DNA from: Streptomyces violaceusniger Tu 4113
GTDB lineage: Bacteria > Actinomycetota > Actinomycetes > Streptomycetales > Streptomycetaceae
Reading direction: 5' to 3'
Length of the DNA stretch: 64,000 nucleotides
NCBI RefSeq assembly: GCF_000147815.2
Contig: NC_015957.1
Span: 10,478,001-10,542,000 of the forward strand
The translations under genes and the position numbers were made by a program. Positions 1 through 64,000 of the stretch are shown here, one piece after another; the first letter of the stretch is position 1, and the number at the start of each line of letters is the position of its first letter. The notes under the pieces were generated by a model, which was not told where the DNA came from, did no database searches, and saw only the letters and a program-made list of their open reading frames with translations.

Positions 1-1145
1 GCGGTCGCCGTCCGGGCCGTTTCGGTACTGCCGGGCCGGTCGGCGGCGGCTCTGCCGCCGGGCCGCGCGGTCGGCCGGAAGGCCCATTCCATCCGCGGCT
101 CCATCGCGAACCGGAACATCCGCTGGACGGGCGGTGTGCACAGGGCGGTCACCACGGCCACCGCCACCGCCGTCACCGCGATCTCCCCCAGCGGCCGGTG
201 CAGCCATGGGTGGTCGTACCAGTCCCAGAAGCGGGAGCCCTTGGCGAGGAAGCCGTGCAGCAGATAGCCGTACAGCGTCCCGGCGCCGAGCACCGTGAAC
301 CACATCCGGCGCCGGGGCACCCAGGCGAGGAAGCACACGGTGAGCACCATGGAGCAGCCGAAGAGGGCGAACGTCATCACCGGCCCGGCCCACCACGGCG
401 CCCCGAGCTCCTGCGCGCTGTCCCGGCGGTAGAGCCACGCCGGGTTCATCCGCGGCACGGCCCAGTAGGCGAAGACCACCGCGGCGGCGGCCACCGGCAC
501 GGACAGCCGTCTGACCTCGCGTCGCCGCATCATCCGGAAGTGCTCCGGCCGCAGATGCAGCCCCAGCACGAAGAAGGGCAGGAACTGCAGCACCCGCTGC
601 AGATCGAGGTCGTCACCGATATTCGGTGAACAGGTGGCGAGCGCGGCGACGAGGAGAGCCAGCGCCACCGGCCACCGCGCGATCCGCCACAGCGGCGTGG
701 TCAGCCGCCAGGCGAAGAGCGCGATCAGGAACCAGGTCAGGTACCAGGGGTCCAGCAAGGTGATCGGATAGGACGGATCGTCGCCCGCCCACCGCTTGAA
801 GAAGGTGTACGCGACCTCGAAGAGGAGGTACGGGACGGCGACACCCGTGATCAGGCGCTTGAGCCGGTCCGGCCGGACGTCGAAACTCCGCGAGAAGTAG
901 CCGGAGATGAGGACGAACGCCGGCATATGGAACGTGTAGACGGTCATGTAGAGCGCGGCCGCCGCCCTGCTGCCGCCCCGCAGGGGCTCCCACGCATGTC
1001 CCATCGCGACCAGCACGATCGCCAGGTACTTGGCGTTGTCGAAGAACGCGTCACGTTGTTTCGGCGCGGGGGACGAGGCCGGTACCGCCTCGGGGGGCGG
1101 GGTCGCCGGTGCCCGCCGCGCGGGCAGTAAGGACGAGACGTTCAT
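1..1145 (-). CDS. Acyltransferase-3 family membrane protein (C-terminus off window)
   Basis: About 381 residues are visible from the ATG at 1145 to the left edge; the stop lies outside. An N-terminal segment reads FFDNAKYLAIVLVAMGHAW, the core helix of acyltransferase-3 (OafA/NodX type) proteins with its conserved His. Around nine further hydrophobic helices follow. Family members move acyl groups onto sugars or other carbohydrates at the membrane; the substrate cannot be told here. An AGGAGG ribosome site sits 9 bases before the ATG. The first 30 residues are Pro/Ala-rich and probably cytoplasmic. The gene reads away from terB, so 1146-1453 (308 bases) is a divergent promoter region with no gene that I can support. 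Confidence 0.85.
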   Translation of the reverse strand, partial: MNVSSLLPARRAPATPPPEAVPASSPAPKQRDAFFDNAKYLAIVLVAMGHAWEPLRGGSRAAAALYMTVYTFHMPAFVLISGYFSRSFDVRPDRLKRLITGVAVPYLLFEVAYTFFKRWAGDDPSYPITLLDPWYLTWFLIALFAWRLTTPLWRIARWPVALALLVAALATCSPNIGDDLDLQRVLQFLPFFVLGLHLRPEHFRMMRRREVRRLSVPVAAAAVVFAYWAVPRMNPAWLYRRDSAQELGAPWWAGPVMTFALFGCSMVLTVCFLAWVPRRRMWFTVLGAGTLYGYLLHGFLAKGSRFWDWYDHPWLHRPLGEIAVTAVAVAVVTALCTPPVQRMFRFAMEPRMEWAFRPTARPGGRAAADRPGSTETARTAT

Positions 1146-1453
1146 CACATACTGCCTCCTGGGGAACCTGCGGGGAAAATCCCGCCTCTTTCCAGGTTTC
1201 GGCGGAGGGTTGCGGAGTGGAACATTCCACGCACCATAGTGGCGCCCGCCGCGCCTCGCCCGAAAAGGCTCAGCTCTCGCGTACGACGGTTTACGCCCAG
1301 CCCAGCGCATCCTTCACCTCCTCAACTTGGGAACTTGTTTACCCCTCCGGGAAGTTCAGAGAGCGATGAAGAGGGCCGATCCGCCCGGCCTTGACCGACC
1401 CCGCCTGCTAACTTCTACACAACTGTAGATGCTAACGACCCTATGGAGTGTGA

Positions 1454-1915
1454 GTGGCCATGGCCCTGTGGGACCGCATCAAGGAATCCGCCCAGACGAT
1501 GCAGACTCAGCTCGTCGAGAAGAAGAACGACTTGAAGAGCGGCGCGTTCCGCGACGCGAGCATGGCGATGTGTGCCCTGGTGGCGGCGGCGGACGGCTCG
1601 GTCGACCCGTCCGAGCGGCAGCGCGTCGCCCAGCTCATCGCCACCAATGACGTGCTGCAGAACTTCCCGGCCGACGATCTGCAGCGGCGCTTCAACGACT
1701 ACCTCAACAAGCTCACCGCCGACTTCGACTTCGGCAAGGTGAGCGTGATGCAGGAGGTCGCCAAGGCCAAGAAGAAGCCCGCCGAGGCGCGCGCCGTCAT
1801 CCAGATCGGCATCGTCATCGGTGGCGCCGACGGCAACTTCGACAAGACCGAGCAGGCCATGGTCCGCGAGGCGTGCTACGCACTGGACCTCCCGCCGGCC
1901 GAGTTCGACCTGTAA
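1454..1915 (+). CDS. TerB-family tellurite-resistance-like protein
   Basis: 153 residues. The pattern AAADGSVDPSERQRVAQLI near residue 48 and GGADGNFDKTEQAMVREA near 120 are the two acidic, metal-binding helix-loop motifs of TerB-like proteins. TerB is a cytoplasmic helical protein that travels with TerD-type stress proteins, but no other ter gene is in view. The GTG at 1454 has a GGAG site 5 bases upstream; an ATG two codons later (1460) is the alternative. The gene converges on the M56 peptidase gene; the 77-base gap holds a short run of AAGCCGC repeats. Family call is firm; physiological role is not. Confidence 0.9.
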   Translation: MAMALWDRIKESAQTMQTQLVEKKNDLKSGAFRDASMAMCALVAAADGSVDPSERQRVAQLIATNDVLQNFPADDLQRRFNDYLNKLTADFDFGKVSVMQEVAKAKKKPAEARAVIQIGIVIGGADGNFDKTEQAMVREACYALDLPPAEFDL

Positions 1916-1992
1916 GACGGCCCCGCATGCCATAAGCCGCACGTCGTTGGCGCCAAGCCGCAAGCCGCAAGCCGCTAGCCGTAAGGCGCGTC

Positions 1993-2940
1993 CTACAGCG
2001 GCGTCGCGGCGTGCAGGACGAGGACCAGGGCGACCGCCGCGTTCGCCGACGACAGGGCGGACGCGGCCGTGCCCACCGCCGCGATCCACAGGGCCAGCCC
2101 CGCCGCCGTCCACGTCGGCGGCCAGTGCCGGGACGGCGGCACCGGCCCCAGCAGCGCCGCGACCCGCCGCGGCACCGGCCCCGGCGCGGCGAACCCGGCG
2201 AGGGCCGGTCCCGGCGTGCCGTGGGAGACCAGGGCGGCCTTGCCGACCGCCCGCGCCGTGACCCGGCGGTCGCCGACCTCCCGGGCCGCCTCCTCGTCCG
2301 CCCAGCGCTCGGCGCAGTAGTCCACCGCGGTCCGCAGCGGCCGCAGCAGCGGGTTGGCCCGCGCCGCGAGCTGTGCGGCCAGCAGATAGCGGTGGTGGTG
2401 CGCGGTCAGGTGGGCGCGCTCATGCGCGATCAGGGCCCGCCGCTCGTGGGGGCTGAGGCTGTCCAGCATCCCGGTGGAGACCACGATCCGGCCCGGCTTC
2501 CCGGCCCGCCCGGAGGTCCCGGGCAGCGCGTACGCGTACGCCTTGTCGTCGGGCAGCACCGCGACCGGTGACTCCGGCAGCCCGGCGAGCGCGAGCCGGG
2601 CGTCCCGCCGCACCCGTACATGGCGCAGACAGGTGGCCGTACAGGACACGGCCACCGCCCCCAGCGCGCCGATCGCCGCCTTTCCGGCCACCACGTCCCA
2701 GGGCACCGCCGCCCGTACTTCGGGGTCCGACCAGCTGTCCGGCAGCGGATTGCCCGGCAGTTGTGCCGTGCCGACGACCATGAGCAGCCCCAGGCACAGC
2801 GTGGAGCAGACCGTAAGGACGGTGCCGACGAGCGTCAGCAGCCGGGTGGCGGTGCGCGGGTGGAGATGCTGTTCGGCGAGCCGGGCGATCGGCAGCGCCG
2901 TCAAGGGCAGAACCAGCGGGAGGAAGACGAAGACACCCAT
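1993..2940 (-). CDS. M56-family membrane metallopeptidase (BlaR1-like)
   Basis: 315 residues with hydrophobic segments near 3-23, 33-58, 82-103 and at the C-terminus. The zinc motif HERAH lies at residues 173-177 (RRALIAHERAHLTAHH), as in M56 peptidases related to BlaR1/MecR1 and bacterial HtpX-like proteins. No penicillin-binding sensor domain is fused, so this is the short actinobacterial type. It starts 3 bases after the BlaI-type gene stops. In this family the peptidase inactivates the partner repressor on a signal; the signal here is unknown. Confidence 0.88.
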   Translation of the reverse strand: MGVFVFLPLVLPLTALPIARLAEQHLHPRTATRLLTLVGTVLTVCSTLCLGLLMVVGTAQLPGNPLPDSWSDPEVRAAVPWDVVAGKAAIGALGAVAVSCTATCLRHVRVRRDARLALAGLPESPVAVLPDDKAYAYALPGTSGRAGKPGRIVVSTGMLDSLSPHERRALIAHERAHLTAHHHRYLLAAQLAARANPLLRPLRTAVDYCAERWADEEAAREVGDRRVTARAVGKAALVSHGTPGPALAGFAAPGPVPRRVAALLGPVPPSRHWPPTWTAAGLALWIAAVGTAASALSSANAAVALVLVLHAATPL

Positions 2941-2943
2941 CGG

Positions 2944-3357
2944 TCAGTCCTCCGGCTCCTCCGCCACATCGCTCAGCAGGTCGCGCAGCAGCCGCTCGTC
3001 GTCCTGGGTCAGCCCGGTCACAAAGCTGGCCAGGACCGCCTCGCGGTCGTCCTGACCGTCCAGCACCCGGCGCATCCGCAGCGCCGCGAGCCCCGCCTCG
3101 TCCGACGCCGCCCGCCAGACGAAGGAGCGGCCCGCGCGTTCACGGGTCACGGCCTGCTTGGCGTGCAGCCGGGACAGGATCGTCATGACCGTGGTGTAGG
3201 CGAGCTCGCCCTCGATCCGCTCCTGCACCCATGCGGCGGTCACCGGCCCCGGCGCCCGGCGCAGCGCCGCGAGCACCTGCGCCTCCAGTTCGCCCTGGCC
3301 ACGCCGACGGGGGCGGCGGGGCCAGCCGGGCCCGCCGGTCCGGTCGTGGTCCGTCAC
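2944..3357 (-). CDS. BlaI/MecI/CopY-family repressor
   Basis: 137 residues from a GTG at 3357 that has AAGGAG about 6 bases upstream; an in-frame start at 3402 lacks a site. Residues 20-80 form the winged helix of BlaI proteins (LEAQVLAALRRAPGPVTAAWVQERI followed by AYTTVMTILSRLHAKQAVTRER). The C-terminal helices (LLRDLLSDVAEE) fit the dimerisation and cleavage region. It heads a two-gene operon with the M56 peptidase and is divergent from the P450. It probably represses its own operon; a clear BlaI palindrome was not recognised in the 188-base divergent gap. Confidence 0.88.
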   Translation of the reverse strand: MTDHDRTGGPGWPRRPRRRGQGELEAQVLAALRRAPGPVTAAWVQERIEGELAYTTVMTILSRLHAKQAVTRERAGRSFVWRAASDEAGLAALRMRRVLDGQDDREAVLASFVTGLTQDDERLLRDLLSDVAEEPED

Positions 3358-3545
3358 ACCGTCTCCTTCCACACCGCACGCGCCCGGCGCGTGGCGGTAC
3401 ATGGTAGCGAGCGACGGACCGCCGCCCCTCTTCCCCCGGGCCCCGGTCGTGCGTTCGCCCCTTTGGCCGGGCTGTACGCGCGGGCCCGGGCCGCCTCACC
3501 GATGCTGAGCAGGGGGACGACCCCGACGAAGGAACTCACTCAGCC

Positions 3546-4829
3546 ATGACGCAGACGCAAGGCTCACTCGCGCGGCAGATCACCGACTACGCCCATCGTG
3601 CCGACCCGTACCCGATCTACGCCGAGCTGCGCAAGACGCCCGTGGTGCACGACGAGGAGGGCCCGTACATCGTCTCCACCTACTGGGAGATCCACGGTCT
3701 GCTGCACGACCCCCGGCTCAGCTCCGAGGCGCGCAACCTGGACCCCGAGGCCGCCCCGGAGCTGGCCGAGGAGGACGACCCGGAGCTGCCGCCCAGCTTC
3801 CTGCGGCTGGACCCGCCCGAGCACGACCGGCTGCGCCGGCTCGCGATGGCGCCCTTCGGCCCGCCGCACACCCCGCGCCGGCTCCACGCCATGCGCGGCG
3901 AACTCACCCGTATCGTCGGCGAGCTGATCGACGGCTTCGAGGGCCGGGACCGGATCGATCTCGTCGACCACTTCTCCTACCCCTTCCCGGTGACCGTGAT
4001 CTGCCGGCTGCTCGGGGTGCCACGGGAGGACGAGCCGCGCTTCCACGTCTGGGCCGAGACCCTCGCCGCCAGTTTGGACCCCGACCCGGACGCGGACGCC
4101 GCCGAGCGGCGGCGGATCACCCGGCAGGCCCGTACGGAACTGGCGATGTACCTGTCCGAGCTGATGGAGGAGCGCCGCCGCGCACCCCGCGACGACATGC
4201 TCTCCGACCTGGTCAACGGGCAGGGCCCGGAGGGGCGGATGAGCCGTGTGGAGCTGCTGAGCACCGCGACGCTGCTGCTGGTGGCGGGGCATGAGACCAC
4301 CGTCAACCTCATCACCAACGGAATGCTGACCCTGCTGCGCAACCCCGATGTGCTCGCCCGGCTGCGCAAGGCTCCCCATCTGGTCGTCCCGCTGGTGGAG
4401 GAGCTGCTGCGGTTCGATCCGCCGGTGCAGATGCTGCCCCAGCGCACCCCGCTCTCGGAGATCGACATCGCGGGCGTGACCATTCCCAAAGGGGCGTCCG
4501 TCTGGCTGCTGCTGGCCTCGGGCAACCGCGATCCGCAGCGCTTCCTCGACCCCGACCGGTTCGATCCGCAGCGCAGGGACAACCAGCACCTCGGCTTCGG
4601 CAGCGGCATCCATAGCTGTTTCGGCGCCCCGCTGGCCCGGCTGGAGGCGCAGATCGCGCTGACCGAGCTGGCCCGGCGGCTGGACCGGCCCCGGCTGCTG
4701 GAGGACCCGCCGACCTACCGGCGCAACGCGGTGCTGCGCGGGCCCCGGCATCTGCCGATCGCCCTGGAGGGACTGCGGCCGAAGGCATCCCCGAACGGGT
4801 CCTCGAACGGGTCGAACGGGTCCCGGTGA
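3546..4829 (+). CDS. Cytochrome P450 (CYP105/107-like bacterial class)
   Basis: 427 residues, full family length. The I-helix oxygen motif AGHETT is at 247-252, the K-helix ELLR at 286-289, and the haem loop FGSGIHSCFG at 351-360 with Cys358 as thiolate ligand. It is soluble, with no N-terminal anchor, and would need a ferredoxin partner; none is adjacent. The C-terminus ends in a short Asn/Gly/Ser run (NGSSNGSNGS). It stands alone between the BlaI operon and the NAD-binding protein gene that converges on it, so nothing nearby points to a biosynthetic cluster. Substrate unknown. Confidence 0.95.
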   Translation: MTQTQGSLARQITDYAHRADPYPIYAELRKTPVVHDEEGPYIVSTYWEIHGLLHDPRLSSEARNLDPEAAPELAEEDDPELPPSFLRLDPPEHDRLRRLAMAPFGPPHTPRRLHAMRGELTRIVGELIDGFEGRDRIDLVDHFSYPFPVTVICRLLGVPREDEPRFHVWAETLAASLDPDPDADAAERRRITRQARTELAMYLSELMEERRRAPRDDMLSDLVNGQGPEGRMSRVELLSTATLLLVAGHETTVNLITNGMLTLLRNPDVLARLRKAPHLVVPLVEELLRFDPPVQMLPQRTPLSEIDIAGVTIPKGASVWLLLASGNRDPQRFLDPDRFDPQRRDNQHLGFGSGIHSCFGAPLARLEAQIALTELARRLDRPRLLEDPPTYRRNAVLRGPRHLPIALEGLRPKASPNGSSNGSNGSR

Positions 4830-4940
4830 CGGCGGGGCTCAGCAGCCCGGGACCCGCCGGGCTCAGGAGTCCTGGGAGTACGGAACCAAAGGGGCTCGCG
4901 AGTCCGGAGAGCCCGGGACCCGCCGGGCCGACGGCGGGGT

Positions 4941-6617
4941 TCACCGCGAGCGGGACGCGGGGGCCCTCGTCCCGGCCGCGTCCGTCCCGCCCCTGTCCGT
5001 CCCGGCCACGTCCTTCTCGGCCCGGGCGGCGATGTTCCGCGCCATCCCGCCGAAGACGAGAGCGTGGAAGGGCGCGACCGCCCACCAGTAGAGATGTCCG
5101 GCGAGGCCGCGCGGATGGAACAGCGCCCGCTGCCGGTACACCGTCCCGCCCCGCGCGTCCCGGTCGACCGTCATCTCCAGCCAGGCCAGGCCCGGCAGCC
5201 GCATCTCGGCCCGCAGCCGCAGCAGCCGGGGCGGCAGGACCTCCTCCACCCGCCAGAAGTCGAGGCTGTCCCCCACCCTGAGCCGCGCCGCGTCCCGGCG
5301 GCCCCGGCGCAGTCCGACGCCGCCCACCAGGGTGTCGATCCAGCCGCGCAGCGCCCAGGCGAGCGGCATCGAGTACCACCCGTTCTCCCCGCCGATCCCC
5401 TCCACCACCCGCCAGACGTCCTCCGGCGAGGCGTCCACCACGCGTACGCGGCGGTCCTGGTAGAGGCTGCCGCCCGCCCAGTCGGGGTCGGTGGGCAGCG
5501 GATCGCCGGCCGCGCCGGGGGTGGCGGCGGAGGACCAGCGGGTGGCCACCTTCGCGTCGCGGACCCGCCGCAGGGCCAGCTCCAGCGCGCGGTCCACGCC
5601 GAGCGGCCCGTCCGGCGGGTCCGGCACATAGCGGACGATGTCCCGTTCGGCGCACACCACTTCATGGCGCAGCGACTCCACCAGCGGGCGGGCGATGGCG
5701 CCCGGTACGGGGGTGACGAGGCCGACCCAGAGACTGGACAGCCTGGGCGTGAGCACCGGCACCGGGGCGACGAGACGCCGCCGCAGCCCGGTCACCTCCG
5801 CGTACCGCCGCATCATGTCGAGGTAGGTGAGGACGTCGGGGCCGCCGATGTCGAAGCTCCGGTGCACCTCGTCCGGCAGCGCGGCGCAGCCCACCAGCAG
5901 CCGCAGCACATCGCGGACGGCGATCGGCTGGGTGCGGGTGTGCACCCATTGGGGCGTCACCATCACCGGCAGCCGCTCGGTGAGATAGCGGAGCATCTCG
6001 AACGAGGCCGAGCCCGAGCCGACGATCACCCCGGCCCGTAGGAAGGCCGTCGGCACCCCGGAGTCCAGCAGCACCCGGCCCACCTCGGCCCGGGACCGCA
6101 GATGGGGCGACAGCGTGCGCTCGGGGACCCCGCCCGGGGTCAGCCCGCCGAGATAGACGATCCGGCGGACTCCCGCGGCCCGGGCCCGATCGCCGAAGAT
6201 CCGGGCGGCACGGCGGTCGGTCTCCTCGAAGCCGGGTCCGGTGCCCAGCGCGTGCACCAGGTAGTACGCGACGTCCACGCCCGCCATGGCGGCGCCGATG
6301 GACTCCTCGTCGGTCACATCGCCGCGTACGGTCTCCACCCGCCCCGCCCATGGGTGATCGCGCAGCTTCTCGGGCGAGCGGGCCACACACCGCACCTGGT
6401 GCCCCGCGGCCAGCAGCTCGGGCACCAGCCTGCCGCCGATATAGCCGGTGGCCCCGGTGACCAGACAGCGGCGCGGCTCCGGCGCGCGCTCCGGCGCACC
6501 GTCCACCGCTCGATCCGGCTCCGGCGGACGCTCGGGAACAGGACGCTCGGGAACAGCCATGAGGCCATGGTGCGCGGGCAGGACAAAACCTGCGAGGTGG
6601 GCTCCCTTCGGCGGCAT
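4941..6617 (-). CDS. NAD(P)-binding SDR-like protein with C-terminal DUF2867-type domain
   Basis: 558 residues. TGATGYIG at 54-61 is the Rossmann nucleotide loop of atypical (YbjT/NmrA-like) short-chain dehydrogenases; the N-terminal half continues through DVAYYLVHALGTG and IVYLGGLTP. The C-terminal ~200 residues (GGENGWYSMPLAWALRGWIDT, then DFWRVEEVLPPRLLRLRAEM) match the DUF2867 / polyketide-cyclase-like fold usually fused to this group. A second ATG at residue 20 (6560) starts just before a Pro-rich stretch and may be the true start; neither has a strong ribosome site. Role unknown; cytoplasmic oxidoreductase is the best guess. The interval to 6910 shows no gene. Confidence 0.8.
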   Translation of the reverse strand: MPPKGAHLAGFVLPAHHGLMAVPERPVPERPPEPDRAVDGAPERAPEPRRCLVTGATGYIGGRLVPELLAAGHQVRCVARSPEKLRDHPWAGRVETVRGDVTDEESIGAAMAGVDVAYYLVHALGTGPGFEETDRRAARIFGDRARAAGVRRIVYLGGLTPGGVPERTLSPHLRSRAEVGRVLLDSGVPTAFLRAGVIVGSGSASFEMLRYLTERLPVMVTPQWVHTRTQPIAVRDVLRLLVGCAALPDEVHRSFDIGGPDVLTYLDMMRRYAEVTGLRRRLVAPVPVLTPRLSSLWVGLVTPVPGAIARPLVESLRHEVVCAERDIVRYVPDPPDGPLGVDRALELALRRVRDAKVATRWSSAATPGAAGDPLPTDPDWAGGSLYQDRRVRVVDASPEDVWRVVEGIGGENGWYSMPLAWALRGWIDTLVGGVGLRRGRRDAARLRVGDSLDFWRVEEVLPPRLLRLRAEMRLPGLAWLEMTVDRDARGGTVYRQRALFHPRGLAGHLYWWAVAPFHALVFGGMARNIAARAEKDVAGTDRGGTDAAGTRAPASRSR

Positions 6618-6910
6618 TGTCCGTATCAGGTAGTGGAGGTCGCTCTCAGGTCTCCCCGACCTTCGAGCCTCTCAGCCCGGCCCTCTAGGAAGCGCTCCGG
6701 GGGACTTACGTCCTCTGTCCTGAGCGCCTCTCCGGTCAAGCTCCCTCGCTCGCCCCGCAGGCTGCTTTTCACGTTACTCCGACCCCCTTTGAGCGCCTAG
6801 TCCCTTTCGAGCATTTTTTCCGTTTTCCCGAGCCCGGTGAAGATCGGCCCCGGCCCGGCACTCGGACGCCTTGGCTGCGCCGGAAGGGGCTTGCCCGGTA
6901 GGCTTTCCGT

Positions 6911-7210
6911 GTGATCTTCAAGCGCATCGGAAACGGTCGGCCCTATCCCGACCACGGACGGGAAAGCACCCGCCAGTGGGCGGATGTCGCCCCACGCCCG
7001 GTACGTCTTGACCAGTTGGTCACGACGAAGCAGCAGCTCGACCTGGAGACGCTGCTCGCGGAGGACTCGACGTTCTACGGGGACCTCTTCGCCCATGTCG
7101 TGAAATGGCAGGGCGATCTCTATCTGGAGGACGGGCTGCACCGGGCGGTGCGCGCCGCGCTCCAGCAGCGCCAGGTGCTGCACGCGCGGGTCCTGGAGCT
7201 CGAGGGCTGA
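6911..7210 (+). CDS. VapB-like / conserved small actinobacterial protein
   Basis: 99 residues from a GTG (start MIFKRIGNGRPYPDH). It resembles the conserved Streptomyces protein that automatic annotation calls a VapB-family antitoxin. No PIN-domain VapC toxin is adjacent, so a toxin-antitoxin role is not supported. The C-terminal half is a predicted helix rich in Gln/Arg/Leu (RAALQQRQVLHARVLELEG). It sits upstream of the LytR_C protein on the same strand, separated by 132 bases containing a 7-bp hairpin (GGTTGGT at 7275 with ACCAACC at 7288). Confidence 0.7.
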   Translation: MIFKRIGNGRPYPDHGRESTRQWADVAPRPVRLDQLVTTKQQLDLETLLAEDSTFYGDLFAHVVKWQGDLYLEDGLHRAVRAALQQRQVLHARVLELEG

Positions 7211-7342
7211 CCGCGCCCGCACCCCCGGTGACCGATCGTCGCTGATCGACTTCCGATCTCTGTTGACCCTTTCGGGTTGGTCTGAGCACCAACCATTGAT
7301 CATTTAGTAGGCATCGCCACCTGGCCGCACTACGCTGCGCTC

Positions 7343-8044
7343 ATGAGCATGCTGACCCCTCCCGGCATGGGCGGAAAGTACCGCATTACGGGCAATCGCT
7401 ATCCGCGGATGAGCCGACCCCGGAGCCGCCGGCGGCTGATGTTCGCCGCATTCGGCTCGGTCCTGACGCTCGGCCTGGTCGGCTGGGGAACACTTCAGCT
7501 CATCGACGTCTTCTCCGGAGACAGCGACGACCAGACGGTCCGCGCGGCGCACGGCACCGGGGACTGCGAGCGCGGCGACAAGCGCCCCGACGAGAAGGCG
7601 AAGTCCGGGCGGTCCGACAGCGGCCAGAGCGGTCAGGGCGGCCGGCAGGGCCGTACCGGCGGGAAACTGCCCAAGCCCCACCAGATCACGGTCAACGTCT
7701 ACAACGCGACCACGCGCTCCGGCCTCGCCAAGGACACCGCGAAGGAGCTGGAGAAGCGCGGCTTCAAGATCGGGAAGGTGGGCAACGCCCCGGAGGAGTA
7801 CGACAAGAAGGTCAAGACCGCCGGGATGCTGCTCGGCGCACCTGGCGCCGGCGACGGGGCCTTCAACGTGCTCGGCACTCAGCTCAGCGGCGCCCAGACC
7901 AAGAACGACGCGCGCAACGGCAAGGACGTCGACCTGATCATCGGCAACAGTTTCAAGGACCTGGTCAAGCAGAAGGACGCCGACAAGGCGCTGGCCGCCC
8001 TGGCCAAGCCCTCGCCCGCGCCCTCCGGAAAGCCCTGCCGCTGA
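7343..8044 (+). CDS. LytR C-terminal-domain membrane-anchored protein
   Basis: 233 residues. A basic N-terminus is followed by one transmembrane helix at about 31-52 (MFAAFGSVLTLGLVGWGTLQLI), so most of the protein is extracellular. After a Gly/Gln/Arg-rich linker, residues 115-225 form a LytR_C domain (ITVNVYNATTRSGLAKDTAKEL, then DLIIGNSFKDL). LytR_C domains occur with wall-polymer ligases (LCP proteins), but no LCP catalytic domain is present here, so it may act as an accessory. It converges on upp. Confidence 0.85.
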   Translation: MSMLTPPGMGGKYRITGNRYPRMSRPRSRRRLMFAAFGSVLTLGLVGWGTLQLIDVFSGDSDDQTVRAAHGTGDCERGDKRPDEKAKSGRSDSGQSGQGGRQGRTGGKLPKPHQITVNVYNATTRSGLAKDTAKELEKRGFKIGKVGNAPEEYDKKVKTAGMLLGAPGAGDGAFNVLGTQLSGAQTKNDARNGKDVDLIIGNSFKDLVKQKDADKALAALAKPSPAPSGKPCR

Positions 8045-8098
8045 CCCGGCGCCTACCACTCGCGTGAGAGCACCCTGGGCCGCTGCCTCAAGCAGGGC

Positions 8099-8734
8099 TC
8101 AGCCCGCGCTCCCGTACATCCGGTCACCCGCGTCGCCGAGCCCGGGCACGATGTACCCCTGCTCGTTGAGCCGCTCGTCGATGGACGAGGTGACCACCGT
8201 CACCGGCGCGCCCGCCAGCTCGCGCTCCATGAGCTCGACACCCTGCGGCGCCGCCAGCAGACACAGCGCGGTCACGTCGTCGGCGCCCCGCGATATCAGC
8301 TCCCTGATCGCCGCGACCAGCGTCCCGCCGGTGGCGAGCATCGGGTCCAGGACGTAGACCTGACGGCCGGAGAGGTCCTCGGGCATCCGGGTGGCGTAGG
8401 TGGACGCCTGGAGCGTCTCCTCGTCACGGATCATGCCGAGGAAGCCGACCTCCGCGGTGGGCAGCAGCCGCACCATGCCGTCGAGCATCCCGAGACCGGC
8501 CCGCAGGATCGGCACGACCATGGGGCGCGGATGGGACAGCCGCACTCCGGTCGTGGCCGTCACCGGGGTCTCGATGTCGACCTGCTCGGTGCGCACATCG
8601 CGCGTGGCCTCGTACGCGAGCAGGGTCACCAGCTCGTCGGCGAGCCGCCGGAAGGTGGGGGAGTCGGTGCGCTTGTCGCGCAGCGTGGTGAGTTTGTGCG
8701 CCACCAGCGGGTGGTCGACGACGTGGGTCCGCAT
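8099..8734 (-). CDS. upp: Uracil phosphoribosyltransferase
   Basis: 211 residues from the ATG at 8734 ([15 protein letters not shown]), the usual family length; an upstream in-frame start at 8818 adds a low-complexity leader and is unlikely. The PRPP loop is [15 protein letters not shown] near residue 130, and the uracil-binding C-terminus reads [16 protein letters not shown]. The enzyme salvages uracil to UMP in the cytosol. It is divergent from the small basic protein at 8923. Confidence 0.97.
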
Positions 8735-8922
8735 GGCAACGACACTAACCGAGCCTCCGGAGCCCGGCTGCCGCCGGTGACCCCGTCCGCCCCCTCCGTG
8801 CGCCTCCCCCGCGCTCAACCGTCTGCCGCCGCACTGGAATCAAACCGCTGTTTCGGGGGAAAGTGGGCAGCAGCGCCCGGGGTGCCCCCGGGCGACACCT
8901 CGGCCCCGAGGAGTGATTGACC

Positions 8923-9090
8923 ATGGCCGACGCGACCGCGAAGGAAACCTCCGCGGAACGCCGCCGCCGTCGCGACCGCTTCCTGCGCGCGCTGAACGAG
9001 GCCAGAGCGGTGCGGAACCGGGTGCGTCCCCGCCAGGCCCGCGCGGCCCGGATGCGCCGGGCGATACACATGCGGACCTTTTCCTGGTGA
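8923..9090 (+). CDS. Small highly basic protein (55 aa)
   Basis: 55 residues from an ATG with GAGGAG about 9 bases upstream, reading MADATAKETSAERRRRRDRF and ending in MRTFSW. About one third of residues are Arg or Lys. Charge and size fit a nucleic-acid-binding peptide, but no named family is recognised. It is divergent from upp and upstream of the tRNA-deaminase partner gene. The strong ribosome site and full reading frame support a real gene. Confidence 0.55.
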   Translation: MADATAKETSAERRRRRDRFLRALNEARAVRNRVRPRQARAARMRRAIHMRTFSW

Positions 9091-9292
9091 TCCCTGGTGG
9101 GCTTCCACCGAACCGCCGGAGGGGGTTTCCGCGCGTTTCGATTCCGTCCGCGTGAGCCACATCTCTTTGGACTGGTGCACGACGCAGCGTGGAAGACCTC
9201 TCGCGACGCGACGGTTTCTGCCACGATTCCGATTGGGGTGGGACACTGTCCCGCCCGCCCCCGGCACGCCTATGACCAGTGGGAGAGTCACG

Positions 9293-9808
9293 GTGTACTT
9301 CGCCGCATTGCTCGCGCGCACCGCAGAAGGGTGGGAAGCGAGCGACACAGAGCTCGATGACGTGGAAACCCTGACGGATCTGATCGAACTGGCCCGTCTG
9401 GCCTCCAAGGACGACGACACGGTTTTGGCCTTCATCGAGCACGAAGACGCGTGGTTCGGCGTCGTCCGTGTGGACGGCGAGGACGACCCGCACATCTACG
9501 TATCGGACGCGGCAGCGGCCGCCCGCACCTCGTACGGCACGATGCTCACCGACGAGCTGCTCGGCCGGGACCCCGACGACGATCTGGACAGCCTGGTCGA
9601 CCTGGACGGCACCGAGGACGGCGAGCCGGACCGGGACGACGAGGACGCGGACGACGCCCCGGTCCCGCTCGGCCCGCTCGGCGACGCCGACATCCTGGCC
9701 GACTACGGCATGGACGAGAAGGAGCTGAAGTCTCTCGACGGGGACGCCCTCGAATCGATCGCCGAGATGCTGGGCTGCAGCATGGAGGGGCTGGAGGCGG
9801 TGCGCTGA
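9293..9808 (+). CDS. tRNA adenosine deaminase-associated protein
   Basis: 171 residues from the GTG at 9293, which has GGGAGAG about 5 bases upstream. The open frame extends back to 9152 but that leader has no ribosome site. The protein begins VYFAALLARTAEGWEA, the conserved start of the actinobacterial family that always precedes tadA. The middle is very acidic (DDDLDSLVDLDGTEDGEPD). It ends 101 bases before tadA on the same strand. Exact function is unknown; association with TadA rests on conserved neighbourhood. Confidence 0.88.
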   Translation: MYFAALLARTAEGWEASDTELDDVETLTDLIELARLASKDDDTVLAFIEHEDAWFGVVRVDGEDDPHIYVSDAAAAARTSYGTMLTDELLGRDPDDDLDSLVDLDGTEDGEPDRDDEDADDAPVPLGPLGDADILADYGMDEKELKSLDGDALESIAEMLGCSMEGLEAVR

Positions 9809-9909
9809 CCGCCGCAGCCATGCCACCCGCCCCGTCACCGCACTGATCCAAGTGATCCACACGAATCGCGAACCGAACCGATCCGCATGAACCGATCCAC
9901 ACTGACGTC

Positions 9910-10410
9910 ATGACCGATCCGCTGACCGGCCTCCTGCCCGGCCCCGAACCCGACCCCCTGCGCGATCCCTGGCGCGCCCCGATGCGCCTGGCGCTGGAGG
10001 AGGCGGTACGGGCACCCGAGACGGGAGATGTGCCGGTCGGCGCCGTCGTGCTGGGCCCGGACGGCTCGGTACTCGGCCGCGGCCGCAACGAGCGCGAGGC
10101 CCACGGCGACCCCACGGCCCACGCCGAGGTCCTCGCCCTCCGAGCCGCCGCCCACCACCTCGGCGGCTGGCGGCTGACCGGCTGCACCCTGGTGGTCACC
10201 CTGGAGCCGTGCACGATGTGCGCCGGCGCGATCGTCCTGTCCCGCCTGAACCGGCTGGTCTACGGCGCCGTGGACGAGAAGGCCGGCGCGGTCGGCTCCC
10301 TCTGGGACGTCGTCCGCGACCGCCGCCTCAACCACCGCCCCGAGGTCATCGCGGGCGTCCTGGCGGAGGCGTGCGCGGCCCCCCTGACCGCCTTCTTCCG
10401 CAAGTCCTGA
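9910..10410 (+). CDS. tadA: tRNA-specific adenosine deaminase
   Basis: 166 residues. The zinc site is H71-A-E73 and P100-C-T-M-C104, the cytidine/deoxycytidylate deaminase signature. TadA converts A34 to inosine in tRNA-Arg(ACG); that substrate tRNA is itself encoded at 51607-51679 in this window. The N-terminal ~20 residues are Pro-rich and extend the usual start. tRNA-Ser(CGA) follows 79 bases downstream. Confidence 0.93.
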   Translation: MTDPLTGLLPGPEPDPLRDPWRAPMRLALEEAVRAPETGDVPVGAVVLGPDGSVLGRGRNEREAHGDPTAHAEVLALRAAAHHLGGWRLTGCTLVVTLEPCTMCAGAIVLSRLNRLVYGAVDEKAGAVGSLWDVVRDRRLNHRPEVIAGVLAEACAAPLTAFFRKS

Positions 10411-10489
10411 CCCCTGCGCCCGGCCCCGTCCCGGCCCCGTCCCGGAACCGATTTCGGTTCCCGGCCACCCGTCCGCTAGGCTCTCTCTC

Positions 10490-10576
10490 GGTAGCGTGTC
10501 CGAGCGGCCGAAGGAGCGCGCCTCGAAAGCGCGTGAGGGGGCAACTCCTCCGTGGGTTCAAATCCCACCGCTACCG
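10490..10576 (+). tRNA. tRNA-Ser(CGA)
   Basis: 87-nt type II tRNA. The acceptor stem GGTAGCG pairs with CGCTACC; the anticodon loop is CTCGAAA (anticodon CGA) on a GCGCG-rich stem; a long variable arm (GAGGGGGCAACTCCTC) follows; the T loop is GGTTCAAATCC. Discriminator is G. No CCA is encoded. Confidence 0.95.
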
Positions 10577-10581
10577 CTCTC

Positions 10582-10625
10582 ACACCCCTCTGAACTGCGG
10601 AATCGCAGGGCAGAGGGGTGTTTTG
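10582..10625 (+). terminator. Rho-independent terminator after tRNA-Ser(CGA)
   Basis: An 11-bp stem, ACACCCCTCTG (10582-10592) with CAGAGGGGTGT (10611-10621), encloses an 18-base loop and is followed by TTT. It begins 6 bases after the tRNA. The 10626-10829 interval beyond it holds no gene I can support. Confidence 0.8.
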
Positions 10626-10829
10626 CGGGTGGATGTGTCCACCAGTCGTGTGGACACGTCCCGGCACGTGAGCCCCGCGTGACCCCAGCCGACCTGCCGA
10701 AACGGCCGTCGATGACGGGGCCTGCTGTGGGAACCCCGCCCCACCGACCCCGACGCCCGCCACGCCGTACAGCGCGGTTGTCGCTCGGCCCCGGACAACG
10801 CCTCCCGTCCGACGGGCTGTGATCCTCCG

Positions 10830-11495
10830 TCAGAGCCCCTGCGTGGTGCGGAAGAACTGGTCGATCTCCCGGCGGCCGGGGGCGGGTCGGGACAGGGGCT
10901 CGGAGCCGGGGGCCCGCAGCCCGTCCAGGAGGACGCCGATGTAGCGGTCGGCCAGGTCGGACACGGGTTCGTCATCCACCGTGTCGGCTGTGTGCCGCGG
11001 CGGGATGGAGTTCAGCATCAGGACGATGTCGTAGGCGTTGACGTCGTCGCGCAGGATGCCCGCCTGCTGGGTCCGGGTCACCAGGTCCTCCAAGGCGGCC
11101 AGGAGCTGGGTGCGGACGGCGACGAGTTCCGGTCCCGCTTCGGTGGCCCGCCCACGCGATACGGGGAAGAGCTGGCTGCTGCGCAGGCTCGTCATGTGGC
11201 GTACGACCCCGGTGAAGGCGGGCCAGGTGGCCGGTTCTCCGGCGAGGGCGCCCCGCACTTCGGCCAGGCTCTCCCGCATCACCTTGATCGCGATGCGTTC
11301 GACCAGCACGGCCTTGTTCGGGAAGTGGCGGTAGATCGTGCCCATGCCCAAGCCGGAGCGCTTCGCGACTTCCGCGATCGACGCCTGGTAGCCGAGGTCG
11401 GCGAAGACCTCCTGGGCGACGTCGAGGATGTGCTCGACGTTCTGGCGGGCGTCGGCGCGAAGTGGCCGGTCTGCGGGGGGCGTGGCTGGGCTCAT
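10830..11495 (-). CDS. TetR-family repressor, divergent from flavin oxidoreductase
   Basis: 221 residues. The helix-turn-helix lies at about 22-66 (ILDVAQEVFADLGYQASIAEV, then GLGMGTIYRHFPNKAVL). The C-terminal ligand domain is all-helical with no assignable inducer. It faces the FAD oxidoreductase across 91 bases that contain a perfect 12-1-12 inverted repeat, so it very probably represses itself and the oxidoreductase. Confidence 0.92.
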   Translation of the reverse strand: MSPATPPADRPLRADARQNVEHILDVAQEVFADLGYQASIAEVAKRSGLGMGTIYRHFPNKAVLVERIAIKVMRESLAEVRGALAGEPATWPAFTGVVRHMTSLRSSQLFPVSRGRATEAGPELVAVRTQLLAALEDLVTRTQQAGILRDDVNAYDIVLMLNSIPPRHTADTVDDEPVSDLADRYIGVLLDGLRAPGSEPLSRPAPGRREIDQFFRTTQGL

Positions 11496-11523
11496 GTGAT
11501 CCCGATGTTAGCCTGCGATGGCG

Positions 11524-11548
11524 TAACCGGAAATTGAATTTCCGGTTA
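11524..11548. promoter_or_regulatory. Probable TetR operator, perfect palindrome
   Basis: TAACCGGAAATT and AATTTCCGGTTA flank one central base. It lies 28 bases upstream of the TetR start and 38 bases upstream of the oxidoreductase start, where one repressor dimer pair could block both promoters. Confidence 0.8.
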
Positions 11549-11586
11549 GCTGCTGCTGTGCCGCATCCCCTTGAGGAGGCCCTCAC

Positions 11587-13011
11587 ATGACCGTCTCGGC
11601 AGACCCCCACACCGATTTCCCCGTCGGCTTCCGCGGCCGGGTGCTGCGCCCGGGCGACAACCGCTACGACGCCGCACGGGCCCTGTACCAAGGCCGCGCC
11701 GCTGACGAGGGGCCCGCGCTGATCGCGCAGTGCGCCGACGAGGACGACGTCGCGACCGTCCTGCGCTACGCCTCCGCCCGCCGCATCCCGGTCGCCGTAC
11801 GCGGCGGGGGACACGGCTCCGACGAATACGCGATGCCGGGCGGCGCCCTGGTCGTCGACCTCTCGCCGATGAAGGCGATCGCCGTCGACCCCGTGACCCG
11901 GGTGGTACGGGCCCAGCCGGGCGTCCTGCTCGGTGAGCTGGACGCCGCCGCCCAGCGGCACGGCCTGGCCGTACCCGCCGGGACGGTCAGCACCACCGGG
12001 GTGGCCGGCCTGACCCTGGGCGGCGGGATCGGCCACCTGATGCGCCGCTACGGCGCCACCGTCGACAACCTGCTGGCCTGCGACATGGTCACCGTGGACG
12101 GACGCAAGGTCCGCGCCGACGCGACCGAGAACCCGGAACTGTTCTGGGCGCTGCGCGGCGGGGGCGGAAACTTCGGGGTCGTCACCGCATTCGAGTACCG
12201 CGCGCACCCGGTCGGGCCGGACGTCGTGGCCGGTCAGTTGATCGTCGGCTTCGACCGGGCCGCCGACGTCCTCGGCCGGCTCCCCGCGCACATGGCCACC
12301 GCCCCGCGCGAGCTGGGCCTGCTCACCGCGATCACCCTGGCCCCCGCGCCGACGCTGCCCGAGGAAGTGCACGGCAAGCCGGTCCTCGTCCTCGTCCCCG
12401 TCTACACCGGCGACCTCGGCAAGGCCGACGAGGCCATCGCCCCGCTCGCCGCACTCGCCCGCCCGCTGGCCAACCTGGTCACCCCGATGCCGTGGCTGCG
12501 GGCGAACAGCCTCTTGGACGCCATCGCTCCGCACGGCAAGCGGATGAACTCAACGGGCGGCTACCTTCCGGCCCTGTCCGCCGATGCCATCGACGCCCTC
12601 CTGACCCATGGGTCCTCCGCACCCCCCAACCCCGGCGCTGCCACCACGATCAACCTGTGGTGCATGGGCGGCGCGATCTCCCAGGACACCGCCGAGGACG
12701 AGACCGCGTTCTCCCGCGAGGGCGCCGCCTGGCTGTGGGAAGCGATCGCCATGTGGGACACGCCCGAGCAGGACTCGCCATACGCGCAATGGGCGACAGC
12801 CGTCGACGCCGCCCTGCGACCCCACTCCCTGACCAACGGCTACACCAACCTCACCGACGACCTGGGCGAGGAATGGCGCCGAGGAGTCCACGGAAGCCAG
12901 GCCAAGCACCAGCGGCTGCGGGCTGTCAAGGCCGCCTGGGACCCCGACAACCTGCTCCGCTTCAACAAGAACATCGCCCCCGCGAACACCGAGTCCGCCC
13001 GAGCAGCATGA
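11587..13011 (+). CDS. FAD-binding (berberine-bridge-like) oxidoreductase
   Basis: 474 residues. The FAD-binding PCMH domain covers about 40-210; His76 in RGGGHGSDE is the expected 8-alpha covalent flavin site. The second (Cys) tether position, in the segment GTVSTTGVAGLTLGGGIG, has no cysteine, so mono-covalent flavin is expected. The C-terminal BBE motif is present (AVKAAWDPDNLLRFNKNI). An AGGAGG site precedes the ATG. Such enzymes oxidise alcohols, sugars or alkaloid-like substrates; the substrate here is unknown. Regulation by the divergent TetR is likely. Confidence 0.92.
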   Translation: MTVSADPHTDFPVGFRGRVLRPGDNRYDAARALYQGRAADEGPALIAQCADEDDVATVLRYASARRIPVAVRGGGHGSDEYAMPGGALVVDLSPMKAIAVDPVTRVVRAQPGVLLGELDAAAQRHGLAVPAGTVSTTGVAGLTLGGGIGHLMRRYGATVDNLLACDMVTVDGRKVRADATENPELFWALRGGGGNFGVVTAFEYRAHPVGPDVVAGQLIVGFDRAADVLGRLPAHMATAPRELGLLTAITLAPAPTLPEEVHGKPVLVLVPVYTGDLGKADEAIAPLAALARPLANLVTPMPWLRANSLLDAIAPHGKRMNSTGGYLPALSADAIDALLTHGSSAPPNPGAATTINLWCMGGAISQDTAEDETAFSREGAAWLWEAIAMWDTPEQDSPYAQWATAVDAALRPHSLTNGYTNLTDDLGEEWRRGVHGSQAKHQRLRAVKAAWDPDNLLRFNKNIAPANTESARAA

Positions 13012-13160
13012 CCACGCCGAGGACGAGCGTGGCCGCGACGGCCGCCTGGGTATGCAGCGGCCGATCCGCACGGCCGAGCAGCAGCCTGATCGTCCTGGTC
13101 AGGAACGCGGGCAGGACCATGGTCACCATGCTGTCGCCGGACGGTGCGCGGAGCGCGCCC

Positions 13161-13191
13161 GGCGTCCGTTCGGTTGCGCCGAACGGACGCC
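13161..13191. terminator. Bidirectional hairpin terminator
   Basis: A perfect 13-bp stem, GGCGTCCGTTCGG (13161-13173) with CCGAACGGACGCC (13179-13191) and a 5-base loop. It sits between the convergent oxidoreductase and DUF6777-like genes. Confidence 0.7.
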
Positions 13192-13224
13192 GTTACTACG
13201 GCGGAGCCAGGGCGGCCCTGGCGG

Positions 13225-14688
13225 TCAGGGGCCGGACGGGGGCGGCTGCTGCGGGGGTTGCTGCTGGTTGGGGTCGGGCTGCTGCTGTGGCTGGTCCTGC
13301 GGGGGCTGGTTCGGCGGCGGCTGGTTCGGCGGGGGCTGGTTCGGCGGGGGCTGGTTCGGCGGGGGCTGGTTCGGGGGCGGCGGGGGCGGGGGCTGGTTCG
13401 GGGGCGGTTGGTTCGGCGGGGGCTGGTTGGGCGGCGGCTGGTTCGGGGGCGGCGGGGGCGGGGGCTGCGGCTGCTGCTGGCCCGGATCCGTGGGCTGATC
13501 CTGGGGCTGCTGCTGGCCCGGGTCGGAGGGCTGGTCCTGCGGCTGGGGCTGCTGCTGCCCCGGGTCGGAGGGCTGATCCTGCGGCTGCTGCTGACCCGGG
13601 TCCGTGGGCTGGTCCTGCGGCTGCTGCTGCCCCGGGTCGGAGGGCTGATCCTGCGGCTGCTGCTGACCCGGGTCCGTGGGCTGGTCCTGCGGCTGCTGGC
13701 CCGGATCCGACGGCTGGTCGGAGGGCTGGTCGGAGGGCTGCGACTGCTGCGAGGGGGTCCCGGACGGGCGATCGGTCTCCAGCGGGGTGAACCGGTCGGA
13801 CGGCTTCAGGCTGATCTTCGGCGCTTCCCGCAGGCGCGGGGCGTGCTGCTCGCCCGGCATCGCCAGGGTGGACGGGTAGTCGGCCCGTGCCAGCACGGTG
13901 TCGCGCGGGTTCCCGCTGCCGTCGCCGTCGCCGAGCGGGCGCTTCAGGAGCTCGGTTTTGCCGATGCCCACCAGGACGAGGTGCTTGACGTTCTTCGTGG
14001 CCGGCCGGATGACGGTCACCGTGGTCCGGGAGAAACCGTTCCACTGGGGCCCGGTGAAGGTCGGCTTGGCGTTGCGCGGCGGGGCCGAGACCCGCACGGG
14101 ATTTCCGGAGTCGCACTTCACGACGGGCGCGCCGTGCTCATCGACGAAAACCGCCGTTCCGGCCTGGAGGACGGCGGACACCGGCTTCACCCCGCCGCGG
14201 TAGCCGTAGGTCTTCGCGTAGGTGTCGGAGCGCAGAGTGGCGCTCGTGAGCCGCTGGACGAAACCGGGGATGTCGTCCGGGCTGATGTTCTGGACCCGGC
14301 TCCAGGCCGCGCCCTTCTTCTTGTCGGCGTCGAGGTCGTGGGTCAGTCCCTGCCGGTCGCAGGGCTGCCGGTTCCGGACGCCGGCGTAGAGACCGGGGGT
14401 GTCGCCGCGGAAGGCCCGGCCTCCGTTGGAGGGCGAGACCACGTGTTTGCGGTCATGGCCGGCGGAGGAGGTGAACGCGGGGACGGACGTCTTTCCGACG
14501 GGTTCGCGCCGGTATTCGACCGTCGAGGCGAATCGGGGGGCTTCCCCGGAAGCCTCTCTGGAAGCTTTCCCGGAGGCCTTTTCGGAGGAGGAGACCATCC
14601 CAAGGACCACCACGACGGCCACCACGACGACGAAACCGACGAAGAGTGCTGAGCGACGTGAGGTGAGGTGCCATGAGATCGAGCGCAT
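13225..14688 (-). CDS. DUF6777-like membrane-anchored protein with Pro/Gln repeat tail
   Basis: 487 residues. One transmembrane helix lies at about 14-31 (ALFVGFVVVVAVVVVLGMV). Residues 60-310 contain TPGLYAGVRNRQPCDRQGL, a SATLRSDTYAKTYGYRGG segment and a VLQAGTAVFVDEHGAPVVKC segment, which I recognise as the Streptomyces DUF6777 pattern. The last ~175 residues are low complexity: seven or so copies of a QDQPSDPGQQQP-type unit, then PPPNQ repeats. Similar tails appear in Streptomyces wall-exposed proteins, but their role is unknown. The tail's DNA is a tandem repeat and may vary in length between strains. Confidence 0.75.
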   Translation of the reverse strand: MRSISWHLTSRRSALFVGFVVVVAVVVVLGMVSSSEKASGKASREASGEAPRFASTVEYRREPVGKTSVPAFTSSAGHDRKHVVSPSNGGRAFRGDTPGLYAGVRNRQPCDRQGLTHDLDADKKKGAAWSRVQNISPDDIPGFVQRLTSATLRSDTYAKTYGYRGGVKPVSAVLQAGTAVFVDEHGAPVVKCDSGNPVRVSAPPRNAKPTFTGPQWNGFSRTTVTVIRPATKNVKHLVLVGIGKTELLKRPLGDGDGSGNPRDTVLARADYPSTLAMPGEQHAPRLREAPKISLKPSDRFTPLETDRPSGTPSQQSQPSDQPSDQPSDPGQQPQDQPTDPGQQQPQDQPSDPGQQQPQDQPTDPGQQQPQDQPSDPGQQQPQPQDQPSDPGQQQPQDQPTDPGQQQPQPPPPPPPNQPPPNQPPPNQPPPNQPPPPPPPNQPPPNQPPPNQPPPNQPPPNQPPQDQPQQQPDPNQQQPPQQPPPSGP

Positions 14689-14819
14689 TTCCCTCTCCTT
14701 CCCTTACCTCGCTCCCCATCCTGCGCTCGCCCCGCACGCCCCCGCTTCCCCCGAAACCCCGACATCTCACCCCACTTTTGGGGGACTTGGCCCGTGTTTG
14801 GCCGCCGCCGCTCGCAGAA

Positions 14820-14853
14820 CCGCCCCCGGTCCGGTGGCCCGGACCGGGGGCGG
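14820..14853. promoter_or_regulatory. GC-rich hairpin in divergent intergenic region
   Basis: CCGCCCCCGGTCCG (14820-14833) pairs perfectly with CGGACCGGGGGCGG (14840-14853). It lies in the 301-base divergent gap between the DUF6777-like gene and the universal stress protein gene, where a terminator is not expected. It could be an attenuator or the end of an unseen small transcript. Nothing else was recognised in the gap. Confidence 0.4.
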
Positions 14854-14989
14854 TCGCTACCCCTCGCGGTCTGTGTGCGGCGCCCCCTCCGACCATGTCG
14901 GATGTTCGCCGCGTATCTAGACTAAACGGACCTGCTCCAGTTGGCAGGGGAACGGACCGGAAAACGGACGGCAGCCGAGGAGGACCCGG

Positions 14990-15874
14990 ATGAGCGGCGC
15001 TGTCGTGGCGGGGGTCGACGGATCGCAGCGCAGCCTTACGGCGGCCGAATGGGCCGCGCGGGAGGCGGCTCGGCGCGGGCGCGTGCTGCGGCTGGTGCAC
15101 GCCAGTCCGCCGCTGCCGCGCAGGGTCTCGCCGGTGCCCGGGGCGGACGCCTGGCAGTACGTGGGCGAGCAGATGCTCGGGCAGACGGTCGCCGACTTCC
15201 GGGCGCGCGATCCGGACCTCGAGATCGAAGGGGAGCACACCGCCGCCGAACCGGCCGAGGCACTGCTCACGGCCGCCGCGGGCGCCGGGCTGCTGGTGGT
15301 CGGGGCCCGGGGCTGGGGAGGCTTCGACGGGCTGGCGGTGGGCTCCGTGGCGCTGCGGGTGGCGGCGATGGCCCAGTGCCCGGTCGTCACGGTCCCGGAG
15401 GCGCGGTGTACGGGCGACGGATGGGACGGTGCGCATACGGACGAGGTGCAGCTCGGCTTCGACGCGCATGCCCCGGCACAGGCACCGGCCGACTTCGCGT
15501 TCCGCGCCGCCCAGGAGCGGGGCGTGCCGCTGCGGGTCGTGCATGCGTGGGCGCTGCCCCCGGCCTCCCCGTCGGCCTGGATGCTCACGGTGCTGGAGGA
15601 GGACCGCGCGATGTGGGAGGACCAGGAGAGCCAGGTGGTCTCCGACGCCCTGCGGCCGTGGCGGGAGAGATATCCGGAGGTCACGGTGGTGCCGGACGTC
15701 ATTCTGCTCAATCCGGCGGAGGCGCTGGTGAGGGCCTCGGAGCGGGCCGGGCTGCTGGTGATCGGGCGCCGTGCGGCCACCCGGCCGACCGAGCTGCGGC
15801 TGGGGCCGGTCGCCCATCCCGTACTGCACCACGCCCACTGCCCGGTGGCGGTCGTGCCGCATCCCGCGCTCTGA
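14990..15874 (+). CDS. Universal stress protein, two tandem USP domains
   Basis: 294 residues. Domain 1 spans about 1-140 (VVAGVDGSQRSLTAAEWAA; ATP loop VVGARGWGGFDGLAVGSVAL). Domain 2 spans about 150-290 (FRAAQERGVPLRVVHAW, ending LGPVAHPVLHHAHCPVAVV), with a less canonical loop. The first domain keeps the G-2X-G-9X-G(S) nucleotide pattern. GAGGA lies 5-10 bases before the ATG. It converges on pfkA with 4 bases between stops. Streptomyces USPs are commonly stress- or hypoxia-induced; the regulator is not visible. Confidence 0.9.
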   Translation: MSGAVVAGVDGSQRSLTAAEWAAREAARRGRVLRLVHASPPLPRRVSPVPGADAWQYVGEQMLGQTVADFRARDPDLEIEGEHTAAEPAEALLTAAAGAGLLVVGARGWGGFDGLAVGSVALRVAAMAQCPVVTVPEARCTGDGWDGAHTDEVQLGFDAHAPAQAPADFAFRAAQERGVPLRVVHAWALPPASPSAWMLTVLEEDRAMWEDQESQVVSDALRPWRERYPEVTVVPDVILLNPAEALVRASERAGLLVIGRRAATRPTELRLGPVAHPVLHHAHCPVAVVPHPAL

Positions 15875-15878
15875 GCGC

Positions 15879-16904
15879 TCAGCCGAAGAACACCCCGAAT
15901 TCGGAGTAGAGCGCGGGGTCGACGGTCTTGGTGCCCGCCGTGGCCTCCGCGAGCGGTATGCGCACGATGTCCGTGCCGCGCAGCGCCACCATCGTGCCGA
16001 AGTCCTGGTCCTTGACGGTGTCGATCGCGCGCAGCCCGAAGCGGGTGGCCAGCCAGCGGTCGAAGGCGCTGGGCGTGCCACCGCGCTGGATATGGCCCAG
16101 GACCGTGGTGCGGGCCTCCTTGCCGGTGCGATCGGCGATCTCATGGGCCAGCCACTCGCCGATACCGGACAGCCGGACATGGCCGAACTCGTCCAGGCTG
16201 GAGTCCTTGACCACCATCTGCCCCTTCTTCGGCACGGCCCCCTCCGCGACCACCACGATCGGTGCGTACCTGATCTTGAAGCGGTTCTCCACCCAGGCGC
16301 AGACCTGGCCGATGTCGAAGGGCTGCTCGGGGATGAGGATGACGTTGGCCCCGCCCGCGATGCCCGAGTGCAGCGCGATCCAGCCGGCGTGCCGCCCCAT
16401 CACCTCGACCACCAGGGCGCGGGTGTGGGATTCGGCGGTGGTGTGCAGCCGGTCGATCGCCTCGGTGGCGATATTGACGGCGGTGTCGAAGCCGAAGGTG
16501 TAGTCGGTGCCGGCCACGTCGTTGTCGATCGTCTTGGGCACCCCGACCACTTGGATGCCCTCGCCGCCCAGTGCCGCGGCGACTCCGAGCGTGTCCTCGC
16601 CGCCGATCGCGATGAGCGCGTCCACCTCGTACTCGGCGAGGGTCTCCCGCACTCGGCCGACGCCGTCCTCGCTGGCCAGGGGGTTGGTCCGGGAGGAGCC
16701 GAGGATGGTGCCGCCGCGCGGCAGGATGCCGCGCACGGCCGGGACGTCCAGCGGCACGATGGCTCCTTCGAGCACGCCGCGCCAGCCGTCCCGCACGCCG
16801 ACGAACTCGAAGCCGTGCACCTCCACGCCCTTTCGGACGATGCCGCGGATCGCGGCGTTGAGCCCGGGGCAGTCACCGCCGCCGGTCAGCACACCGACAC
16901 GCAT
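15879..16904 (-). CDS. pfkA: ATP-dependent 6-phosphofructokinase
   Basis: 341 residues from the ATG at 16904 (MRVGVLTGGGDCPGLNAAIRG), the usual actinobacterial length; an in-frame start at 17024 adds a non-conserved leader. The substrate motif PKTIDNDVAGTDYTFGFDTA and the GGEDTLGVA nucleotide loop place it in the mixed-substrate group found in Streptomyces. It catalyses fructose-6-phosphate phosphorylation in glycolysis. Streptomyces usually carry several paralogues and which one this is cannot be told. Confidence 0.94.
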   Translation of the reverse strand: MRVGVLTGGGDCPGLNAAIRGIVRKGVEVHGFEFVGVRDGWRGVLEGAIVPLDVPAVRGILPRGGTILGSSRTNPLASEDGVGRVRETLAEYEVDALIAIGGEDTLGVAAALGGEGIQVVGVPKTIDNDVAGTDYTFGFDTAVNIATEAIDRLHTTAESHTRALVVEVMGRHAGWIALHSGIAGGANVILIPEQPFDIGQVCAWVENRFKIRYAPIVVVAEGAVPKKGQMVVKDSSLDEFGHVRLSGIGEWLAHEIADRTGKEARTTVLGHIQRGGTPSAFDRWLATRFGLRAIDTVKDQDFGTMVALRGTDIVRIPLAEATAGTKTVDPALYSEFGVFFG

Positions 16905-17141
16905 CTCCGCTCCCTCCGCCGACACCCCGAGCCGCTGCCGCCGCTCCTTCTGCCGCCACTGGTGTTGCCTGGTGTCACTCCCTCTTTCTCCAGAATCCAC
17001 CCATTTGTAGCGCGGCGCCCACACCGGCGAAGGACCGTTTCCACAACACCGGTCTGTTCATCCGACTGATGCGACTGATGCGCCAGAGGTGTGGATAGAC
17101 TCTCGCGACTGCACAGGGGCACAGCGGGAGAGGCAGCACAG

Positions 17142-17306
17142 ATGGCCCAGGCGAAGAAAATCGTGCTCTATATGCTGATCGTCTTCGTGCTGTACACGAT
17201 CATCAAGACGCCGGCCAGGGCGGCCGACCTCGTCCAGGTCGGCTTCGAGGGCATATCGGACGCCGCCACGAGCGTCGGCGACTTCATGACGGAACTGACC
17301 AAATAG
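17142..17306 (+). CDS. Small conserved membrane protein (54 aa)
   Basis: 54 residues from the ATG at 17142 with GGGAGAGG 8 bases upstream. Start MAQAKKIVLYMLIVFVLYTI gives one transmembrane helix at about 6-22; the soluble tail ends DFMTELTK. It precedes the sigma-factor pair on the same strand. No function is known to me. Confidence 0.75.
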   Translation: MAQAKKIVLYMLIVFVLYTIIKTPARAADLVQVGFEGISDAATSVGDFMTELTK

Positions 17307-17467
17307 CCTCGATCCACCCCGCTCCCACCTCTCGAACTGCAACCCCATTTAGCCCCTTATTTGGCGATTCCTCCACCAACACGTGGTAAAGCGGTGCTTG
17401 CACACAGTGCACATGTCTTGTGATGCTATGACCGCTTTTGCCGGGTGAGTAACTGTGAAGGGGTGGC

Positions 17468-18301
17468 GTGACCGTGTCGGCCCGTACCGCGCCCAGAACC
17501 CCGCCCCAGAGCGATGGCGGCAGCGAAAGCGGCAGAAGCCGCGGGGCTGACGCCAGAGCGCTCACCCAGGTGCTCTTCGCCGAGCTCTCGGGCCTCACCC
17601 CGGGAACCCCCGAGCACACCCGTGTGCGCGCCGCGCTGATCGAGGCCAATCTGCCGCTGGTCCGCTACGCCGCGGCCCGCTTCCGCAGCCGCAACGAACC
17701 CATGGAGGACGTGATCCAGGTCGGCACCATCGGCCTGATCAACGCGATCGACCGGTTCGACCCGGACCGCGGGGTGCAGTTCCCGACGTTCGCCATGCCG
17801 ACCGTAGTCGGCGAGATCAAGCGCTACTTCCGCGACAACGTCCGCACCGTCCATGTGCCGCGCCGGCTGCATGAGCTGTGGGTGCAGGTCAACGGCGCGA
17901 CCGAGGACCTGACCGTGCTGCACGGCCGCTCCCCGACGACGGCCGAGATCGCCGAACGGCTCAAGCTGAGCGAGGAGGAGGTGCTCGCCTGTATCGAGGC
18001 GGGCCGCTCCTATCACGCCACTTCCCTTGAGGCCGCCCAGGAGGGCGACGGACTGCCCGGGCTGGTCGACCGGCTCGGTTACGAGGATCCGGCGCTCGCC
18101 GGAGTCGAGCACCGCGATCTGGTGCGCCATCTCCTCGTACAACTGCCCGAGCGCGAGCAGCGTATCCTTTTGCTGCGTTACTACAGCAATCTGACGCAAT
18201 CTCAGATCAGCGCCGAGCTCGGCGTCTCGCAGATGCATGTGTCCCGGCTGCTGTCCCGCAGCTTCGCCAGGCTGAGGTCCGCAAATCGGATCGAGTCCTG
18301 A
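17468..18301 (+). CDS. SigB/SigF-family RNA polymerase sigma factor (first of pair)
   Basis: 277 residues. Region 2 ([20 protein letters not shown], then [16 protein letters not shown] and [18 protein letters not shown]), region 3 ([20 protein letters not shown]) and region 4 with the helix-turn-helix ([24 protein letters not shown]) are all intact. The GTG start has AAGGGG just upstream. By family and memory of S. coelicolor gene order this resembles the sigF/sigN sporulation pair, but which is which is not certain. Such factors are held by anti-sigma factors; none is adjacent. A GGGTGAGT element at about 17443, close to the SigB-type -10 GGGTAY, lies just before the gene. Confidence 0.92.
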
Positions 18302-18489
18302 TCCTTGCGAGGGACCTGCGCCCCGGCACCTCAAGGCTGTAATGTCGACTTGGCGCTACAGCGTGTTGCCGACATGTGACATTCTGCAGGAACCGCGTTT
18401 GACGGGGCCCGACCTCCGGTATTCAGGGGGAGGCTGCGTCGGACGCCAACCGCGCAGCTGGGATCCGTCCGCGACCTCTAGGGGGTGGC

Positions 18490-19320
18490 ATGTCCGTAGA
18501 ACTGGGCAGCTCGAAGGTGCTCAACAACGATGCACCGCTCATGCCTGACGACTGCGACGCCATCGACACCCGCACCCTCTCCCGCTCCCTCTTCCTGCGG
18601 CTCGCCACACTCGACAAGGACAGTGCGGAAGCCGGCTACGTCCGTGACACCCTCATCGAGCTGAACCTCCCGCTCGTCCGCTACGCGGCGGCCCGGTTCC
18701 GCAGCCGTAACGAGCCGATGGAGGACATCGTCCAGGTCGGCACCATCGGCCTGATCAAGGCGATCGACCGCTTCGACTGCGAACGGGGTGTGGAGTTCCC
18801 GACGTTCGCCATGCCGACCGTCGTGGGCGAGATCAAGCGGTTCTTCCGTGACACCAGTTGGTCGGTGCGGGTCCCGCGGCGGCTGCAGGAGCTGCGGCTG
18901 GCGCTCACCAAGGCCAGTGACGAGCTGTCCCAGAGGCTCGACCGCTCCCCCACCGTCCCCGAGCTCGCCACGGCGCTGGGCGTCTCGGAGGAGGACGTGG
19001 TCGACGGGCTCGCGGTGGGCAATGCCTACACGGCCAGCTCGCTGGACTCCCCGTCCCCCGAGGACGACGGCGGCGAGGGGTCGCTCGCCGACCGGCTGGG
19101 GTACGAGGACAGCGCCCTGGAGGGCGTGGAGTACCGCGAGTCGCTCAAGCCCCTGCTGGCCAAACTGCCGCCGCGCGAGCGCCAGATCATCATGCTGCGC
19201 TTCTTCGCCAATATGACGCAGTCGCAAATCGGCGAAGAGGTCGGGATCTCCCAGATGCATGTCTCCCGGCTGCTCACCCGGACCCTGGCCCAGTTGCGCG
19301 AGGGCCTGATCTCGGACTGA
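18490..19320 (+). CDS. SigB/SigF-family RNA polymerase sigma factor (second of pair)
   Basis: 276 residues, clearly paralogous to the gene 188 bases upstream: region 2 is nearly identical ([20 protein letters not shown], then [16 protein letters not shown]) and region 4 reads [24 protein letters not shown]. The N-terminal 50 and the region 3 linker differ most. The ATG has GGGGG 5-9 bases upstream. The 188-base gap is long enough for its own promoter, so the two need not be co-transcribed. Confidence 0.92.
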   Translation: MSVELGSSKVLNNDAPLMPDDCDAIDTRTLSRSLFLRLATLDKDSAEAGYVRDTLIELNLPLVRYAAARFRSRNEPMEDIVQVGTIGLIKAIDRFDCERGVEFPTFAMPTVVGEIKRFFRDTSWSVRVPRRLQELRLALTKASDELSQRLDRSPTVPELATALGVSEEDVVDGLAVGNAYTASSLDSPSPEDDGGEGSLADRLGYEDSALEGVEYRESLKPLLAKLPPRERQIIMLRFFANMTQSQIGEEVGISQMHVSRLLTRTLAQLREGLISD

Positions 19321-19386
19321 GCCGGACCGGCCGGTCGCCCTGTCGGATCCCTGTACACCTGACGGGCCGTCAGACACACTGGCCCG

Positions 19387-20229
19387 ATGCGATACGCATC
19401 GAGCCGGACAACCGGCCGCCGAGGCACGGCACTCGCCTCCTCGGCGGCCGCGCTGTGCCTGGGGGCCCTGCTCAGCGGCTGCGGCGCAGGCGGCGACGGC
19501 TATGTCGCCGCCGGGGCGGCCGGGCCCGACGGCCAGCGGAGCGCGAAGGCCCTACCGCCCAAGGGCGGCGTCGACCTGGTGCCCCTGGACGAGGACGGCA
19601 CAGGGGACGATCGCGACGGTAAGAGCGGCACGGACGGGAAGCGCGATCGGGGCGCGTCCGGCCCCACCGCCACCGGGGACGGCAGAACGGACGGACCGGC
19701 CTCCCGGGCGCCCTTGGCATCGCCACCGGCCCCCGGGCGTACGGACGGCCCGGGCGGTGGGAAGGGCGGCTCCGGGACCCCGGGGCGTACGGACGACGGC
19801 CCCAAGGGCGACGACGGGCCCAAAGGCAACGGACCCAATGGCGACGGGCCGGGCGAGCCCTCGCCCTCCGGACCCGGCTCGGACCCCTCGGGCCCCTCCG
19901 GCTCCCCCACGCCCACCGGTCCGGCCGTCCTCGAAGTCGGCAAGCCGGAGCGCACGGCGACCGATGAGCGCTGGTGCGAGAAGGTGAAGGTCGAGTTCCA
20001 CAACACCGGAGGATCCGCTGTCGCCTCGGGCACCGTCACCTTCTCGACGCATGTGATCGACCTCCTCGGCATCGACTGGGCGACGCTCAAGTCCGAGGAA
20101 GAGCTGCCCGCGCCGATCGGCGCGGGTCAGAAGAAGGAGAAGACCTGGACGGTGTGCGTGGACGACTGGCGGGTGCCGTTGGGCATGCATATCGAGACCA
20201 GGGACGTCTCGGTCACCTGGAAGCCGTAA
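19387..20229 (+). CDS. Secreted lipoprotein with long Gly/Pro/Asp linker
   Basis: 280 residues. A basic N-terminus and hydrophobic stretch lead to a lipobox LLSGC near residue 32. Residues 45-180 are a disordered Gly/Pro/Asp/Ser linker with PKGDDGPKGNGPNGDGP-type runs. The folded C-terminal ~95 residues (WCEKVKVEFHNTGGSAVASG, ending in an ETRDVSVTWKP strand) look like a beta-sandwich with two Cys, similar to secreted carbohydrate-binding or FxLYD-like modules. Function is not known. It lies downstream of the sigma pair on the same strand. Confidence 0.75.
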   Translation: MRYASSRTTGRRGTALASSAAALCLGALLSGCGAGGDGYVAAGAAGPDGQRSAKALPPKGGVDLVPLDEDGTGDDRDGKSGTDGKRDRGASGPTATGDGRTDGPASRAPLASPPAPGRTDGPGGGKGGSGTPGRTDDGPKGDDGPKGNGPNGDGPGEPSPSGPGSDPSGPSGSPTPTGPAVLEVGKPERTATDERWCEKVKVEFHNTGGSAVASGTVTFSTHVIDLLGIDWATLKSEEELPAPIGAGQKKEKTWTVCVDDWRVPLGMHIETRDVSVTWKP

Positions 20230-20251
20230 GGCCGGCCCGGCAGCCGTAAGG

Positions 20252-20279
20252 TCCAGCGGGAGCTCATGCCCCCGCTGGA
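20252..20279. terminator. Hairpin terminator
   Basis: TCCAGCGGG (20252-20260) pairs with CCCGCTGGA (20271-20279). It lies between the convergent lipoprotein gene and the small membrane protein gene. No T-tract follows. Confidence 0.55.
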
Positions 20280-20298
20280 AGCGTCAGGGTTTCGGGGC

Positions 20299-20499
20299 TC
20301 AGCCCAGCGCCAGCCAGGCCACCGCGGCGACGATCACGACCGCCGCGATCACGCCGACGATCAGACCGACGCGCGAACCGCCGCTCGATCCGGTGGACGC
20401 CTGAGGCTGTCGCGTGCCCTCGTCGACGAAGGCGCGGAACATCTGAGTGGAACCGGACGGGTCCTGGTTGCCGTTGGGGCTCTGGGGGTTGTTCGCCAT
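20299..20499 (-). CDS. Small tail-anchored membrane protein (66 aa)
   Basis: 66 residues from the ATG at 20499 (MANNPQSPNGNQDPSGSTQM). The C-terminal 22 residues form a single hydrophobic helix (VGLIVGVIAAVVIVAAVAWL). An upstream in-frame start at 20610 adds a non-conserved leader. It is divergent from the MarR gene. No family is recognised. Confidence 0.6.
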   Translation of the reverse strand: MANNPQSPNGNQDPSGSTQMFRAFVDEGTRQPQASTGSSGGSRVGLIVGVIAAVVIVAAVAWLALG

Positions 20500-20641
20500 G
20501 GGCCCCGACCCTAGCGAACGAGCGGATTCCGGGACACCCCCGGGTCTCAGCGGCACCGCACGCCTCAGCCACCCCACTTGACCGACTCCAGAACGACTCT
20601 TTAACGGCAATTTACCGCCCAGACCGCCCTTTCATTTGCCT

Positions 20642-20678
20642 GTTGCAACTAACTTCTTCTATGGTTGCCTTAAGCAAC
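20642..20678. promoter_or_regulatory. Probable MarR operators
   Basis: GTTGCAAC (20642-20649) is a perfect 8-bp palindrome; 14 bases on, GTTGC-CTTAA-GCAAC (20664-20678) repeats the same half-sites. Both lie 24-60 bases upstream of the MarR gene. Autoregulation of the MarR / MFS operon is the likely use. Confidence 0.65.
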
Positions 20679-20701
20679 TGACCAATCCCTCTGGGGGTGC
20701 C

Positions 20702-21190
20702 GTGGCCACACAGCGCCACTACGAGGAGCTGGCCCGGCAGCTCAGCGCCATCGGCACCGTCAAGCGCGGGCTCGGGCGCGTCCTGCCGGCCGACTGCCCA
20801 TCGGGCGCCGCCATCGTCCTGATGCTCCTCGACCGCTACGGCGAGATGCGCATGAGCAAGCTCGCCGAGCTGCTCGACATCGACATGTCGGTGACCAGCC
20901 GGCATGTGGCACATGTCGCGGACCGCGGTTGGGTGGACCGCAAGGCCGACCCGCTCGACCGGCGGTCGCGGCTGCTGACCATCAACGCCAGCGGACAAAC
21001 CCTGCTCGGCCAGGTGTCCGAGCGCTACACGGACGCGCTCGCCAACTGTCTGAGCGACTGGTCGGACGAGGACGTCGACCACCTCAACGAACTTCTCGAC
21101 CGATTGCGGAGGAGTTTCGGGGACACGCGTTCCCGGGCCCTGCCGCATCAGGCCGAGACCAGCATCACCCGTACGCCTTCGCAACGTTAA
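20702..21190 (+). CDS. MarR-family regulator of the adjacent MFS pump
   Basis: 162 residues from the GTG at 20702, preceded by GGGGG; an in-frame ATG at 20636 lies within the operator region and is less likely. The winged helix-turn-helix reads MSKLAELLDIDMSVTSRHVAHV, then GWVDRKADPLDRRSRLL. The MFS gene starts 8 bases after the stop, which makes an operon. MarR proteins of this type release DNA on binding a phenolic or drug ligand. Confidence 0.9.
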   Translation: MATQRHYEELARQLSAIGTVKRGLGRVLPADCPSGAAIVLMLLDRYGEMRMSKLAELLDIDMSVTSRHVAHVADRGWVDRKADPLDRRSRLLTINASGQTLLGQVSERYTDALANCLSDWSDEDVDHLNELLDRLRRSFGDTRSRALPHQAETSITRTPSQR

Positions 21191-21198
21191 GGAACTTC

Positions 21199-23821
21199 AT
21201 GGCAACGACCACACCGGACGGCGGTGTGCGGGGACCCGCGGGGCACCCCGCCCACGCCAAGCACGGCGGAGGAGGACACCGGGCCCATCAGGGCCACGAC
21301 GCGGACTCCTCGACGCCGATGACCCACCGGCAGATCATGGAGGCGCTCTCCGGGCTGCTGCTGGGGATGTTCGTCGCGATCCTGTCGTCGACGATCGTCT
21401 CCAACGCGCTGCCCGAGATCATCGCCGATCTCCACGGCGGCCAGTCCGCCTACACCTGGGTCGTCACCGCCACCCTGCTGGCCATGACCGCCGCCACCCC
21501 GCTGTGGGGCAAGCTCTCCGATCTGTTCAGCAAGAAGCTGCTGGTCCAGATAGCCCTGCTGATCTTTGTCGCGGGCTCCGTGGTGGCCGGTCTGTCGCAG
21601 AACCCCGGCATGCTGATCGCCTGCCGTGTGGTGCAGGGCGTCGGCGTCGGCGGTCTGTCCGCCCTGGCCCAGGTCGTCATGGCGGCGATGATCTCCCCGC
21701 GTGAGCGCGGCCGGTACAGCGGCTACCTCGGCGCGACCTTCGCCGTGGCGACCGTCGGCGGTCCGCTGCTGGGCGGCGTGATCACCGACACCTCCTGGCT
21801 GGGCTGGCGCTGGTGCTTCTACGTCGGCGTTCCGTTCGCCGTCATCGCGCTGATCGTGCTGCAGAAGACCCTGAAGCTCCCGGTGGTCAAGCGGGACGTC
21901 AAGGTCGACTGGACCGGCGCCTTCTTCATCAGCGCGGCGGTCTCGCTGCTGCTGCTCTGGGTGACCTTCGCGGGCGACAAGTACGACTGGATCTCGTGGC
22001 AGACCTACGCGATGGTCGGCGGTTCGATCGCGCTCGGCCTGATCTTCATCCTGATCGAGTCCAAGGCGCGCGAGGCCGATCATCCCGCTGCGGCTGTTCC
22101 GCAACAAGACGATCACCCTTGCCTCGCTGGCGTCGCTCTTCGTCGGTATCGCGATGTTCTCCGGCACCGTCTTCTTCAGCCAGTACTTCCAGCTTGCACG
22201 GGGTGAGACGCCCACCATGTCGGGCGTCATGACCATCCCGATGATCGGTGGCCTGTTCATCTCCTCGACCGTTTCCGGTCAGGTCATCACCAAGACCGGT
22301 CGCTGGAAGGCATGGCTGGTCATCGGTGGTGTGCTGGTGACGGCGGGCCTCGGACTGCTGGGCACCATCCGGTACGACACCCCGTACTGGCACATGGCGA
22401 TCTACATGGCGCTCATGGGCCTCGGCATCGGCATGATGATGCAGAACCTGGTTCTGGCCACCCAGAACCAGGTGGCCCCGCAGGACCTGGGCGCGGCCAG
22501 TGCCGTCGTCACCTTCTTCCGCTCCCTGGGCGGTGCGGTGGGCGTCTCGGCGCTCGGCGCGGTGCTCGCCAACCGCGTCACCCACTACGTCAAGGACGGC
22601 CTGGCCGGACTCGGCCCCAAGGGCGCCGCGCTGAGCCACGCCGGCACCGGCGGCGGTGGCATCCCCGACGTCAAGGCGATGCCCGAGCCGATGCGCACGA
22701 TCATGGAGAGCGCCTACGGCCACGGTGTCGGGAACGTCTTCCTCTTCGCCGCCCCGGCCGCGCTGCTCGGCCTTCTGCTGACCCTGTTCATCAAGGAGGT
22801 CGCCCTGAAGACCAACTCCGGCTCCCAGCAGTCCGCCGCGGCCACCTCGGACGCCCCGGCCACCGACGCCACCCCGGCCGACGCGATGGCGGCCACGGCC
22901 GCCGCCGGCCAGGTCGCCGACCTCGAGCCCGCGCTCGTGGGCGCCCCGGCCGCCGGGATGCCCGAGCCGGACTCGGGCGGTGCCCTCGCGGCCACCGCCC
23001 CGCAGCGCCTGGCGGCCTTCGCCTCCGCCGGGGGCGACGGCGCGGACCATCAGCCCCGGCAGGGTGTGCACGGCTTCGTGCGGAACGCGGACGGCGGCCC
23101 CGTCGCCCGCGCCGCGGTGACGCTGATCTCGCTCGCCGGACGGCAGCTTGGCCGCTCGGTGGCGCACCCCGACGGCTCGTACGCCCTGGACGCGCCGAGC
23201 TCCGGCTCGTACGTCCTGATCGCGGCGGCCGACGGCCACCAGCCGCAGGCGTCCACGATCGTGGTCGGGGACGACCCGCTCGGCTTCGACATCGTTCTGT
23301 CGGGCACCAGCGGTCTGGTGGGCACCGTGCGCGGCGCCGCCGACGGCCGTCCGGTCGACGCGGCGATGGTCGTGGTCACCGATGTCCGCGGCGAGGTGCT
23401 GGCCACCGGGAAGACCGGTGAGCAGGGCGACTTCGGCTTCGAGGAACTGGTCTCCGGGACCTTCACGCTCGCGGTGAACGCGCCGGGCTACCGGCCCGCG
23501 GCCCTCCCCGTCGAGGTAAGCGCCCAGGGTCTGACCCGGGTGGAGATAGCCCTGCAGGCCGGTGCCCGGGTGCAGGGCATAGTCCGGGCCGGTGCCGACC
23601 GGCGCCCACTGCCGGACGCGCGGGTCACCCTGGTGGACGCGGCCGGGAACGTGGTCGCCACCTCCACCACCGGTGAGGACGGCGCGTACGCCTTCACCGA
23701 CCTGGACGCGGGCGACTACACGGTCATCGCGAGCGGCTACCCGCCGGTCGCGGGGGCGCTGACGGTCTCCGGGCCCGGCGTCGACGGCCACGACGTCGAG
23801 CTCGCCCACCCGGGCGAGTGA
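21199..23821 (+). pseudogene. DHA2-type MFS efflux pump fused to carboxypeptidase-regulatory repeats, frameshifted
   Basis: Two frames together give about 873 residues. The 5' part (21199 to ~22075) encodes a His/Gly-rich leader and TM1-8 (MTHRQIMEALSGLLLGMFVA, then WGKLSDLFSKKLLVQIALL). At 22072-22078 the sequence GAG-G-CCG has one extra G relative to the expected ESKAREPIIPLRLFRNK; the coding then continues in the next frame through TM9-14 to 23821. From about 23060 the tail has three carboxypeptidase-regulatory (transthyretin-like) repeats (GVHGFVRNADGGPVARAAVT; GLVGTVRGAADGRPVDAAMV; RVQGIVRAGADRRPLPDARV). Everything apart from the one base looks intact, so this may be an assembly error rather than a dead gene. 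Confidence 0.8.
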
Positions 23822-23830
23822 CGGAACTCC

Positions 23831-23870
23831 GGGCCCGGGGCGCGTAAGAGCGGAGACGCGCCCCGGGCCC
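23831..23870. terminator. Strong GC hairpin terminator after MFS gene
   Basis: Perfect 14-bp stem, GGGCCCGGGGCGCG (23831-23844) with CGCGCCCCGGGCCC (23857-23870), and a 12-base loop. It begins 9 bases after the MFS stop and has no T-tract. Confidence 0.7.
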
Positions 23871-24004
23871 GGTCCGGGTGGCGGATTTTTCCGCCGGTCC
23901 TGGAACCCGGATCCCGGCGGCGGTGTAGTGAAGGCAGGGGACGGCCTTACACCGCCGCCCGGATCCGGCGCACCAGCACGACGTACCCGGCGAACGCGCC
24001 GAGC

Positions 24005-24088
24005 ACGACCAGCTCGACGAGTACCACGAACACGACCAGCAACACCAGCACGACCAGCAGCACGAGCAGCACGAGCAACACGAGCGAC
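24005..24088. repeat. ACGAGCA-type short tandem repeat upstream of YceI gene
   Basis: A run of imperfect 9- to 12-base units (CAGCACGAC, AGCAACACC, AGCACGAGC and similar) spans about 84 bases and ends 25 bases before the YceI start. On the minus strand it would read as a Leu/Val-only peptide, which is not a convincing gene. Confidence 0.6.
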
Positions 24089-24112
24089 ACCCGAGCGGGA
24101 GCGAAACGCGGC

Positions 24113-24964
24113 ATGACGACCACAGGAGCAGGAGCAGGCGGGGGAGCGGGACTGCGGGCCCGGATCCACACCCGCGACGGCTGGGCGGTCCAGCACGCGG
24201 TGCTGACCGTCACGGATATGACGGGCGCGCAGGTGCTGCGCGCGCAGGCCAACGGGGACGGCGCCGTGCGGACCGACGAGCCGCTGTCGCCGGGGCCGTA
24301 CACGATCATCGCCACCGCCGTCGGCTATGCCCCGGTCGCGTCCACGGCGATCGTCACCGCCTCCGGGCGGGCCGACGTGGGCACGGTGGTGCTGGCACGT
24401 CAGGGCGGGGTAGAACTTCCCCCGCCCGGTGTGTGGACGCTCGACCCGGCGCATTCGACGGTGGCCGCGGTCGCCCAGCATCTGGGGATCTCCAGCGTGC
24501 ACGGCCGGTTCACGGAGTTCGGCGGGCGGATCGAGGTCGGCGAGGACATCGAGAAGTCGCGCGTCGAGGCGGTCATCCAGGCGGCCAGCATCGACACCGG
24601 CAACTCCATGCGGGACGGCCATCTGAAGTCGCCCGACTTCCTCAATGTGGAGGCGTTCCCGCAGCTGACGTACCGGAGCACGCATCTGAGCGCGGCCGGG
24701 GCCGACCGCTGGACGGTCCATGGCGAGCTGTCGATGCACGGCGTCGTCCGGGACGTGGACCTGGACCTGACGTACCTGGGGACGGGCCCCGACCCCTGGG
24801 GCGGGGTGCGGGCGGCCTTCCGGGCCATCGCCGAGCTGCGCCGCGAGGACTTCGCGATGAACTACAACCAGGTGGTCGCGGCGGGCATCGCGGCGATCGG
24901 CACGACCCTGCGGGTGGAGCTGGACATACAGGCGGTGCAGGGCGAGGAGCTCCCGACGGCCTGA
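24113..24964 (+). CDS. YceI-family protein with N-terminal carboxypeptidase-regulatory repeat
   Basis: 283 residues. Residues 12-95 form one carboxypeptidase-regulatory repeat (LRARIHTRDGWAVQHAVLTV), like those on the MFS tail just upstream. Residues 105-280 form the YceI lipocalin-like barrel (WTLDPAHSTVAAVAQHLGIS, SIDTGNSMRDGHLKSPDFLN, and an FRAIAELRREDFAMNYN strand). YceI barrels bind isoprenoid or fatty-acyl ligands. No signal peptide is evident, which is unusual beside periplasmic homologues. The pairing with a pump carrying the same repeat suggests a shared substrate or complex (inference). Confidence 0.9.
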   Translation: MTTTGAGAGGGAGLRARIHTRDGWAVQHAVLTVTDMTGAQVLRAQANGDGAVRTDEPLSPGPYTIIATAVGYAPVASTAIVTASGRADVGTVVLARQGGVELPPPGVWTLDPAHSTVAAVAQHLGISSVHGRFTEFGGRIEVGEDIEKSRVEAVIQAASIDTGNSMRDGHLKSPDFLNVEAFPQLTYRSTHLSAAGADRWTVHGELSMHGVVRDVDLDLTYLGTGPDPWGGVRAAFRAIAELRREDFAMNYNQVVAAGIAAIGTTLRVELDIQAVQGEELPTA

Positions 24965-25166
24965 CCGCTCGGGGCAGGCTGACCGGTCGGGCTCTGACCG
25001 CGCCGGCGGCCCGACCGCGCCGCAGTCTGACCGCCCCGCGGCCTGACCGGTCGGCGCCCTGACCGTCCGGGGGCCGATGTCCCGGCGCCCGACCGGTCAG
25101 CGCCCAGCCCGCCCGGCGGCCAGACCGTTCCGGCGGCCAGACCGTTCCGGCGGCCGATGTCCCGGG

Positions 25167-25313
25167 CGGCACCCCGGCCCGCCGGGCACGCGCGTCATCG
25201 ACGGCTCCGTACAGCGTGAGCAGATCCGCGGCACCCCGGCCCGCCCGGCACGCGCATCGTCGATGACTCCGTACAGCGTGAGCAGATCCGCACCCCGGCC
25301 CGCCCGGCACGCG
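25167..25313. repeat. 62-bp direct repeat, two full and one partial copy
   Basis: Copies at 25167-25228 and 25229-25290 differ at few positions; a 23-base partial copy follows at 25291-25313, ending at the TetR stop codon. Each full copy contains CCGTACAGCGTGAGCAGATC. The 349-base interval 24965-25313 has no gene; its first part is a looser array of GACCGNNCGG-like units. Confidence 0.8.
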
Positions 25314-26096
25314 CTACCGGTCGCGCAGGGCTTCGATACCGGCGATCGCGAGGTCCAGGGCGAAGGTGAAGTCGCGGTCCCGCATCTCCTCGACCGTATT
25401 GCCGCCCCGAGCCTTCATGATCTTCCGCGACTCGTCGAACTCCATCCGGTCCGCGACCGAGCTCATCGTCTCGTGGAACAGCTCGTCCTGGGTGAGTCCC
25501 GCCGCCCGGCAGCGGGCGGCGAAGCGGCCCTCGATCGTGCCGAAGCCGTAGACGAACTGGTAGACGAGGGACAGCGCGCTGGTGATCTTGTCGTCCGGCA
25601 GTCCGCTGTTGCGCATCACGGCCAGCGCGGCGTTGCTGAAGACCACCGCGTTGGGCCCGATGTTGAGGTACTCCCCCAGCAGCGCCGGCAGCCAGGAGTG
25701 GCGGACCATCACCTGCCGGTACTCGGCGGCGAGCTGGCGCAGTTGCTCACGCCAGTTCCGCGGCTCGGCCGGGGAGTGCTCCTGGCCCTCGACGGGCCCG
25801 ACCGCCTCCATGGGCAGCGCTATCTCGCCCATCGCGGCGTCGAGGGCGAGTTCGAGCAGGTGGTCCTTGGTCTCCACGTACCAGTAGACCGACATCGCGG
25901 TCACGCCGAGCTCCGCCGCGAGCCGCCGCATCGAGAAGCCCGACAGACCCTCGGCGTCCAGCAGCCGCATCGTCGCCGCGACGATCTTCACATGGTCGAG
26001 CCCGACGGGCTGCTGATCGCCCTTGCGCTTGGGGGCCTTGCGTTCGGAGAGCCAGACGCTGGACCGCGGGCGGACGGTACGGCTGCCGGTTGCCAT
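25314..26096 (-). CDS. TetR-family regulator (TetR_C type), partner of MFS pump
   Basis: 260 residues from the ATG at 26096, which has GAGAGGCG upstream; an in-frame start at 26132 is weaker. The helix-turn-helix is MRLLDAEGLSGFSMRRLAAE followed by LGVTAMSVYWYVETKDHLLE, typical of the class with a TetR_C (tetracycline-repressor-like) ligand domain. The MFS gene lies 79 bases upstream on the same strand, so the two probably form an operon or share control. Confidence 0.9.
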   Translation of the reverse strand: MATGSRTVRPRSSVWLSERKAPKRKGDQQPVGLDHVKIVAATMRLLDAEGLSGFSMRRLAAELGVTAMSVYWYVETKDHLLELALDAAMGEIALPMEAVGPVEGQEHSPAEPRNWREQLRQLAAEYRQVMVRHSWLPALLGEYLNIGPNAVVFSNAALAVMRNSGLPDDKITSALSLVYQFVYGFGTIEGRFAARCRAAGLTQDELFHETMSSVADRMEFDESRKIMKARGGNTVEEMRDRDFTFALDLAIAGIEALRDR

Positions 26097-26175
26097 GGCG
26101 GCGCCTCTCTTTCTCCGATGCGCTGGCACCACGTGTCCCGGGACTCGGCACAGGGCACCTCACTCCCTGCAGATG

Positions 26176-27699
26176 CTATGCCGCCGGGGCCTCCTGTGAA
26201 GATCGTTCGGCCCTGCTGAGCAGGAGCGCGGCCAGCAGCCCGCCGGCCAGCACGGCCGCCGCGCCGACGAGCTGGCTGGTCTCCAGGCCCGAGGAGAAGG
26301 CGTCCGTGACGGCCGCCCGGTCCCCGGGGGTACGGGCCGCGGCGAGGGCGGCCGGGAGCGAGCCGGCTCCGGCGGCGGCCGCGGGCAGCAGCGAGCTGAA
26401 GCGGGAGTTGAGCACGGCGCCGAGGACGGCGACCCCGAGCCCGTTGCCGAACTCGGTGAGGGTGCCGTTGACGCCCGCGCCCACCCCCGCCTTCTCCGGC
26501 GGGATGGCCGACATGATGGCGTTCGCCATCGCGGGCATGGCGAGCGCGATCCCGGTCCCCATCACCACCAGCCCCAGCAGCAGTCCGCCGTAGCCGTCCG
26601 CGCCGAGGACCGCGATGAGCGCGAGGCCGACCGCGAGCAGCCCCATACCGCTGACGATCGTCAGTGGCGTCCCGAGCTTCGGCAGCAGCCGGGCGCCGAC
26701 CCCGGTGAGGTTCAGCGCCACGATCACCAGCGCGAGCGGCGCGGTGCGCAGCCCCGCGTCCAGCGCGTCGTAGCCGAGCACGAACTGCAGATGCTGGGTG
26801 AGCAGGAAGAGCGAACCGCCCATGCCGAAGGCGACGAGGATGCCGCCCGCGACGGCGCCCACGAAGCGGCGGTCCCTGAAGAAGTGCATGTCCAGCATCG
26901 GATACGGAATATGACGCTCCCACAGCGCGAAACCGGTCAGCACCACGACCCCGATGAAGGCGGACAGCAGCACCCGGACCGAGGTCCAGCCGTGTTCGGG
27001 CCCGGCGATGATCGCGTAGACGACCCCGGTCATACCGATGGTGGAGAGCACCGCGCCCAGCAGATCGGGCCGGTCGCCGACCGGGTCCTTGGACTCGGGC
27101 ACCAGCCAGATCACGGCGATCAGCCCGAGCAGCGCGACCGGGATGTTGATCAGGAAGATCGAGCCCCACCAGAAGTGCTCCAGCAGCGAGCCGCCGATCA
27201 GCGGCCCCGCGGCGATGCCGAGCGAGCTGACCGCGCCCCACAGGCCGATCGCCTTGGTCCGCTCGGCCGCGTCGAAGATCTGCACCACGACGGCGAGCGT
27301 CGTGGTCATCAGCAGCGCTCCGCCGATCCCCATGCCCGCGCGGGCGGTGATGAGCTGGCCGGCCCCCTGCGCCAGCGACGCGAACAGCGAGCCGATCCCG
27401 AACAGGGCCAGCCCCGCGACCAGCATCTTCTTACGGCCGTAGCGGTCAGCGGCATTGCCCGCGGTGAGCAGCAGCCCCGACTGGACCAGCGAATAGGCGC
27501 TGATCATCCACTGGATCTCGGCGGTGCTCGCGTCCATCTCCCGGGCGAGGGAGGGGACCGCGACATTGAGGATCGTGTTGTCCAGCAACACGGTGAGCTG
27601 GGCGAGGCAGATCACGGCGAGGATCAGCCAGCGCTGTGGATGACCACCCGGGGACTGGCCGGGTGGGGCGGAGGCGGCGTCGGCGGTCGAGACCGTCAT
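26176..27699 (-). CDS. DHA2-family MFS drug transporter
   Basis: 507 residues from the ATG at 27699 with GGAG 6 bases upstream. Fourteen predicted helices; motif A near residue 75 (GNAADRYGRKKMLVAGLALF) and the TM1 signature (LAQLTVLLDNTILNVAVPSL) are typical of proton-driven multidrug antiporters. It precedes the TetR gene on the same strand. Upstream DNA has a 19-bp palindrome and a longer inverted repeat, likely operators. Confidence 0.93.
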   Translation of the reverse strand: MTVSTADAASAPPGQSPGGHPQRWLILAVICLAQLTVLLDNTILNVAVPSLAREMDASTAEIQWMISAYSLVQSGLLLTAGNAADRYGRKKMLVAGLALFGIGSLFASLAQGAGQLITARAGMGIGGALLMTTTLAVVVQIFDAAERTKAIGLWGAVSSLGIAAGPLIGGSLLEHFWWGSIFLINIPVALLGLIAVIWLVPESKDPVGDRPDLLGAVLSTIGMTGVVYAIIAGPEHGWTSVRVLLSAFIGVVVLTGFALWERHIPYPMLDMHFFRDRRFVGAVAGGILVAFGMGGSLFLLTQHLQFVLGYDALDAGLRTAPLALVIVALNLTGVGARLLPKLGTPLTIVSGMGLLAVGLALIAVLGADGYGGLLLGLVVMGTGIALAMPAMANAIMSAIPPEKAGVGAGVNGTLTEFGNGLGVAVLGAVLNSRFSSLLPAAAAGAGSLPAALAAARTPGDRAAVTDAFSSGLETSQLVGAAAVLAGGLLAALLLSRAERSSQEAPAA

Positions 27700-27720
27700 G
27701 GGGACTCCAGGCAGGGCTTC

Positions 27721-27783
27721 TACGGTGTATGACGACGTGGTTGCGCTATACACCGTACAAGCACCGCTGTACGGCGTACAGCG
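27721..27783. promoter_or_regulatory. Operator region upstream of MFS/TetR genes
   Basis: Two elements: an inverted repeat TACGGTGTAT (27721-27730) / ATACACCGTA (27748-27757), and a 19-bp palindrome CGCTGTACGGCGTACAGCG (27765-27783). Both share the core GTAC/TACA half-site. Likely bound by the TetR_C-type regulator. Confidence 0.7.
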
Positions 27784-27869
27784 AATTATCGTCCACGCGC
27801 CGCACGCGCGTACGGGCCGGCGACCAGGGGGAAACCCGGCCACCGGCCCGTACGTACGGGACTCGAGCG

Positions 27870-30296
27870 TCAGTCGGAGGACTTGGAAGACGCCGAGGAC
27901 GCCGACGACTTCGAGGACTTCTGTGTCAGGTCATAGAGCGTGGTGCTGCCCACGGTGACCTTCTTGTAGGTGGCCTCGATCCAGGAGGTGATCTGGGACG
28001 AGGCCCCCTGGCCACCGCCCGGCCCGCCGCCCATACCGGTGCCCGAGGAGATGAAGTAGTGGATCTTGCCCTGCTTCACATACTCCTTGAACTGGGCGAG
28101 CGTCGGGGACGGGTCGCTGCCGTTGAAGCCGCCGATGGCCATCACGGGCTTCTGGGTGGCGAGTTGATAGCTCGCGGCGTTCTGGGAACCGATCGCCGCG
28201 GCCGCCCAGGTGTAGTCGTCGGCGTTCCTCTCCAGCTTCGACTCCGTCTTGGCATCGACCTGCTGACCGTCGAGCAGTCCGCCCATGCCGCCGCCGCGCC
28301 GGCCGCCCTCGCCCATGCCGCCACCGGGCAGCATGCCCGGGCGGCCGTTCTGCCCCTGGCCCTGACCCTGGGCGTTGCCCTTACCGTTCTGCGGAGACTG
28401 GCCGCCGCCCGGGAAACCCCCGCCGGGGAAGCCATTCTGACCGCCCGGCTGACCGCCGCCGGTGCCCCCGCCCGGCACGCCCTGCCGACCGCCCTGCCCC
28501 TGGCCCTGTTGGGCCTGGCCACCCTGCTGATTGCCCTGGCCTTGGCCCTGCCCCTGCTGGCCCGCGCCCTGGCGTCCGTTCTGCGTCCCCGGGCCGCCCA
28601 TCCGGCCGCCGCCCGGGAAGCCGCCACCGGGGCCGCCCATACCGCCCGCCACCGACGGACCTGCCGTCACGATGGAGCCGCGCTTCGGGGTGTCCACCGT
28701 GTTGAGCGTGTACGCGACCGGCCCGGCCAGCCCCGCCGCGAGGCCGAGGCCCGCCGCGGCCAGCGCCGCCTTCCGGCCGAGGCGCGCCGGCAGCAGCAGC
28801 CCGGCCGCCGCCGCGAGCCCGCCGATCAGCACCGCCCAGCGCAGCCAGGGGTACCAGTCCGCCGACCGCCCCAGCAGGACGTACGACATATAGGCGGTGA
28901 CCGCGACCGTGACGGCCAGCACCGCCGAGGCCGCCGACCCGGCCCGCCCGCCTTCGTTCCGCCGCTCCCACAGCAGCGCCGCGCCCATGCCCACGACCGC
29001 CGCGATATAGGGCGCCAGGGCAATGTTGTAGTACTGGTGGAAGATCCCGGACATGAAGCTGAAGGTGGCGAACGTCATCAGCAGCGCCCCGCCCCACACC
29101 AGGAAGGCCGCGCGCCGGGTGTCGGTGCGCCCCGCCCGCCAGGTCAGCCAGATACCGGCCGCCAGCAGGATGAACGCCGCGGGCAGCAGCCAGGCGATCT
29201 GACCGCCCATGTCGGAGCCGAAGAGCCGGTCGATCCCGGTCTCGCCCCACCCGCCGCCACCGCCACCGCCGCCACCCCGGCCGCCCCCGCCGACGCTGCC
29301 GGTCTCATTGCCGTTGATCCGGCCCAGACCGTTGTAGCCGAAGGTCAGCTCCAGGAAGCTGTTGTGCTGCGAACCGCCGATGTACGGACGCGAGGACGCC
29401 GGCCACAGCTCGACGATCGCGACCCACCAGCCGCCGGAGACCACCATCGCGAGCCCCGCGAGCAGCAGTTGCCCGATCCGCCGGCCGAACTTCGCCGGGG
29501 CGCACACCGCGTACACCACCACGAGCGGCGGCAGGATCAGCCACGCCTGGAGAGTCTTGGTGAGGAAGCCGAGGCCGAAGCAGACCCCCGCGAGCAGCAG
29601 CCACTTGGTGCGGGCGTCCTCCAGCGCGCGCAGCACGCAGTAGACCGCCGAGACCATCAGCAGACACAGCAGCGCGTCGGGGTTGTTGAAGCGGAACATC
29701 AGCGCCGCGACCGGGGTGACCGCGAGCGCCGCGCCCGCGATAAGCCCGGCGGCCGCGCTGAACCTGCGGCGTACGGCCGCGTACAGCACCCCGACCGTCG
29801 CGACGCCCATCAGCGCCTCGGGGACGAGGACCGCCCAGGAGGAGAGGCCGAAGAGCCGCACCGACAGGGCCATCGGCCACAGCGCGGCCGGGGGCTTGTC
29901 GACGGTGATGGAGTTCGCGGCGTCGGAGGAGCCGAAGAAGAACGCCTTCCAGCTCTCGCTGCCCGCCTGCACGGCGGCCGAGTAGAACTGGTTGGCGTAG
30001 CCGGACGCGCCCAGGCTCCAGAGGTAGAGCACGGTGGTCACGGCCAGCAGGGCCCACAGGGCGGGCCGCGCCCAGCGCGGGTCCTCCGGCCGTCCCCGCC
30101 AGGCCCGCGTCAGGCGCGAGCCGCCGGTGGCCTGTGGCCGCGCCGCCTGCCGCCCGTCCGGGGCCGCCGGGCCTGCCGGGGTCGTCGAAGCCACCGGGCT
30201 TGCCGAAGCCGCCAGGGGCTGTGGAGGCTGCGGGGCCGCCGGGGGCTGCGAGGGCGGCGGTCCGACGTCCCGGGTGCCGTGGTCGTACGTCGTCAT
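27870..30296 (-). CDS. ArnT/PMT-like GT39 membrane glycosyltransferase
   Basis: 808 residues from the ATG at 30296. A Pro-rich cytoplasmic leader is followed by about 11 membrane helices; the first loop has the acidic/aromatic pattern YANQFYSAAVQAGSESWKAF and ITVDKPPAALWPMALSVRLF seen in ArnT-like enzymes that take sugar from polyprenyl phosphate. A Gly-only run (about 15 Gly) sits in the loop near residue 345, and a long Gly/Gln tract lies near 560-680 before the C-terminal extracellular domain (QKPVMAIGGFNGSDPSPTLA, DLTQKSSKSS end). The start overlaps the GT2 gene stop by 4 bases (ATGA), so they are coupled. Confidence 0.9.
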   Translation of the reverse strand: MTTYDHGTRDVGPPPSQPPAAPQPPQPLAASASPVASTTPAGPAAPDGRQAARPQATGGSRLTRAWRGRPEDPRWARPALWALLAVTTVLYLWSLGASGYANQFYSAAVQAGSESWKAFFFGSSDAANSITVDKPPAALWPMALSVRLFGLSSWAVLVPEALMGVATVGVLYAAVRRRFSAAAGLIAGAALAVTPVAALMFRFNNPDALLCLLMVSAVYCVLRALEDARTKWLLLAGVCFGLGFLTKTLQAWLILPPLVVVYAVCAPAKFGRRIGQLLLAGLAMVVSGGWWVAIVELWPASSRPYIGGSQHNSFLELTFGYNGLGRINGNETGSVGGGGRGGGGGGGGGWGETGIDRLFGSDMGGQIAWLLPAAFILLAAGIWLTWRAGRTDTRRAAFLVWGGALLMTFATFSFMSGIFHQYYNIALAPYIAAVVGMGAALLWERRNEGGRAGSAASAVLAVTVAVTAYMSYVLLGRSADWYPWLRWAVLIGGLAAAAGLLLPARLGRKAALAAAGLGLAAGLAGPVAYTLNTVDTPKRGSIVTAGPSVAGGMGGPGGGFPGGGRMGGPGTQNGRQGAGQQGQGQGQGNQQGGQAQQGQGQGGRQGVPGGGTGGGQPGGQNGFPGGGFPGGGQSPQNGKGNAQGQGQGQNGRPGMLPGGGMGEGGRRGGGMGGLLDGQQVDAKTESKLERNADDYTWAAAAIGSQNAASYQLATQKPVMAIGGFNGSDPSPTLAQFKEYVKQGKIHYFISSGTGMGGGPGGGQGASSQITSWIEATYKKVTVGSTTLYDLTQKSSKSSASSASSKSSD

Positions 30297-31621
30297 CGGT
30301 TGTCGTTCCTCAAGTCGTCGGTGGTGGCCCCGCTGTCCGACGGGAAGACCCAGGCCCGGAAGAGCAGGAAGCGCAGAACGGTCGCGGCGAGGTTCGCCGC
30401 GATCAGCACGGCCAGTTCGGTGCCGTGCGAGGCGGTGCCGGGGGCGGCGTCCAGAGCGGCGAGGGAGCCGCTGGTCAGCACGAGGCCGATGCCGAAGACG
30501 ACCAGCCCCTGGGCCTGGTGGCGCATCGCGCGGTCCCGGCCGCGTACCCCGAAGGTGAGCCTCCGGTTGGCCGCGGTGTTGCCGAGCGCCGACAGCAGCA
30601 GCGCCAGCGCGTTGGCCATCTGCGGGCCGGTGCCCAGCCGGAAGAGGGAGTACAGCAGCAGATAGACCAGCGTGCTCAGGGCGCCGACCACACAGAACCC
30701 GACGAGTTGGCGGGCCAGGCCCTTCGGCACCCCGCTCAGCTCGCGGTCGCGCGGATCGTCGCCGAACGGGCGGCGCACCCGGTCCAGCGGCAGCCCACCG
30801 GTGGCCAGCGCACGCCCCACCCGCCACACGCCCCTGAGGTCCTCCGTGGCCGTCTTCACGAGGTGGACCGTGCTGTTGGGGTCGTCGACCCAGTCCACCG
30901 GCACCTCATGGATGCGCAGCCCGGCCCGCTCGGCGAGCACCAGCATCTCGGTGTCGAAGAACCACCCGGTGTCCTCGACCAACGGCAGCAGCCGCTCCGC
31001 GACGTCCTTACGGATCGCCTTGAAACCGCACTGGGCGTCGGAGAAGCGGGCGGCCAGGCTGCCGCGCAGGATCAGGTTGTACGCCCGCGAGATGAACTCC
31101 CGCTTGGGCCCGCGCACCACGCGTGAGCTGCGCGCCAGCCGCGATCCGATCGCCAGGTCGGAGTGACCGGAGATCAGCGGGGCGACCAGCGGCAGCAGTG
31201 CCTTGAGGTCCGTGGACAGATCGACGTCCATATAGGCGAGCACGGGCGCCTCGGACAGCGACCACACGGTGCGCAGCGCCCGCCCGCGCCCCTTCTGCTC
31301 CAGCCGGACCGCCGTCACCTCCTCGATGGACTCGTCGAGGTGGGCCGCGAGCTCGGGCGTGCGGTCCGTGCTGGCGTTGTCGGCGATGGTGATCCGGAAG
31401 CCGTACGGGAAGGTGCGGGCCAGATGGTCGTGGAGCCGTCGCACACACCGCTCGAGGTCCGCTTCCTCGTTGTAGACGGGGATGACGACGTCCAGCACCG
31501 GACGGCCGAGCTCGGCCATCACCGGCCCGCGCACGGGCAAGGTCTGCAGGGGTGTCTCGGGCGGAGCCCCGAGAGGGGTGTCGGTTCGCATGAGGTCGAC
31601 AGTCGCGAGCCGCGCTGTCAC
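30293..31621 (-). CDS. GT2 glycosyltransferase fused to GtrA-like flippase domain
   Basis: 442 residues. The GT-A domain (about 42-270) has VVIPVYNEEADLERCVRRL, DNASTDRT and the DVD metal motif in APVLAYMDVDLSTDLKALLP. The C-terminal 130 residues hold four helices of GtrA type (LARQLVGFCVVGALSTLVYL). This is the arrangement of enzymes that charge and flip polyprenyl-phosphate sugars, which fits donor supply to the GT39 protein downstream. The GTG start overlaps the kinase stop (GTGA); an ATG at 31591 is the alternative. Confidence 0.92.
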   Translation of the reverse strand: MTARLATVDLMRTDTPLGAPPETPLQTLPVRGPVMAELGRPVLDVVIPVYNEEADLERCVRRLHDHLARTFPYGFRITIADNASTDRTPELAAHLDESIEEVTAVRLEQKGRGRALRTVWSLSEAPVLAYMDVDLSTDLKALLPLVAPLISGHSDLAIGSRLARSSRVVRGPKREFISRAYNLILRGSLAARFSDAQCGFKAIRKDVAERLLPLVEDTGWFFDTEMLVLAERAGLRIHEVPVDWVDDPNSTVHLVKTATEDLRGVWRVGRALATGGLPLDRVRRPFGDDPRDRELSGVPKGLARQLVGFCVVGALSTLVYLLLYSLFRLGTGPQMANALALLLSALGNTAANRRLTFGVRGRDRAMRHQAQGLVVFGIGLVLTSGSLAALDAAPGTASHGTELAVLIAANLAATVLRFLLFRAWVFPSDSGATTDDLRNDNR

Positions 31622-33636
31622 GGCTGTGTGGTCAGCCTGTGGCCTGCCTGTGAGTCCGTTACAGCCTGGTGAACGCCTTGGTGAACGCCCCGGTGGACGG
31701 GCAGGTGGACCGGCAGGTGGACGCCGAACACGGTGCGCCCGGGAACGCTGTCCACCGTCACCTGCCCGTCGTGCGCGGCCACGACCGCGTGCACGATGGC
31801 CAGGCCGAGCCCCGTACTGCCCGCGCCGCGGGAGCGCGAGGCGTCGCCGCGTGCGAACCGTTCGAAGACATGCGGCAGCAGCTCGGGCGGGATGCCCGGA
31901 CCGTCGTCCTCGATCTCCAGCGAGACGTACGAGGGCGGCTGGGGCGGGCCGAAGGCCCCGGTGGCCACGGCGGCGCGGGCGGCCGCGTAGGGCGATCCGT
32001 ACAGCGATCCGTACGGCGGGGCATACGGCGAGCCGCCGCCCTTACGGTGCCCACGGGGGCCACCGGTCCCGGGGGCCCCGGGGGACACCCCGCCGGAAAC
32101 CCCGTAGGACAGGCCGTACGGCGCCCCGTAGGACAGGCCGTACGGCGCCGGATACGGCGAGGGGCACGGCGACGCCTGCGGCCCGCCCCACAGCACCCGC
32201 GCCGTGACCGTGGTACCGGCCGGGGTGTGGGTACGCGCGTTGGCGAGCAGGTTGACCAGCACCTGGTGCAGCCGGGCGTCGTCACCGTGGACGACCGTGG
32301 GTTCATCGGGCAGCTCCAGCCGCCACTCGTGGTCCGAGCCGACCGCCCGCGCATCGCTGACGGCGTCGACGACCAGCGGGGACAGATCGACCTCCGCATA
32401 TTCCAGGGGCCGGCCCGCGTCGAGCCGGGCCAGCAGCAGCAGATCCTCGACCAGCCCCGTCATCCGCCCGGCCTCGGACTCGACTCGGCCGAGGGCATGC
32501 CGGGTGTCTGGCCCGATCTCCTCCCGGCCGCGCCGGGTCAGCTCGGCGTAGCCGCGGATCGAGGCGAGCGGCGTACGGAGCTCATGGCTGGCGTCGGCGA
32601 CGAACTGCCGCACCCGCGTCTCGCTCTCCTGGCGGGCCGCGAGCGCCGACTCCACATGGCCGAGCATGCGGTTGAGCGCCGCGCCCACCTGGCCGACCTC
32701 GGTACGCGGATCGGCCTCCGAGGCCGGGACGCGCTCGCGCAGCGCCACCTCCCCGCTGTGCAGGGGGAGTTCGGAGACCCGGGTCGCGGTCGCGGCCACC
32801 CGGCGCAGCGGGCGCAGCGAGATGCCGACCATCGCGGCCCCGGCGATCCCGGCCGCTACCAGCCCGGCCGCGGCCACGCAGAACTCCACGAGGATGAGGG
32901 TGTTGACCGTCTCCTGGGTCTGGCCGAGCGGGAAGGCGAGGATGATGCCGCCTTCCCGGTGGTCCCACTGGGCCACGGCCCGATAGCCGCCGAGGCCGGG
33001 CAGATCGATGGTGTGCACCTGTCCGTCCAGGGGGACGGCCGCGAGCGCCTTCCGCTGTCCGCTGGTCAGGGAGTCCACCCGGCCCTCGACATCCATGTCG
33101 TTCGTCATGGGCGAGTCATTGCTCTTGCCGGACCTGGAGATCTCGCCGTCCTGGCCGATACGCGCCCCCACCGTGCCGATGGGCTGACCGGGCGAGGCGA
33201 CGAAGAGCACATCGTCCCGGGGGAGTTCGCGCGCCGGGCCCGGCTTGTTCAGGAACCGCCCGACCGATGCGCGCAGATCGTCGTCCACCTGGCCCTGGAG
33301 GTACGACTGCAGGGCGAGGGTCGTGACCGTGCCGATCACCGCGCAGACGACCGCGATCAGCGCGACGGCCGAGACGACCAGGCGGGTGCGCAGGGACCAG
33401 GGGCGGCGCCCGCCCCGCTGAGCGCGCCGGGCGTGCGCCCGCCCCTGCGCCGCTCCGGCGCTCCGGGGCGGCCCGGGGGCGGGAGGCGCCTCGGGGGCGC
33501 CGGGCGGCCCGGGGACGGCAGACGTCTCACGGACACCGGGCGCCTCAGGGACACGAGGCGCGTCAGGGACACCAGGCGGCTCAGGGACACCAGGCGGCTC
33601 AGGGACCCCGGACGGCCGGATCGGGGGGTGCGCCAC
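31618..33636 (-). CDS. Sensor histidine kinase with Pro/Tyr-rich insert in ATPase domain
   Basis: 672 residues. A Pro-repeat cytoplasmic leader (about 80 residues of VPEPPG-like units), TM1 at 86-108, an extracytoplasmic sensor to about 245, TM2 and HAMP follow. The HisKA motif DASHELRTPL has phospho-acceptor His351. The N-box (LVNLLANARTHTPAGT) and the G1 box (DDGPGIPPELLPHVFERF) are normal but separated by an extra ~75 residues rich in Pro/Tyr/Gly. The gene starts 5 bases after the response regulator stop. Confidence 0.93.
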   Translation of the reverse strand: MAHPPIRPSGVPEPPGVPEPPGVPDAPRVPEAPGVRETSAVPGPPGAPEAPPAPGPPRSAGAAQGRAHARRAQRGGRRPWSLRTRLVVSAVALIAVVCAVIGTVTTLALQSYLQGQVDDDLRASVGRFLNKPGPARELPRDDVLFVASPGQPIGTVGARIGQDGEISRSGKSNDSPMTNDMDVEGRVDSLTSGQRKALAAVPLDGQVHTIDLPGLGGYRAVAQWDHREGGIILAFPLGQTQETVNTLILVEFCVAAAGLVAAGIAGAAMVGISLRPLRRVAATATRVSELPLHSGEVALRERVPASEADPRTEVGQVGAALNRMLGHVESALAARQESETRVRQFVADASHELRTPLASIRGYAELTRRGREEIGPDTRHALGRVESEAGRMTGLVEDLLLLARLDAGRPLEYAEVDLSPLVVDAVSDARAVGSDHEWRLELPDEPTVVHGDDARLHQVLVNLLANARTHTPAGTTVTARVLWGGPQASPCPSPYPAPYGLSYGAPYGLSYGVSGGVSPGAPGTGGPRGHRKGGGSPYAPPYGSLYGSPYAAARAAVATGAFGPPQPPSYVSLEIEDDGPGIPPELLPHVFERFARGDASRSRGAGSTGLGLAIVHAVVAAHDGQVTVDSVPGRTVFGVHLPVHLPVHRGVHQGVHQAVTDSQAGHRLTTQP

Positions 33637-33640
33637 GGTG

Positions 33641-34378
33641 CTACTCCCCGGGCTTGATCAGATACCCGGCGCCACGCCGGGTGTGGATCATCGGGCTGCG
33701 CCCCGCGTCGATCTTGCGCCGTAGATACGAGATGTAGAGCTCGACGACGTTGGCCTGGCCGCCGAAGTCATAGCTCCAGACCCGGTCGAGGATCTGCGCC
33801 TTGCTGAGCACCCGGCGCGGATTGCGCATGAGATAGCGCAGCAGCTCGAACTCGGTCGCGGTGAGATGGATCTCCCGGCCGCCGCGCGACACCTCATGGC
33901 TGTCCTCGTCGAGGATCAGATCGCCGACGGCCAGCACCGACTCGCTGCGCGCGGCCGCCGCCCCCGACCTGCGCAGCAGGCCCCGCAACCGGGCGACGAC
34001 CTCCTCCAGGCTGAACGGCTTGGTGACGTAGTCGTCGCCGCCCGCCGTCAGCCCCGCGATCCGGTCCTCCACCGCGTCCCGCGCGGTCAGGAACAGCACC
34101 GGGATATCGGGCAGTTCGCGGCGCAGCCGCCCCAGCACCGTGAGCCCGTCCATATCGGGCAGCATGACGTCCAGGACCACCGCGTCCGGGCGCAGCTCAC
34201 GGGTGATCCGGATCGCCTCCGCGCCGTCGCCCGCGGTGCGCACCTCCCAGCCCTCGTAGCGCAGTGCCATCGACAGCAGATCGGCGAGCGCCGACTCGTC
34301 GTCCACGACCAGCACCCGGACGGGGCTCCCGTCGGGGCGTAGCAGCTCGGTACGCCCATGGGGCGAGGTCGGCATCAT
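33641..34378 (-). CDS. OmpR-family response regulator
   Basis: 245 residues from the ATG at 34378 with GGAGG upstream; an open frame to 34633 runs through a tandem repeat and is not used. The receiver has D26/D27 and phospho-acceptor D70 (AVVLDVMLPDMDG), with the conserved Lys in VTKPFSLEEV. The C-terminal winged helix reads HLTATEFELLRYLMRNPRRV, ending RRGAGYLIKPGE. It heads a four-gene operon (regulator, kinase, GT2/GtrA, GT39), so the system probably responds to envelope state and controls cell-surface glycosylation (inference). Confidence 0.94.
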   Translation of the reverse strand: MMPTSPHGRTELLRPDGSPVRVLVVDDESALADLLSMALRYEGWEVRTAGDGAEAIRITRELRPDAVVLDVMLPDMDGLTVLGRLRRELPDIPVLFLTARDAVEDRIAGLTAGGDDYVTKPFSLEEVVARLRGLLRRSGAAAARSESVLAVGDLILDEDSHEVSRGGREIHLTATEFELLRYLMRNPRRVLSKAQILDRVWSYDFGGQANVVELYISYLRRKIDAGRSPMIHTRRGAGYLIKPGE

Positions 34379-34460
34379 GGGCCCCACCCTCCGGGCGGGT
34401 CCTGAGAGGTCGCTTTCGGCTACCTGTGAATTACCTGAGAATCTTGTGGCGACACGGAGC

Positions 34461-34560
34461 ACCCGTGGGGACACGGAGCAACGGCGAGGGACGCGGAACG
34501 ACGGCAGGGAACGCGGAACGACGGCAGGGAACGCGGAACGCCTGCGGGGAACGCGGAACA
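34461..34560. repeat. 20-bp tandem repeat in divergent promoter region
   Basis: Five successive 20-base units; the two central ones are identical (ACGGCAGGGAACGCGGAACG at 34501-34520 and 34521-34540). They fill most of the 229-base gap between the response-regulator start and the oxidoreductase start. Confidence 0.85.
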
Positions 34561-34607
34561 ACCCGGGGCCACGGAATAAGCGGAAGGACTCTCCGGCTTC
34601 CCCCTGT

Positions 34608-35486
34608 ATGAGTTCTCGTCCCGCACTTGGCAAGATCGGCGTCTGGACCGCGGCCCTGAAGACGGATTCCCTACCATCAGAGCAGGTCAGCGAGGTGGCG
34701 GCCGAACTGGACGAGCTGGGGTACGGCGCGATCTGGCTCGGTGGCAGCCCCAGCCCGGATCAGGCCGGCGTCCTGCTGGACGCCACCTCCCGGATCACCA
34801 TCGCGACCGGAATCCTGAGCATCTGGGACCACGAGGCGGCCTACGTGGCCGAGCGGCACACCGCGCTCAACGCGGCCCACGACGGCCGCTTCCTCCTCGG
34901 CCTCGGCGTCAGCCACAGCGCGCTCGCCGGTGAGCGCTATCGGCGTCCGTACACGGCGATGAAGGAGTACCTGACCGCCCTGGACTCCGCTCCGTCCCCG
35001 GTTCCCGCCTCCCAGCGGGTCCTCGCCGCCCTGGGCCCCAAGATGCTGGAGCTGGCCCGCGACCGCGCGGCCGGCGCGCATCCGTATCTCGTCACTCCGG
35101 AGCACACCGCCGAGGCCCGCGACATCCTGGGGAAAGATTCCGTGCTCGCGCCGGAGCTGAAGGTCGTCCTCGACACGGATCTGGACCGCGCCCGCACCAC
35201 GGCCCGCGGCTACCTCGCCCGCTACCTGGCGCTGCCCAACTACACCAACAACTTCCGGCGGCTGGGCTTCGAGGACGCGGACTTCGCGGACGGTGGCAGC
35301 GACCGTCTCATCTCCGCCATGTTCGCCCTCGGTGACGCGGAGGTGATCCGGGCGCGCGTCGACGAGTTCCTGGCCGCGGGCGCGGACCATGTCGCGATCC
35401 AGGCGGTGACCGAAAGCCCGTTGGCCGACGTCCCGCGCGCGCAGTGGCGCACGCTGGCCGAGGCGCTGCCGCTGGACAAGGGCTGA
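34608..35486 (+). CDS. LLM-class F420-dependent oxidoreductase
   Basis: 292 residues from the ATG at 34608 (MSSRPALGKIGVWTAALKTD). The luciferase-like TIM barrel shows LDELGYGAIWLGGSPSPDQA, an ITIATGILSIWDHEA strand and DGRFLLGLGVSHSALAGERY, as in Streptomyces TIGR03620-type F420 enzymes. No ribosome site is obvious, so the mRNA may be leaderless. The reaction is hydride transfer with F420H2 on an unknown substrate. Confidence 0.9.
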   Translation: MSSRPALGKIGVWTAALKTDSLPSEQVSEVAAELDELGYGAIWLGGSPSPDQAGVLLDATSRITIATGILSIWDHEAAYVAERHTALNAAHDGRFLLGLGVSHSALAGERYRRPYTAMKEYLTALDSAPSPVPASQRVLAALGPKMLELARDRAAGAHPYLVTPEHTAEARDILGKDSVLAPELKVVLDTDLDRARTTARGYLARYLALPNYTNNFRRLGFEDADFADGGSDRLISAMFALGDAEVIRARVDEFLAAGADHVAIQAVTESPLADVPRAQWRTLAEALPLDKG

Positions 35487-35525
35487 GTCCCTCAGCCCGC
35501 AACCCCTCAGCCCTTCACTCCCTCC

Positions 35526-35556
35526 CCCGCCCGGCGCCGACATGGCGCCGGGCGGG
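35526..35556. terminator. Bidirectional hairpin terminator
   Basis: CCCGCCCGGCGCC (35526-35538) pairs with GGCGCCGGGCGGG (35544-35556) over a 5-base loop, between two convergent genes. Confidence 0.75.
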
Positions 35557-35561
35557 CCGTC

Positions 35562-36455
35562 TCATATCCCGGATATCCCCGAGATCCCGAACAGCCGCGC
35601 CGCGTTCCCGTAGCACACCGCGCGCAGCCACTCCTCGTCCTGGCCGATCCGCGTCAGCGCGTCCAGCGCATGCAGATACCCGTACGGGATGTTGGGGAAG
35701 TCGCTCCCGAACAGCACCCGGTCCCCCAGCGCGGCCAGCCTTCCCCGCTCCGCCCGCGGAAACGGCCACCGGCTCTCGGTGAAGTCGGTGAAGGCCATCG
35801 TGGTGTCCAGATACACCCCCTCGTACCGCTCCGCCAGCGCCAGGAAGTCCGCGTACTCCGGCAGCCCCATATGCGCGATGATCAGGCGCAGCCGAGGATG
35901 ACGGGCCAGCACCCGCCCCACCGGCTCCGGTCCGGTGTACTTGCCCGGGTCGGGCCCCGATCCGCAGTGGATGACGATGGGCGTCCCGCTCTCGGCGAGC
36001 GTGCCCCACACCGGGTCGAGCAGCGCGTCGCCCGGGTCGTACGCCCCCACCTGCACATGGGCCTTGAACACCCGCGCCCCGCCCTCGAGCGCCGCGCCCA
36101 CGTACCCCTCGACGCCAGGCTCGGGGAAGAAGGTCGCGGTGTGCAGACAGTCGGGCGTACGGGCGGCGAACCCGGCCGACCAGTCGTTCAGCCACCGGGC
36201 CATGTCCGGCTTGTGGGGATAGAGCATCGAGGTGAAGGCCCGCACCCCGAACGCTCTTAGCACCGCGAGGCGTTCGTCCTCCTCCTCGCGGTAGGTGATG
36301 TGCCAGCGGGGCTCGACGGCGTCGAAGTAGGCCCAGACCTTGTCCAGTACGCGCTGCGGCATGAAGTGGGTGTGCACATCGATAAGTCCGGGCAGCCCGA
36401 GCTCCTGCCAGAATCGCTGCACCGACACCACGGCGGGATCGTCCATGCGGATCAC
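35562..36455 (-). CDS. Amidohydrolase-2 family metal-dependent hydrolase
   Basis: 297 residues. IDVHTHFMP near residue 25 supplies the first metal-binding His pair; IVIHCGSGPD, LIIAHMGLPEY and the final Asp in VLFGSDFPNIPYGY complete the TIM-barrel metal site of the amidohydrolase-2 (ACMSD-like) group. Members hydrolyse or decarboxylate small aromatic acids or lactones; the substrate is unknown. An ATG three codons in (36446) is an alternative start. Confidence 0.9.
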   Translation of the reverse strand: MIRMDDPAVVSVQRFWQELGLPGLIDVHTHFMPQRVLDKVWAYFDAVEPRWHITYREEEDERLAVLRAFGVRAFTSMLYPHKPDMARWLNDWSAGFAARTPDCLHTATFFPEPGVEGYVGAALEGGARVFKAHVQVGAYDPGDALLDPVWGTLAESGTPIVIHCGSGPDPGKYTGPEPVGRVLARHPRLRLIIAHMGLPEYADFLALAERYEGVYLDTTMAFTDFTESRWPFPRAERGRLAALGDRVLFGSDFPNIPYGYLHALDALTRIGQDEEWLRAVCYGNAARLFGISGISGI

Positions 36456-36634
36456 GGTAGTTGCCCCGGGTGTCTGTGCTACAGCCTGGTCTCAGGGCCA
36501 CGGCGAGTTGATCACAGCCTCAACCAGTGGTTTTGTCACGCCCATGATGATCTGCGGTGACAAGATCACCACAAGGGGAACCGACAAGGTGAACCGACGC
36601 TCCGGCACCGGCGTATCCGCCTGAGACCAGGCGG

Positions 36635-36702
36635 CCACCGCCTGAGGCCACGTCCTAAGGCACCGCCTAAGGCCACCACCTAAGGCCACCGCCTGAGGCC
36701 AG
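36635..36702. repeat. 13-bp tandem repeat with CCTNAGG cores
   Basis: Five units of 12-13 bases of the form GGCCACCGCCTAA, each holding a CCTNAGG palindrome at the junction. They lie 51 bases before the lipoprotein start. The 297-base gap 36456-36752 otherwise shows no gene. Confidence 0.75.
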
Positions 36703-36752
36703 CCGCCCGCCCGACGTCGTCACCGACCACGACCAGCCACGGGGGACCATCC

Positions 36753-37379
36753 ATGCCCAACCGCCCGCCTCGCGCCACCCGATCCCGGGCCGCTCTCATC
36801 TGCGCCCTCGGCGTCACCCTCCTCGGCCTCGCCACCGCCGGCTGTGAGGACGACACCGCCGCGTCCGGCTCCGGCCAACGGCAGTCCGCGACCCGCGCCG
36901 ACCTGGCGACCGACGGCGACGGCGGCAAGACGCTCCGGCTCGGCGAGCCCACGTCGATCACCTACAAGAGCGGCTCGGACCACATACGGGGCGCCCTGCG
37001 GGTCACGGCGATGAGCGTGCGCAAGGGCACACATGCGGAGCTGAAGAAGGCGGGCACGGAACCGTCCGACGTACGGACGACCCAGCCGTACTACGTCACC
37101 ATGACCTTCGAGAACATCGGCGAGAACTCCCTCCACTACCCCTTCCTCAACACCCCCACCGGGCTCGAGGACACCAACGGTGTGGACGACCAGCCGCTCA
37201 TCACCGGCGACACCGAGGTGGCGGCATGCCCGGGCAAGGACCCGGACGACTTCGCGGTGGGAGCGAAGGTGTCCTTGTGCAAGGTGTTCCTGGTGCCGAA
37301 CGGCATACGGCCGTCGGTGGTGACGTACAGCACAGGCGACGACACCGAACGGCCGGTGAGCTGGAAGGTCAAGCACTGA
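36753..37379 (+). CDS. Secreted lipoprotein (208 aa)
   Basis: 208 residues; the ATG has GGGGGA 7 bases upstream. A signal peptide ends in lipobox LATAGC at about residue 31. The mature part (ITYKSGSDHIRGALRVTAMS, then QPYYVTMTFENIGENSLHYP) has the immunoglobulin-like pattern of DUF4352-type lipoproteins, with Cys residues near 158 and 172 that could pair. Role unknown. It ends before a strong terminator and the initiator tRNA. Confidence 0.75.
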   Translation: MPNRPPRATRSRAALICALGVTLLGLATAGCEDDTAASGSGQRQSATRADLATDGDGGKTLRLGEPTSITYKSGSDHIRGALRVTAMSVRKGTHAELKKAGTEPSDVRTTQPYYVTMTFENIGENSLHYPFLNTPTGLEDTNGVDDQPLITGDTEVAACPGKDPDDFAVGAKVSLCKVFLVPNGIRPSVVTYSTGDDTERPVSWKVKH

Positions 37380-37458
37380 CGGCAGCGGGGTGACGGCGAC
37401 GGGGACCGCGGCGGGACGCTCCGGTTCCCGCTGCTCGAGCCACAACAGGGCCGAACGA

Positions 37459-37495
37459 CCGAGGGCCCGGCACTGGAAAAGTGCCGGGCCCTCGG
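37459..37495. terminator. Strong bidirectional terminator
   Basis: A perfect 16-bp stem, CCGAGGGCCCGGCACT (37459-37474) with AGTGCCGGGCCCTCGG (37480-37495) and a GGAAA loop. It separates the lipoprotein gene from the convergent initiator tRNA. Confidence 0.85.
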
Positions 37496-37503
37496 TATCC
37501 GAG

Positions 37504-37577
37504 TAGCGGGGACAGGATTTGAACCTGCGACCTCTGGGTTATGAGCCCAGCGAGCTACCGAGCTGCTCCACCCCGCG
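37504..37577 (-). tRNA. Initiator tRNA-fMet(CAT)
   Basis: 74 nt. The anticodon arm TGGGCTCATAACCCA has the three consecutive G-C pairs of initiators, and position 1 (C) is unpaired with position 72 (T), also an initiator mark. Acceptor GCGGGG pairs with CCCCGC; T loop GGTTCAAATCC. No CCA is encoded. It marks the left border of the accessory region. Confidence 0.95.
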
Positions 37578-37609
37578 TCGATGAACGTAACTCTACGTCG
37601 TTCTCCCCG

Positions 37610-37914
37610 CTAAGGGAAATCCACCCTCCCCACACCGACTCGGCGAAGCACCTCGACCACGACCGAGACGGCTCCGACGACCGCCCCGTAGCCGAGGATC
37701 GTCAGCAGATGACCGCGTTCAACGCGCCCATGACCCCGGCCGCCCGCTTCCCCCGCGCGCCTTGCGGTCCATGGCGCTCGCGGATCGCGGGCGGATAGTC
37801 ATCGACCAGCGCGTCCCTGGCGACCAGCAGCCCGCCGACGATCACCCCGGCGAACAGCACCACCAGCACAAGAGCGCAGGAAAGGCTCACCGCGACCAGT
37901 TGCCACCAGCTCAT
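37610..37914 (-). pseudogene. Two-helix membrane protein, frameshifted
   Basis: Frame 1 from the ATG at 37914 reads MSWWQLVAVSLSCALVLVVL, then LVDDYPPAIRERHGPQGARG, and stops at 37702. One missing C near 37709 (ATC-CTG to AT-CTG) would continue it as LLTILGYGAVVGAVSVVVEV to a TAG at 37610, giving a ~101-residue protein with a second helix. The joined product looks like a normal small Streptomyces membrane protein, so this is either decayed or misassembled. Confidence 0.5.
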
Positions 37915-38059
37915 GGCGCCGCAGCACAGAGCGGAAATTTAGGCCTGCCTGACCTCATCGCCCCGTCCGGCCTCACCGGCCCTGAAGTTCGTCACCCGAC
38001 GCTGGGAGATCCACCGCTGGGGGATCCGCCGCTGGGCAATCCGCCGGCCAGCGCATCGA

Positions 38060-38404
38060 AGGCGAACGTCAGCCGACGTTGATACGCGGGCAGCGACACC
38101 GGTCGGATCGATCACCGGGGATGTCACGTTGTCCTCCGGCGACCGGCTCGCCGACCACGCCCACGACGGCCGCTTCGTCCTCCTCGGCCGTTCCCCCTAC
38201 GGCCGCTTCGCCCAGGCCGCGCGCCCACTGCAGCACAGGATCGCCTACACGTCGGACCCCGCCTCCGACACGTCGCCGCCCAGCCTGTTCGTACGTCCGG
38301 ACGGCGTCATCAGCTGGGCCACCTCACGCGTCACCGCTTCGTCCGACGACGCCGTCCTCAAGGAGCTCGGCACAGCCATCCAGCGTTGGGTCGGCACGCA
38401 CTGA
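38060..38404 (+). pseudogene. C-terminal remnant of FAD-dependent aromatic monooxygenase
   Basis: The open frame reads ADVDTRAATPVGSITGDVTL, LSSGDRLADHAHDGRFVLLG and SLFVRPDGVISWATSRVTAS, ending ELGTAIQRWVGTH. This is the thioredoxin-like C-terminal domain of PheA/TfdB-type flavin monooxygenases. The ~400-residue FAD and substrate domains are missing upstream, where short GATCCNCCGCTGGG repeats stand instead. No usable start is present. Confidence 0.6.
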
Positions 38405-38461
38405 TAGATCGGCACGCGCTGAGAGAGCCGATCGGTGCAACGGAGCTGCGGGGCCCTGGAC

Positions 38462-38764
38462 TCAGGAGGCCAACCGCTCGCGTGCGGTGCGACCCGACCC
38501 CGTGGGTCCGACCTCGCCGTCAGGCCGGTTGATCTCGGCCCACACCTCATCGAGCGAAAGACCGAGGACATCGGCGATCGCCGCGATGGTCGGGAAGGCA
38601 GGGGTGGCTACGCGACCGCACTCGATCTTCCGAAGGGTCTCCGGTGAGACACCTGCGTCCAGCGCGGTGTCGAGCATCGAGCGCTCCCCCCTGGCCCGAC
38701 GGAGGAGGGCGCCGAGGCGCTGCCCGCGCTCGACCTCTGCGGGAGTGAGCGGCAACCTGACCAT
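38462..38764 (-). CDS. XRE-family helix-turn-helix regulator
   Basis: 100 residues. GALLRRARGERSMLDTALDA, GVSPETLRKIECGRVATPAF and TIAAIADVLGLSLDEVW form a five-helix Cro/C1 domain. It is divergent from the methionine aminopeptidase with 82 bases between starts; the gap holds repeated CCGGTATAGT elements, so it probably controls both. Confidence 0.88.
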   Translation of the reverse strand: MVRLPLTPAEVERGQRLGALLRRARGERSMLDTALDAGVSPETLRKIECGRVATPAFPTIAAIADVLGLSLDEVWAEINRPDGEVGPTGSGRTARERLAS

Positions 38765-38777
38765 GGCCCCGATTCTA

Positions 38778-38804
38778 ATACCGGTATAGTAAGCCCGGTA
38801 TAGT
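38778..38804. promoter_or_regulatory. Probable XRE operator / divergent promoter
   Basis: CCGGTATAGT occurs at 38781-38790 and again at 38795-38804 (14-bp spacing); the first overlaps the palindrome ATACCGGTAT at 38778-38787. It lies 14 bases upstream of the XRE start, in an AT-rich patch that is unusual for this window. Confidence 0.6.
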
Positions 38805-38846
38805 TATTGGTTACATGAGCACATGAGTACGTGAGAAGGACGCCGC

Positions 38847-39629
38847 ATGATCGAGATCCTGAGCCCCACCGAACTGACCCGAGCAAAGGACACAGGCGCT
38901 CTGGTCGCCGACATCCTGCACACGCTGAAGGGCCGTAGCACGGTCGGCACCAACCTTCTGGACATCGATCGGTGGGCCAAGGCCATGATCGTCGAGGCGG
39001 GGGCGCTGTCCTGTTACGTCGACTACGAGCCGTCCTTCGGACGCGGCCCGTTCGGCCACTACATCTGCACCGCCGTCAACGACGCCGTGCTCCACGGGCG
39101 GCCGTCCGACTACGCGCTTGCCGACGGCGACCTGCTGACACTCGACCTCGCCGTCTCCAAGGCCGGAGTCGCCGCAGACGCCGCCATCAGCTTCATCGTG
39201 GGCGACGCCAAGCCCCCGGAGAGCGTCGCGATGATCAACGCGACCGAACGCGCACTGGCCGCGGGGATCGCCGCCGCCGGGCCCGGGGCTCGCATCGGCG
39301 ACATCTCCCATGCCATCGGCACGGTCCTCAGCGAGGCGGGCTACCCGATCAACACCGAGTTCGGAGGCCATGGCATCGGATCGACGATGCACCAGGACCC
39401 GCACGTGTCGAACACCGGACGGCCCGGCCGCGGTTACAAGCTGCGCCCTGGGCTGCTGCTGGCGCTGGAGCCGTGGGTCATGGCCGACACCGCCCAGCTC
39501 GTCACCGATGCCGACGGCTGGACCCTCCGCAGCGCGACAGGCTGCCGGACGGCGCACAGCGAGCACACGATCGCCATCACCGACGACGGAGCCGAAATCC
39601 TCACCCTGCCCCAGCAGATGCGGCCATGA
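38847..39629 (+). CDS. map: Type I methionine aminopeptidase (accessory copy)
   Basis: 260 residues. The five metal ligands appear in order: DGDLLTLDLAV (Asp), KAGVAADAAIS (Asp), FGGHGIGSTMHQDPHV (His), LALEPWVM (Glu) and AHSEHTIAI (Glu). The enzyme removes N-terminal Met in the cytosol. Its divergent XRE regulator and a companion gene overlapping its stop (ATGA) suggest a regulated accessory copy, not the housekeeping enzyme. Confidence 0.93.
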   Translation: MIEILSPTELTRAKDTGALVADILHTLKGRSTVGTNLLDIDRWAKAMIVEAGALSCYVDYEPSFGRGPFGHYICTAVNDAVLHGRPSDYALADGDLLTLDLAVSKAGVAADAAISFIVGDAKPPESVAMINATERALAAGIAAAGPGARIGDISHAIGTVLSEAGYPINTEFGGHGIGSTMHQDPHVSNTGRPGRGYKLRPGLLLALEPWVMADTAQLVTDADGWTLRSATGCRTAHSEHTIAITDDGAEILTLPQQMRP

Positions 39630-40037
39630 GTGACGCGTTATATGTGAGGTTTCAGGGGACCGTCCGAAGCCCGCGAGGCCATTTCCCCGGTGTCTTCGCA
39701 CTGGCCAACGGCCTCGCGCGGGCAGGCCAACTGAGTGATGAGGAATTATCGATTCTGGCGAGCGGGCAACGACTGGTTCAACGCCAACTTCGCCAGCCCC
39801 TCCGAGGTCGATCCCTCGGTCTACGACCCCGAACACAACCCAGGAGCCGTGGCATGGTTCAAAGCCACCGCCCCGGAACTGATCGCCCGGGTGGACGGCT
39901 ACCTGAGGATCCTCGCCCTGCATGAAGTCGCCTGCGAGCGAATCGAATCATCGAACCCAGGAAAGATCATCTACGAGGACCCGAACCAGGTAGTCGTCAC
40001 TCCCTGGGCTCACGACGGCGCAGCACCGCTGGAGTGA
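39626..40037 (+). pseudogene. Conserved companion of map, frameshifted; paralogue of gene at 47150
   Basis: The start overlaps the map stop by 4 bases: MSDALYVRFQGTVRSPRGHF, then FALANGLARAGQLSDEE. After GAGGAA at about 39741-39745 one extra T shifts the frame; the next frame continues YRFWRAGNDWFNANFASPSE to PWAHDGAAPLE at 40037. The joined ~136 residues align end to end with the intact protein at 47150-47611 (ALYVRFQSTVRNRRGHFTG, FRRANNDWYNAAYPDPSSVD, and RVDGYLEILAAHGIAC). The single base may be a real mutation or an assembly error. Function unknown. Confidence 0.65.
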
Positions 40038-40122
40038 TGGCGGCGAGTGGCGACGCGCACGCTCCCTCCGCCGCTGTCCCACCACCGAGCCCTCGCCAGA
40101 GCATCAACGGTTATGGCATCGC

Positions 40123-40845
40123 TCACCCTCCATCTGACCCCCCATCCGACCCTCGATCCGGGCCACGACCGCCATACCGCTCGATCAGCCGGTCGGCGAT
40201 CGCGTCGAGGTCCTGCCCGATGTAGTCGGGCTGCGGGCCGACGTCGAGGGGCGCGTTGCCCTCGCGGAGGATGAGCGCGGCCTGCCAACCGGCCGCCGCA
40301 GCGCCGATCGTGTCCCAGACGTGGCACGCGATCATGCAGATGTCCCCAGGATCGGCCTCGAGCGCGGCGGCCACCCCCTGGTACACCTCCGGCGCCGGCT
40401 TATGGCGTCGTACGGTCTCGACGCTGAAGCAGCGCTCGAACAGATCGACCACCCCCGCCCGCTCCAACTGCCGCTCGGAGACCTCCAGCGAGTTGTTGGT
40501 GAGCGTGAACAGCCGGAAGCCGTGGTCGCGCAGCCGGCGCAGGGCCGCCGGGACTTCGGGATGGGGCGGCATGGCGGCGAACCGCTCTGTGAGCTCGGCA
40601 CCGTCGGCGTCACTGATCGTGAGGTCGCGTGTGGCGGCGAGCATCCGGAGCACGGCACCGCCGATGTCGGTGAACGGAACGTACGCTCCGCTGAGCGTGA
40701 GCGCCTCGGAGTAGGTGACCAGGTTGGCGAACCACAGGCGCAGGGCGCCGGGGTCGTTGAAAATCCTGTCAAAGGTGGGGCGGAGCTCATCCAGGTCGAG
40801 CAGGGTTTCGTTGACGTCGAAGACCAGGATCGGTCGCTCAGGCAT
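40123..40845 (-). CDS. HAD superfamily type II haloacid-dehalogenase-like hydrolase
   Basis: 240 residues from the ATG at 40845, which has GAAGGA 8 bases upstream. Motif I DVNETLLDLDEL gives nucleophile Asp; motif II FTLTNNSLEV; motif III Lys in RRHKPAPEVYQGV; motif IV CMIACHVWDTIGAAAAGW. This is the 2-haloacid dehalogenase pattern, though many members act on other small acids. The C-terminus ends in a low-complexity DRGSDGGSDGG tail. Confidence 0.88.
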   Translation of the reverse strand: MPERPILVFDVNETLLDLDELRPTFDRIFNDPGALRLWFANLVTYSEALTLSGAYVPFTDIGGAVLRMLAATRDLTISDADGAELTERFAAMPPHPEVPAALRRLRDHGFRLFTLTNNSLEVSERQLERAGVVDLFERCFSVETVRRHKPAPEVYQGVAAALEADPGDICMIACHVWDTIGAAAAGWQAALILREGNAPLDVGPQPDYIGQDLDAIADRLIERYGGRGPDRGSDGGSDGG

Positions 40846-41116
40846 AGCGGATCCTTCGTTCACCGGCGGGACACAAGACGCTCAGGGCGGCGCGGGCCAC
40901 CAGCATGTCCCAACAAAACCGTGATCGACGGCATCGACGGCACCCGCTGCGAACGATGCGGCGGGGAGCCCGTTTGCCGACGCTCGCGACCGAACTGCCG
41001 ACGATCCGCCCCGGACGTTAGCGGGGCGTTAGCCGTACAGCGATAGATCGCCAGCGGTGCCCGGCAGTCTTGTTCTCACGAAGCCGAAACACCACGTCGA
41101 GCGAACAGGAATGAAG

Positions 41117-41602
41117 ATGTCGCACCGCACCGCAGTCCGCCACGCCCGCAAGGCCGCCGCCGCCATGCTGATCACCATCGCCGCCTTCGGGCTCACCGCC
41201 TGCCAGGACGGCGACACCAACTCCTCGTCCTCATCCCCCTCCGTGAGCGCCACGCAATCCCCCACCTCCGCGGCCAAGCCCAGCCAGGGCTCGGACCAGG
41301 ACTCCGCCAAGGGCACCCCGTCGGGTACCCCCAGGAAGCCCGGCATGCGCTGCACCAACCAGATCAACTACGCGGACGACTCCAGGTCCAACGCCGAGAT
41401 CAACAGCATCGGCGCAGACACCGGCTACTGCCCGGAGCCGCAAAAGGCCGGCACCTCGTCCGCCACCCCGTCCGGCACCCCCATGAAGCCCGGCATGCGC
41501 TGCACCAACCAGATCAACTACGCGGACGACTCCAGGTCCAACGCCGAGATCAACAGCATCGGCTCGGACACCGGCTACTGCCCGCCGGTCCAGCACCAGT
41601 GA
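41117..41602 (+). CDS. Lipoprotein with perfect internal duplication
   Basis: 161 residues from the ATG at 41117 with AGGA 7 bases before it. The lipobox is GLTAC near residue 29; a Ser/Thr-rich linker follows. Then a module of the form KPGMRCTNQINYADDSRSNA plus EINSIGxDTGYCP occurs twice (about 73-110 and 123-158), each with two Cys that could form a disulfide. The DNA copies at 41340-41412 and 41490-41562 are essentially identical, so the duplication is recent. No known domain recognised. Confidence 0.7.
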   Translation: MSHRTAVRHARKAAAAMLITIAAFGLTACQDGDTNSSSSSPSVSATQSPTSAAKPSQGSDQDSAKGTPSGTPRKPGMRCTNQINYADDSRSNAEINSIGADTGYCPEPQKAGTSSATPSGTPMKPGMRCTNQINYADDSRSNAEINSIGSDTGYCPPVQHQ

Positions 41603-41659
41603 GCCCTCGCAGCAATTCCCGCCTCCGGGGTCCACGAGCAGGCTGCATAGGATCCCCGG

Positions 41660-42226
41660 ATGGCAATCACCAGCTACCTCCTGCACGGGCCGCGAGTGGC
41701 CTTACGCCACGTCCGCTGTCAGGACTACGACGAACTCACAGCGCTGGCCCAAGAAAGCGCCGAGATGCTCCGCCCCTGGCTAGGCGCCCGCGATCACACG
41801 CCGGAAGCTTTCGAGAGCTACCTTGAGCGGATCGAGCAGCCCACCCACGAAGGCTTTGTGATCTGTCTGAACGGCACAGGTGCGATCGTGGGCGGCATCA
41901 ACATCAACAACATCGTCAGGGGCACCCTCCAGAGCGGGACCGTGGGCTATACCGCCTACGCGTCCACCACCGGCCGTGGCTATATGACCGAAGGACTGAG
42001 ACTCGTGCTTCAGCTCGCCTTCGGTCAGCTGGCACTGCACAGGCTGGAGGCGAACATCCAGCCTGACAACACCTCCTCGCTGAACCTCATCAAGCGCCTG
42101 GGGTTCCAGCGCGAGGGCTACTCGACAGCCTTCCAGTTCATCAACGGCGAGTGGAGAGACCACGAGCGCTGGGCCATCACTGCCGAGATGCAACGGCGGT
42201 CCGGCTCCGACCCAAACACTTCTTGA
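41660..42226 (+). CDS. GNAT acetyltransferase (RimJ/RimL type)
   Basis: 188 residues. VALRHVRCQDYDELTALAQE opens the fold; the acetyl-CoA loop region is TGRGYMTEGLRLVLQLAFGQ; LHRLEANIQPDNTSSLNLIK and KRLGFQREGYSTAFQFINGE complete the RimJ/L pattern. It likely acetylates a protein N-terminus or small amine. It ends 63 bases before the IS-derived composite. Confidence 0.9.
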   Translation: MAITSYLLHGPRVALRHVRCQDYDELTALAQESAEMLRPWLGARDHTPEAFESYLERIEQPTHEGFVICLNGTGAIVGGININNIVRGTLQSGTVGYTAYASTTGRGYMTEGLRLVLQLAFGQLALHRLEANIQPDNTSSLNLIKRLGFQREGYSTAFQFINGEWRDHERWAITAEMQRRSGSDPNTS

Positions 42227-42391
42227 TCCGTAGATCGTCCAAGCAACGCCGCCCAGGTCCACGTCCCGACCTCACGGCGACATCTCTTAGACGATGTCCT
42301 ATGTGGTGAGTCGAACGAGTCGTTTGTAGCAGCAGAGGGCTGCATCGAGTCGTGATCAATTTGCTGGATTCGCCCTCGCTGCGAAGGTGGA

Positions 42392-42600
42392 GTGATCCGG
42401 AAGTTCCGCTCGGGAGCCCAGTGGCGGGAGATGCCGGACCGGTGCGGCGCCTGGTCCACCGTGCACAACCGGTTTCGGCAGTGGCGGGACGCCGGAGTCG
42501 TCGAGGCTCCGCTGGAGGACGTGATCGCCGAGGCGGCCGAGCGGCACCCGTTACGGGGCCCGGAACTACGTGCCCGGGACAGCAAGCATGTGCCTACGAA
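42392..42600 (+). pseudogene. IS5-family transposase N-terminal fragment
   Basis: From the GTG at 42392: MIRKFRSGAQWREMPDRCGA, WSTVHNRFRQWRDAGVVEAP and EDVIAEAAER, the conserved N-terminal helix-turn-helix part of IS5-type transposases. The DDE domain is absent; the frame runs into the FG-GAP gene end. It is from a different IS subtype than the one at 44276. Confidence 0.8.
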
Positions 42601-43934
42601 CCTTGATCCTTGCTGGGGGCGACCGGGAAGGATGCCTCGTCGCGGCCCGTGCCGTCGGTGATCCACCACCTGTCCTCGCCGAGAAGGGTCAGTTCCGCGC
42701 GGCCGTCACCGTCCCAGTCGTGGACGGCGAAGAGCGTGCCGCCGTCGGGGCCGTCGTCACCCGGCACGGACCGCTTGGTGGAGCGCCAGGGCTTCGATCC
42801 GAGCCCGTGCTCGGAGCCGCCCCGCAGCACCTCGATTCGCGCGTCCCCCGCCTCCTTCTTCTTGGTGAGCTGTACGGCCAGGTCGTCGCAGCCATCGCCG
42901 TTGAAGTCCCCGACGGCGAGCCTGGCGCCGAAGCCCTCCTTGAAGTCGCCGCCGTCCATGGTGACCCACTTCCCCTGCTCCTTCCCGTAGCGGACGCTGA
43001 CCTGGCCGCGCCGGTGGGGCGTGTCGACCTCGTCGTAGCTGTCGACGAAGCTCCGACCAATGGCGATGTCCTGGCGCCCGTCGCCGTCGAAGTCGCCGAA
43101 GACGACGTTCTCGCCCTCCGGCAGCCGCTCGGGTTCCTTGCTCAGGCCGCCGGCGGTACGGGCGCCGCCTGTGAACAGCAGAGGCGGATCCCACGGAGAG
43201 TCGTAGAGCGCGAGATCGGTGGCGCGGTCGTCGTTCGCGTCCCCGGCGACCAGCACGGGTGACGCGCCCTCGTGGACCGGGCTGGGGATCTCCACGGTCC
43301 TGACCGGGGCGCCGGAGCGCTTGAACGGTCCCCTGAGGACAACCAGTTCCCGAGCCTCGTTCGAGTCCCTGAACACCGCGAGGTCGGTGTGGCTGTCCCC
43401 GTCGAAGTCGCCGGCGACCGGCGCGGTGCTGTATCCGCTGCCCGGTAGTGGCACACGCCCGTGCGCTCCGCCGACCCGCGGGCCCTTGGGGCCTCCCCAC
43501 AGGACCTGGGCGGCGCCGCTCACGACGAGGTCGGCGTGGCCGTCCTCATCCAGGTCGGCGACCGTGGGCTGCAACGGGTCGTCGCCCGTCTGGACGTCGT
43601 GCGGCACACCGAGGTCGTCGTGGGCGAAGACGGTCGTGCGGTCGGGGTCAGGACCGTGCTCGGAGCCGGGCACGACGAACAGGTCGAAGTTCTCCGTCTC
43701 GGAGATCTCGTGCACCAGATCGACGAAGCCGTCCCCGTCGAGGTCGGGGGTCGCGGGCGTGGCCTCGCGCGCCGAATCGACGGCCCGACAGGGGCTGTTG
43801 GGGACCGCACGCGCGCCGCCGGACGGCCGAAGGACGAGGAACGCCACCACCGCCACCACTACGAGGGAGGCCGCCACGGCGTGCCACATGCGCAAGTAGC
43901 GGAAGAACGGACCGCCTGCTGTCGGAAAGTGCAT
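42594..43934 (-). CDS. FG-GAP/VCBS-repeat membrane-anchored protein
   Basis: 446 residues. One helix near 15-36 (MWHAVAASLVVVAVVAFLVL) anchors it; the rest is extracellular. At least six calcium-loop repeats follow (TPDLDGDGFVDLVH, VADLDEDGHADLVV, AGDFDGDSHTDLAV, FGDFDGDGRQDIAI, VGDFNGDGCDDLAV, VHDWDGDGRAELTL), the blades of an integrin-alpha-like beta-propeller. It is the passenger of the IS-derived composite. Its stop overlaps the transposase fragment's antisense end. Ligand unknown. Confidence 0.88.
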   Translation of the reverse strand: MHFPTAGGPFFRYLRMWHAVAASLVVVAVVAFLVLRPSGGARAVPNSPCRAVDSAREATPATPDLDGDGFVDLVHEISETENFDLFVVPGSEHGPDPDRTTVFAHDDLGVPHDVQTGDDPLQPTVADLDEDGHADLVVSGAAQVLWGGPKGPRVGGAHGRVPLPGSGYSTAPVAGDFDGDSHTDLAVFRDSNEARELVVLRGPFKRSGAPVRTVEIPSPVHEGASPVLVAGDANDDRATDLALYDSPWDPPLLFTGGARTAGGLSKEPERLPEGENVVFGDFDGDGRQDIAIGRSFVDSYDEVDTPHRRGQVSVRYGKEQGKWVTMDGGDFKEGFGARLAVGDFNGDGCDDLAVQLTKKKEAGDARIEVLRGGSEHGLGSKPWRSTKRSVPGDDGPDGGTLFAVHDWDGDGRAELTLLGEDRWWITDGTGRDEASFPVAPSKDQGS

Positions 43935-44118
43935 CAGCCCACTTCACGGGCGTGGACGCGGCCCGCACAAGGAAGCGGATCATTTCGTTACGGGGGTGAT
44001 GCACGACGGTCCTGCCGCCTTTCCGGTCCACGGTTACGTACGACGCTGAGCGAGGGCTTCTTCCGGCCGGATCTCGGCATCGTCCGGGTATCCCCGCGGG
44101 CTTCGATCTGTAACAGCA

Positions 44119-44230
44119 GGACCGGAGCGGATCGCGGCGCTCGTCGCCGACGCTGGGGCCGACGCGGTCGTCAACGCCGCGGGCCGGCCCCGGAAGGCCG
44201 ACGATACGGATCTTCATCTGGGCGGCCCAG
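44119..44230 (+). pseudogene. Short remnant resembling an NAD-dependent epimerase
   Basis: The frame PERIAALVADAGADAVVNAA, then GRPRKADDTDLH, looks like the first Rossmann half of a sugar-nucleotide epimerase (A-P-D-x-V-V-N-A-A-G pattern). It ends where the IS inverted repeat begins at about 44236. The fragment is short, so the assignment is tentative. The remainder of 43935-44237 shows nothing recognisable. Confidence 0.35.
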
Positions 44231-44275
44231 CGCTTAAGACGAAGTCATCTGTGGTGAGTTGGGTATGACCTGTTC

Positions 44276-44726
44276 ATGGGGCAGGGGACATGGGGTTGGA
44301 TAGTTCCGGACGGACTGTGGGAGCTCGCCAGGCCGTTGATTCCGGAGGACCGGGCACGGCCGCAGGGTGGCGGCACGCAGAACACGCCTGATGAGACGCT
44401 GTTCGCAGCGATCATTTATGTGCTGGTCAGCGGCTGTTCCTGGCGGGCGTTGCCGCCGTGCTTCGGGGTGTCGAAGTCGACGGTGCACCGGCGGTTCATG
44501 ATCTGGTCGAGAGTCGGCGTCTGGGGCCGTCTCCACGAAGCAGTCCTGCACCGGCTGGACGACGCCGGTCTCATCGATGTCTCCCGTGTCGTCCTGGACT
44601 CCGCGCACGTGCGGGCACCGCAGACTCAGCCCCCGATACGAGCGCCACCCCCGCAACTACCTGGCCTTTCTCGGACTCGCCGCCGCGCTCTGCTGCTACA
44701 AACGACTCGTTCGACTCACCACATAG
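44276..44726 (+). pseudogene. IS5-family transposase, internally deleted
   Basis: N-terminal ~120 residues are intact (WIVPDGLWELARPLIPEDRA, SGCSWRALPPCFGVSKSTVH, and VSRVVLDSAHVRA with the first catalytic Asp). The coding then jumps, out of frame, to the family's C-terminal end RYERHPRNYLAFLGLAAALC and a TAG at 44724. About 150 residues with the other catalytic acids are missing. Imperfect terminal repeats TAAGACGAAGTCATCTGTGG at about 44235 and its inverse at 44738 bound it. It is non-functional alone but could respond to transposase in trans. Confidence 0.85.
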
Positions 44727-44989
44727 GACGTCGTCTTAGCCATGCCCGAAAGAGCGTTCCTCAGCTCTTGAGGGCATTTCTTTTGCTCCGTCATCAGCCC
44801 CTCTGCATACGCGGGAACGTCCGACGGATAAGGCTGGCAATAAATACACGCCAGACGCCGCCAGCTCCGGCAGGATCGAAAGGCACATGGGCAGCACCCA
44901 CGGGTGCTGAACTCCGTTTCCCCGCAGCCCTTCCAGAGAATGCTCTGAACACACTGTCAGGGAATTTCAGTGAGGCGGGGGCCCTGCCC

Positions 44990-45301
44990 ATGAGCGGTAC
45001 GTCACGGTCGCATCAGAACGGCGCGGAGGCAGGGAACACCACCCCTGAGCCGCAGCGCCACAAGACCAAGCAGATAGCGCACACACCGCCGTCCCCGGGA
45101 CCGCTGCCTGAGCGCAAGCATTCGGATGACGAGCGCTCCGACCGCAAACTCACCTCGACACAGGCCAGGATCGACGCCGGGGAGACAATCCCGACTCCTG
45201 GAAGCACCGCGGGCAACGAAGACCGCGACATCCATGAGGAGGAGTGGCGCACACACGATCGCCGCGGCCCGTATGGACAACGGCGCCGCCGTAAGAACTA
45301 A
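44990..45301 (+). CDS. Hydrophilic hypothetical protein (103 aa)
   Basis: 103 residues (MSGTSRSHQNGAEAGNTTPE to GPYGQRRRRKN). Very hydrophilic with no predicted fold; the frame is open further upstream, so the start is uncertain. A hairpin terminator follows 44 bases after the stop, which mildly supports a transcript. No family recognised; 44741-44989 shows no other gene. Confidence 0.35.
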   Translation: MSGTSRSHQNGAEAGNTTPEPQRHKTKQIAHTPPSPGPLPERKHSDDERSDRKLTSTQARIDAGETIPTPGSTAGNEDRDIHEEEWRTHDRRGPYGQRRRRKN

Positions 45302-45345
45302 CCCGCCAGGTGCCGCAGGCGACGACCACCGTCACTGGACAACGC

Positions 45346-45379
45346 AAGAGGCCCCATCCATCTCTGGAAGGGGCCTCTT
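45346..45379. terminator. Bidirectional hairpin terminator
   Basis: AAGAGGCCCC (45346-45355) pairs with GGGGCCTCTT (45370-45379), between the hypothetical gene and the convergent lipoprotein gene. Confidence 0.75.
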
Positions 45380-45440
45380 AGCTGCTTCGCCGCAGATGCC
45401 ACACCGGGGCGGCAAGGGCGTTCACGCCCAAGACGACGAC

Positions 45441-45998
45441 TTACGGGTGGTACTTCTCCTCGACCGTATCGGCACCACCGGACTTGCGGTCCATGGTGAC
45501 GCGGACGGTCACGCTGTTGGTCTTCGCAGCCTTCTCCAGTTCGTCCACGGTGCACTTCGCGGTGCCGTAGCCGTCGTCGCCGATGGCCACGCTGCCGTCG
45601 GGGGCGGTGCAGATCGCGGCCGCGCCGCGGATGGTCGTGGCGTTGGCGACCAAGAACGCCTGGTCCGTGCCGCCGTCCTCAGGCTTGACGATCAGCTTGC
45701 CGGGCGCGAGGTACTCCATCTTGCCGACGATCGTGAGGCTTTTACCCGCGTCGGCGGTACCGCCCCCGTTCTGGCCCTGCGAGCCGGAGTTGCCCGAGGA
45801 GGAGCCGCTCGTGGGCTGGCTCGAGGCTTGCTGCGAGGGGGACGCGGTCGAAGAGGCCGAGGAGCCGCCGGAGTCCGCAGCATCGGAGTCAGGCCCGCAG
45901 GCCGTGGCCCCCAGGCCCAGCGCCGCGGCGGCGACGATAGTGGCGGCGATGCGGCGGCCGGCACGGCCGCGGAAGCGGTTGGTGGTGGTGGTGCTCAT
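45441..45998 (-). CDS. Secreted lipoprotein (185 aa)
   Basis: 185 residues from the ATG at 45998 with GGGAG upstream. The lipobox is LGATAC near residue 34, followed by a Ser/Gly/Gln linker and a folded C-terminal region (GKSLTIVGKMEYLAPGKLIV, then AAAICTAPDGSVAIGDDGYG) with two Cys. The pattern is seen in Streptomyces hypothetical lipoproteins; function unknown. Confidence 0.7.
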   Translation of the reverse strand: MSTTTTNRFRGRAGRRIAATIVAAAALGLGATACGPDSDAADSGGSSASSTASPSQQASSQPTSGSSSGNSGSQGQNGGGTADAGKSLTIVGKMEYLAPGKLIVKPEDGGTDQAFLVANATTIRGAAAICTAPDGSVAIGDDGYGTAKCTVDELEKAAKTNSVTVRVTMDRKSGGADTVEEKYHP

Positions 45999-46196
45999 CG
46001 TGTCTCCCATTGCTGCGTTGTCTTGTCTCGCTCCCGGACGACAATCAGCTTCGAAGACCGCGTTGGCGTTCGACTAACAGACGGCTAACACAACGCAGCG
46101 GCGCATAACAGTACGCTTACGCCGATGCGCGCCACACCCGCTGAGCTGGGAAAACATCAACTTTGACCGAAGGTCTGATTTTGCCCCACACATTTC

Positions 46197-46667
46197 TCAG
46201 CCCAAGTACGGCTGCTCGCGCTGCTCAAGGAAGTGGTGCAGCCGGAGACGTTGTGTGTGGTGCATGGGCAACACGTCCAGCTCTCCGTCAGGCACGAACC
46301 GCAGTTCGGTGGACTCGTCCGAGATCGCGAGTTGCCCACCAACCACCCGAGCGGTAAAGCAGACGTTGAACTGACGACGAACCTCGCCGTCCGTGTAAGC
46401 AATGACGTGCCGAGGGTCGGTGTACGTGCCGACGAGACCCGCGATCTCGACGTCCAGCCCGGTCTCTTCCTTGACCTCGCGGACCGCCGTACCCGGCAGA
46501 GAGTCGGTCATCTCCGTGCCACCGCCGGGGAGCGCCCAGAGATCGTTGTCCCGGCGGCGCTGGAGGAGGATGCGGCCAGCCTCATCGGTGACGACGGCGG
46601 AGGCGGCGACCACCAAGCTGTTCGGCTCGGGTGCGTCCGGGTCGTCGTAGTACTCGGTCCGCGCCAT
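46197..46667 (-). CDS. NUDIX hydrolase
   Basis: 156 residues from the ATG at 46667 with GGGGAGG upstream. The Nudix box reads GGGTEMTDSLPGTAVREVKE followed by ETGLDV; the first Glu of the consensus G-x5-E-x7-REUxEExGU is replaced by Asp, while the catalytic REVKEETG core is intact. It would hydrolyse a nucleoside-diphosphate-linked substrate. A broken regulator lies immediately upstream on the same strand. Confidence 0.9.
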   Translation of the reverse strand: MARTEYYDDPDAPEPNSLVVAASAVVTDEAGRILLQRRRDNDLWALPGGGTEMTDSLPGTAVREVKEETGLDVEIAGLVGTYTDPRHVIAYTDGEVRRQFNVCFTARVVGGQLAISDESTELRFVPDGELDVLPMHHTQRLRLHHFLEQREQPYLG

Positions 46668-46689
46668 GGCCAGTCCTCCCCTACCGGCG

Positions 46690-46870
46690 TCGCGGTCGCC
46701 CACACCGCACTCGATCCCATGCCCGAACTGAGGTCGTTGAGCCGGGGGTACGCCTCCTACAGGAAGACAGCGGCGTACACCAGTACGTCCATCCGCTCAC
46801 GGGCCTCGGACAGCATGTCCACAAGCGCGGACACCGGGATATCGGCCCGCTGCTCGATGTCAACGCATAC
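46690..46870 (-). pseudogene. Remnant of XRE-type regulator (DUF5919-like region)
   Basis: The minus strand reads VDIEQRADIPVSALVDMLSE, ARERMDVLVYAAVFL, a TAG, then EAYPRLNDL, matching the central part of Streptomyces XRE regulators that pair with this NUDIX type. A GHGIE fragment follows in another frame. The helix-turn-helix end is missing, and the fragment stops 4 bases before the tRNA-type terminator at 46874. It is truncated, with a nonsense codon and a deletion. Confidence 0.55.
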
Positions 46871-46873
46871 GCC

Positions 46874-46904
46874 AGAGGCCCTTCCGGTGATCGGAAGGGC
46901 CTCT
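46874..46904. terminator. tRNA-Arg terminator copy at left element end
   Basis: AGAGGCCCTTCCG (46874-46886) pairs with CGGAAGGGCCTCT (46892-46904). It is homologous to the terminator at 51565-51600 that follows intact tRNA-Arg(ACG). Confidence 0.8.
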
Positions 46905-46907
46905 GAG

Positions 46908-46955
46908 CTGGTGCGCGCTCGGCAGGATTCGAACCTGCAACCTCTTGATCCGTAG
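46908..46955. repeat. attL-like 48-bp copy of tRNA-Arg(ACG) 3' end
   Basis: Identical over 48 bases to 51601-51648, covering the T arm, variable region and the 3' side of the anticodon stem-loop through the anticodon. The 5' half of the tRNA is absent here. Confidence 0.9.
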
Positions 46956-47149
46956 GTTCGGGCGGGGGGCTGGTGGGGGCCTCGGCGGTCCTCTGACATG
47001 GTGTTCGACGCGCGCCGTTGGCGGACGTTGTGTGCCACCGTTGATGTCAGCGCTGATGTCACCATCCGCTGTCAGATCCGCCATCCATCGGCATAGCTCC
47101 TACGCTGTCCGTGGGACACGCGGTCAGCCGGAGCCTTAGCATCTTCGCT

Positions 47150-47611
47150 GTGAAGATCAGCGAAGCAGGATGGCTTGCGAACGAAGCGCTATACGTACGC
47201 TTCCAGAGCACAGTCCGAAATAGGCGCGGACACTTCACAGGCGTGTTTGGACTGGTCAATGGGCTAGCGCGGGACGGGAAGCTGACCGCTGAGCAGGAGC
47301 GCTTCAGACGGGCTAACAATGACTGGTACAACGCGGCCTATCCTGACCCCTCCTCCGTCGATCCGGGGGTCTACGACCGTGAGCTTCACCCCGGGGCGGC
47401 GGCCTGGTTCAAGTCCACGTCGCAGGACCTGATCAAGCGAGTAGACGGCTACCTGGAGATCCTTGCTGCTCACGGGATCGCGTGCTGCATGATGCGATCG
47501 TCAGATCCAGGGAGGATCGTCTACGAGGACGAGTATCAAATCGTCGTCGTTCCACACGAGGTCGGACCGGGCCAACCGAGTCCGGCGACCATACGCGGCG
47601 GGGATGAGTAG
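47150..47611 (+). CDS. Conserved hypothetical, paralogue of map companion
   Basis: 153 residues from a GTG at 47150; the frame is open back to 47111 and neither start has a good ribosome site. Conserved blocks: ALYVRFQSTVRNRRGHFTG, FGLVNGLARDGKLTAEQERF, NNDWYNAAYPDPSSVDPGVY and DLIKRVDGYLEILAAHGIAC. It aligns across its length with the frameshifted gene after map at 39626. No domain is known to me. It is soluble, and reads into the island from its left end. Confidence 0.7.
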   Translation: MKISEAGWLANEALYVRFQSTVRNRRGHFTGVFGLVNGLARDGKLTAEQERFRRANNDWYNAAYPDPSSVDPGVYDRELHPGAAAWFKSTSQDLIKRVDGYLEILAAHGIACCMMRSSDPGRIVYEDEYQIVVVPHEVGPGQPSPATIRGGDE

Positions 47612-47641
47612 CGAGCGTGCGGCTCGTAGCCCCCGGTCCGG

Positions 47642-48535
47642 CTACTGATCTGCAAACGCCTGCTCTGCCATGAGGCGCACGTATAGACCATGCGGCTGCA
47701 CACCAACCAGCCGGAACCCACTGGGGACCAGCTCCGGCCCCACCGCGCTCGCTGTGATCGGCCTCGATGACGGCGGAGTCCTCGGCACGTCAATGATCAG
47801 GCGGTCAACAGCATCGGCAAGCAACTGGGCCACTTCGTTTGCGCTGCCCTCAATCAGCACCGAACGTGCGCCTGCATCGGCCAAGGTGCCCAGAGCCTTG
47901 CCGGGGACGTCTCCGAGCGGTCCGCTAGGCGTACGGAAAACCTCTGTCCCATGGCCTCCTGGCGCGCCTTCCTCGATCGCCCCGGTCCGTCGGATCACAA
48001 GATCGTGTGTGCGGCGTAGCTCGGCAATGCCCGCGCCGTCCTCGTCAAAGCCATCTGCACCGACGGTGTACGCCCAGGTGATGTGTGGCCTTCCCGTACG
48101 CAGTGAGTGCAGCCACGGGCCGAGAACGAGCAGCGCTTCCTGCTCCAGGACACCGCGCTCTACCTCGATGCCGGCCTGTTCCAGGACCGCCGCACCACCC
48201 TCTCCGCGTGAGGTGGGGTCCATGACGGCCATCAGGACGCGGGACACCTTGGCATCGATCAGTGCCTGTCGGCATGGCGGGGTCCGGCCGTGGTGGTTGC
48301 AGGGCTCCAGGGTCACGACCGCCGTGCCGCCCTCGGCCCGCTCCCCCGCTGCGGTGAGTGCGTTCACCTCGGCGTGGTGGTCGCCCTTGCGGAGGTGGTA
48401 TCCCTCGCCGACCGGTACGCCGTCGCGGTCGAGGATCACGCACCCGACGGGCGGGTTGGGGCTCGTCGTCCCGAGGCCCTGGGCAGAGATGGCGATTGCT
48501 CGCCGCATGGCCGTCAGTTCGTTCGACGTGGCCAT
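47642..48535 (-). CDS. RibD-like deaminase/reductase protein
   Basis: 297 residues. The deaminase domain has H-A-E in KGDHHAEVNALTAAGERAEG and the zinc motif PCNHHGRTPPC, as in RibD. The C-terminal reductase-like half (TWAYTVGADGFDEDGAGIAE, SVLIEGSANEVAQLLADAVD) is degenerate relative to riboflavin RibG: the usual K-x-A-x-S-x-D-G segment is WAYTVGADG. It starts one base into the stop of the XRE gene (TGATG), so the two are coupled. A specialised pyrimidine or purine-analogue role is more likely than riboflavin supply. Confidence 0.85.
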   Translation of the reverse strand: MATSNELTAMRRAIAISAQGLGTTSPNPPVGCVILDRDGVPVGEGYHLRKGDHHAEVNALTAAGERAEGGTAVVTLEPCNHHGRTPPCRQALIDAKVSRVLMAVMDPTSRGEGGAAVLEQAGIEVERGVLEQEALLVLGPWLHSLRTGRPHITWAYTVGADGFDEDGAGIAELRRTHDLVIRRTGAIEEGAPGGHGTEVFRTPSGPLGDVPGKALGTLADAGARSVLIEGSANEVAQLLADAVDRLIIDVPRTPPSSRPITASAVGPELVPSGFRLVGVQPHGLYVRLMAEQAFADQ

Positions 48536-50082
48536 CAGAACCCCGCATTCTCCTTGACTGCGTCGAGTAGGTCCCGCACAGCGTGAACATTACTCGCCGC
48601 CGCGAGAGCGTTGACCGCCGTCACTGCCTCTTGCAGAGTGCGGCCGGAACCGGAGCCGCGGGCCATGTCGAGAACGACTGCGGCCTCGGCGGCGGCCTGC
48701 TCGTACTCCTGGATTCCCACGTAGGCCATAGCGAGCCGCGCCTGGGCGAATCCTCGGTCACGCTGGTAGACGTCCGGGAGTTCGGCCAGCGCGGTCTGGA
48801 AGGTGGAGACTGCCAGGTCCGGTCGGGACAGGTTGAGCCAGCAATTCGCGCGCTGGATTTCGATGTAGCTGGACGTGCAGAAATCCCCGTGGCCGGATCG
48901 GGCGTCACCGGAGGATTCGGCGATGGCGGCGAACTCGTGGGCCTCGTCCAGCTTTCGGAGACAGGCGACCTCGTCCCCGTCGAGGGCAAGCCCCTGCGCT
49001 TCCTGCTGAATGGCGGCGGCCTTCATCGGGTGTGTGAGTGCTCGTTCGTGGCGCTGCACAGCCTGCGCGAGTCCGATCGCCTGGCCTGCGTTCTTCTTCC
49101 CGGCCGCAAGCTGGCTGCGACGGAACAGGGTCCACGAGAGCATGGCTTCGTCTCCGGCCTCCATGGCCCATTCCATGGCCCGGCTCGTCCAGGTCTCCGC
49201 GCTGGACACGTCCATGGAGTCCTCGTGGAGCCACGCGGCGGACTCGGCGTACTGGGCCGAGAGCCTCAGCAGCTCTTGCCGGTGCTCGCCCCTGCTGTCC
49301 TCCAGAAGACCTTGCAACATGTCGAGCTGCTGATGGACTCCCGCGAGGGCGTGACGCGGGCCGAAAAGGTTGTCGGCCCTGACCAGCGTGTGCCACATGT
49401 CGCGGAAGTGCTCGATCGCTGCTTCGCCTCGTCCGGCGGCGAGTCGGTGTGGTCTGGCGGGCTTGGGACGCACGATCTCAGCGGAAGCGTTCACGGCGCG
49501 GAGGGGCCCGCTTCCTTGCAGGGCGACACCAATTGCGTGCCCGAGAAGGGCCCGGCGATTTATCGGCACGATCTGCTCCCTTCCATCGACGTACACCGAA
49601 ACCAGAACGATTTCGGGTAGCGCATCCGCGTCCGCCGAATTCGAGGGGTCCACGTGCACAATCGGCAGACCAGAGATCGCCCCCGTTGCAGGTAAGGGTG
49701 TGGGGTCGTTCGAGCCGTCTGGACTACTGCGAGCGTAAGCCTGGTCCTGGGCAGCGGCGCCCGGTGACGGGGTACCCTCCCACGGCCGCTCGGGCAGGTC
49801 GAGCATGTGGCCGGGAATGCCCAGTCCATCAGCGATGCGTTCCATGACGGCGACGCTGCGAATGCCTCGATCACCTCGGATCACGTCGCCGACGCGCGCG
49901 CTGGTCATCTTGGTGACGGCAGCGGCGATTGCCGCGTAGCTCGCTGGGGCTCGTCTGTTGACGAGTCGGAAGATCTCCCCGAAGTTCCTTCGTCTGCACG
50001 CCCGTTTCATGTCCTCGCTGTTGAGCAAGCGGGCCGGGATGGTGAGGGGGTATCCGCTGCGCCTGGCTTCACGTTCACTCAT
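48535..50082 (-). CDS. XRE regulator with large TPR-like C-terminal domain
   Basis: 515 residues from the ATG at 50082. The N-terminal helix-turn-helix is FRLVNRRAPASYAAIAAAVT, then RGIRSVAVMERIADGLGIPG; a Pro/Ser linker and then ~300 helical residues with repeated ALxxA units (AMEWAMEAGDEAMLSWTLFR; DLAVSTFQTALAELPDVYQR; RLAMAYVGIQEYEQAAAEAA) resemble TPRs. Such regulators sense peptides or small ligands through the TPR region. The promoter carries two perfect GGGGTACCCC palindromes, and a near-copy sits inside the gene. It drives the RibD-like gene. Confidence 0.85.
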   Translation of the reverse strand: MSEREARRSGYPLTIPARLLNSEDMKRACRRRNFGEIFRLVNRRAPASYAAIAAAVTKMTSARVGDVIRGDRGIRSVAVMERIADGLGIPGHMLDLPERPWEGTPSPGAAAQDQAYARSSPDGSNDPTPLPATGAISGLPIVHVDPSNSADADALPEIVLVSVYVDGREQIVPINRRALLGHAIGVALQGSGPLRAVNASAEIVRPKPARPHRLAAGRGEAAIEHFRDMWHTLVRADNLFGPRHALAGVHQQLDMLQGLLEDSRGEHRQELLRLSAQYAESAAWLHEDSMDVSSAETWTSRAMEWAMEAGDEAMLSWTLFRRSQLAAGKKNAGQAIGLAQAVQRHERALTHPMKAAAIQQEAQGLALDGDEVACLRKLDEAHEFAAIAESSGDARSGHGDFCTSSYIEIQRANCWLNLSRPDLAVSTFQTALAELPDVYQRDRGFAQARLAMAYVGIQEYEQAAAEAAVVLDMARGSGSGRTLQEAVTAVNALAAASNVHAVRDLLDAVKENAGF

Positions 50083-50141
50083 CGGCCGCTCACGAGGTGT
50101 AGGGACATGCGTCACATTTAGCGTAGATCGCGCCGAGTGTT

Positions 50142-50173
50142 GGGGTACCCCATTGCACTGCCTGGGGTACCCC
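50142..50173. promoter_or_regulatory. Two perfect operators for the XRE regulator
   Basis: GGGGTACCCC at 50142-50151 and 50164-50173, spaced 22 bases centre to centre (two helical turns), in the 135-base divergent gap between the XRE and ATPase genes. A one-mismatch copy, GGGGTACCCT, lies at 49769-49778 inside the XRE gene. Confidence 0.8.
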
Positions 50174-50217
50174 GTTGGCTGTCCCGGTGAGGGCGGCTCA
50201 CCTGCACTCTTGTGGCC

Positions 50218-50679
50218 ATGAGGCCAGAGCTGACAGGCCCTGAAGGACGAGTGGTGGTAAGGCGTTGGACCCGCCACCCCCGTTGTGTCGCCCTGGCCCG
50301 AGCCGACTTGCGTAAGGCTCTGGCTGGTTGGGGGCTGATCGCGGTCGAAGAGGTCGCGCTGTTGGTGCTGTCCGAATTGATAACGAACGCCGTACGTCAT
50401 GCACGGGTGCCGGGGCGCCAGATCGAGACGCGCTATCTGCACCAGGGCGACAAGGTGCGGCTCGAGGTTCACGACGCGGCCGACCAGCTACCCAAACTGA
50501 GGACTCCCACCCCCGAATCCGTACGCGGCCGAGGGCTGGTCCTGGTCGAATCGCTCGCCGATCACTGGGGCGTGACCCCACGGGCAGCCGTGGGCAAGGC
50601 GGTCTGGGCCGTCCTCACACTTCCTGTCGACGAACGGGCCTCACTGGCCGGTGAAGAGCGTAGAGAGGGGCACTCGTGA
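50218..50679 (+). CDS. Anti-sigma-like ATPase-fold protein (HATPase_c)
   Basis: 153 residues from the ATG at 50218 (GTG at 50212 is the alternative). VEEVALLVLSELITNAVRHA is the N-box; VRLEVHDAADQLPKL the G1 box (Asp present); ESVRGRGLVLVESLADHWGV the G2 box. It is the small single-domain type that Streptomyces uses in SpoIIAB/RsbW-like switches, though most are orphans. No ribosome site is evident. It overlaps the next gene by 4 bases (GTGA). Confidence 0.88.
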   Translation: MRPELTGPEGRVVVRRWTRHPRCVALARADLRKALAGWGLIAVEEVALLVLSELITNAVRHARVPGRQIETRYLHQGDKVRLEVHDAADQLPKLRTPTPESVRGRGLVLVESLADHWGVTPRAAVGKAVWAVLTLPVDERASLAGEERREGHS

Positions 50680-50966
50680 CGGCCGCCGGAAACTCCGTCA
50701 TACGGCAGGGCGATTGGACCCTGAGCGCAGACGTCACAGGAAGCCCGCCGATCTTGGAGGCCGAATGCACGACGTGCGACGACTCATCCGGCGCCGCTGA
50801 GGAGGCCAAGCAGCCGGAGGTGTGGTGTCTGCGTCACGCGAACCAGACGGGCCACACGGGATTCCGAATGATCATCACGAGCTTCTTCCGCGCGTCCATG
50901 GCGAGCGTGGGCTCGTCCGAGACGGCTGCGCGAGGCCGACGCCGTACGGCGATGCCTGACGCGTAG
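50676..50966 (+). CDS. Small CxxC protein coupled to the ATPase (DUF7848-like)
   Basis: 96 residues. VIRQGDWTLSADVTGSPPIL, EAECTTCDDSSGAAEEAKQP and EVWCLRHANQTGHTGFRMII give a CxxC plus a later Cys and two His, a plausible zinc site. I recognise this as a small Streptomyces family that follows such ATPases, possibly catalogued as DUF7848. Its GTG overlaps the ATPase stop, so they are translated together. Confidence 0.7.
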   Translation: MTAAGNSVIRQGDWTLSADVTGSPPILEAECTTCDDSSGAAEEAKQPEVWCLRHANQTGHTGFRMIITSFFRASMASVGSSETAARGRRRTAMPDA

Positions 50967-51088
50967 CCCCTCAACAACTTCAAGCAGGCGGGGAGCGGTG
51001 GTCGTCAGGCCCCCTTCTCTGCACCTCCTGGCCCTCTTTGAGTATGGGTACTCAGGTGCTCGAGAACTGTGCTGTGCATGGTGAAGCC

Positions 51089-51487
51089 ATGTTGAGCAGC
51101 AGGTTATGCCGCTGGTTAAAGGGGATCGTCGTCTCGGCAACCGCCGCCCATGGGACGTACTGGGTGTGGGAATCCGCCGAGCAGTGGGAGTCGGAAGCGC
51201 GACATGCCAACCCGGACGGGGGCATCGGCACAGGGTTTATCGAAGGGGCTCTGGCCACATTCGCCTGGTTGACGCTGGTGCCGTTGCTGCTGTGGTCAGG
51301 GATGCGGCTGCTGCGGGAGCGCGACAATCAGCTGCTGGTGACCATGGGATCGGCGGCGTGGATCATTCTCGGGACTCAGATGACCGAGGGCGGCGTCAGC
51401 AGGGTGGAAACGGAACTGTTCCTTCTCGCGTTCACTCTGCTAGGCGGCTTCCTGGCGCTGTTCCGCCCCACCGCACCAGAAGAGTGA
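51089..51487 (+). CDS. Hypothetical membrane protein at right end of element
   Basis: 132 residues from the ATG at 51089; the frame opens further to 51038, so the start is uncertain. Three hydrophobic stretches: ALATFAWLTLVPLLLWSGMR near 60, LLVTMGSAAWIILGTQ near 90 and LFLLAFTLLGGFLALF near 115. No family recognised. Confidence 0.55.
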   Translation: MLSSRLCRWLKGIVVSATAAHGTYWVWESAEQWESEARHANPDGGIGTGFIEGALATFAWLTLVPLLLWSGMRLLRERDNQLLVTMGSAAWIILGTQMTEGGVSRVETELFLLAFTLLGGFLALFRPTAPEE

Positions 51488-51564
51488 CCGCCCAGCGGCC
51501 GGCTCACCGGCCCTGCCCCGAGCGTCTCCCGGCGGTTCATGTCAGAGCTGATGTCATCCACACG

Positions 51565-51600
51565 CCAGAGGCCCCTTCCATGATGGGAAGGGGCCTCTGG
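51565..51600 (-). terminator. Terminator of tRNA-Arg(ACG)
   Basis: CCAGAGGCCCCTTCC (51565-51579) pairs perfectly with GGAAGGGGCCTCTGG (51586-51600). It adjoins the 3' end of the tRNA and is homologous to the copy at 46874. Confidence 0.85.
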
Positions 51601-51648
51601 CTGGTGCGCGCTCGGCAGGATTCGAACCTGCAACCTCTTGATCCGTAG
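51601..51648. repeat. attR-like 48-bp repeat within tRNA-Arg(ACG)
   Basis: Right-hand copy of the 48-bp direct repeat (see 46908-46955). It forms the 3' part of the intact tRNA. Confidence 0.9.
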
Positions 51649-51679
51649 TCAAGTGCTCTATCCGTTAAGCTACGAGCGC
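51607..51679 (-). tRNA. tRNA-Arg(ACG)
   Basis: 73 nt. Acceptor GCGCTCG pairs with CGAGCGC; the anticodon stem CTTGA/TCAAG encloses CTACGGA (anticodon ACG, the TadA substrate); T loop GGTTCGAATCC; discriminator G. No CCA encoded. It is the integration site of the 4.7-kb element. The 428 bases from here to the next tRNA show no gene. Confidence 0.95.
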
Positions 51680-52067
51680 TTGGCTTCCCGGCGGTTTTTC
51701 TTGCCGGTCGGCGTTGCGGGGACAACATTACATGACCTCTGCCGCCAGGCGAAATCCGTTTCCCACACCCCTACTGACCTGCGAAAACTCCGTTTTCGGG
51801 GGCTACCGGAGCGGCCGTCGCGAGACATCGGGGAGCGGGCCTTCGCGTCGCGAGGCGCTTGGGCAGTGACGGCCGTCTTCACGGAGGGATACAAGGCAGT
51901 CGCTCTGCGTCGCCTCGGTGAGAGTCCGGGATTGGCAGGGTTATGGGGCCGCGGTCGTCCGGCGTCGCAGTCACGGTCACGGTCACCGTAGTGAGGGGAG
52001 CGTGGGCGGGCATCGGCGTGCCGGGTCGCTTCCGTGATCGTTTGCGGCGTCCCGCGGAAACGACACA
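51680..52067. other. Intergenic region with no recognised gene
   Basis: Short open frames exist but none has conserved-looking protein or a ribosome site. TAATGT on the minus strand (51725-51730) could be a -10 element for tRNA-Arg. A GGTCACGGTCACGGTCACC-like triple repeat lies near 51973-51990. Confidence 0.5.
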
Positions 52068-52096
52068 GGGAGCCCACGCCATAGGCACGGGCTCCC
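52068..52096 (-). terminator. Terminator of tRNA-Ser(GCT)
   Basis: GGGAGCCC (52068-52075) pairs with GGGCTCCC (52089-52096), 12 bases beyond the tRNA 3' end. Confidence 0.7.
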
Positions 52097-52107
52097 TGAT
52101 CAGAGAG

Positions 52108-52198
52108 CGGAGGCTGAGGGATTTGAACCCTCGATGGGCTTTAGGGCCCAAACCGCATTAGCAGTGCGGCGCCATAGACCAGACTAGGCGAAGCCTCC
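52108..52198 (-). tRNA. tRNA-Ser(GCT)
   Basis: 91-nt type II tRNA. Acceptor GGAGGCT/AGCCTCC; anticodon stem CCGCA/TGCGG around CTGCTAA (anticodon GCT); long variable arm TTTGGGCCCTAAAGCCCA; T loop GGTTCAAATCC; discriminator G. No CCA encoded. Confidence 0.95.
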
Positions 52199-52441
52199 AG
52201 CACACCGGTTTCGCTCGCGCGAGCGCGATGTGGTGTGTGCAGATGATGTCACAGCCCTGCGGGATGTCACCAATCGCGGACTACGGTACTCGGCGGGCGG
52301 GGCCCATCGCAAAGCCCTAACGCCCGGGAGCAGCCCCAATGCCGGAGCGCAGCCCTTATGGCGGCGCAACGCGCGCGGCGGCGGCGCGTTAGACGGGGCA
52401 GGGGCAGCGCGCCCCCGTCTGATCACTCCAGGAGTGCCCCG

Positions 52442-52891
52442 ATGCCCCTGCTGCACCGCCTCGTCGTCACCGCCGTTCTGACGACCGCCGCCATGGCGGG
52501 CGCGCTGGCCCCCGCCGGGGCCACGCCGCTGCCGCTGCCCCTGCCGTTCGACGGGGAGAGCGCCGATCGGCTCATGATCACCGTCAGCCAGAACGGTGAT
52601 CCCGACGACGCCTCGACCTTCGTGCTGGGCTGCCACCCGACCGGCGGTACGCATCCCCGGGCCCGGGCCGCGTGTGCGCAGCTGGATTCGCAGACCGTGT
52701 GGGGCCGGGATCCGTTCGCGCCGGTGTCGCCCGATGCGATGTGCACCGGGCAGTACGGCGGGCCGGCCACGGCCCGGGTGACGGGTCACTGGGCGGGGCG
52801 TCCCGTCAACGCCTGGTTCAACCGCACCAACGGGTGTGAAATCGCCCGATGGAATCGGTTCTCCGTCGTTTTGCGCACGCCTGGGAGCTGA
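52442..52891 (+). CDS. SSI-family protease inhibitor-like secreted protein
   Basis: 149 residues from the ATG at 52442 with AGGAG 8 bases upstream. A signal peptide (about 1-28, ending AGA-T) precedes the mature protein. Four Cys at 64, 78, 101 and 132 match the two disulfides of Streptomyces subtilisin inhibitors, and GHWAGRPVNAWFNRTNGCEI is the conserved C-terminal part. The reactive loop reads MCTGQYGGP, so the P1-equivalent residue is Gly rather than Met or Lys; inhibitory power is doubtful or its target unusual. Confidence 0.82.
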   Translation: MPLLHRLVVTAVLTTAAMAGALAPAGATPLPLPLPFDGESADRLMITVSQNGDPDDASTFVLGCHPTGGTHPRARAACAQLDSQTVWGRDPFAPVSPDAMCTGQYGGPATARVTGHWAGRPVNAWFNRTNGCEIARWNRFSVVLRTPGS

Positions 52892-53104
52892 CCTGGGGAT
52901 TGGGACGGGAGTGGGAAGAGGAGAGCACGGAGAAGTTTGTCCGGGCGTGCGTCGAGACGCGTACGTCGTGCTGCGACCTCCCTCTCATCCGCCGTCACGT
53001 CCGGCTTCGGTGGCCGTAGACTCCCCTAGAGACACTCCGCAGACGGGACGGCAGAATGACTGCGAGTGTCAGCAAGATGCAGTAGTCAGGGAGGAAGCGT
53101 CGTC

Positions 53105-56100
53105 GTGAGCAGCAGGCCATCCCGAGGCGCTGCTCGCCTCGCAGCGATACTCGACGCCCTCCCGGACGCGCTGTTGCTCGTCAACTGCAACGGCACGATC
53201 GTCAACGCCAACCACATCGCGCTGGAGTCCTTCGAGGCTCCGGGCACCGCCCTGGTCGGCCGTGGTCTGCTCGATCTGCTCCCCTCCTTCGATCCCAATC
53301 GCATTCCCGGGTCGATGCGGCGCCCCGAGTCGGCGCCACGGGACGGCATCAAGCCGACCCGGATGATGGCCCGGCGCACCGACGGGGCGCAGATTCCCGT
53401 CGAGGTGACCAGCGCGAATCTGGAGGACGGGCGGACTCCTTACGCCGATCAGTACAGCTACACCGGCGATGAGCTGCTGATGCTCATCGTGCGTGACCTG
53501 ACCGGGACGCTCGACACCGAGACCGAACTCGCCCGTCAGCAGCGCCAGACCGAGATGATCCTGCGCGCGGCGGCGGAGGGCGTGGTCGGCGTGGACACCG
53601 AGGGCAAGGTGGTCCTCGTCAACCCGTCCGCCGCGCAGATCCTCGGCTACCGGGCCAGCGACATGGGCGGTCAGGAGCTTCACTCTCTTGTACACCACTC
53701 GCGCCCGGACGGTTCCCCGTTCCCGTACGAGGAATCGCCCCTCGCCGACTCCCTGCGCTCCGGCCGCAAGCACCGGGTGCGCGGCCAGATGCTGTGGGCG
53801 AAGGACGGGAGCGAGGTCCCGGTCGATCTGACCACCGCGCCCGTCCGCGACGGCGAGCAACTCGTGGGCGCGGTGATGACCTTCACCGACCGGCGTGCCG
53901 AGAAGGCCATGGCGGCCAAGCACGCCGAGGAGGTGGAGAGCCTCACCACCCAGCACACGGAGGAGGTCGAGCGCCTCACCACCCAGCACACGGAGAAGGT
54001 GGAGAGCCTCACCACCCAGCACGCCGAGGAGCTGGAGAACCTCACCGCCCAGCACACGAAGACCGTGGAGGAGCTGCGGACGCAGCTCGCCGAGGAGCGC
54101 GCGCGGTACACGGCACAACTGGAGTCCGTAACCGCCCGGAACAGCCAGCTTCTCGCCGTGCTGGACCAGTCGCTGCGCGGACCGCTGCTGCAGCTGCGCG
54201 GCGAGCTCGGCGTGCTCGCCGACGACCCGGCCGGGCAACTGTGGCCCGAGGCCAACCAGATCCTGCACCACCTCGCCGCCGGCTACACCCGGATGACCAC
54301 GCTCGTCGACAACGTCCTGAGTTACCAGCGGCTCGACGCGCACAGCGAGGAGCTGGCCCGCCGTACGGTCTCGATGGACGAGGTCGTATCGGCCAGTGTG
54401 GAGGGCGCGGTCGAGCTGATCGGCCCGGGGCGCGCGCAGTTCGCCGTGCACGCGCCGCCGATCGACGCCGAGGTGGACCCGGAGCGGCTGGCCCAGGCGC
54501 TCGCCCATCTGATCGCGGACGTGGCCGGGGTCGACTCCACCGGCAACACCGCCGCGGGCAGCTCGGCGAGCGACTCGACGATCGTGGTCGCGGCGGCGCA
54601 GCGCGGCGATGTCGTACGGATCGAGGTCCGCGGGCCGTACGCGGGCGGCGATCCGGTGCACGAGCCGATCGTGCGCGGGATCGTGCGCCGGCACGGGGGC
54701 GTGCTCCAGACCCATGAGATGCCGGGCATGGGCGGACACGCCTACGTCCTGGAGGTGCCGATCTCGGCGGCGGCCGCGGCCGAGCAGGAGCGCGCGGACG
54801 GCGACACCGCCGGGCAGGGCGACGGTACGCAGGGACAGGGCACCTCCGGCGCGGGCACCGACTCGGGTACGGGTGCGGGCACGGGCACCGTGGGCGGCAA
54901 CGCCACCGGCCAGACCCCGACCGGACGCCGCGCCCGACACGGCGCGGCCCCCGGCGGCACGCCAGGCGACACCAGCGGCGGCGGTACGCAGGGCAACGGC
55001 ACGCAAGGCAACGACGCACAGGGCGGTACGCCTCCGCCCAACCTCCGTAAGGCCGACCCGCAGACGGCCGACCCCCGTACGGCCGACCCGCGCACCGCCG
55101 CGCAGCAGGGCGCCCCGGGCGCGCCCGCCGCACTTCCCGCGGTCGTCGGCGAGGACACCGCGGCCCAGCAGCAGGGCGCGGCCGAGGCCGGGGACACTCC
55201 ACGCCCCACCGGGCGGCGCAGGGCGCGCCCCCACCCCGACGAGGCGGCGGCCGCGGCCGCCGGTCCGCAGCCGACGGGCGCCGCCGCCATGGGCGTTGTG
55301 CCGCCTCAGGGCATTCCGGCCCAGCAGCAGCCCCAGGGCCGCCGCGCCCGGCGCGGCGCCCCGGCGCAGGAGCAGGGCGGCCCTCAGGCTGCCGGTGCCC
55401 CCGCCCAGGGCACGGGCGGTCGGCCTGCCCTCGCTCTGCCCGCGGCCGCCTCCGACACGCCCCAGCGGCCCGCCCAGCCGGTCGCATCGGGCATGCCCGC
55501 GCTGCCCGCCGCCCGTACGTCCGAGGAGCAGCAGCCCAACTGGGGCCAGGACACCCGCGCAGGCCAGCCGGAAGAGGTCCCGCCCACCGGACGGCGCCGC
55601 GCCCGCCGCACGCTGGCCGAGGCGTCGGAGCTGCCGGCGCCCGACCAGGCGCAGCCCCAGGGCCAGGGCCAGCCCCAGGGCCAGGCCCAGGCGCAGCCCC
55701 AGGGCCAGGCGCAGCCCCAAGCTCAGCCGCAGCCGACGGGGGAGCCCGGTCTCGTCCGCTCTCCCTTCGCGCTGCCCCCGGCCGCCGCCGACCGGGCGCA
55801 GCCCGGCGCGCTGCCGCCGGAGCTCGGCCCGGCCGGGCTCGTACCGGCTCAGCACGGCGCCCGCGAGGCGCGGGGCGGCGCGCCTCAGCCGCAGCCGGGC
55901 GGGGGCCTGGCCGTACGAGGCGAGCCCGTACCCCCCAACGGCGCCGCACGGCCCGGGGGCTGGCCGTCCGACCCCGGTCAGGCGCGGGGCCAGGACCCGC
56001 GTCGGCCCCAGCCGCAGCCGCAGGCCCAGGGCTCCGGCGCCGCTCAGCCCGTCGGATCGGGCAGGCCCGCGCTGCCCGCCGCCCGTACGCCCGAGGAGCA

Positions 56101-57523
56101 GCAGCCCAACTGGGGCCAGGACACCGGCGGCGGTCAGCCGCAGGATGTCCCGCCCACCGGACGTCGCCGCGCCCGGCGGCCACTGGCCGAGGAGCAGCCG
56201 GAGGCGGCCCAGGGTGGCCCGGGTGGTCCAGGTGGCCCGGGTGGTCCGCAGCCCGCCGAGGCGAGCGGGCGCCGACCGGCCCAGCAGCCGACGCAGTGGC
56301 CGGACGCGCCCATGCAGCCCCGTCCGCAGCCGTTGCCCGCCGAGGCCCCGCAGAGCGCCGACGCCGCCCAGGGGCGTGCGATCAGCGTGCGCACCCTGGG
56401 CCAAGGGGTGCCGTTCGCCCAGCAGGTGGGGGAGCACCCCCAGGGCCAGCCGCAGCAGGGCCAGCCCCAGACGCCCTCCGGAGGCACCAGCTTGGGCTCC
56501 GGCAGGCGCCGCAAGCTGGCCGCCCGGCCCGAGATGGCGGACCAGGGCACCTCGGCCGAACTGCAGCCGGCCGGCAGCCGTTCGCAACCGCACCCCGGGG
56601 CGCAGACCGGCGCTCAGCCCCGCCCCCAGCCCGGGCCGGGGGCGCAGCCGCAGCGTGCCGCGAGTGCGTCGCAGAGCTCGGGCCGTGCGTTCGCCATCGG
56701 CGCGCCGGACGAGGGCGCCGAGGGGCCGGAGCCGCTGGACGGGCCCAACGGCGCCGTCGAGATCGTCGACGACCGCACCCCGCCGCCCGACGACGAACTG
56801 CCCCCGGAGCCGCTGGACAACCCGCGCCGCCTCCTCGTGTGGCCCGCGCCGGACATGTCCACCCAGCAGGCGCTGAGCGACCGCGGCTACCGTCCGGTGA
56901 TCGTGAACTCCCGTGAGGAGGTCGACGCGCAGATCGCCGCGTACCCGGCGGCTCTGTTCGTCGATCCGCTGACCGGGCCGATCACCCGGACCGCGCTGCA
57001 GTCGCTGCGTACGGCCGCGGTCGCCGCCGAGGTGCCGGTGCTGGTGACCGCGGGGCTCGGCCAGGCGACGCGGGAGGCGGCATACGGCGCCGACCCGGCC
57101 GTCCTGTTCAAGGCGCTCGCACCGCGCGACAGCGAGCAGCATCCGTCGCGCGTTCTGCTGATCGAGGAGCACGAGCCGATCGCGGCTGCTCTTACGGCGA
57201 CGCTCGAGCGGCGCGGGATGCAGGTCGCCCGCGCGGCGACGGACGCGGACGCGGTCTCGCTCGCGGGGCAGATGCGGCCGAATCTGGTGGTGATGGACCT
57301 GATGCAGGTACGCCGCCGCCGGGCCGGGATCGTCGACTGGCTGCGCGGCAACGGACTGCTCAACCGCACCCCGCTGGTCGTCTACACCTCCGCGGACATC
57401 GATCCGGCGCATCTGTCGCGGCTGGCCTCGGGCGAAACGGTGCTGTTCGTCGCCGAGCGCTCGACGAGCGCGGAGGTGCAGTCGCGGATCGTGGACCTGC
57501 TGGCGAAGATCGGCACCAACTGA
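53105..57523 (+). CDS. Giant PAS / degenerate kinase / receiver signalling protein
   Basis: 1472 residues from the GTG at 53105 with GGGAGGAAG upstream. Order: PAS 1 (about 9-137), PAS 2 (150-265), a coiled coil of five 11-residue repeats (EEVESLTTQHT type, about 273-327), a HisKA-like segment (LDQSLRGPLLQLRGELG near 353) in which the phospho-acceptor His is absent, a weak ATPase-like region (to about 560), a ~600-residue Pro/Gln/Gly linker with repeated PTGRRRARR motifs, then two receiver-like domains (FVDPLTGPITRTAL; LLIEEHEPIAAALTATLERR with VVMDLM). It looks cytoplasmic. A scaffold or atypical sensor is more likely than an active kinase (inference). Confidence 0.85.
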   Translation: MSSRPSRGAARLAAILDALPDALLLVNCNGTIVNANHIALESFEAPGTALVGRGLLDLLPSFDPNRIPGSMRRPESAPRDGIKPTRMMARRTDGAQIPVEVTSANLEDGRTPYADQYSYTGDELLMLIVRDLTGTLDTETELARQQRQTEMILRAAAEGVVGVDTEGKVVLVNPSAAQILGYRASDMGGQELHSLVHHSRPDGSPFPYEESPLADSLRSGRKHRVRGQMLWAKDGSEVPVDLTTAPVRDGEQLVGAVMTFTDRRAEKAMAAKHAEEVESLTTQHTEEVERLTTQHTEKVESLTTQHAEELENLTAQHTKTVEELRTQLAEERARYTAQLESVTARNSQLLAVLDQSLRGPLLQLRGELGVLADDPAGQLWPEANQILHHLAAGYTRMTTLVDNVLSYQRLDAHSEELARRTVSMDEVVSASVEGAVELIGPGRAQFAVHAPPIDAEVDPERLAQALAHLIADVAGVDSTGNTAAGSSASDSTIVVAAAQRGDVVRIEVRGPYAGGDPVHEPIVRGIVRRHGGVLQTHEMPGMGGHAYVLEVPISAAAAAEQERADGDTAGQGDGTQGQGTSGAGTDSGTGAGTGTVGGNATGQTPTGRRARHGAAPGGTPGDTSGGGTQGNGTQGNDAQGGTPPPNLRKADPQTADPRTADPRTAAQQGAPGAPAALPAVVGEDTAAQQQGAAEAGDTPRPTGRRRARPHPDEAAAAAAGPQPTGAAAMGVVPPQGIPAQQQPQGRRARRGAPAQEQGGPQAAGAPAQGTGGRPALALPAAASDTPQRPAQPVASGMPALPAARTSEEQQPNWGQDTRAGQPEEVPPTGRRRARRTLAEASELPAPDQAQPQGQGQPQGQAQAQPQGQAQPQAQPQPTGEPGLVRSPFALPPAAADRAQPGALPPELGPAGLVPAQHGAREARGGAPQPQPGGGLAVRGEPVPPNGAARPGGWPSDPGQARGQDPRRPQPQPQAQGSGAAQPVGSGRPALPAARTPEEQQPNWGQDTGGGQPQDVPPTGRRRARRPLAEEQPEAAQGGPGGPGGPGGPQPAEASGRRPAQQPTQWPDAPMQPRPQPLPAEAPQSADAAQGRAISVRTLGQGVPFAQQVGEHPQGQPQQGQPQTPSGGTSLGSGRRRKLAARPEMADQGTSAELQPAGSRSQPHPGAQTGAQPRPQPGPGAQPQRAASASQSSGRAFAIGAPDEGAEGPEPLDGPNGAVEIVDDRTPPPDDELPPEPLDNPRRLLVWPAPDMSTQQALSDRGYRPVIVNSREEVDAQIAAYPAALFVDPLTGPITRTALQSLRTAAVAAEVPVLVTAGLGQATREAAYGADPAVLFKALAPRDSEQHPSRVLLIEEHEPIAAALTATLERRGMQVARAATDADAVSLAGQMRPNLVVMDLMQVRRRRAGIVDWLRGNGLLNRTPLVVYTSADIDPAHLSRLASGETVLFVAERSTSAEVQSRIVDLLAKIGTN

Positions 57524-57531
57524 CGCGCGCG

Positions 57532-57691
57532 GTCCTTACGGTGACGTGCGGCCCGTAAGGGCACGCCTGCTGTCCTTACGGTGACGTGCCGCCCCTAAGG
57601 GCACGCCTGCTGTCCTTACGGTGACGTGCCGCCCGTAAGGGCACACCTGCTGTCCTTACGGTGACGTGCCGCCCGTAAGGAGACACTCGGC
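57532..57691. repeat. 40-bp tandem repeat, four copies
   Basis: Units start at 57532, 57572, 57612 and 57652, each with GTCCTTACGGTGACGTGC and a later CCGTAAGG. The CTTACGG and CCGTAAG parts can form a hairpin in every unit. They lie between the convergent sensor and ligase genes and may serve as stacked terminators. No gene is visible in the 253-base gap. Confidence 0.9.
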
Positions 57692-57776
57692 CTTACGGTG
57701 ACCGCGTCACCGATGGGCGGAGGCTCGGGCCCGCTCGGCCCGCGCCCCCGACCCGGGTTTCCTCAGCCCAGTGTGG

Positions 57777-59435
57777 TCACAGGCCCAGCGTGGTCACGTC
57801 CAGCTCCCCGTCCGCGTACTGCTTGCGGATCACCTTCTTGTTGAGCTTCCCCACACTCGTCTTCGGCACCACCGGGATCACCGCCCAGTGCTCCGGCAGT
57901 TGCCAGCGCGCGACCCGTTCGGCGAGGAAGGCCCGCAGGCCCTCGTAGTCGACCGTGGCGCCGTCCGTCAGCACCACCGTGGCCAGCGGCCGCTCGCCCC
58001 ACTTCGCGTCCGGCACCGCCACCACCGCCGCCTCCGCGACCTCCGGATGGCCCATCAGTTGGTTCTCCAGCTCGACCGAGGAGATCCACTCGCCGCCCGA
58101 CTTGATGACGTCCTTGGCCCGGTCGGTCAGCGTCAGATAGCACTCGGGGCTGATGGTGCCGACATCGCCGGTCTTCAGCCAGCCGTCCTCGGTGAACTTG
58201 TCCTCGGGGCGGAAGGGCTCGCCGTCCGCCCCTCCGTAGTACGCGCCCGCGATCCACGGCCCCCGTATCTCCAGCTCACCCGGCGTCTTCCCGTCCCATG
58301 GCACGACTTCGCCGTCCGCCGAGATCAACCGGCACTCGACGGACGTCGGGAAGCGGCCCTGCGACAGCCGGTACGGCCAGCCGTCCTCCGCCGAGAGCCC
58401 GCCCGGCGGATGGGCCACGGAGCCGAGCGGAGAGGTCTCCGTCATGCCCCACGCATGGACGACGTGGATGCCGTGGCGCTCCTCGTACGCCTTCATCAGG
58501 GCGGGCGGGCAGGCCGAGCCGCCGATGAAGACGTCCCGCAGACAGCTCACCTCCCGCGGCCTCGCGTCGAGTTCGGCGAGCAGCCCCTGCCAGACGGTGG
58601 GGACGGCGGCCGCGATGGTGGGACGTTCGCGCTCGATCATCTCGGCGAGCGGCTCGGGCTGGAGGAAGCGGTCGGGCATGAGTATCGAGGCGCCCGCCAT
58701 AAAGGCGGCATGCGCGGTGCCCCATGCGTTTGCGTGGAACATGGGCACCACCGGCAGCAGGGTGTCGCCCCCGGACATTCCGAACGACTCGGCGGCGTTG
58801 ACCTGCATCGAGTGCAGGTAGATGGAGCGGTGGCTGTAGGCCACGCCCTTGGGGTCCCCGGTCGTCCCCGAGGTGTAGCAGAGCGCGGCGGCCTGCCGCT
58901 CGTCGATCTCCGGCCAGGCGTAGTGCCGCGGCCGGCCCTCGATCAGCTCCTCGTAGTCATGGACCCGGGCGGCGCAGCCGTCCAGAACGGAACGGTCACC
59001 GGGCCCCGCGACCACGATGTGCTTCACGGTGGTGAGGCCGGGCAGGAGCGGGGCGAGCAGCGGCAGCACCGAGCCGTTGACGATGATCACGCGATCGGCG
59101 GCGTGGTTCACGATCCAGCCGAGCTGCTCGGTGGGCAGCCGCAGGTTGAGGGTGTGCAGTACGGCGCCCATGGAGGGGACCGCGAGATACGCCTCCAGAT
59201 GTTCGCCGTTGTTCCACATCAAGGTGGCCACGGCCTGCCCCGGCTCGACCCCGAGCTCATCGCGCAGCGCGTTCGCCAACTGGATCGACCGCATGCCCAC
59301 GTCATGAAAGCTGCGGCGCCGGGGCTCGTCCTCACCGGTCCAGGTGGTCACATGGGCCGTACGGCCATGCACGAGTGCCCCGTGCACGAGGATGCGGGTC
59401 ACGGTCAGCGGTACGTCCTGCATCGTGCTGAGCAC
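57777..59435 (-). CDS. Long-chain fatty-acid CoA ligase / AMP-binding enzyme
   Basis: 552 residues from the GTG at 59435, with GGAGG 5 bases upstream; an ATG four codons in is the alternative. A3 [19 protein letters not shown]5 [12 protein letters not shown]7/A8 [20 protein letters not shown] and the C-terminal Lys in [18 protein letters not shown] are all present. It makes acyl-CoA from a fatty or aryl acid via acyl-AMP. It converges on the PAS-protein gene. Confidence 0.93.
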
Positions 59436-59611
59436 CGGGGCCTCCAGGGTTCCGGTTACGCGCGGGCTGAGGTTCCGCCGATTCTGCAGCCGACCGCTCG
59501 GTATGTCACTACCCCCGGACCTCGTCGGTCGCCCGTCGATCGCCCGTCGGTCCCCCTGCCGACCTCCGGGACGGTCCCCCGGTCAGCCCCCGTCGGCCGC
59601 CGTCCGGCCGG

Positions 59612-60142
59612 TCACGCCGCGTAGCCGAGTTCCGGGTCCTCGCGGAGCTTGCTGAGGGCGCGCGAGACCGCGCTCTTGACGGTCCCGACGGACACCCCGA
59701 GTACCTCCGCCGTCTGCGCCTCGCTCAGGTCCTCGTAGTACCTGAGGACGACCATCGCCCGCTGACGGTCCGGCAACCGCAGTACGGCCCGCCACAGCGC
59801 GTCGCGGACGACCTGCCGTTCGGCGGGGTCCGGGGCGGGCACCGTCTCGGGCTCGGGCAGTTCCTCGCAGGCGAATTCGTCGATCTTGCGCTTGCGCCAC
59901 TGCGAGGTTCGCGTGTTGACCAGCGCACGCCGCACATAGCCGTCCAGCGCGTTGTGGTCCTCGATACGCTCCCACGCCAGGTACGTCTTGGTCAGCGCGG
60001 TTTGCAGCAGATCCTCGGCGTCGCACACGTTGGAGGTCAGCGAGCGGGCGGTGCGCAACAGCACCGGCCCCCGCGCCCGTACATACGAAGTGAACGACGG
60101 GAACGCGGCGGCGGATACGCCTGTGCACACGGTCGTGGTCAT
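59612..60142 (-). CDS. SigE-family ECF RNA polymerase sigma factor
   Basis: 176 residues. Region 2 (LLRTARSLTSNVCDAEDLLQ, TALTKTYLAWERIEDHNALD) and region 4 (RAMVVLRYYEDLSEAQTAEV, LGVSVGTVKSAVSRALSKLR) are intact, and the sequence has the SigE-family (SigE/M50-type) spacing. No anti-sigma gene is adjacent. It is downstream, on the same strand, of the DUF1906 protein but separated by ~380 bases of repeats. Confidence 0.92.
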   Translation of the reverse strand: MTTTVCTGVSAAAFPSFTSYVRARGPVLLRTARSLTSNVCDAEDLLQTALTKTYLAWERIEDHNALDGYVRRALVNTRTSQWRKRKIDEFACEELPEPETVPAPDPAERQVVRDALWRAVLRLPDRQRAMVVLRYYEDLSEAQTAEVLGVSVGTVKSAVSRALSKLREDPELGYAA

Positions 60143-60339
60143 GGCTTAACGCTAGGAGCCGGGCAGGTCGGAGCGGATCGGCCATAAGTGCCGAAGAGGG
60201 ATCAGCCTCAGGGTGTACGGGTGGGGCTGGCACCACCTCCTCCGGGGGGAGGGGGCGAGCCGAGGGTCAGGGTTCCTCCCGACGGTTCCCCGGGAGCGTC
60301 CCCGAAGGCGCTCCGGGAGAGTTCCCGACGATTCCCCGA

Positions 60340-60488
60340 AGATGCCTCCCAAGACGCCTCTGAGGACACCTCGGAGGACACCTCGGAGGACACCTCGGAG
60401 GATGCCTCGGAGGACACCTCGGAGGATGCCTCGGAGGACACCTCGGAGGATGCCTCGGAGGACACCTCGGAGGATGCCTCGGAGGATC
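60340..60488. repeat. 12-bp tandem repeat (ACCTCGGAGGAC / GCCTCGGAGGAT)
   Basis: About twelve units of 12 bases alternate between two near-identical forms, with the core CCTCGGAGG palindrome in each. The array lies between the ECF gene start (60142) and the DUF1906 gene stop (60524). The 381-base gap has no convincing gene; frames in it read only repeats such as SEDTSEDASEDT. Confidence 0.9.
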
Positions 60489-60523
60489 CAAGGGTGTCCC
60501 GGACGGGGGCCGGTGGCGGTGGG

Positions 60524-61420
60524 TCACTTGATGATCGCGACCGGTGCGTCCACCTTGTTGCGGTCGATGCGCAGCGTCCGGCCACCGTGCGTCACATCCA
60601 CGTTGCCCTTGTACTGGTGGATGCGGCGGTGCGGATTCCACGCGCTCTTGGCCAGCGCCGGCTCACCGTACAGCGACGGCTTCCCCTTCCAGCGGGCGAA
60701 CCACATGGCGGAGGGCAGGTCATGGACCCCGGCCCGGCGGGCCTGCTCCACATGACGCACCCCGGACTCGGCGCTGCTGTAGAAGCCGGGAAAGAAGCCG
60801 CGCGAGCGGACCTCGCGGTTCCAGCCGCGGATGAAGGAGAGCGTCTTGGCGGCGCAGCTCGTTTTCGTCAGGTCGTACGCCTCCATGTCGAGGTAGAGGG
60901 CGCTGCGCTTCTTCAGGGACAGCGCCTTGGCGCGCGCGACCGCGTCCTTGCCCTCCGCGCGCCCCTGGGAGAAGGGCTTGCTGCCGATCGGCACATGCTT
61001 CTTGTTGGCGCTGCGGACGCAGGGGGCCTGGGATCCGACGAAGATGGGCAGCACCCGCCACTTCATGCTCTTGACCCCGCGCATCCAGGAGACGGTGAGG
61101 TTGGGCTGGCTCGCACAGGCCCGGCCGCGGCCCGCGTAATAGACGCCGACGGCGCGGTAGCGGGAGCTGTTCCACGCCCGCAGGGTGGCGAGGGACGGCG
61201 CGTGGCAGGTGTCGAAGGCCCAGCCCTGGAAGACCTTGGCGCCCAGGGGGCGGGGGTCGGGCAGGACCTCCGCCGAGGCGGCGGGGGTGGCACCGGCGAT
61301 CGCGGTGGCCAGCGCCGCGGCCAGACCGGCGGTCCAGCCTGTGGCCTGCCAGTTGCTCGAACTGTTCCGCCTGCTCCGCCTGCTCGGCCTGCTCCGCCTG
61401 CTCTGCTTTCTTCGGGTCAT
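60524..61420 (-). CDS. Secreted DUF1906 (Rv2525c-like) glycoside-hydrolase-like protein
   Basis: 298 residues. An Arg/Ser-rich N-terminus (SRRSRPSRRSRRN) and a hydrophobic stretch ending in AASA near residue 50 suggest Sec or Tat export. The mature part has GWAFDTCHAPSLATLRAW, YLDMEAYDLTK (the catalytic-like acidic pair of the TIM barrel) and GFFPGFYSSAESGVRHVEQA. DUF1906 proteins are wall-associated glycoside-hydrolase folds; activity here is inferred only. The coding start contains its own short repeat. Confidence 0.88.
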   Translation of the reverse strand: MTRRKQSRRSRPSRRSRRNSSSNWQATGWTAGLAAALATAIAGATPAASAEVLPDPRPLGAKVFQGWAFDTCHAPSLATLRAWNSSRYRAVGVYYAGRGRACASQPNLTVSWMRGVKSMKWRVLPIFVGSQAPCVRSANKKHVPIGSKPFSQGRAEGKDAVARAKALSLKKRSALYLDMEAYDLTKTSCAAKTLSFIRGWNREVRSRGFFPGFYSSAESGVRHVEQARRAGVHDLPSAMWFARWKGKPSLYGEPALAKSAWNPHRRIHQYKGNVDVTHGGRTLRIDRNKVDAPVAIIK

Positions 61421-61473
61421 ATGAGGAGTGAAGGTGGATCTCGGCGGCCCGATACCGCCGACACGCGCGCGGT

Positions 61474-62640
61474 TCAGCCGTCTGCGCCGAGGAGAAGCCC
61501 GGATGTCGGTACCCCAGTGCCCGCGGTGACCAGGGCGCGGGCGGCCCCCGGCACCTGGTTGACGGAGGTGCCGCGGATCTGGCGGACGGCCTCGGCGATC
61601 CCGTTCATCCCGTGCAGATACGCCTCACCGAGCTGACCGCCGTGGGTATTGAGCGGCAGCGCGTCCTCGGCGACGAATCCGGCCGCCTCACCGCGCCCGC
61701 AGAAGCCGAACTCCTCGAGCTGCATCAGTACGAACGGCGTGAAGTGGTCGTAGAGGATGGCCACGTCGATATCGGCCGGGGTCAGCCCGCTGCCGCGCCA
61801 CAGTTGCCGGGCGACCACCCCCATCTCGGGAAGGCCCGCCAGGTCGTCGCGGTAGAAGCTCGTCATCTGCTCCTGGCCGCGGCCCGCGCCCTGCGCCGCG
61901 GCCGTGATCACGGCGGGCGGACGCGGCAGGTCGCGCGCCCGTTCCACGCTGGTGACGACGAGCGCCTGACCGCCGTCCGTCTCCTGGCAGCAGTCGAGCA
62001 GCCGCAGCGGCTCGACGATCCAGCGGGAGGCGGCGTGATCGGCGAGGGTGATCGGCTTGCCATGGAAGTACGCGGCCGGGTTGGTGGCCGCGTGGCGGCG
62101 GTCGGTGACGGCCACATGGCCGAAAACCTCGGGCGTCAGCCCATAGGCGTACAGATAGCGCTGGGCGGCCATGGCGACCCACGAGGCCGGGGTCAGCAGC
62201 CCGAAGGGCAGCGACCAGCCGAGCGCTGCGCCCTCGGCGGACGGCTCGCGGTGCTGTACGCCGGAGCCGAAGCGGCGCCCGGAGCGCTCGTTGAACGCGC
62301 GGTAGCAGACGACGACCTCGGCGACGCCGGTCGCGACGGCGAGCGCGGCCTGCTGCACGGTGGCGCAGGCCGCGCCCCCGCCGTAGTGGACGCGCGAGAA
62401 GAAGGTGAGATCGCCGATGCCGCACGCCTGCGCCACGGTGATCTCGGGGCTGGTGTCCATGGTGAAGGTGACCAGCCCGTCCACATCGGCCGGGGTGAGG
62501 CCCGCGTCGTCCAGGGCCGCCTGGACGGCCTCCACCGCCAGCTTCAGCTCGCTGCGGCCCGAGTCCTTGGAGAACTCGGTGGCACCGATGCCGACGACGG
62601 CGGCCCGGCCGCCCAGGGTGTCCGCTTTACGGGCGCTCAT
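61474..62640 (-). CDS. Thiolase-like lipid-transfer protein
   Basis: 388 residues. RAAVVGIGATEFSKDSGRSE opens the thiolase fold; residues HYGGGAACATVQQAALAVAT hold the nucleophile-site loop region, and the C-terminal GGQLGEAYLHGMNGIAEAVR matches sterol-carrier/lipid-transfer-protein thiolases. The start overlaps the MaoC gene by 4 bases (62637-62640). With the DUF35 and MaoC genes it forms the cluster usual for aldol-lyase/thiolase steps on steroid or branched acyl-CoA side chains. Confidence 0.9.
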   Translation of the reverse strand: MSARKADTLGGRAAVVGIGATEFSKDSGRSELKLAVEAVQAALDDAGLTPADVDGLVTFTMDTSPEITVAQACGIGDLTFFSRVHYGGGAACATVQQAALAVATGVAEVVVCYRAFNERSGRRFGSGVQHREPSAEGAALGWSLPFGLLTPASWVAMAAQRYLYAYGLTPEVFGHVAVTDRRHAATNPAAYFHGKPITLADHAASRWIVEPLRLLDCCQETDGGQALVVTSVERARDLPRPPAVITAAAQGAGRGQEQMTSFYRDDLAGLPEMGVVARQLWRGSGLTPADIDVAILYDHFTPFVLMQLEEFGFCGRGEAAGFVAEDALPLNTHGGQLGEAYLHGMNGIAEAVRQIRGTSVNQVPGAARALVTAGTGVPTSGLLLGADG

Positions 62641-63134
62641 CGGGGGGTCCCCGGGGTGGTGGTGGGGGCGTCGGTGATCGTGTGGGTGCCAGTGGTCGCT
62701 GGGGCGTCGGTGCTCCCCTTACGGGCGTCACCGGTTCCCGGGGCGTCGGTGGGGAGCTGCACCGTGACCTTGCCGGTCACATGGTGGCCGATGCCGTTTC
62801 TGCCGGTGACGGCGACCTCCGCCGTACCCTCCGCGACCGCGGTAACCTCACCCGTCAACACCATCTCATCGCCGGGGTAGTTGGGCGCGCCGAGTCGGAT
62901 GGCGACCTTACGGAGGCGGGCCCGCGGCCCGAAGTGATCGGTGATGTACCGGCCGACCAGGCCATTGGTGGTGAGGATGTTCATGAAGATGTCCGGGGAG
63001 CCCTTCTCCTTGGCCGCCTCGGCGTCGTGGTGCACATCCTGGTAGTCCCGGGATGCGAGGGCTCCGGCGACGATCAGGGTCCGGGTGATCGGGATACGCA
63101 GCGGGGGCAACTCATCGCCCGTACGCACCGTCAT
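62637..63134 (-). CDS. MaoC-type hotdog dehydratase
   Basis: 165 residues from the ATG at 63134 (MTVRTGDELPPLRIPITRTL). Hotdog-fold hydratase pattern: SRDYQDVHHDAEAAKEKGSP contains the Asp-x4-His-like active-site pair, and GRYITDHFGPRARLRKVAIR follows. The last 35 residues are Thr/Ala/Pro low complexity. The open frame upstream reads through repeats and is not used. Confidence 0.85.
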   Translation of the reverse strand: MTVRTGDELPPLRIPITRTLIVAGALASRDYQDVHHDAEAAKEKGSPDIFMNILTTNGLVGRYITDHFGPRARLRKVAIRLGAPNYPGDEMVLTGEVTAVAEGTAEVAVTGRNGIGHHVTGKVTVQLPTDAPGTGDARKGSTDAPATTGTHTITDAPTTTPGTPR

Positions 63135-63159
63135 AGGGCCGCCTCCTCGTCCGTACTGT

Positions 63160-63250
63160 CCGCCAGGTCCGCCAGGTCCGCCAGGTCTACCGGGTCTACC
63201 GGGTCTACCGGATCCACCAGCTCCGCCGGGTCCACCAGCTCCGCCGGAGG
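63160..63250. repeat. 9-bp tandem repeat in intergenic gap
   Basis: About ten 9-base units (GTCCGCCAG, GTCTACCGG, GTCCACCAG forms) fill most of the 134-base gap between the DUF35-type and MaoC genes. Confidence 0.8.
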
Positions 63251-63268
63251 GTTCGCCTCGTCCGTCCC

Positions 63269-64000
63269 TCATGCCTCGGCACCCCGGAACACGGGCAGCT
63301 CCAGCTCCTCGTCCACGCGCAGAAACTCCAGCTCGACGGGCATGCCGATGCGCACCTTGTCGTACGGCACCCCGGTGATGCCGCTGACCATCCGCACCCC
63401 CTCCGCGAGCTCGATCAGGCCGACCGCGTAGGGCGGGTCGAAGGCGGGGAAGGGCGGATGATGCATGACCACATAGCTGAACACCGTGCCCGCGCCGGAC
63501 GCCTCGACCGCCTCCCACCGCTGGGAACCGCACGCCCCACACCCCGGCAGCCACGGGAAGCGCGGGGCGGCGCAGTCCAGGCAGCGTTGGATGAGCAGCC
63601 GATGCCGGGCGACGCCCTCCCAGAAGCCCGCGTTGTCGCGGTTGATGACGGGGCGAGGACGACGGGGGCGGTCGGCCGCCCGCTCCGACTCCCGCTCCCG
63701 TCTCGGCTCCCGCTCCGGCTCCGCCTTCGGCCGCGCGGGTGCGTACTTGAGGATGCGGAAGCGGTGGGTGCCGGCCAGTTCCCCGTCCCCGGTACGGACG
63801 TTCATCCGGGTGGTGACGAAGTATCCGGTGCCCAGCTTGGTGGTCTTACGCGGCGACACCGACTCGATGACCGCGTCGAAGGTGACCCGGTCGCCGGGGC
63901 GCAGCGGCCGCAGGTACTCCTGCTCGCAGTCGGTGGCGACCACCGAGGTGCAGCCCGCGTCGTCGAGCAACGCCAGCAGCTCGTCGTACGCCTCGGAGCG
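63269..64000 (-). CDS. Bifunctional MaoC N-terminal / DUF35 OB-fold protein (5' end off window)
   Basis: 244 residues visible to the stop at 63269; the start lies beyond the right edge. The visible N-terminal part (DCEQEYLRPLRPGDRVTFDA) is a hotdog half; an Arg/Glu-rich linker follows; then the DUF35 zinc ribbon CLDCAAPRFPWLPGCGACGS (CxxC, CxxC) and an OB-fold (MHHPPFPAFDPPYAVGLIEL). DUF35 proteins partner thiolase-like enzymes, consistent with the two downstream genes of the same operon. Confidence 0.88.
   Translation of the reverse strand, partial: RSEAYDELLALLDDAGCTSVVATDCEQEYLRPLRPGDRVTFDAVIESVSPRKTTKLGTGYFVTTRMNVRTGDGELAGTHRFRILKYAPARPKAEPEREPRRERESERAADRPRRPRPVINRDNAGFWEGVARHRLLIQRCLDCAAPRFPWLPGCGACGSQRWEAVEASGAGTVFSYVVMHHPPFPAFDPPYAVGLIELAEGVRMVSGITGVPYDKVRIGMPVELEFLRVDEELELPVFRGAEA

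Follow-up and report, generated by a model that had tools for sequence, protein, structure and literature searches.

A 4.7-kb unit at the tRNA-Arg(ACG) gene of Streptomyces violaceusniger Tu 4113, most likely a mobile-element remnant

The window, the whole 64-kb stretch of DNA that was analysed, contains an intact tRNA-Arg(ACG) gene, with a 4,693-bp unit enclosed by an exact 48-bp repeat sited at it. Six genes lie within the unit, as claimed in the first-pass annotation, and were confirmed. The features of the locus are as follows.

37503..37577, minus strand: tRNA-Met(CAT), outer limit of the entire island; in the genome L044, 37 nt separate it from tRNA-Arg
37578..51648, no strand: the complete accretion island at tRNA-Arg(ACG), about 14 kb, missing in L044
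42221..42233, plus strand: 13 nt that match the att core at its end, found by eye and weak, a possible older att relic
45342..45378, plus strand: terminator-like relic resembling the att-linked terminators, possibly an older att
46197..46673, minus strand: NUDIX gene (Pfam) of the next, more distal layer
46874..46904, plus strand: terminator-like hairpin by the distal att
46908..46955, plus strand: distal att core, identical 48 bp
46956..51648, no strand: tRNA-proximal unit of 4,693 bp as measured from core to core, with no recombinase, very probably a decayed AICE or CIME
47043..47061, plus strand: distal arm-like repeat pair GATGTCAGCGCTGATGTCA, starting 88 nt from the core end
47111..47611, plus strand: hypothetical protein, 166 aa from GTG, no Pfam model
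47642..48535, minus strand: RibD-like protein with intact deaminase domain and divergent C-terminal half
48535..50082, minus strand: NsdA-family TPR regulator, overlapping the RibD start by one base
50212..50679, plus strand: HATPase_c_2 protein (Pfam)
50676..50966, plus strand: DUF7848 protein (Pfam)
51044..51487, plus strand: small protein adjoining the tRNA-side att, a putative membrane protein in the first-pass annotation, likeliest start the ATG at 51044 (scanned from 51068 on, in frame)
51538..51556, plus strand: tRNA-side arm-like repeat pair CATGTCAGAGCTGATGTCA
51567..51598, plus strand: terminator-like hairpin by the tRNA-side att
51601..51648, plus strand: tRNA-side att core, 3' half of tRNA-Arg
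51606..51679, minus strand: intact tRNA-Arg(ACG), the integration target

The direct repeat extends over 90 nt (46866-46955 and 51559-51648) with 87% identity, and repeat comparison confirmed that its final 48 nt match exactly, as previously claimed. A 30-nt core occurs twice in the 64 kb at three or fewer mismatches, with zero occurrences expected from 100 shuffles. The homologous terminators proposed earlier were recovered as similar though non-identical hairpins at both repeats, and their position is refined here: each lies on the low-coordinate side of its repeat, which is downstream of the tRNA. On the inner side of each end, the unit carries a repeat pair, GATGTCANNGCTGATGTCA, that looks like integrase arm sites, and none of 100 shuffles reached two matches. 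These arm-like pairs were missing from the first-pass annotation.

The cargo may be regulatory. The 166-aa hypothetical protein is longer than most of the relatives listed, and its predicted fold (mean pLDDT 81) has no PDB match at E 0.001. The RibD-like protein carries the deaminase half of a bifunctional RibD (PF00383, 62.5 bits; TIGR00326, 181 bits over residues 10-163). No RibD_C Pfam match for the reductase half was found at E 0.01, and the predicted model as a whole matches RibD structures, with a TMq of 0.73 for the top match. The neighbouring gene had been described as an XRE/TPR protein; it encodes a TPR protein with a weak HTH_31 match below the Pfam cut-off, and at 166.3 bits against a cut-off of 75 for NF053720 it scores as an NsdA-family regulator. 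An NsdA protein is reported to tune metabolism or development (PMC12243394). The window regulator resembles such proteins in scoring above the family cut-off; its function is putative. Unlike them, it is encoded within an integrated element, and its gene overlaps that of a RibD-like protein. Because of this reported role, the NsdA-family regulator with its overlapping RibD-like gene and the divergent HATPase/DUF7848 pair would most likely form a module tuning host metabolism or development, by analogy within the family. A role in signalling or regulation is likewise plausible from the NsdA family together with HATPase_c_2.

The co-occurrence of a deaminase, an ATPase and a TPR regulator on a mobile unit could also suggest an anti-phage defence cassette, as raised in the first-pass annotation. 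We consider this very unlikely, as none of the six proteins matches PADLOC at E 0.01, which leaves the earlier proposal unsupported and the cargo unmatched to any known anti-phage defence model in PADLOC. The RibD-NsdA pair is also found on five large Streptomyces plasmids, and the annotations of the two plasmid stretches read name no defence gene. The regulator has no relative in 50,697 phage records, which is neutral for the defence reading.

The genes for movement appear to be gone from the unit. Pfam identified no integrase, Rep or FtsK-like family among the six proteins. Ten AICE backbone proteins (GntR, Tra, a DUF2637 protein, RepSA, Xis and five Ints) gave no match at E 0.01 to the whole window in six frames, in a search run without its own positive control; the same RepSA query found RepSA elsewhere, in loci L087 and L088. 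The reported lack of a recombinase is thus upheld by both searches. The components of a functional AICE, namely an FtsK/SpoIIIE transfer gene, Rep and Int/Xis, have no match in the window. CIMEs are described (PMC5704250) as elements from which the genes for integration and transfer have disappeared, which retain attL and attR, and which are stacked at one site. The window unit shares the gene loss, the kept att sites (identical 48-bp cores and arm-like pairs) and the stacking with other layers; it differs in that no AICE backbone gene occurs in the window and in that its cis mobilisation is putative.

The locus is layered. The first-pass annotation had proposed comparing tRNA-Arg(ACG) loci across Streptomyces for empty sites and for larger relatives with integrases, and both were found. 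In another Streptomyces, L044, tRNA-Met and tRNA-Arg are 37 nt apart: window 37458-37580 corresponds to L044 15129-15248 and window 51605-51788 to L044 15286-15469, with 37 nt between. Because this site is empty, the unit can be recognized as one layer, the tRNA-proximal one, of the longer island between the two tRNA genes. In S. antioxidans, a relative of the window NUDIX gene is flanked by two copies of att. The exact repeats, the intact tRNA and the empty site agree with the earlier claim of integration into the 3' half of tRNA-Arg. It is known that tRNA fragments can duplicate, and this general possibility is the sole support for regarding the distal repeat as a duplicated fragment with no integration history. 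Such an origin has a negligible probability, as it is contradicted by the empty site and by int-bearing elements bounded by the same core in other genomes; the arm-like pairs, with their recurrent spacing, argue against it as well.

The RibD-like/NsdA-family module occurs at this hotspot in nine related Streptomyces. One set of compared genomes was picked from an earlier search, ten of them for a visible second att match, and so gives no frequency estimate. In S. samsunensis the module lies inside a pSAM2-type AICE encoding GntR, FtsK/SpoIIIE, DUF2637, RepSA (E=2e-158), HTH_17 (Xis-like) and Phage_integrase. Near-equal gene lengths in the same order, by which the resemblance was judged, are seen in S. 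sabulosicollis, whose Int runs off the stretch. The module sits beside an Int split in two frames in S. rugosispiralis and beside short Int remnants in S465 and G194. No Int was found in the window unit, the first unit of S. iranensis, S. antioxidans or the second unit of G125, as judged by phmmer on stop-to-stop ORFs with a minimum length of 60 aa. The small protein gene of NBS 14/10 directly precedes a 146-aa minus-strand gene in what is, by position, the GntR place of the backbone, an arrangement that fits a deletion from the GntR position to Int. Together, these loci form a decay series around one conserved cargo pair at one tRNA, from an AICE with backbone through a split Int and an Int remnant to no Int. 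Further afield, NsdA was detected in 45 of 295 genomes at E 1e-30, a count that includes distant paralogues. Fourteen more distant NsdA loci (L081-L094, five with RibD, several on short contigs) showed no tRNA or att core, and RepSA was present among them only in L087 and L088, both with NsdA, HATPase and DUF7848 and without RibD.

AICE accretion and decay at a Streptomyces tRNA-Arg has already been published (Choufa et al. 2022, PMC9513070). In that study a single tRNA-Arg harbours between one and three AICEs, some of them defective, together with a remnant that lacks traB, all bounded by identical direct repeats. Elsewhere there are decayed versions that carry cargo and a truncated integrase, and integrases 39-88% identical use one common site. 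The likeness to our locus lies in the layering and decay at tRNA-Arg, anticodon aside; the difference is in strains and elements, and the sections consulted describe neither arm sites nor a RibD-NsdA cargo. Ghinet et al. 2011 (PMC3218068) mention AICEs arranged in tandem within a tRNA-Arg of S. avermitilis. The S. samsunensis unit resembles the pSAM2-type AICE covered there in its GntR, FtsK-like, RepSA, Xis-like and Int genes beside the tRNA, whereas the searches of the window unit revealed none of them. The unit is a known kind of element with a few new details.

Integrase-bearing elements at this tRNA also carry arm-like pairs with recurrent spacing. The same arm heptamer class was present near both ends in 19 of 23 core-to-core units (a raw, unshuffled count of exact cores only, in which one heptamer within a set stretch sufficed and variant cores such as S. 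antioxidans 7969, S. rugosispiralis 10231, NBS 14/10 10148 and L039 were left out). The four without a matching class at their ends are G194, the first units of G125 and L031, and L033. The Int subfamily tracks the heptamer class: identity is 82-87% within GATGTCA, 87-91% within GCTGTAC, and 74-96% within GCCGTCA plus GCTGTCA, against 39-51% between groups. The L036 and S. sabulosicollis Ints have no core within 400 nt in this identity table and were classed from a separate arm survey, and the second Int of S. iranensis (GTCACKCA class) is too distant for it. GATGTCA-class Ints are present at this tRNA in other Streptomyces, in the elements of G023, G024 and G030. The stretches fetched for these three hold no RibD relative, and NsdA only as a weak match (90 bits) in another G030 unit.

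Simple vertical inheritance of the unit fails in part. NsdA has a dN/dS of 0.09-0.16 against eight of nine relatives and 0.24 against the broken G125 copy, in a comparison leaving out core genes with identity of at most 0.7, dS of at least 1.2 or coverage of at most 0.6. NsdA divergence is close to that of core genes in five of the seven genome pairs with both measured, based on Nei-Gojobori dS, given as point values with no confidence limits, from codons aligned by tblastn (codons with stops or gaps removed, a slightly different core set, and G125 dropped from the NsdA table). NsdA dS is 0.185 to S. iranensis and 0.191 to S. antioxidans (core 0.181 and 0.197), 0.211 to the closest relative G194 versus 0.074 for the core, and 0.683 to NBS 14/10 versus 0.432. 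For HATPase, dS to both S465 and S. samsunensis is 0.397 versus a core of about 0.2. The distal end is much nearer to a second copy in NBS 14/10 than the core value of 0.432, with dS of 0.206 for the 166-aa gene and 0.079 for RibD residues 200-297, so pieces move or recombine between lineages. Given such discordant values, the unit is a mosaic, with its GATGTCA-armed distal end exchanged between lineages.

The 4.7-kb stretch is most likely what remains of a mobile element once inserted at the tRNA gene, with end sites and passenger genes kept and movement enzymes lost. More specifically, it is highly likely to be the decayed remainder of a pSAM2-type AICE, which would make it a CIME within a hotspot of accretion. 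Both att cores, the terminators and the arm-like pairs are retained at the 3' half of tRNA-Arg(ACG), and no int, xis, rep or tra was found. The other arm classes in the group and the GATGTCA elements of G023, G024 and G030 point to an int-bearing ancestor, and the same module in the S. samsunensis AICE suggests derivation from an ICE/IME, but that AICE is of another arm class. Against decay from an AICE, no genome was found to carry this unit plus an Int of its own arm class, and the four group units with GATGTCA at both ends are all without Int. An ancestral tyrosine integrase would have joined attP and the tRNA-gene core by recombination. Later, loss of the segment separating the small protein gene from the tRNA-side arms would have left an att-flanked piece of cargo, that is, a CIME. 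The unit would now be mostly static, with pieces swapped by recombination between related units. For it to move again, its ends would have to be acted on by a tandem AICE at this tRNA or by an incoming element that shares its arm class.

The first-pass annotation had left open a trimmed integrative element or a helper-borrowing satellite. The S. samsunensis AICE, the split Int of S. rugosispiralis and the lack of any Int here favour the former. The unit is unlikely to be a true satellite, in the sense of an element without int that selection maintains and that AICE Ints of the same arm class move in trans. Both arm-like pairs and both cores are intact in the window unit, the distal end lies nearer the GATGTCA-armed NBS 14/10 copy than the core does, and GATGTCA-class Ints do exist at this tRNA in other Streptomyces. 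A similar int-less layout (core, GATGTCA pair, variable segment, RibD, NsdA / HATPase, GATGTCA, core) also recurs in four genomes, the window, S. iranensis, G125 and S. antioxidans. However, in the last three of these the tRNA-side pair is down to one heptamer, which indicates decay, and the NsdA dS to S. iranensis and S. antioxidans near the core value fits inheritance of that gene. Furthermore, a cognate helper was found neither in the own genome nor in the group: an Int of the GATGTCA subfamily was absent from nine of nine genomes searched (the own and eight related ones, S. sabulosicollis left out), the closest being a 34% partial match in the own genome and 51% at best in the group. This suggests that the unit is probably immobile today.

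The rule that the arm heptamer follows the Int subfamily while the core is shared is suggested by these data and testable. It could explain how distant AICE integrases use one tRNA and, if true, would predict from sequence which relics can still move. We also raise, as a speculative and improbable extension, that one att core at Streptomyces tRNA-Arg(ACG) might be common to several Int subfamilies that distinguish their own elements by arm heptamer (GATGTCA, GCCGTCA, GCTGTCA, GCTGTAC, GTCACKCA). Int-less cassettes of the same code would then form an arm-addressed satellite pool, picked up by a visiting AICE of that code and left in place by others. Among the literature matches listed, which leave most subscription journals uncovered and include no pSAM2 attP paper, neither a RibD-NsdA mobile pair nor such an arm code appeared. 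Phage_integrase occurs at 19 places in the own genome, 17 of them above the cut-off; a helper integrase among these was rejected, the best match to the hotspot Ints being about 86 bits versus about 940-950 for self. The own genome also contains two further attP-like matches with two mismatches each; some 2 kb away from one of them is an integrase of a different type.

A 48-nt stretch of the tRNA-Arg(ACG) gene, running from the anticodon loop to 5 nt beyond the 3' end, is repeated identically at 46908-46955. The two copies (att cores) bound a 4.7-kb unit (46908..51648) with the following features at its edges:

51606-51679, minus strand: intact tRNA-Arg(ACG)
46874-46904 and 51567-51598: terminator-like hairpins flanking the att copies

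A 30-nt att core, with up to three mismatches allowed, matches only these two places in the window, and none are expected by chance. The first-pass annotation had reported identical 48-bp repeats with neighboring terminators and no recombinase, and each point holds. The second att copy is exact and hairpins stand by both. None of the six unit proteins has a Pfam match to a recombinase, replication or FtsK-like family. Searching the entire window in all six frames with ten backbone proteins of actinomycete integrative and conjugative elements (AICEs) gave no match at E 0.01. The 4.7-kb observation is thus real. A separate ARAGORN call of tRNA-Ala(CGC) at 55824-55902 lies within a large PAS-type ORF and is probably false (the Rfam search covered up to 54000).

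The unit is best explained as a decayed AICE, a cis-mobilizable element (CIME), in an accretion hotspot. It belongs to an already known kind. In Choufa et al. 2022 (PMC9513070), direct repeats at a Streptomyces tRNA-Arg enclose one to three AICEs, defective ones included, along with a traB-less remnant; the paper also covers decay through integrase or replicase loss with possible cis mobilization. Ghinet et al. 2011 (PMC3218068) mention that AICEs stand in tandem within a tRNA-Arg of S. avermitilis, and the CIME concept appears in PMC5704250. The literature matches listed contain neither a link between arm class and integrase (Int) subfamily nor RibD-NsdA as mobile cargo.

The extent of the element needs revision, as the unit stands but the island (37578..51648) is larger. 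Matches to the tRNA-Met (37458-37580) and tRNA-Arg (51605-51788) stretches lie only 37 nt apart in the Streptomyces locus L044 versus 14 kb in the window, making the 4.7-kb unit the layer nearest the tRNA. Another locus, L043, also has a tRNA-Met-like stretch directly downstream of tRNA-Arg. The more distant layers encode NUDIX, a 189-aa hypothetical, DUF4096 (IS4/5-type transposase), FG-GAP, GNAT, HAD, an HTH protein and an M24 methionyl aminopeptidase. At 38847-40037, in an older layer, the type I methionyl aminopeptidase (M24) gene is followed by a second 166-aa-family copy across two ORFs, and the Streptomyces genome G194 has the same order.

A genome scan found seven close relatives of the unit's NsdA-family regulator, 83-95% identical and all in Streptomyces, including S. 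sabulosicollis, which is listed within the S. violaceusniger group. A genus search added G194, where the regulator gene has a stop, and G125, where it is broken by a deletion. Six of these nine genomes (S. iranensis, S465, S. rugosispiralis, S. antioxidans, S. samsunensis and G194) have the module of RibD-like and NsdA-family genes bracketed by tRNA-Met and tRNA-Arg. S. sabulosicollis and G125 show it with tRNA-Met and att cores, the tRNA-Arg being outside the stretch. NBS 14/10 has the module and tRNA-Arg on one contig and tRNA-Met on another. As the first-pass annotation had proposed checking, larger relatives with integrases exist at this locus, and Int is preserved to differing degrees:

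S. samsunensis: full backbone of GntR, FtsK/SpoIIIE, DUF2637, RepSA (E=2e-158), HTH_17 (Xis-like) and Phage_integrase
S. sabulosicollis: nearly the same gene lengths in the same order as S. samsunensis; Int extends past the stretch end
S. rugosispiralis: Int in two frames
S465 and G194: short Int remnants

No Int was found in the module-bearing unit of the window, S. iranensis (first unit), S. antioxidans or G125 (second unit), nor within reach of the NBS 14/10 contig. In S. iranensis, two int-bearing units separate the int-less unit from the tRNA, as accretion would arrange them.

Both unit ends carry the pair GATGTCANNGCTGATGTCA, at 47043-47061 and 51538-51556, its only occurrences in the window (0/100 shuffles reach two). 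With up to one mismatch, the 11.1-Mb genome has no further places. A weak arm-like match (2 mismatches) and an integrase of a different type lie roughly 2 kb apart elsewhere in the genome (C3 8627054 and 8629113). The distal pair begins 88 nt from the att core end, a spacing shared by related units with GATGTCA, GCCGTCA or GCTGTCA pairs; the group exception is the S. iranensis unit carrying GTCACTCA. Among other Streptomyces loci, L036 also has 88 nt, and in L032 and L037 the pair is about 20 nt farther out. One arm class (heptamer) occurs near both ends in 19 of 23 core-to-core units with exact att cores, the others being G194, the first units of G125 and L031, and L033. Int protein groups track arm class. 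Mutual identity is 82-87% for GATGTCA (L032, L036, L037), 87-91% for GCTGTAC (L031, L034, L040) and 74-96% for GCCGTCA and GCTGTCA together, with 39-51% across groups. From their position and the mode of action of tyrosine integrases, the pairs are putative Int-binding sites.

An int-less unit might also be a satellite borrowing a helper integrase. Close relatives (82-100%) of the GATGTCA-class Int of genome G023 do exist, found only in G023, G024 and G030 among 12 genomes searched. Across the nine group genomes covered, the own one and eight relatives other than S. sabulosicollis, no match exceeded 51%, that one being of a different arm class; the own genome gave a partial match at 34%. The satellite reading is less likely than a decayed AICE.

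The six genes between the att copies encode a 166-aa hypothetical, a RibD-like protein, the NsdA-family TPR regulator, HATPase_c_2, DUF7848 and a small protein, the last three on the strand opposite to the RibD-NsdA pair. The pair overlaps by one base. The regulator scores above the NsdA-family cut-off, and PMC12243394 reports that an NsdA protein represses rimocidin production in S. rimosus. The RibD-like protein retains the deaminase signature and its predicted structure (mean pLDDT 88) matches RibD structures along its length; its reductase half has no Pfam match. A full-length RibD is present elsewhere in the genome (375 bits). The pair is also found on five large Streptomyces plasmids, and L087 and L088 combine NsdA, HATPase and DUF7848 with RepSA. 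Together with a second pairing in the own genome, these occurrences make the coupling of a regulator to a RibD-type enzyme a recurrent theme. A defence role for this cargo, as first proposed, is a weak reading. The second NsdA-like gene (C3:8542026-8542895) adjoins a RibD reductase-half match just under cut-off (C3:8541283-8541933), so the pairing recurs with RibD's other half. On two of the five plasmids, L151 and L152, the pair adjoins genes for a 2'-5' RNA ligase family protein, an aldo/keto reductase and an ATP-binding protein.

Synonymous divergence (dS) of genomic core genes from the window to its relatives falls at 0.167-0.209; the exceptions are G194 (0.074) and NBS 14/10 (0.432). NsdA dS is 0.185-0.248, except 0.683 (NBS 14/10). 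Regulator and core divergence are similar (ratio 1.0-1.2) in five of seven pairs with both values; in the G194 and NBS 14/10 pairs the regulator is more diverged. NsdA dS to G194 (0.211) falls within the general range, though core dS is 0.074. A dN/dS of 0.09-0.16 against eight relatives, and 0.24 for the broken G125 copy, shows purifying selection on NsdA. HATPase stands at dS 0.397 to both S465 and S. samsunensis. For RibD residues 200-297 the value is 1.08-1.42 to every relative's copy except a second one in NBS 14/10 that is broken at its N terminus (0.079). To that same NBS 14/10 stretch the 166-aa gene shows 0.206, where core dS is 0.432. These gene-by-gene differences make the unit a mosaic. 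Its GATGTCA-armed distal end was exchanged between lineages, by movement or homologous recombination. A recombination boundary lies inside the RibD-like gene. The segment encoding residues 200-297 (47645-47938) has its high dS to most relatives versus about 0.2 for the adjoining regulator.
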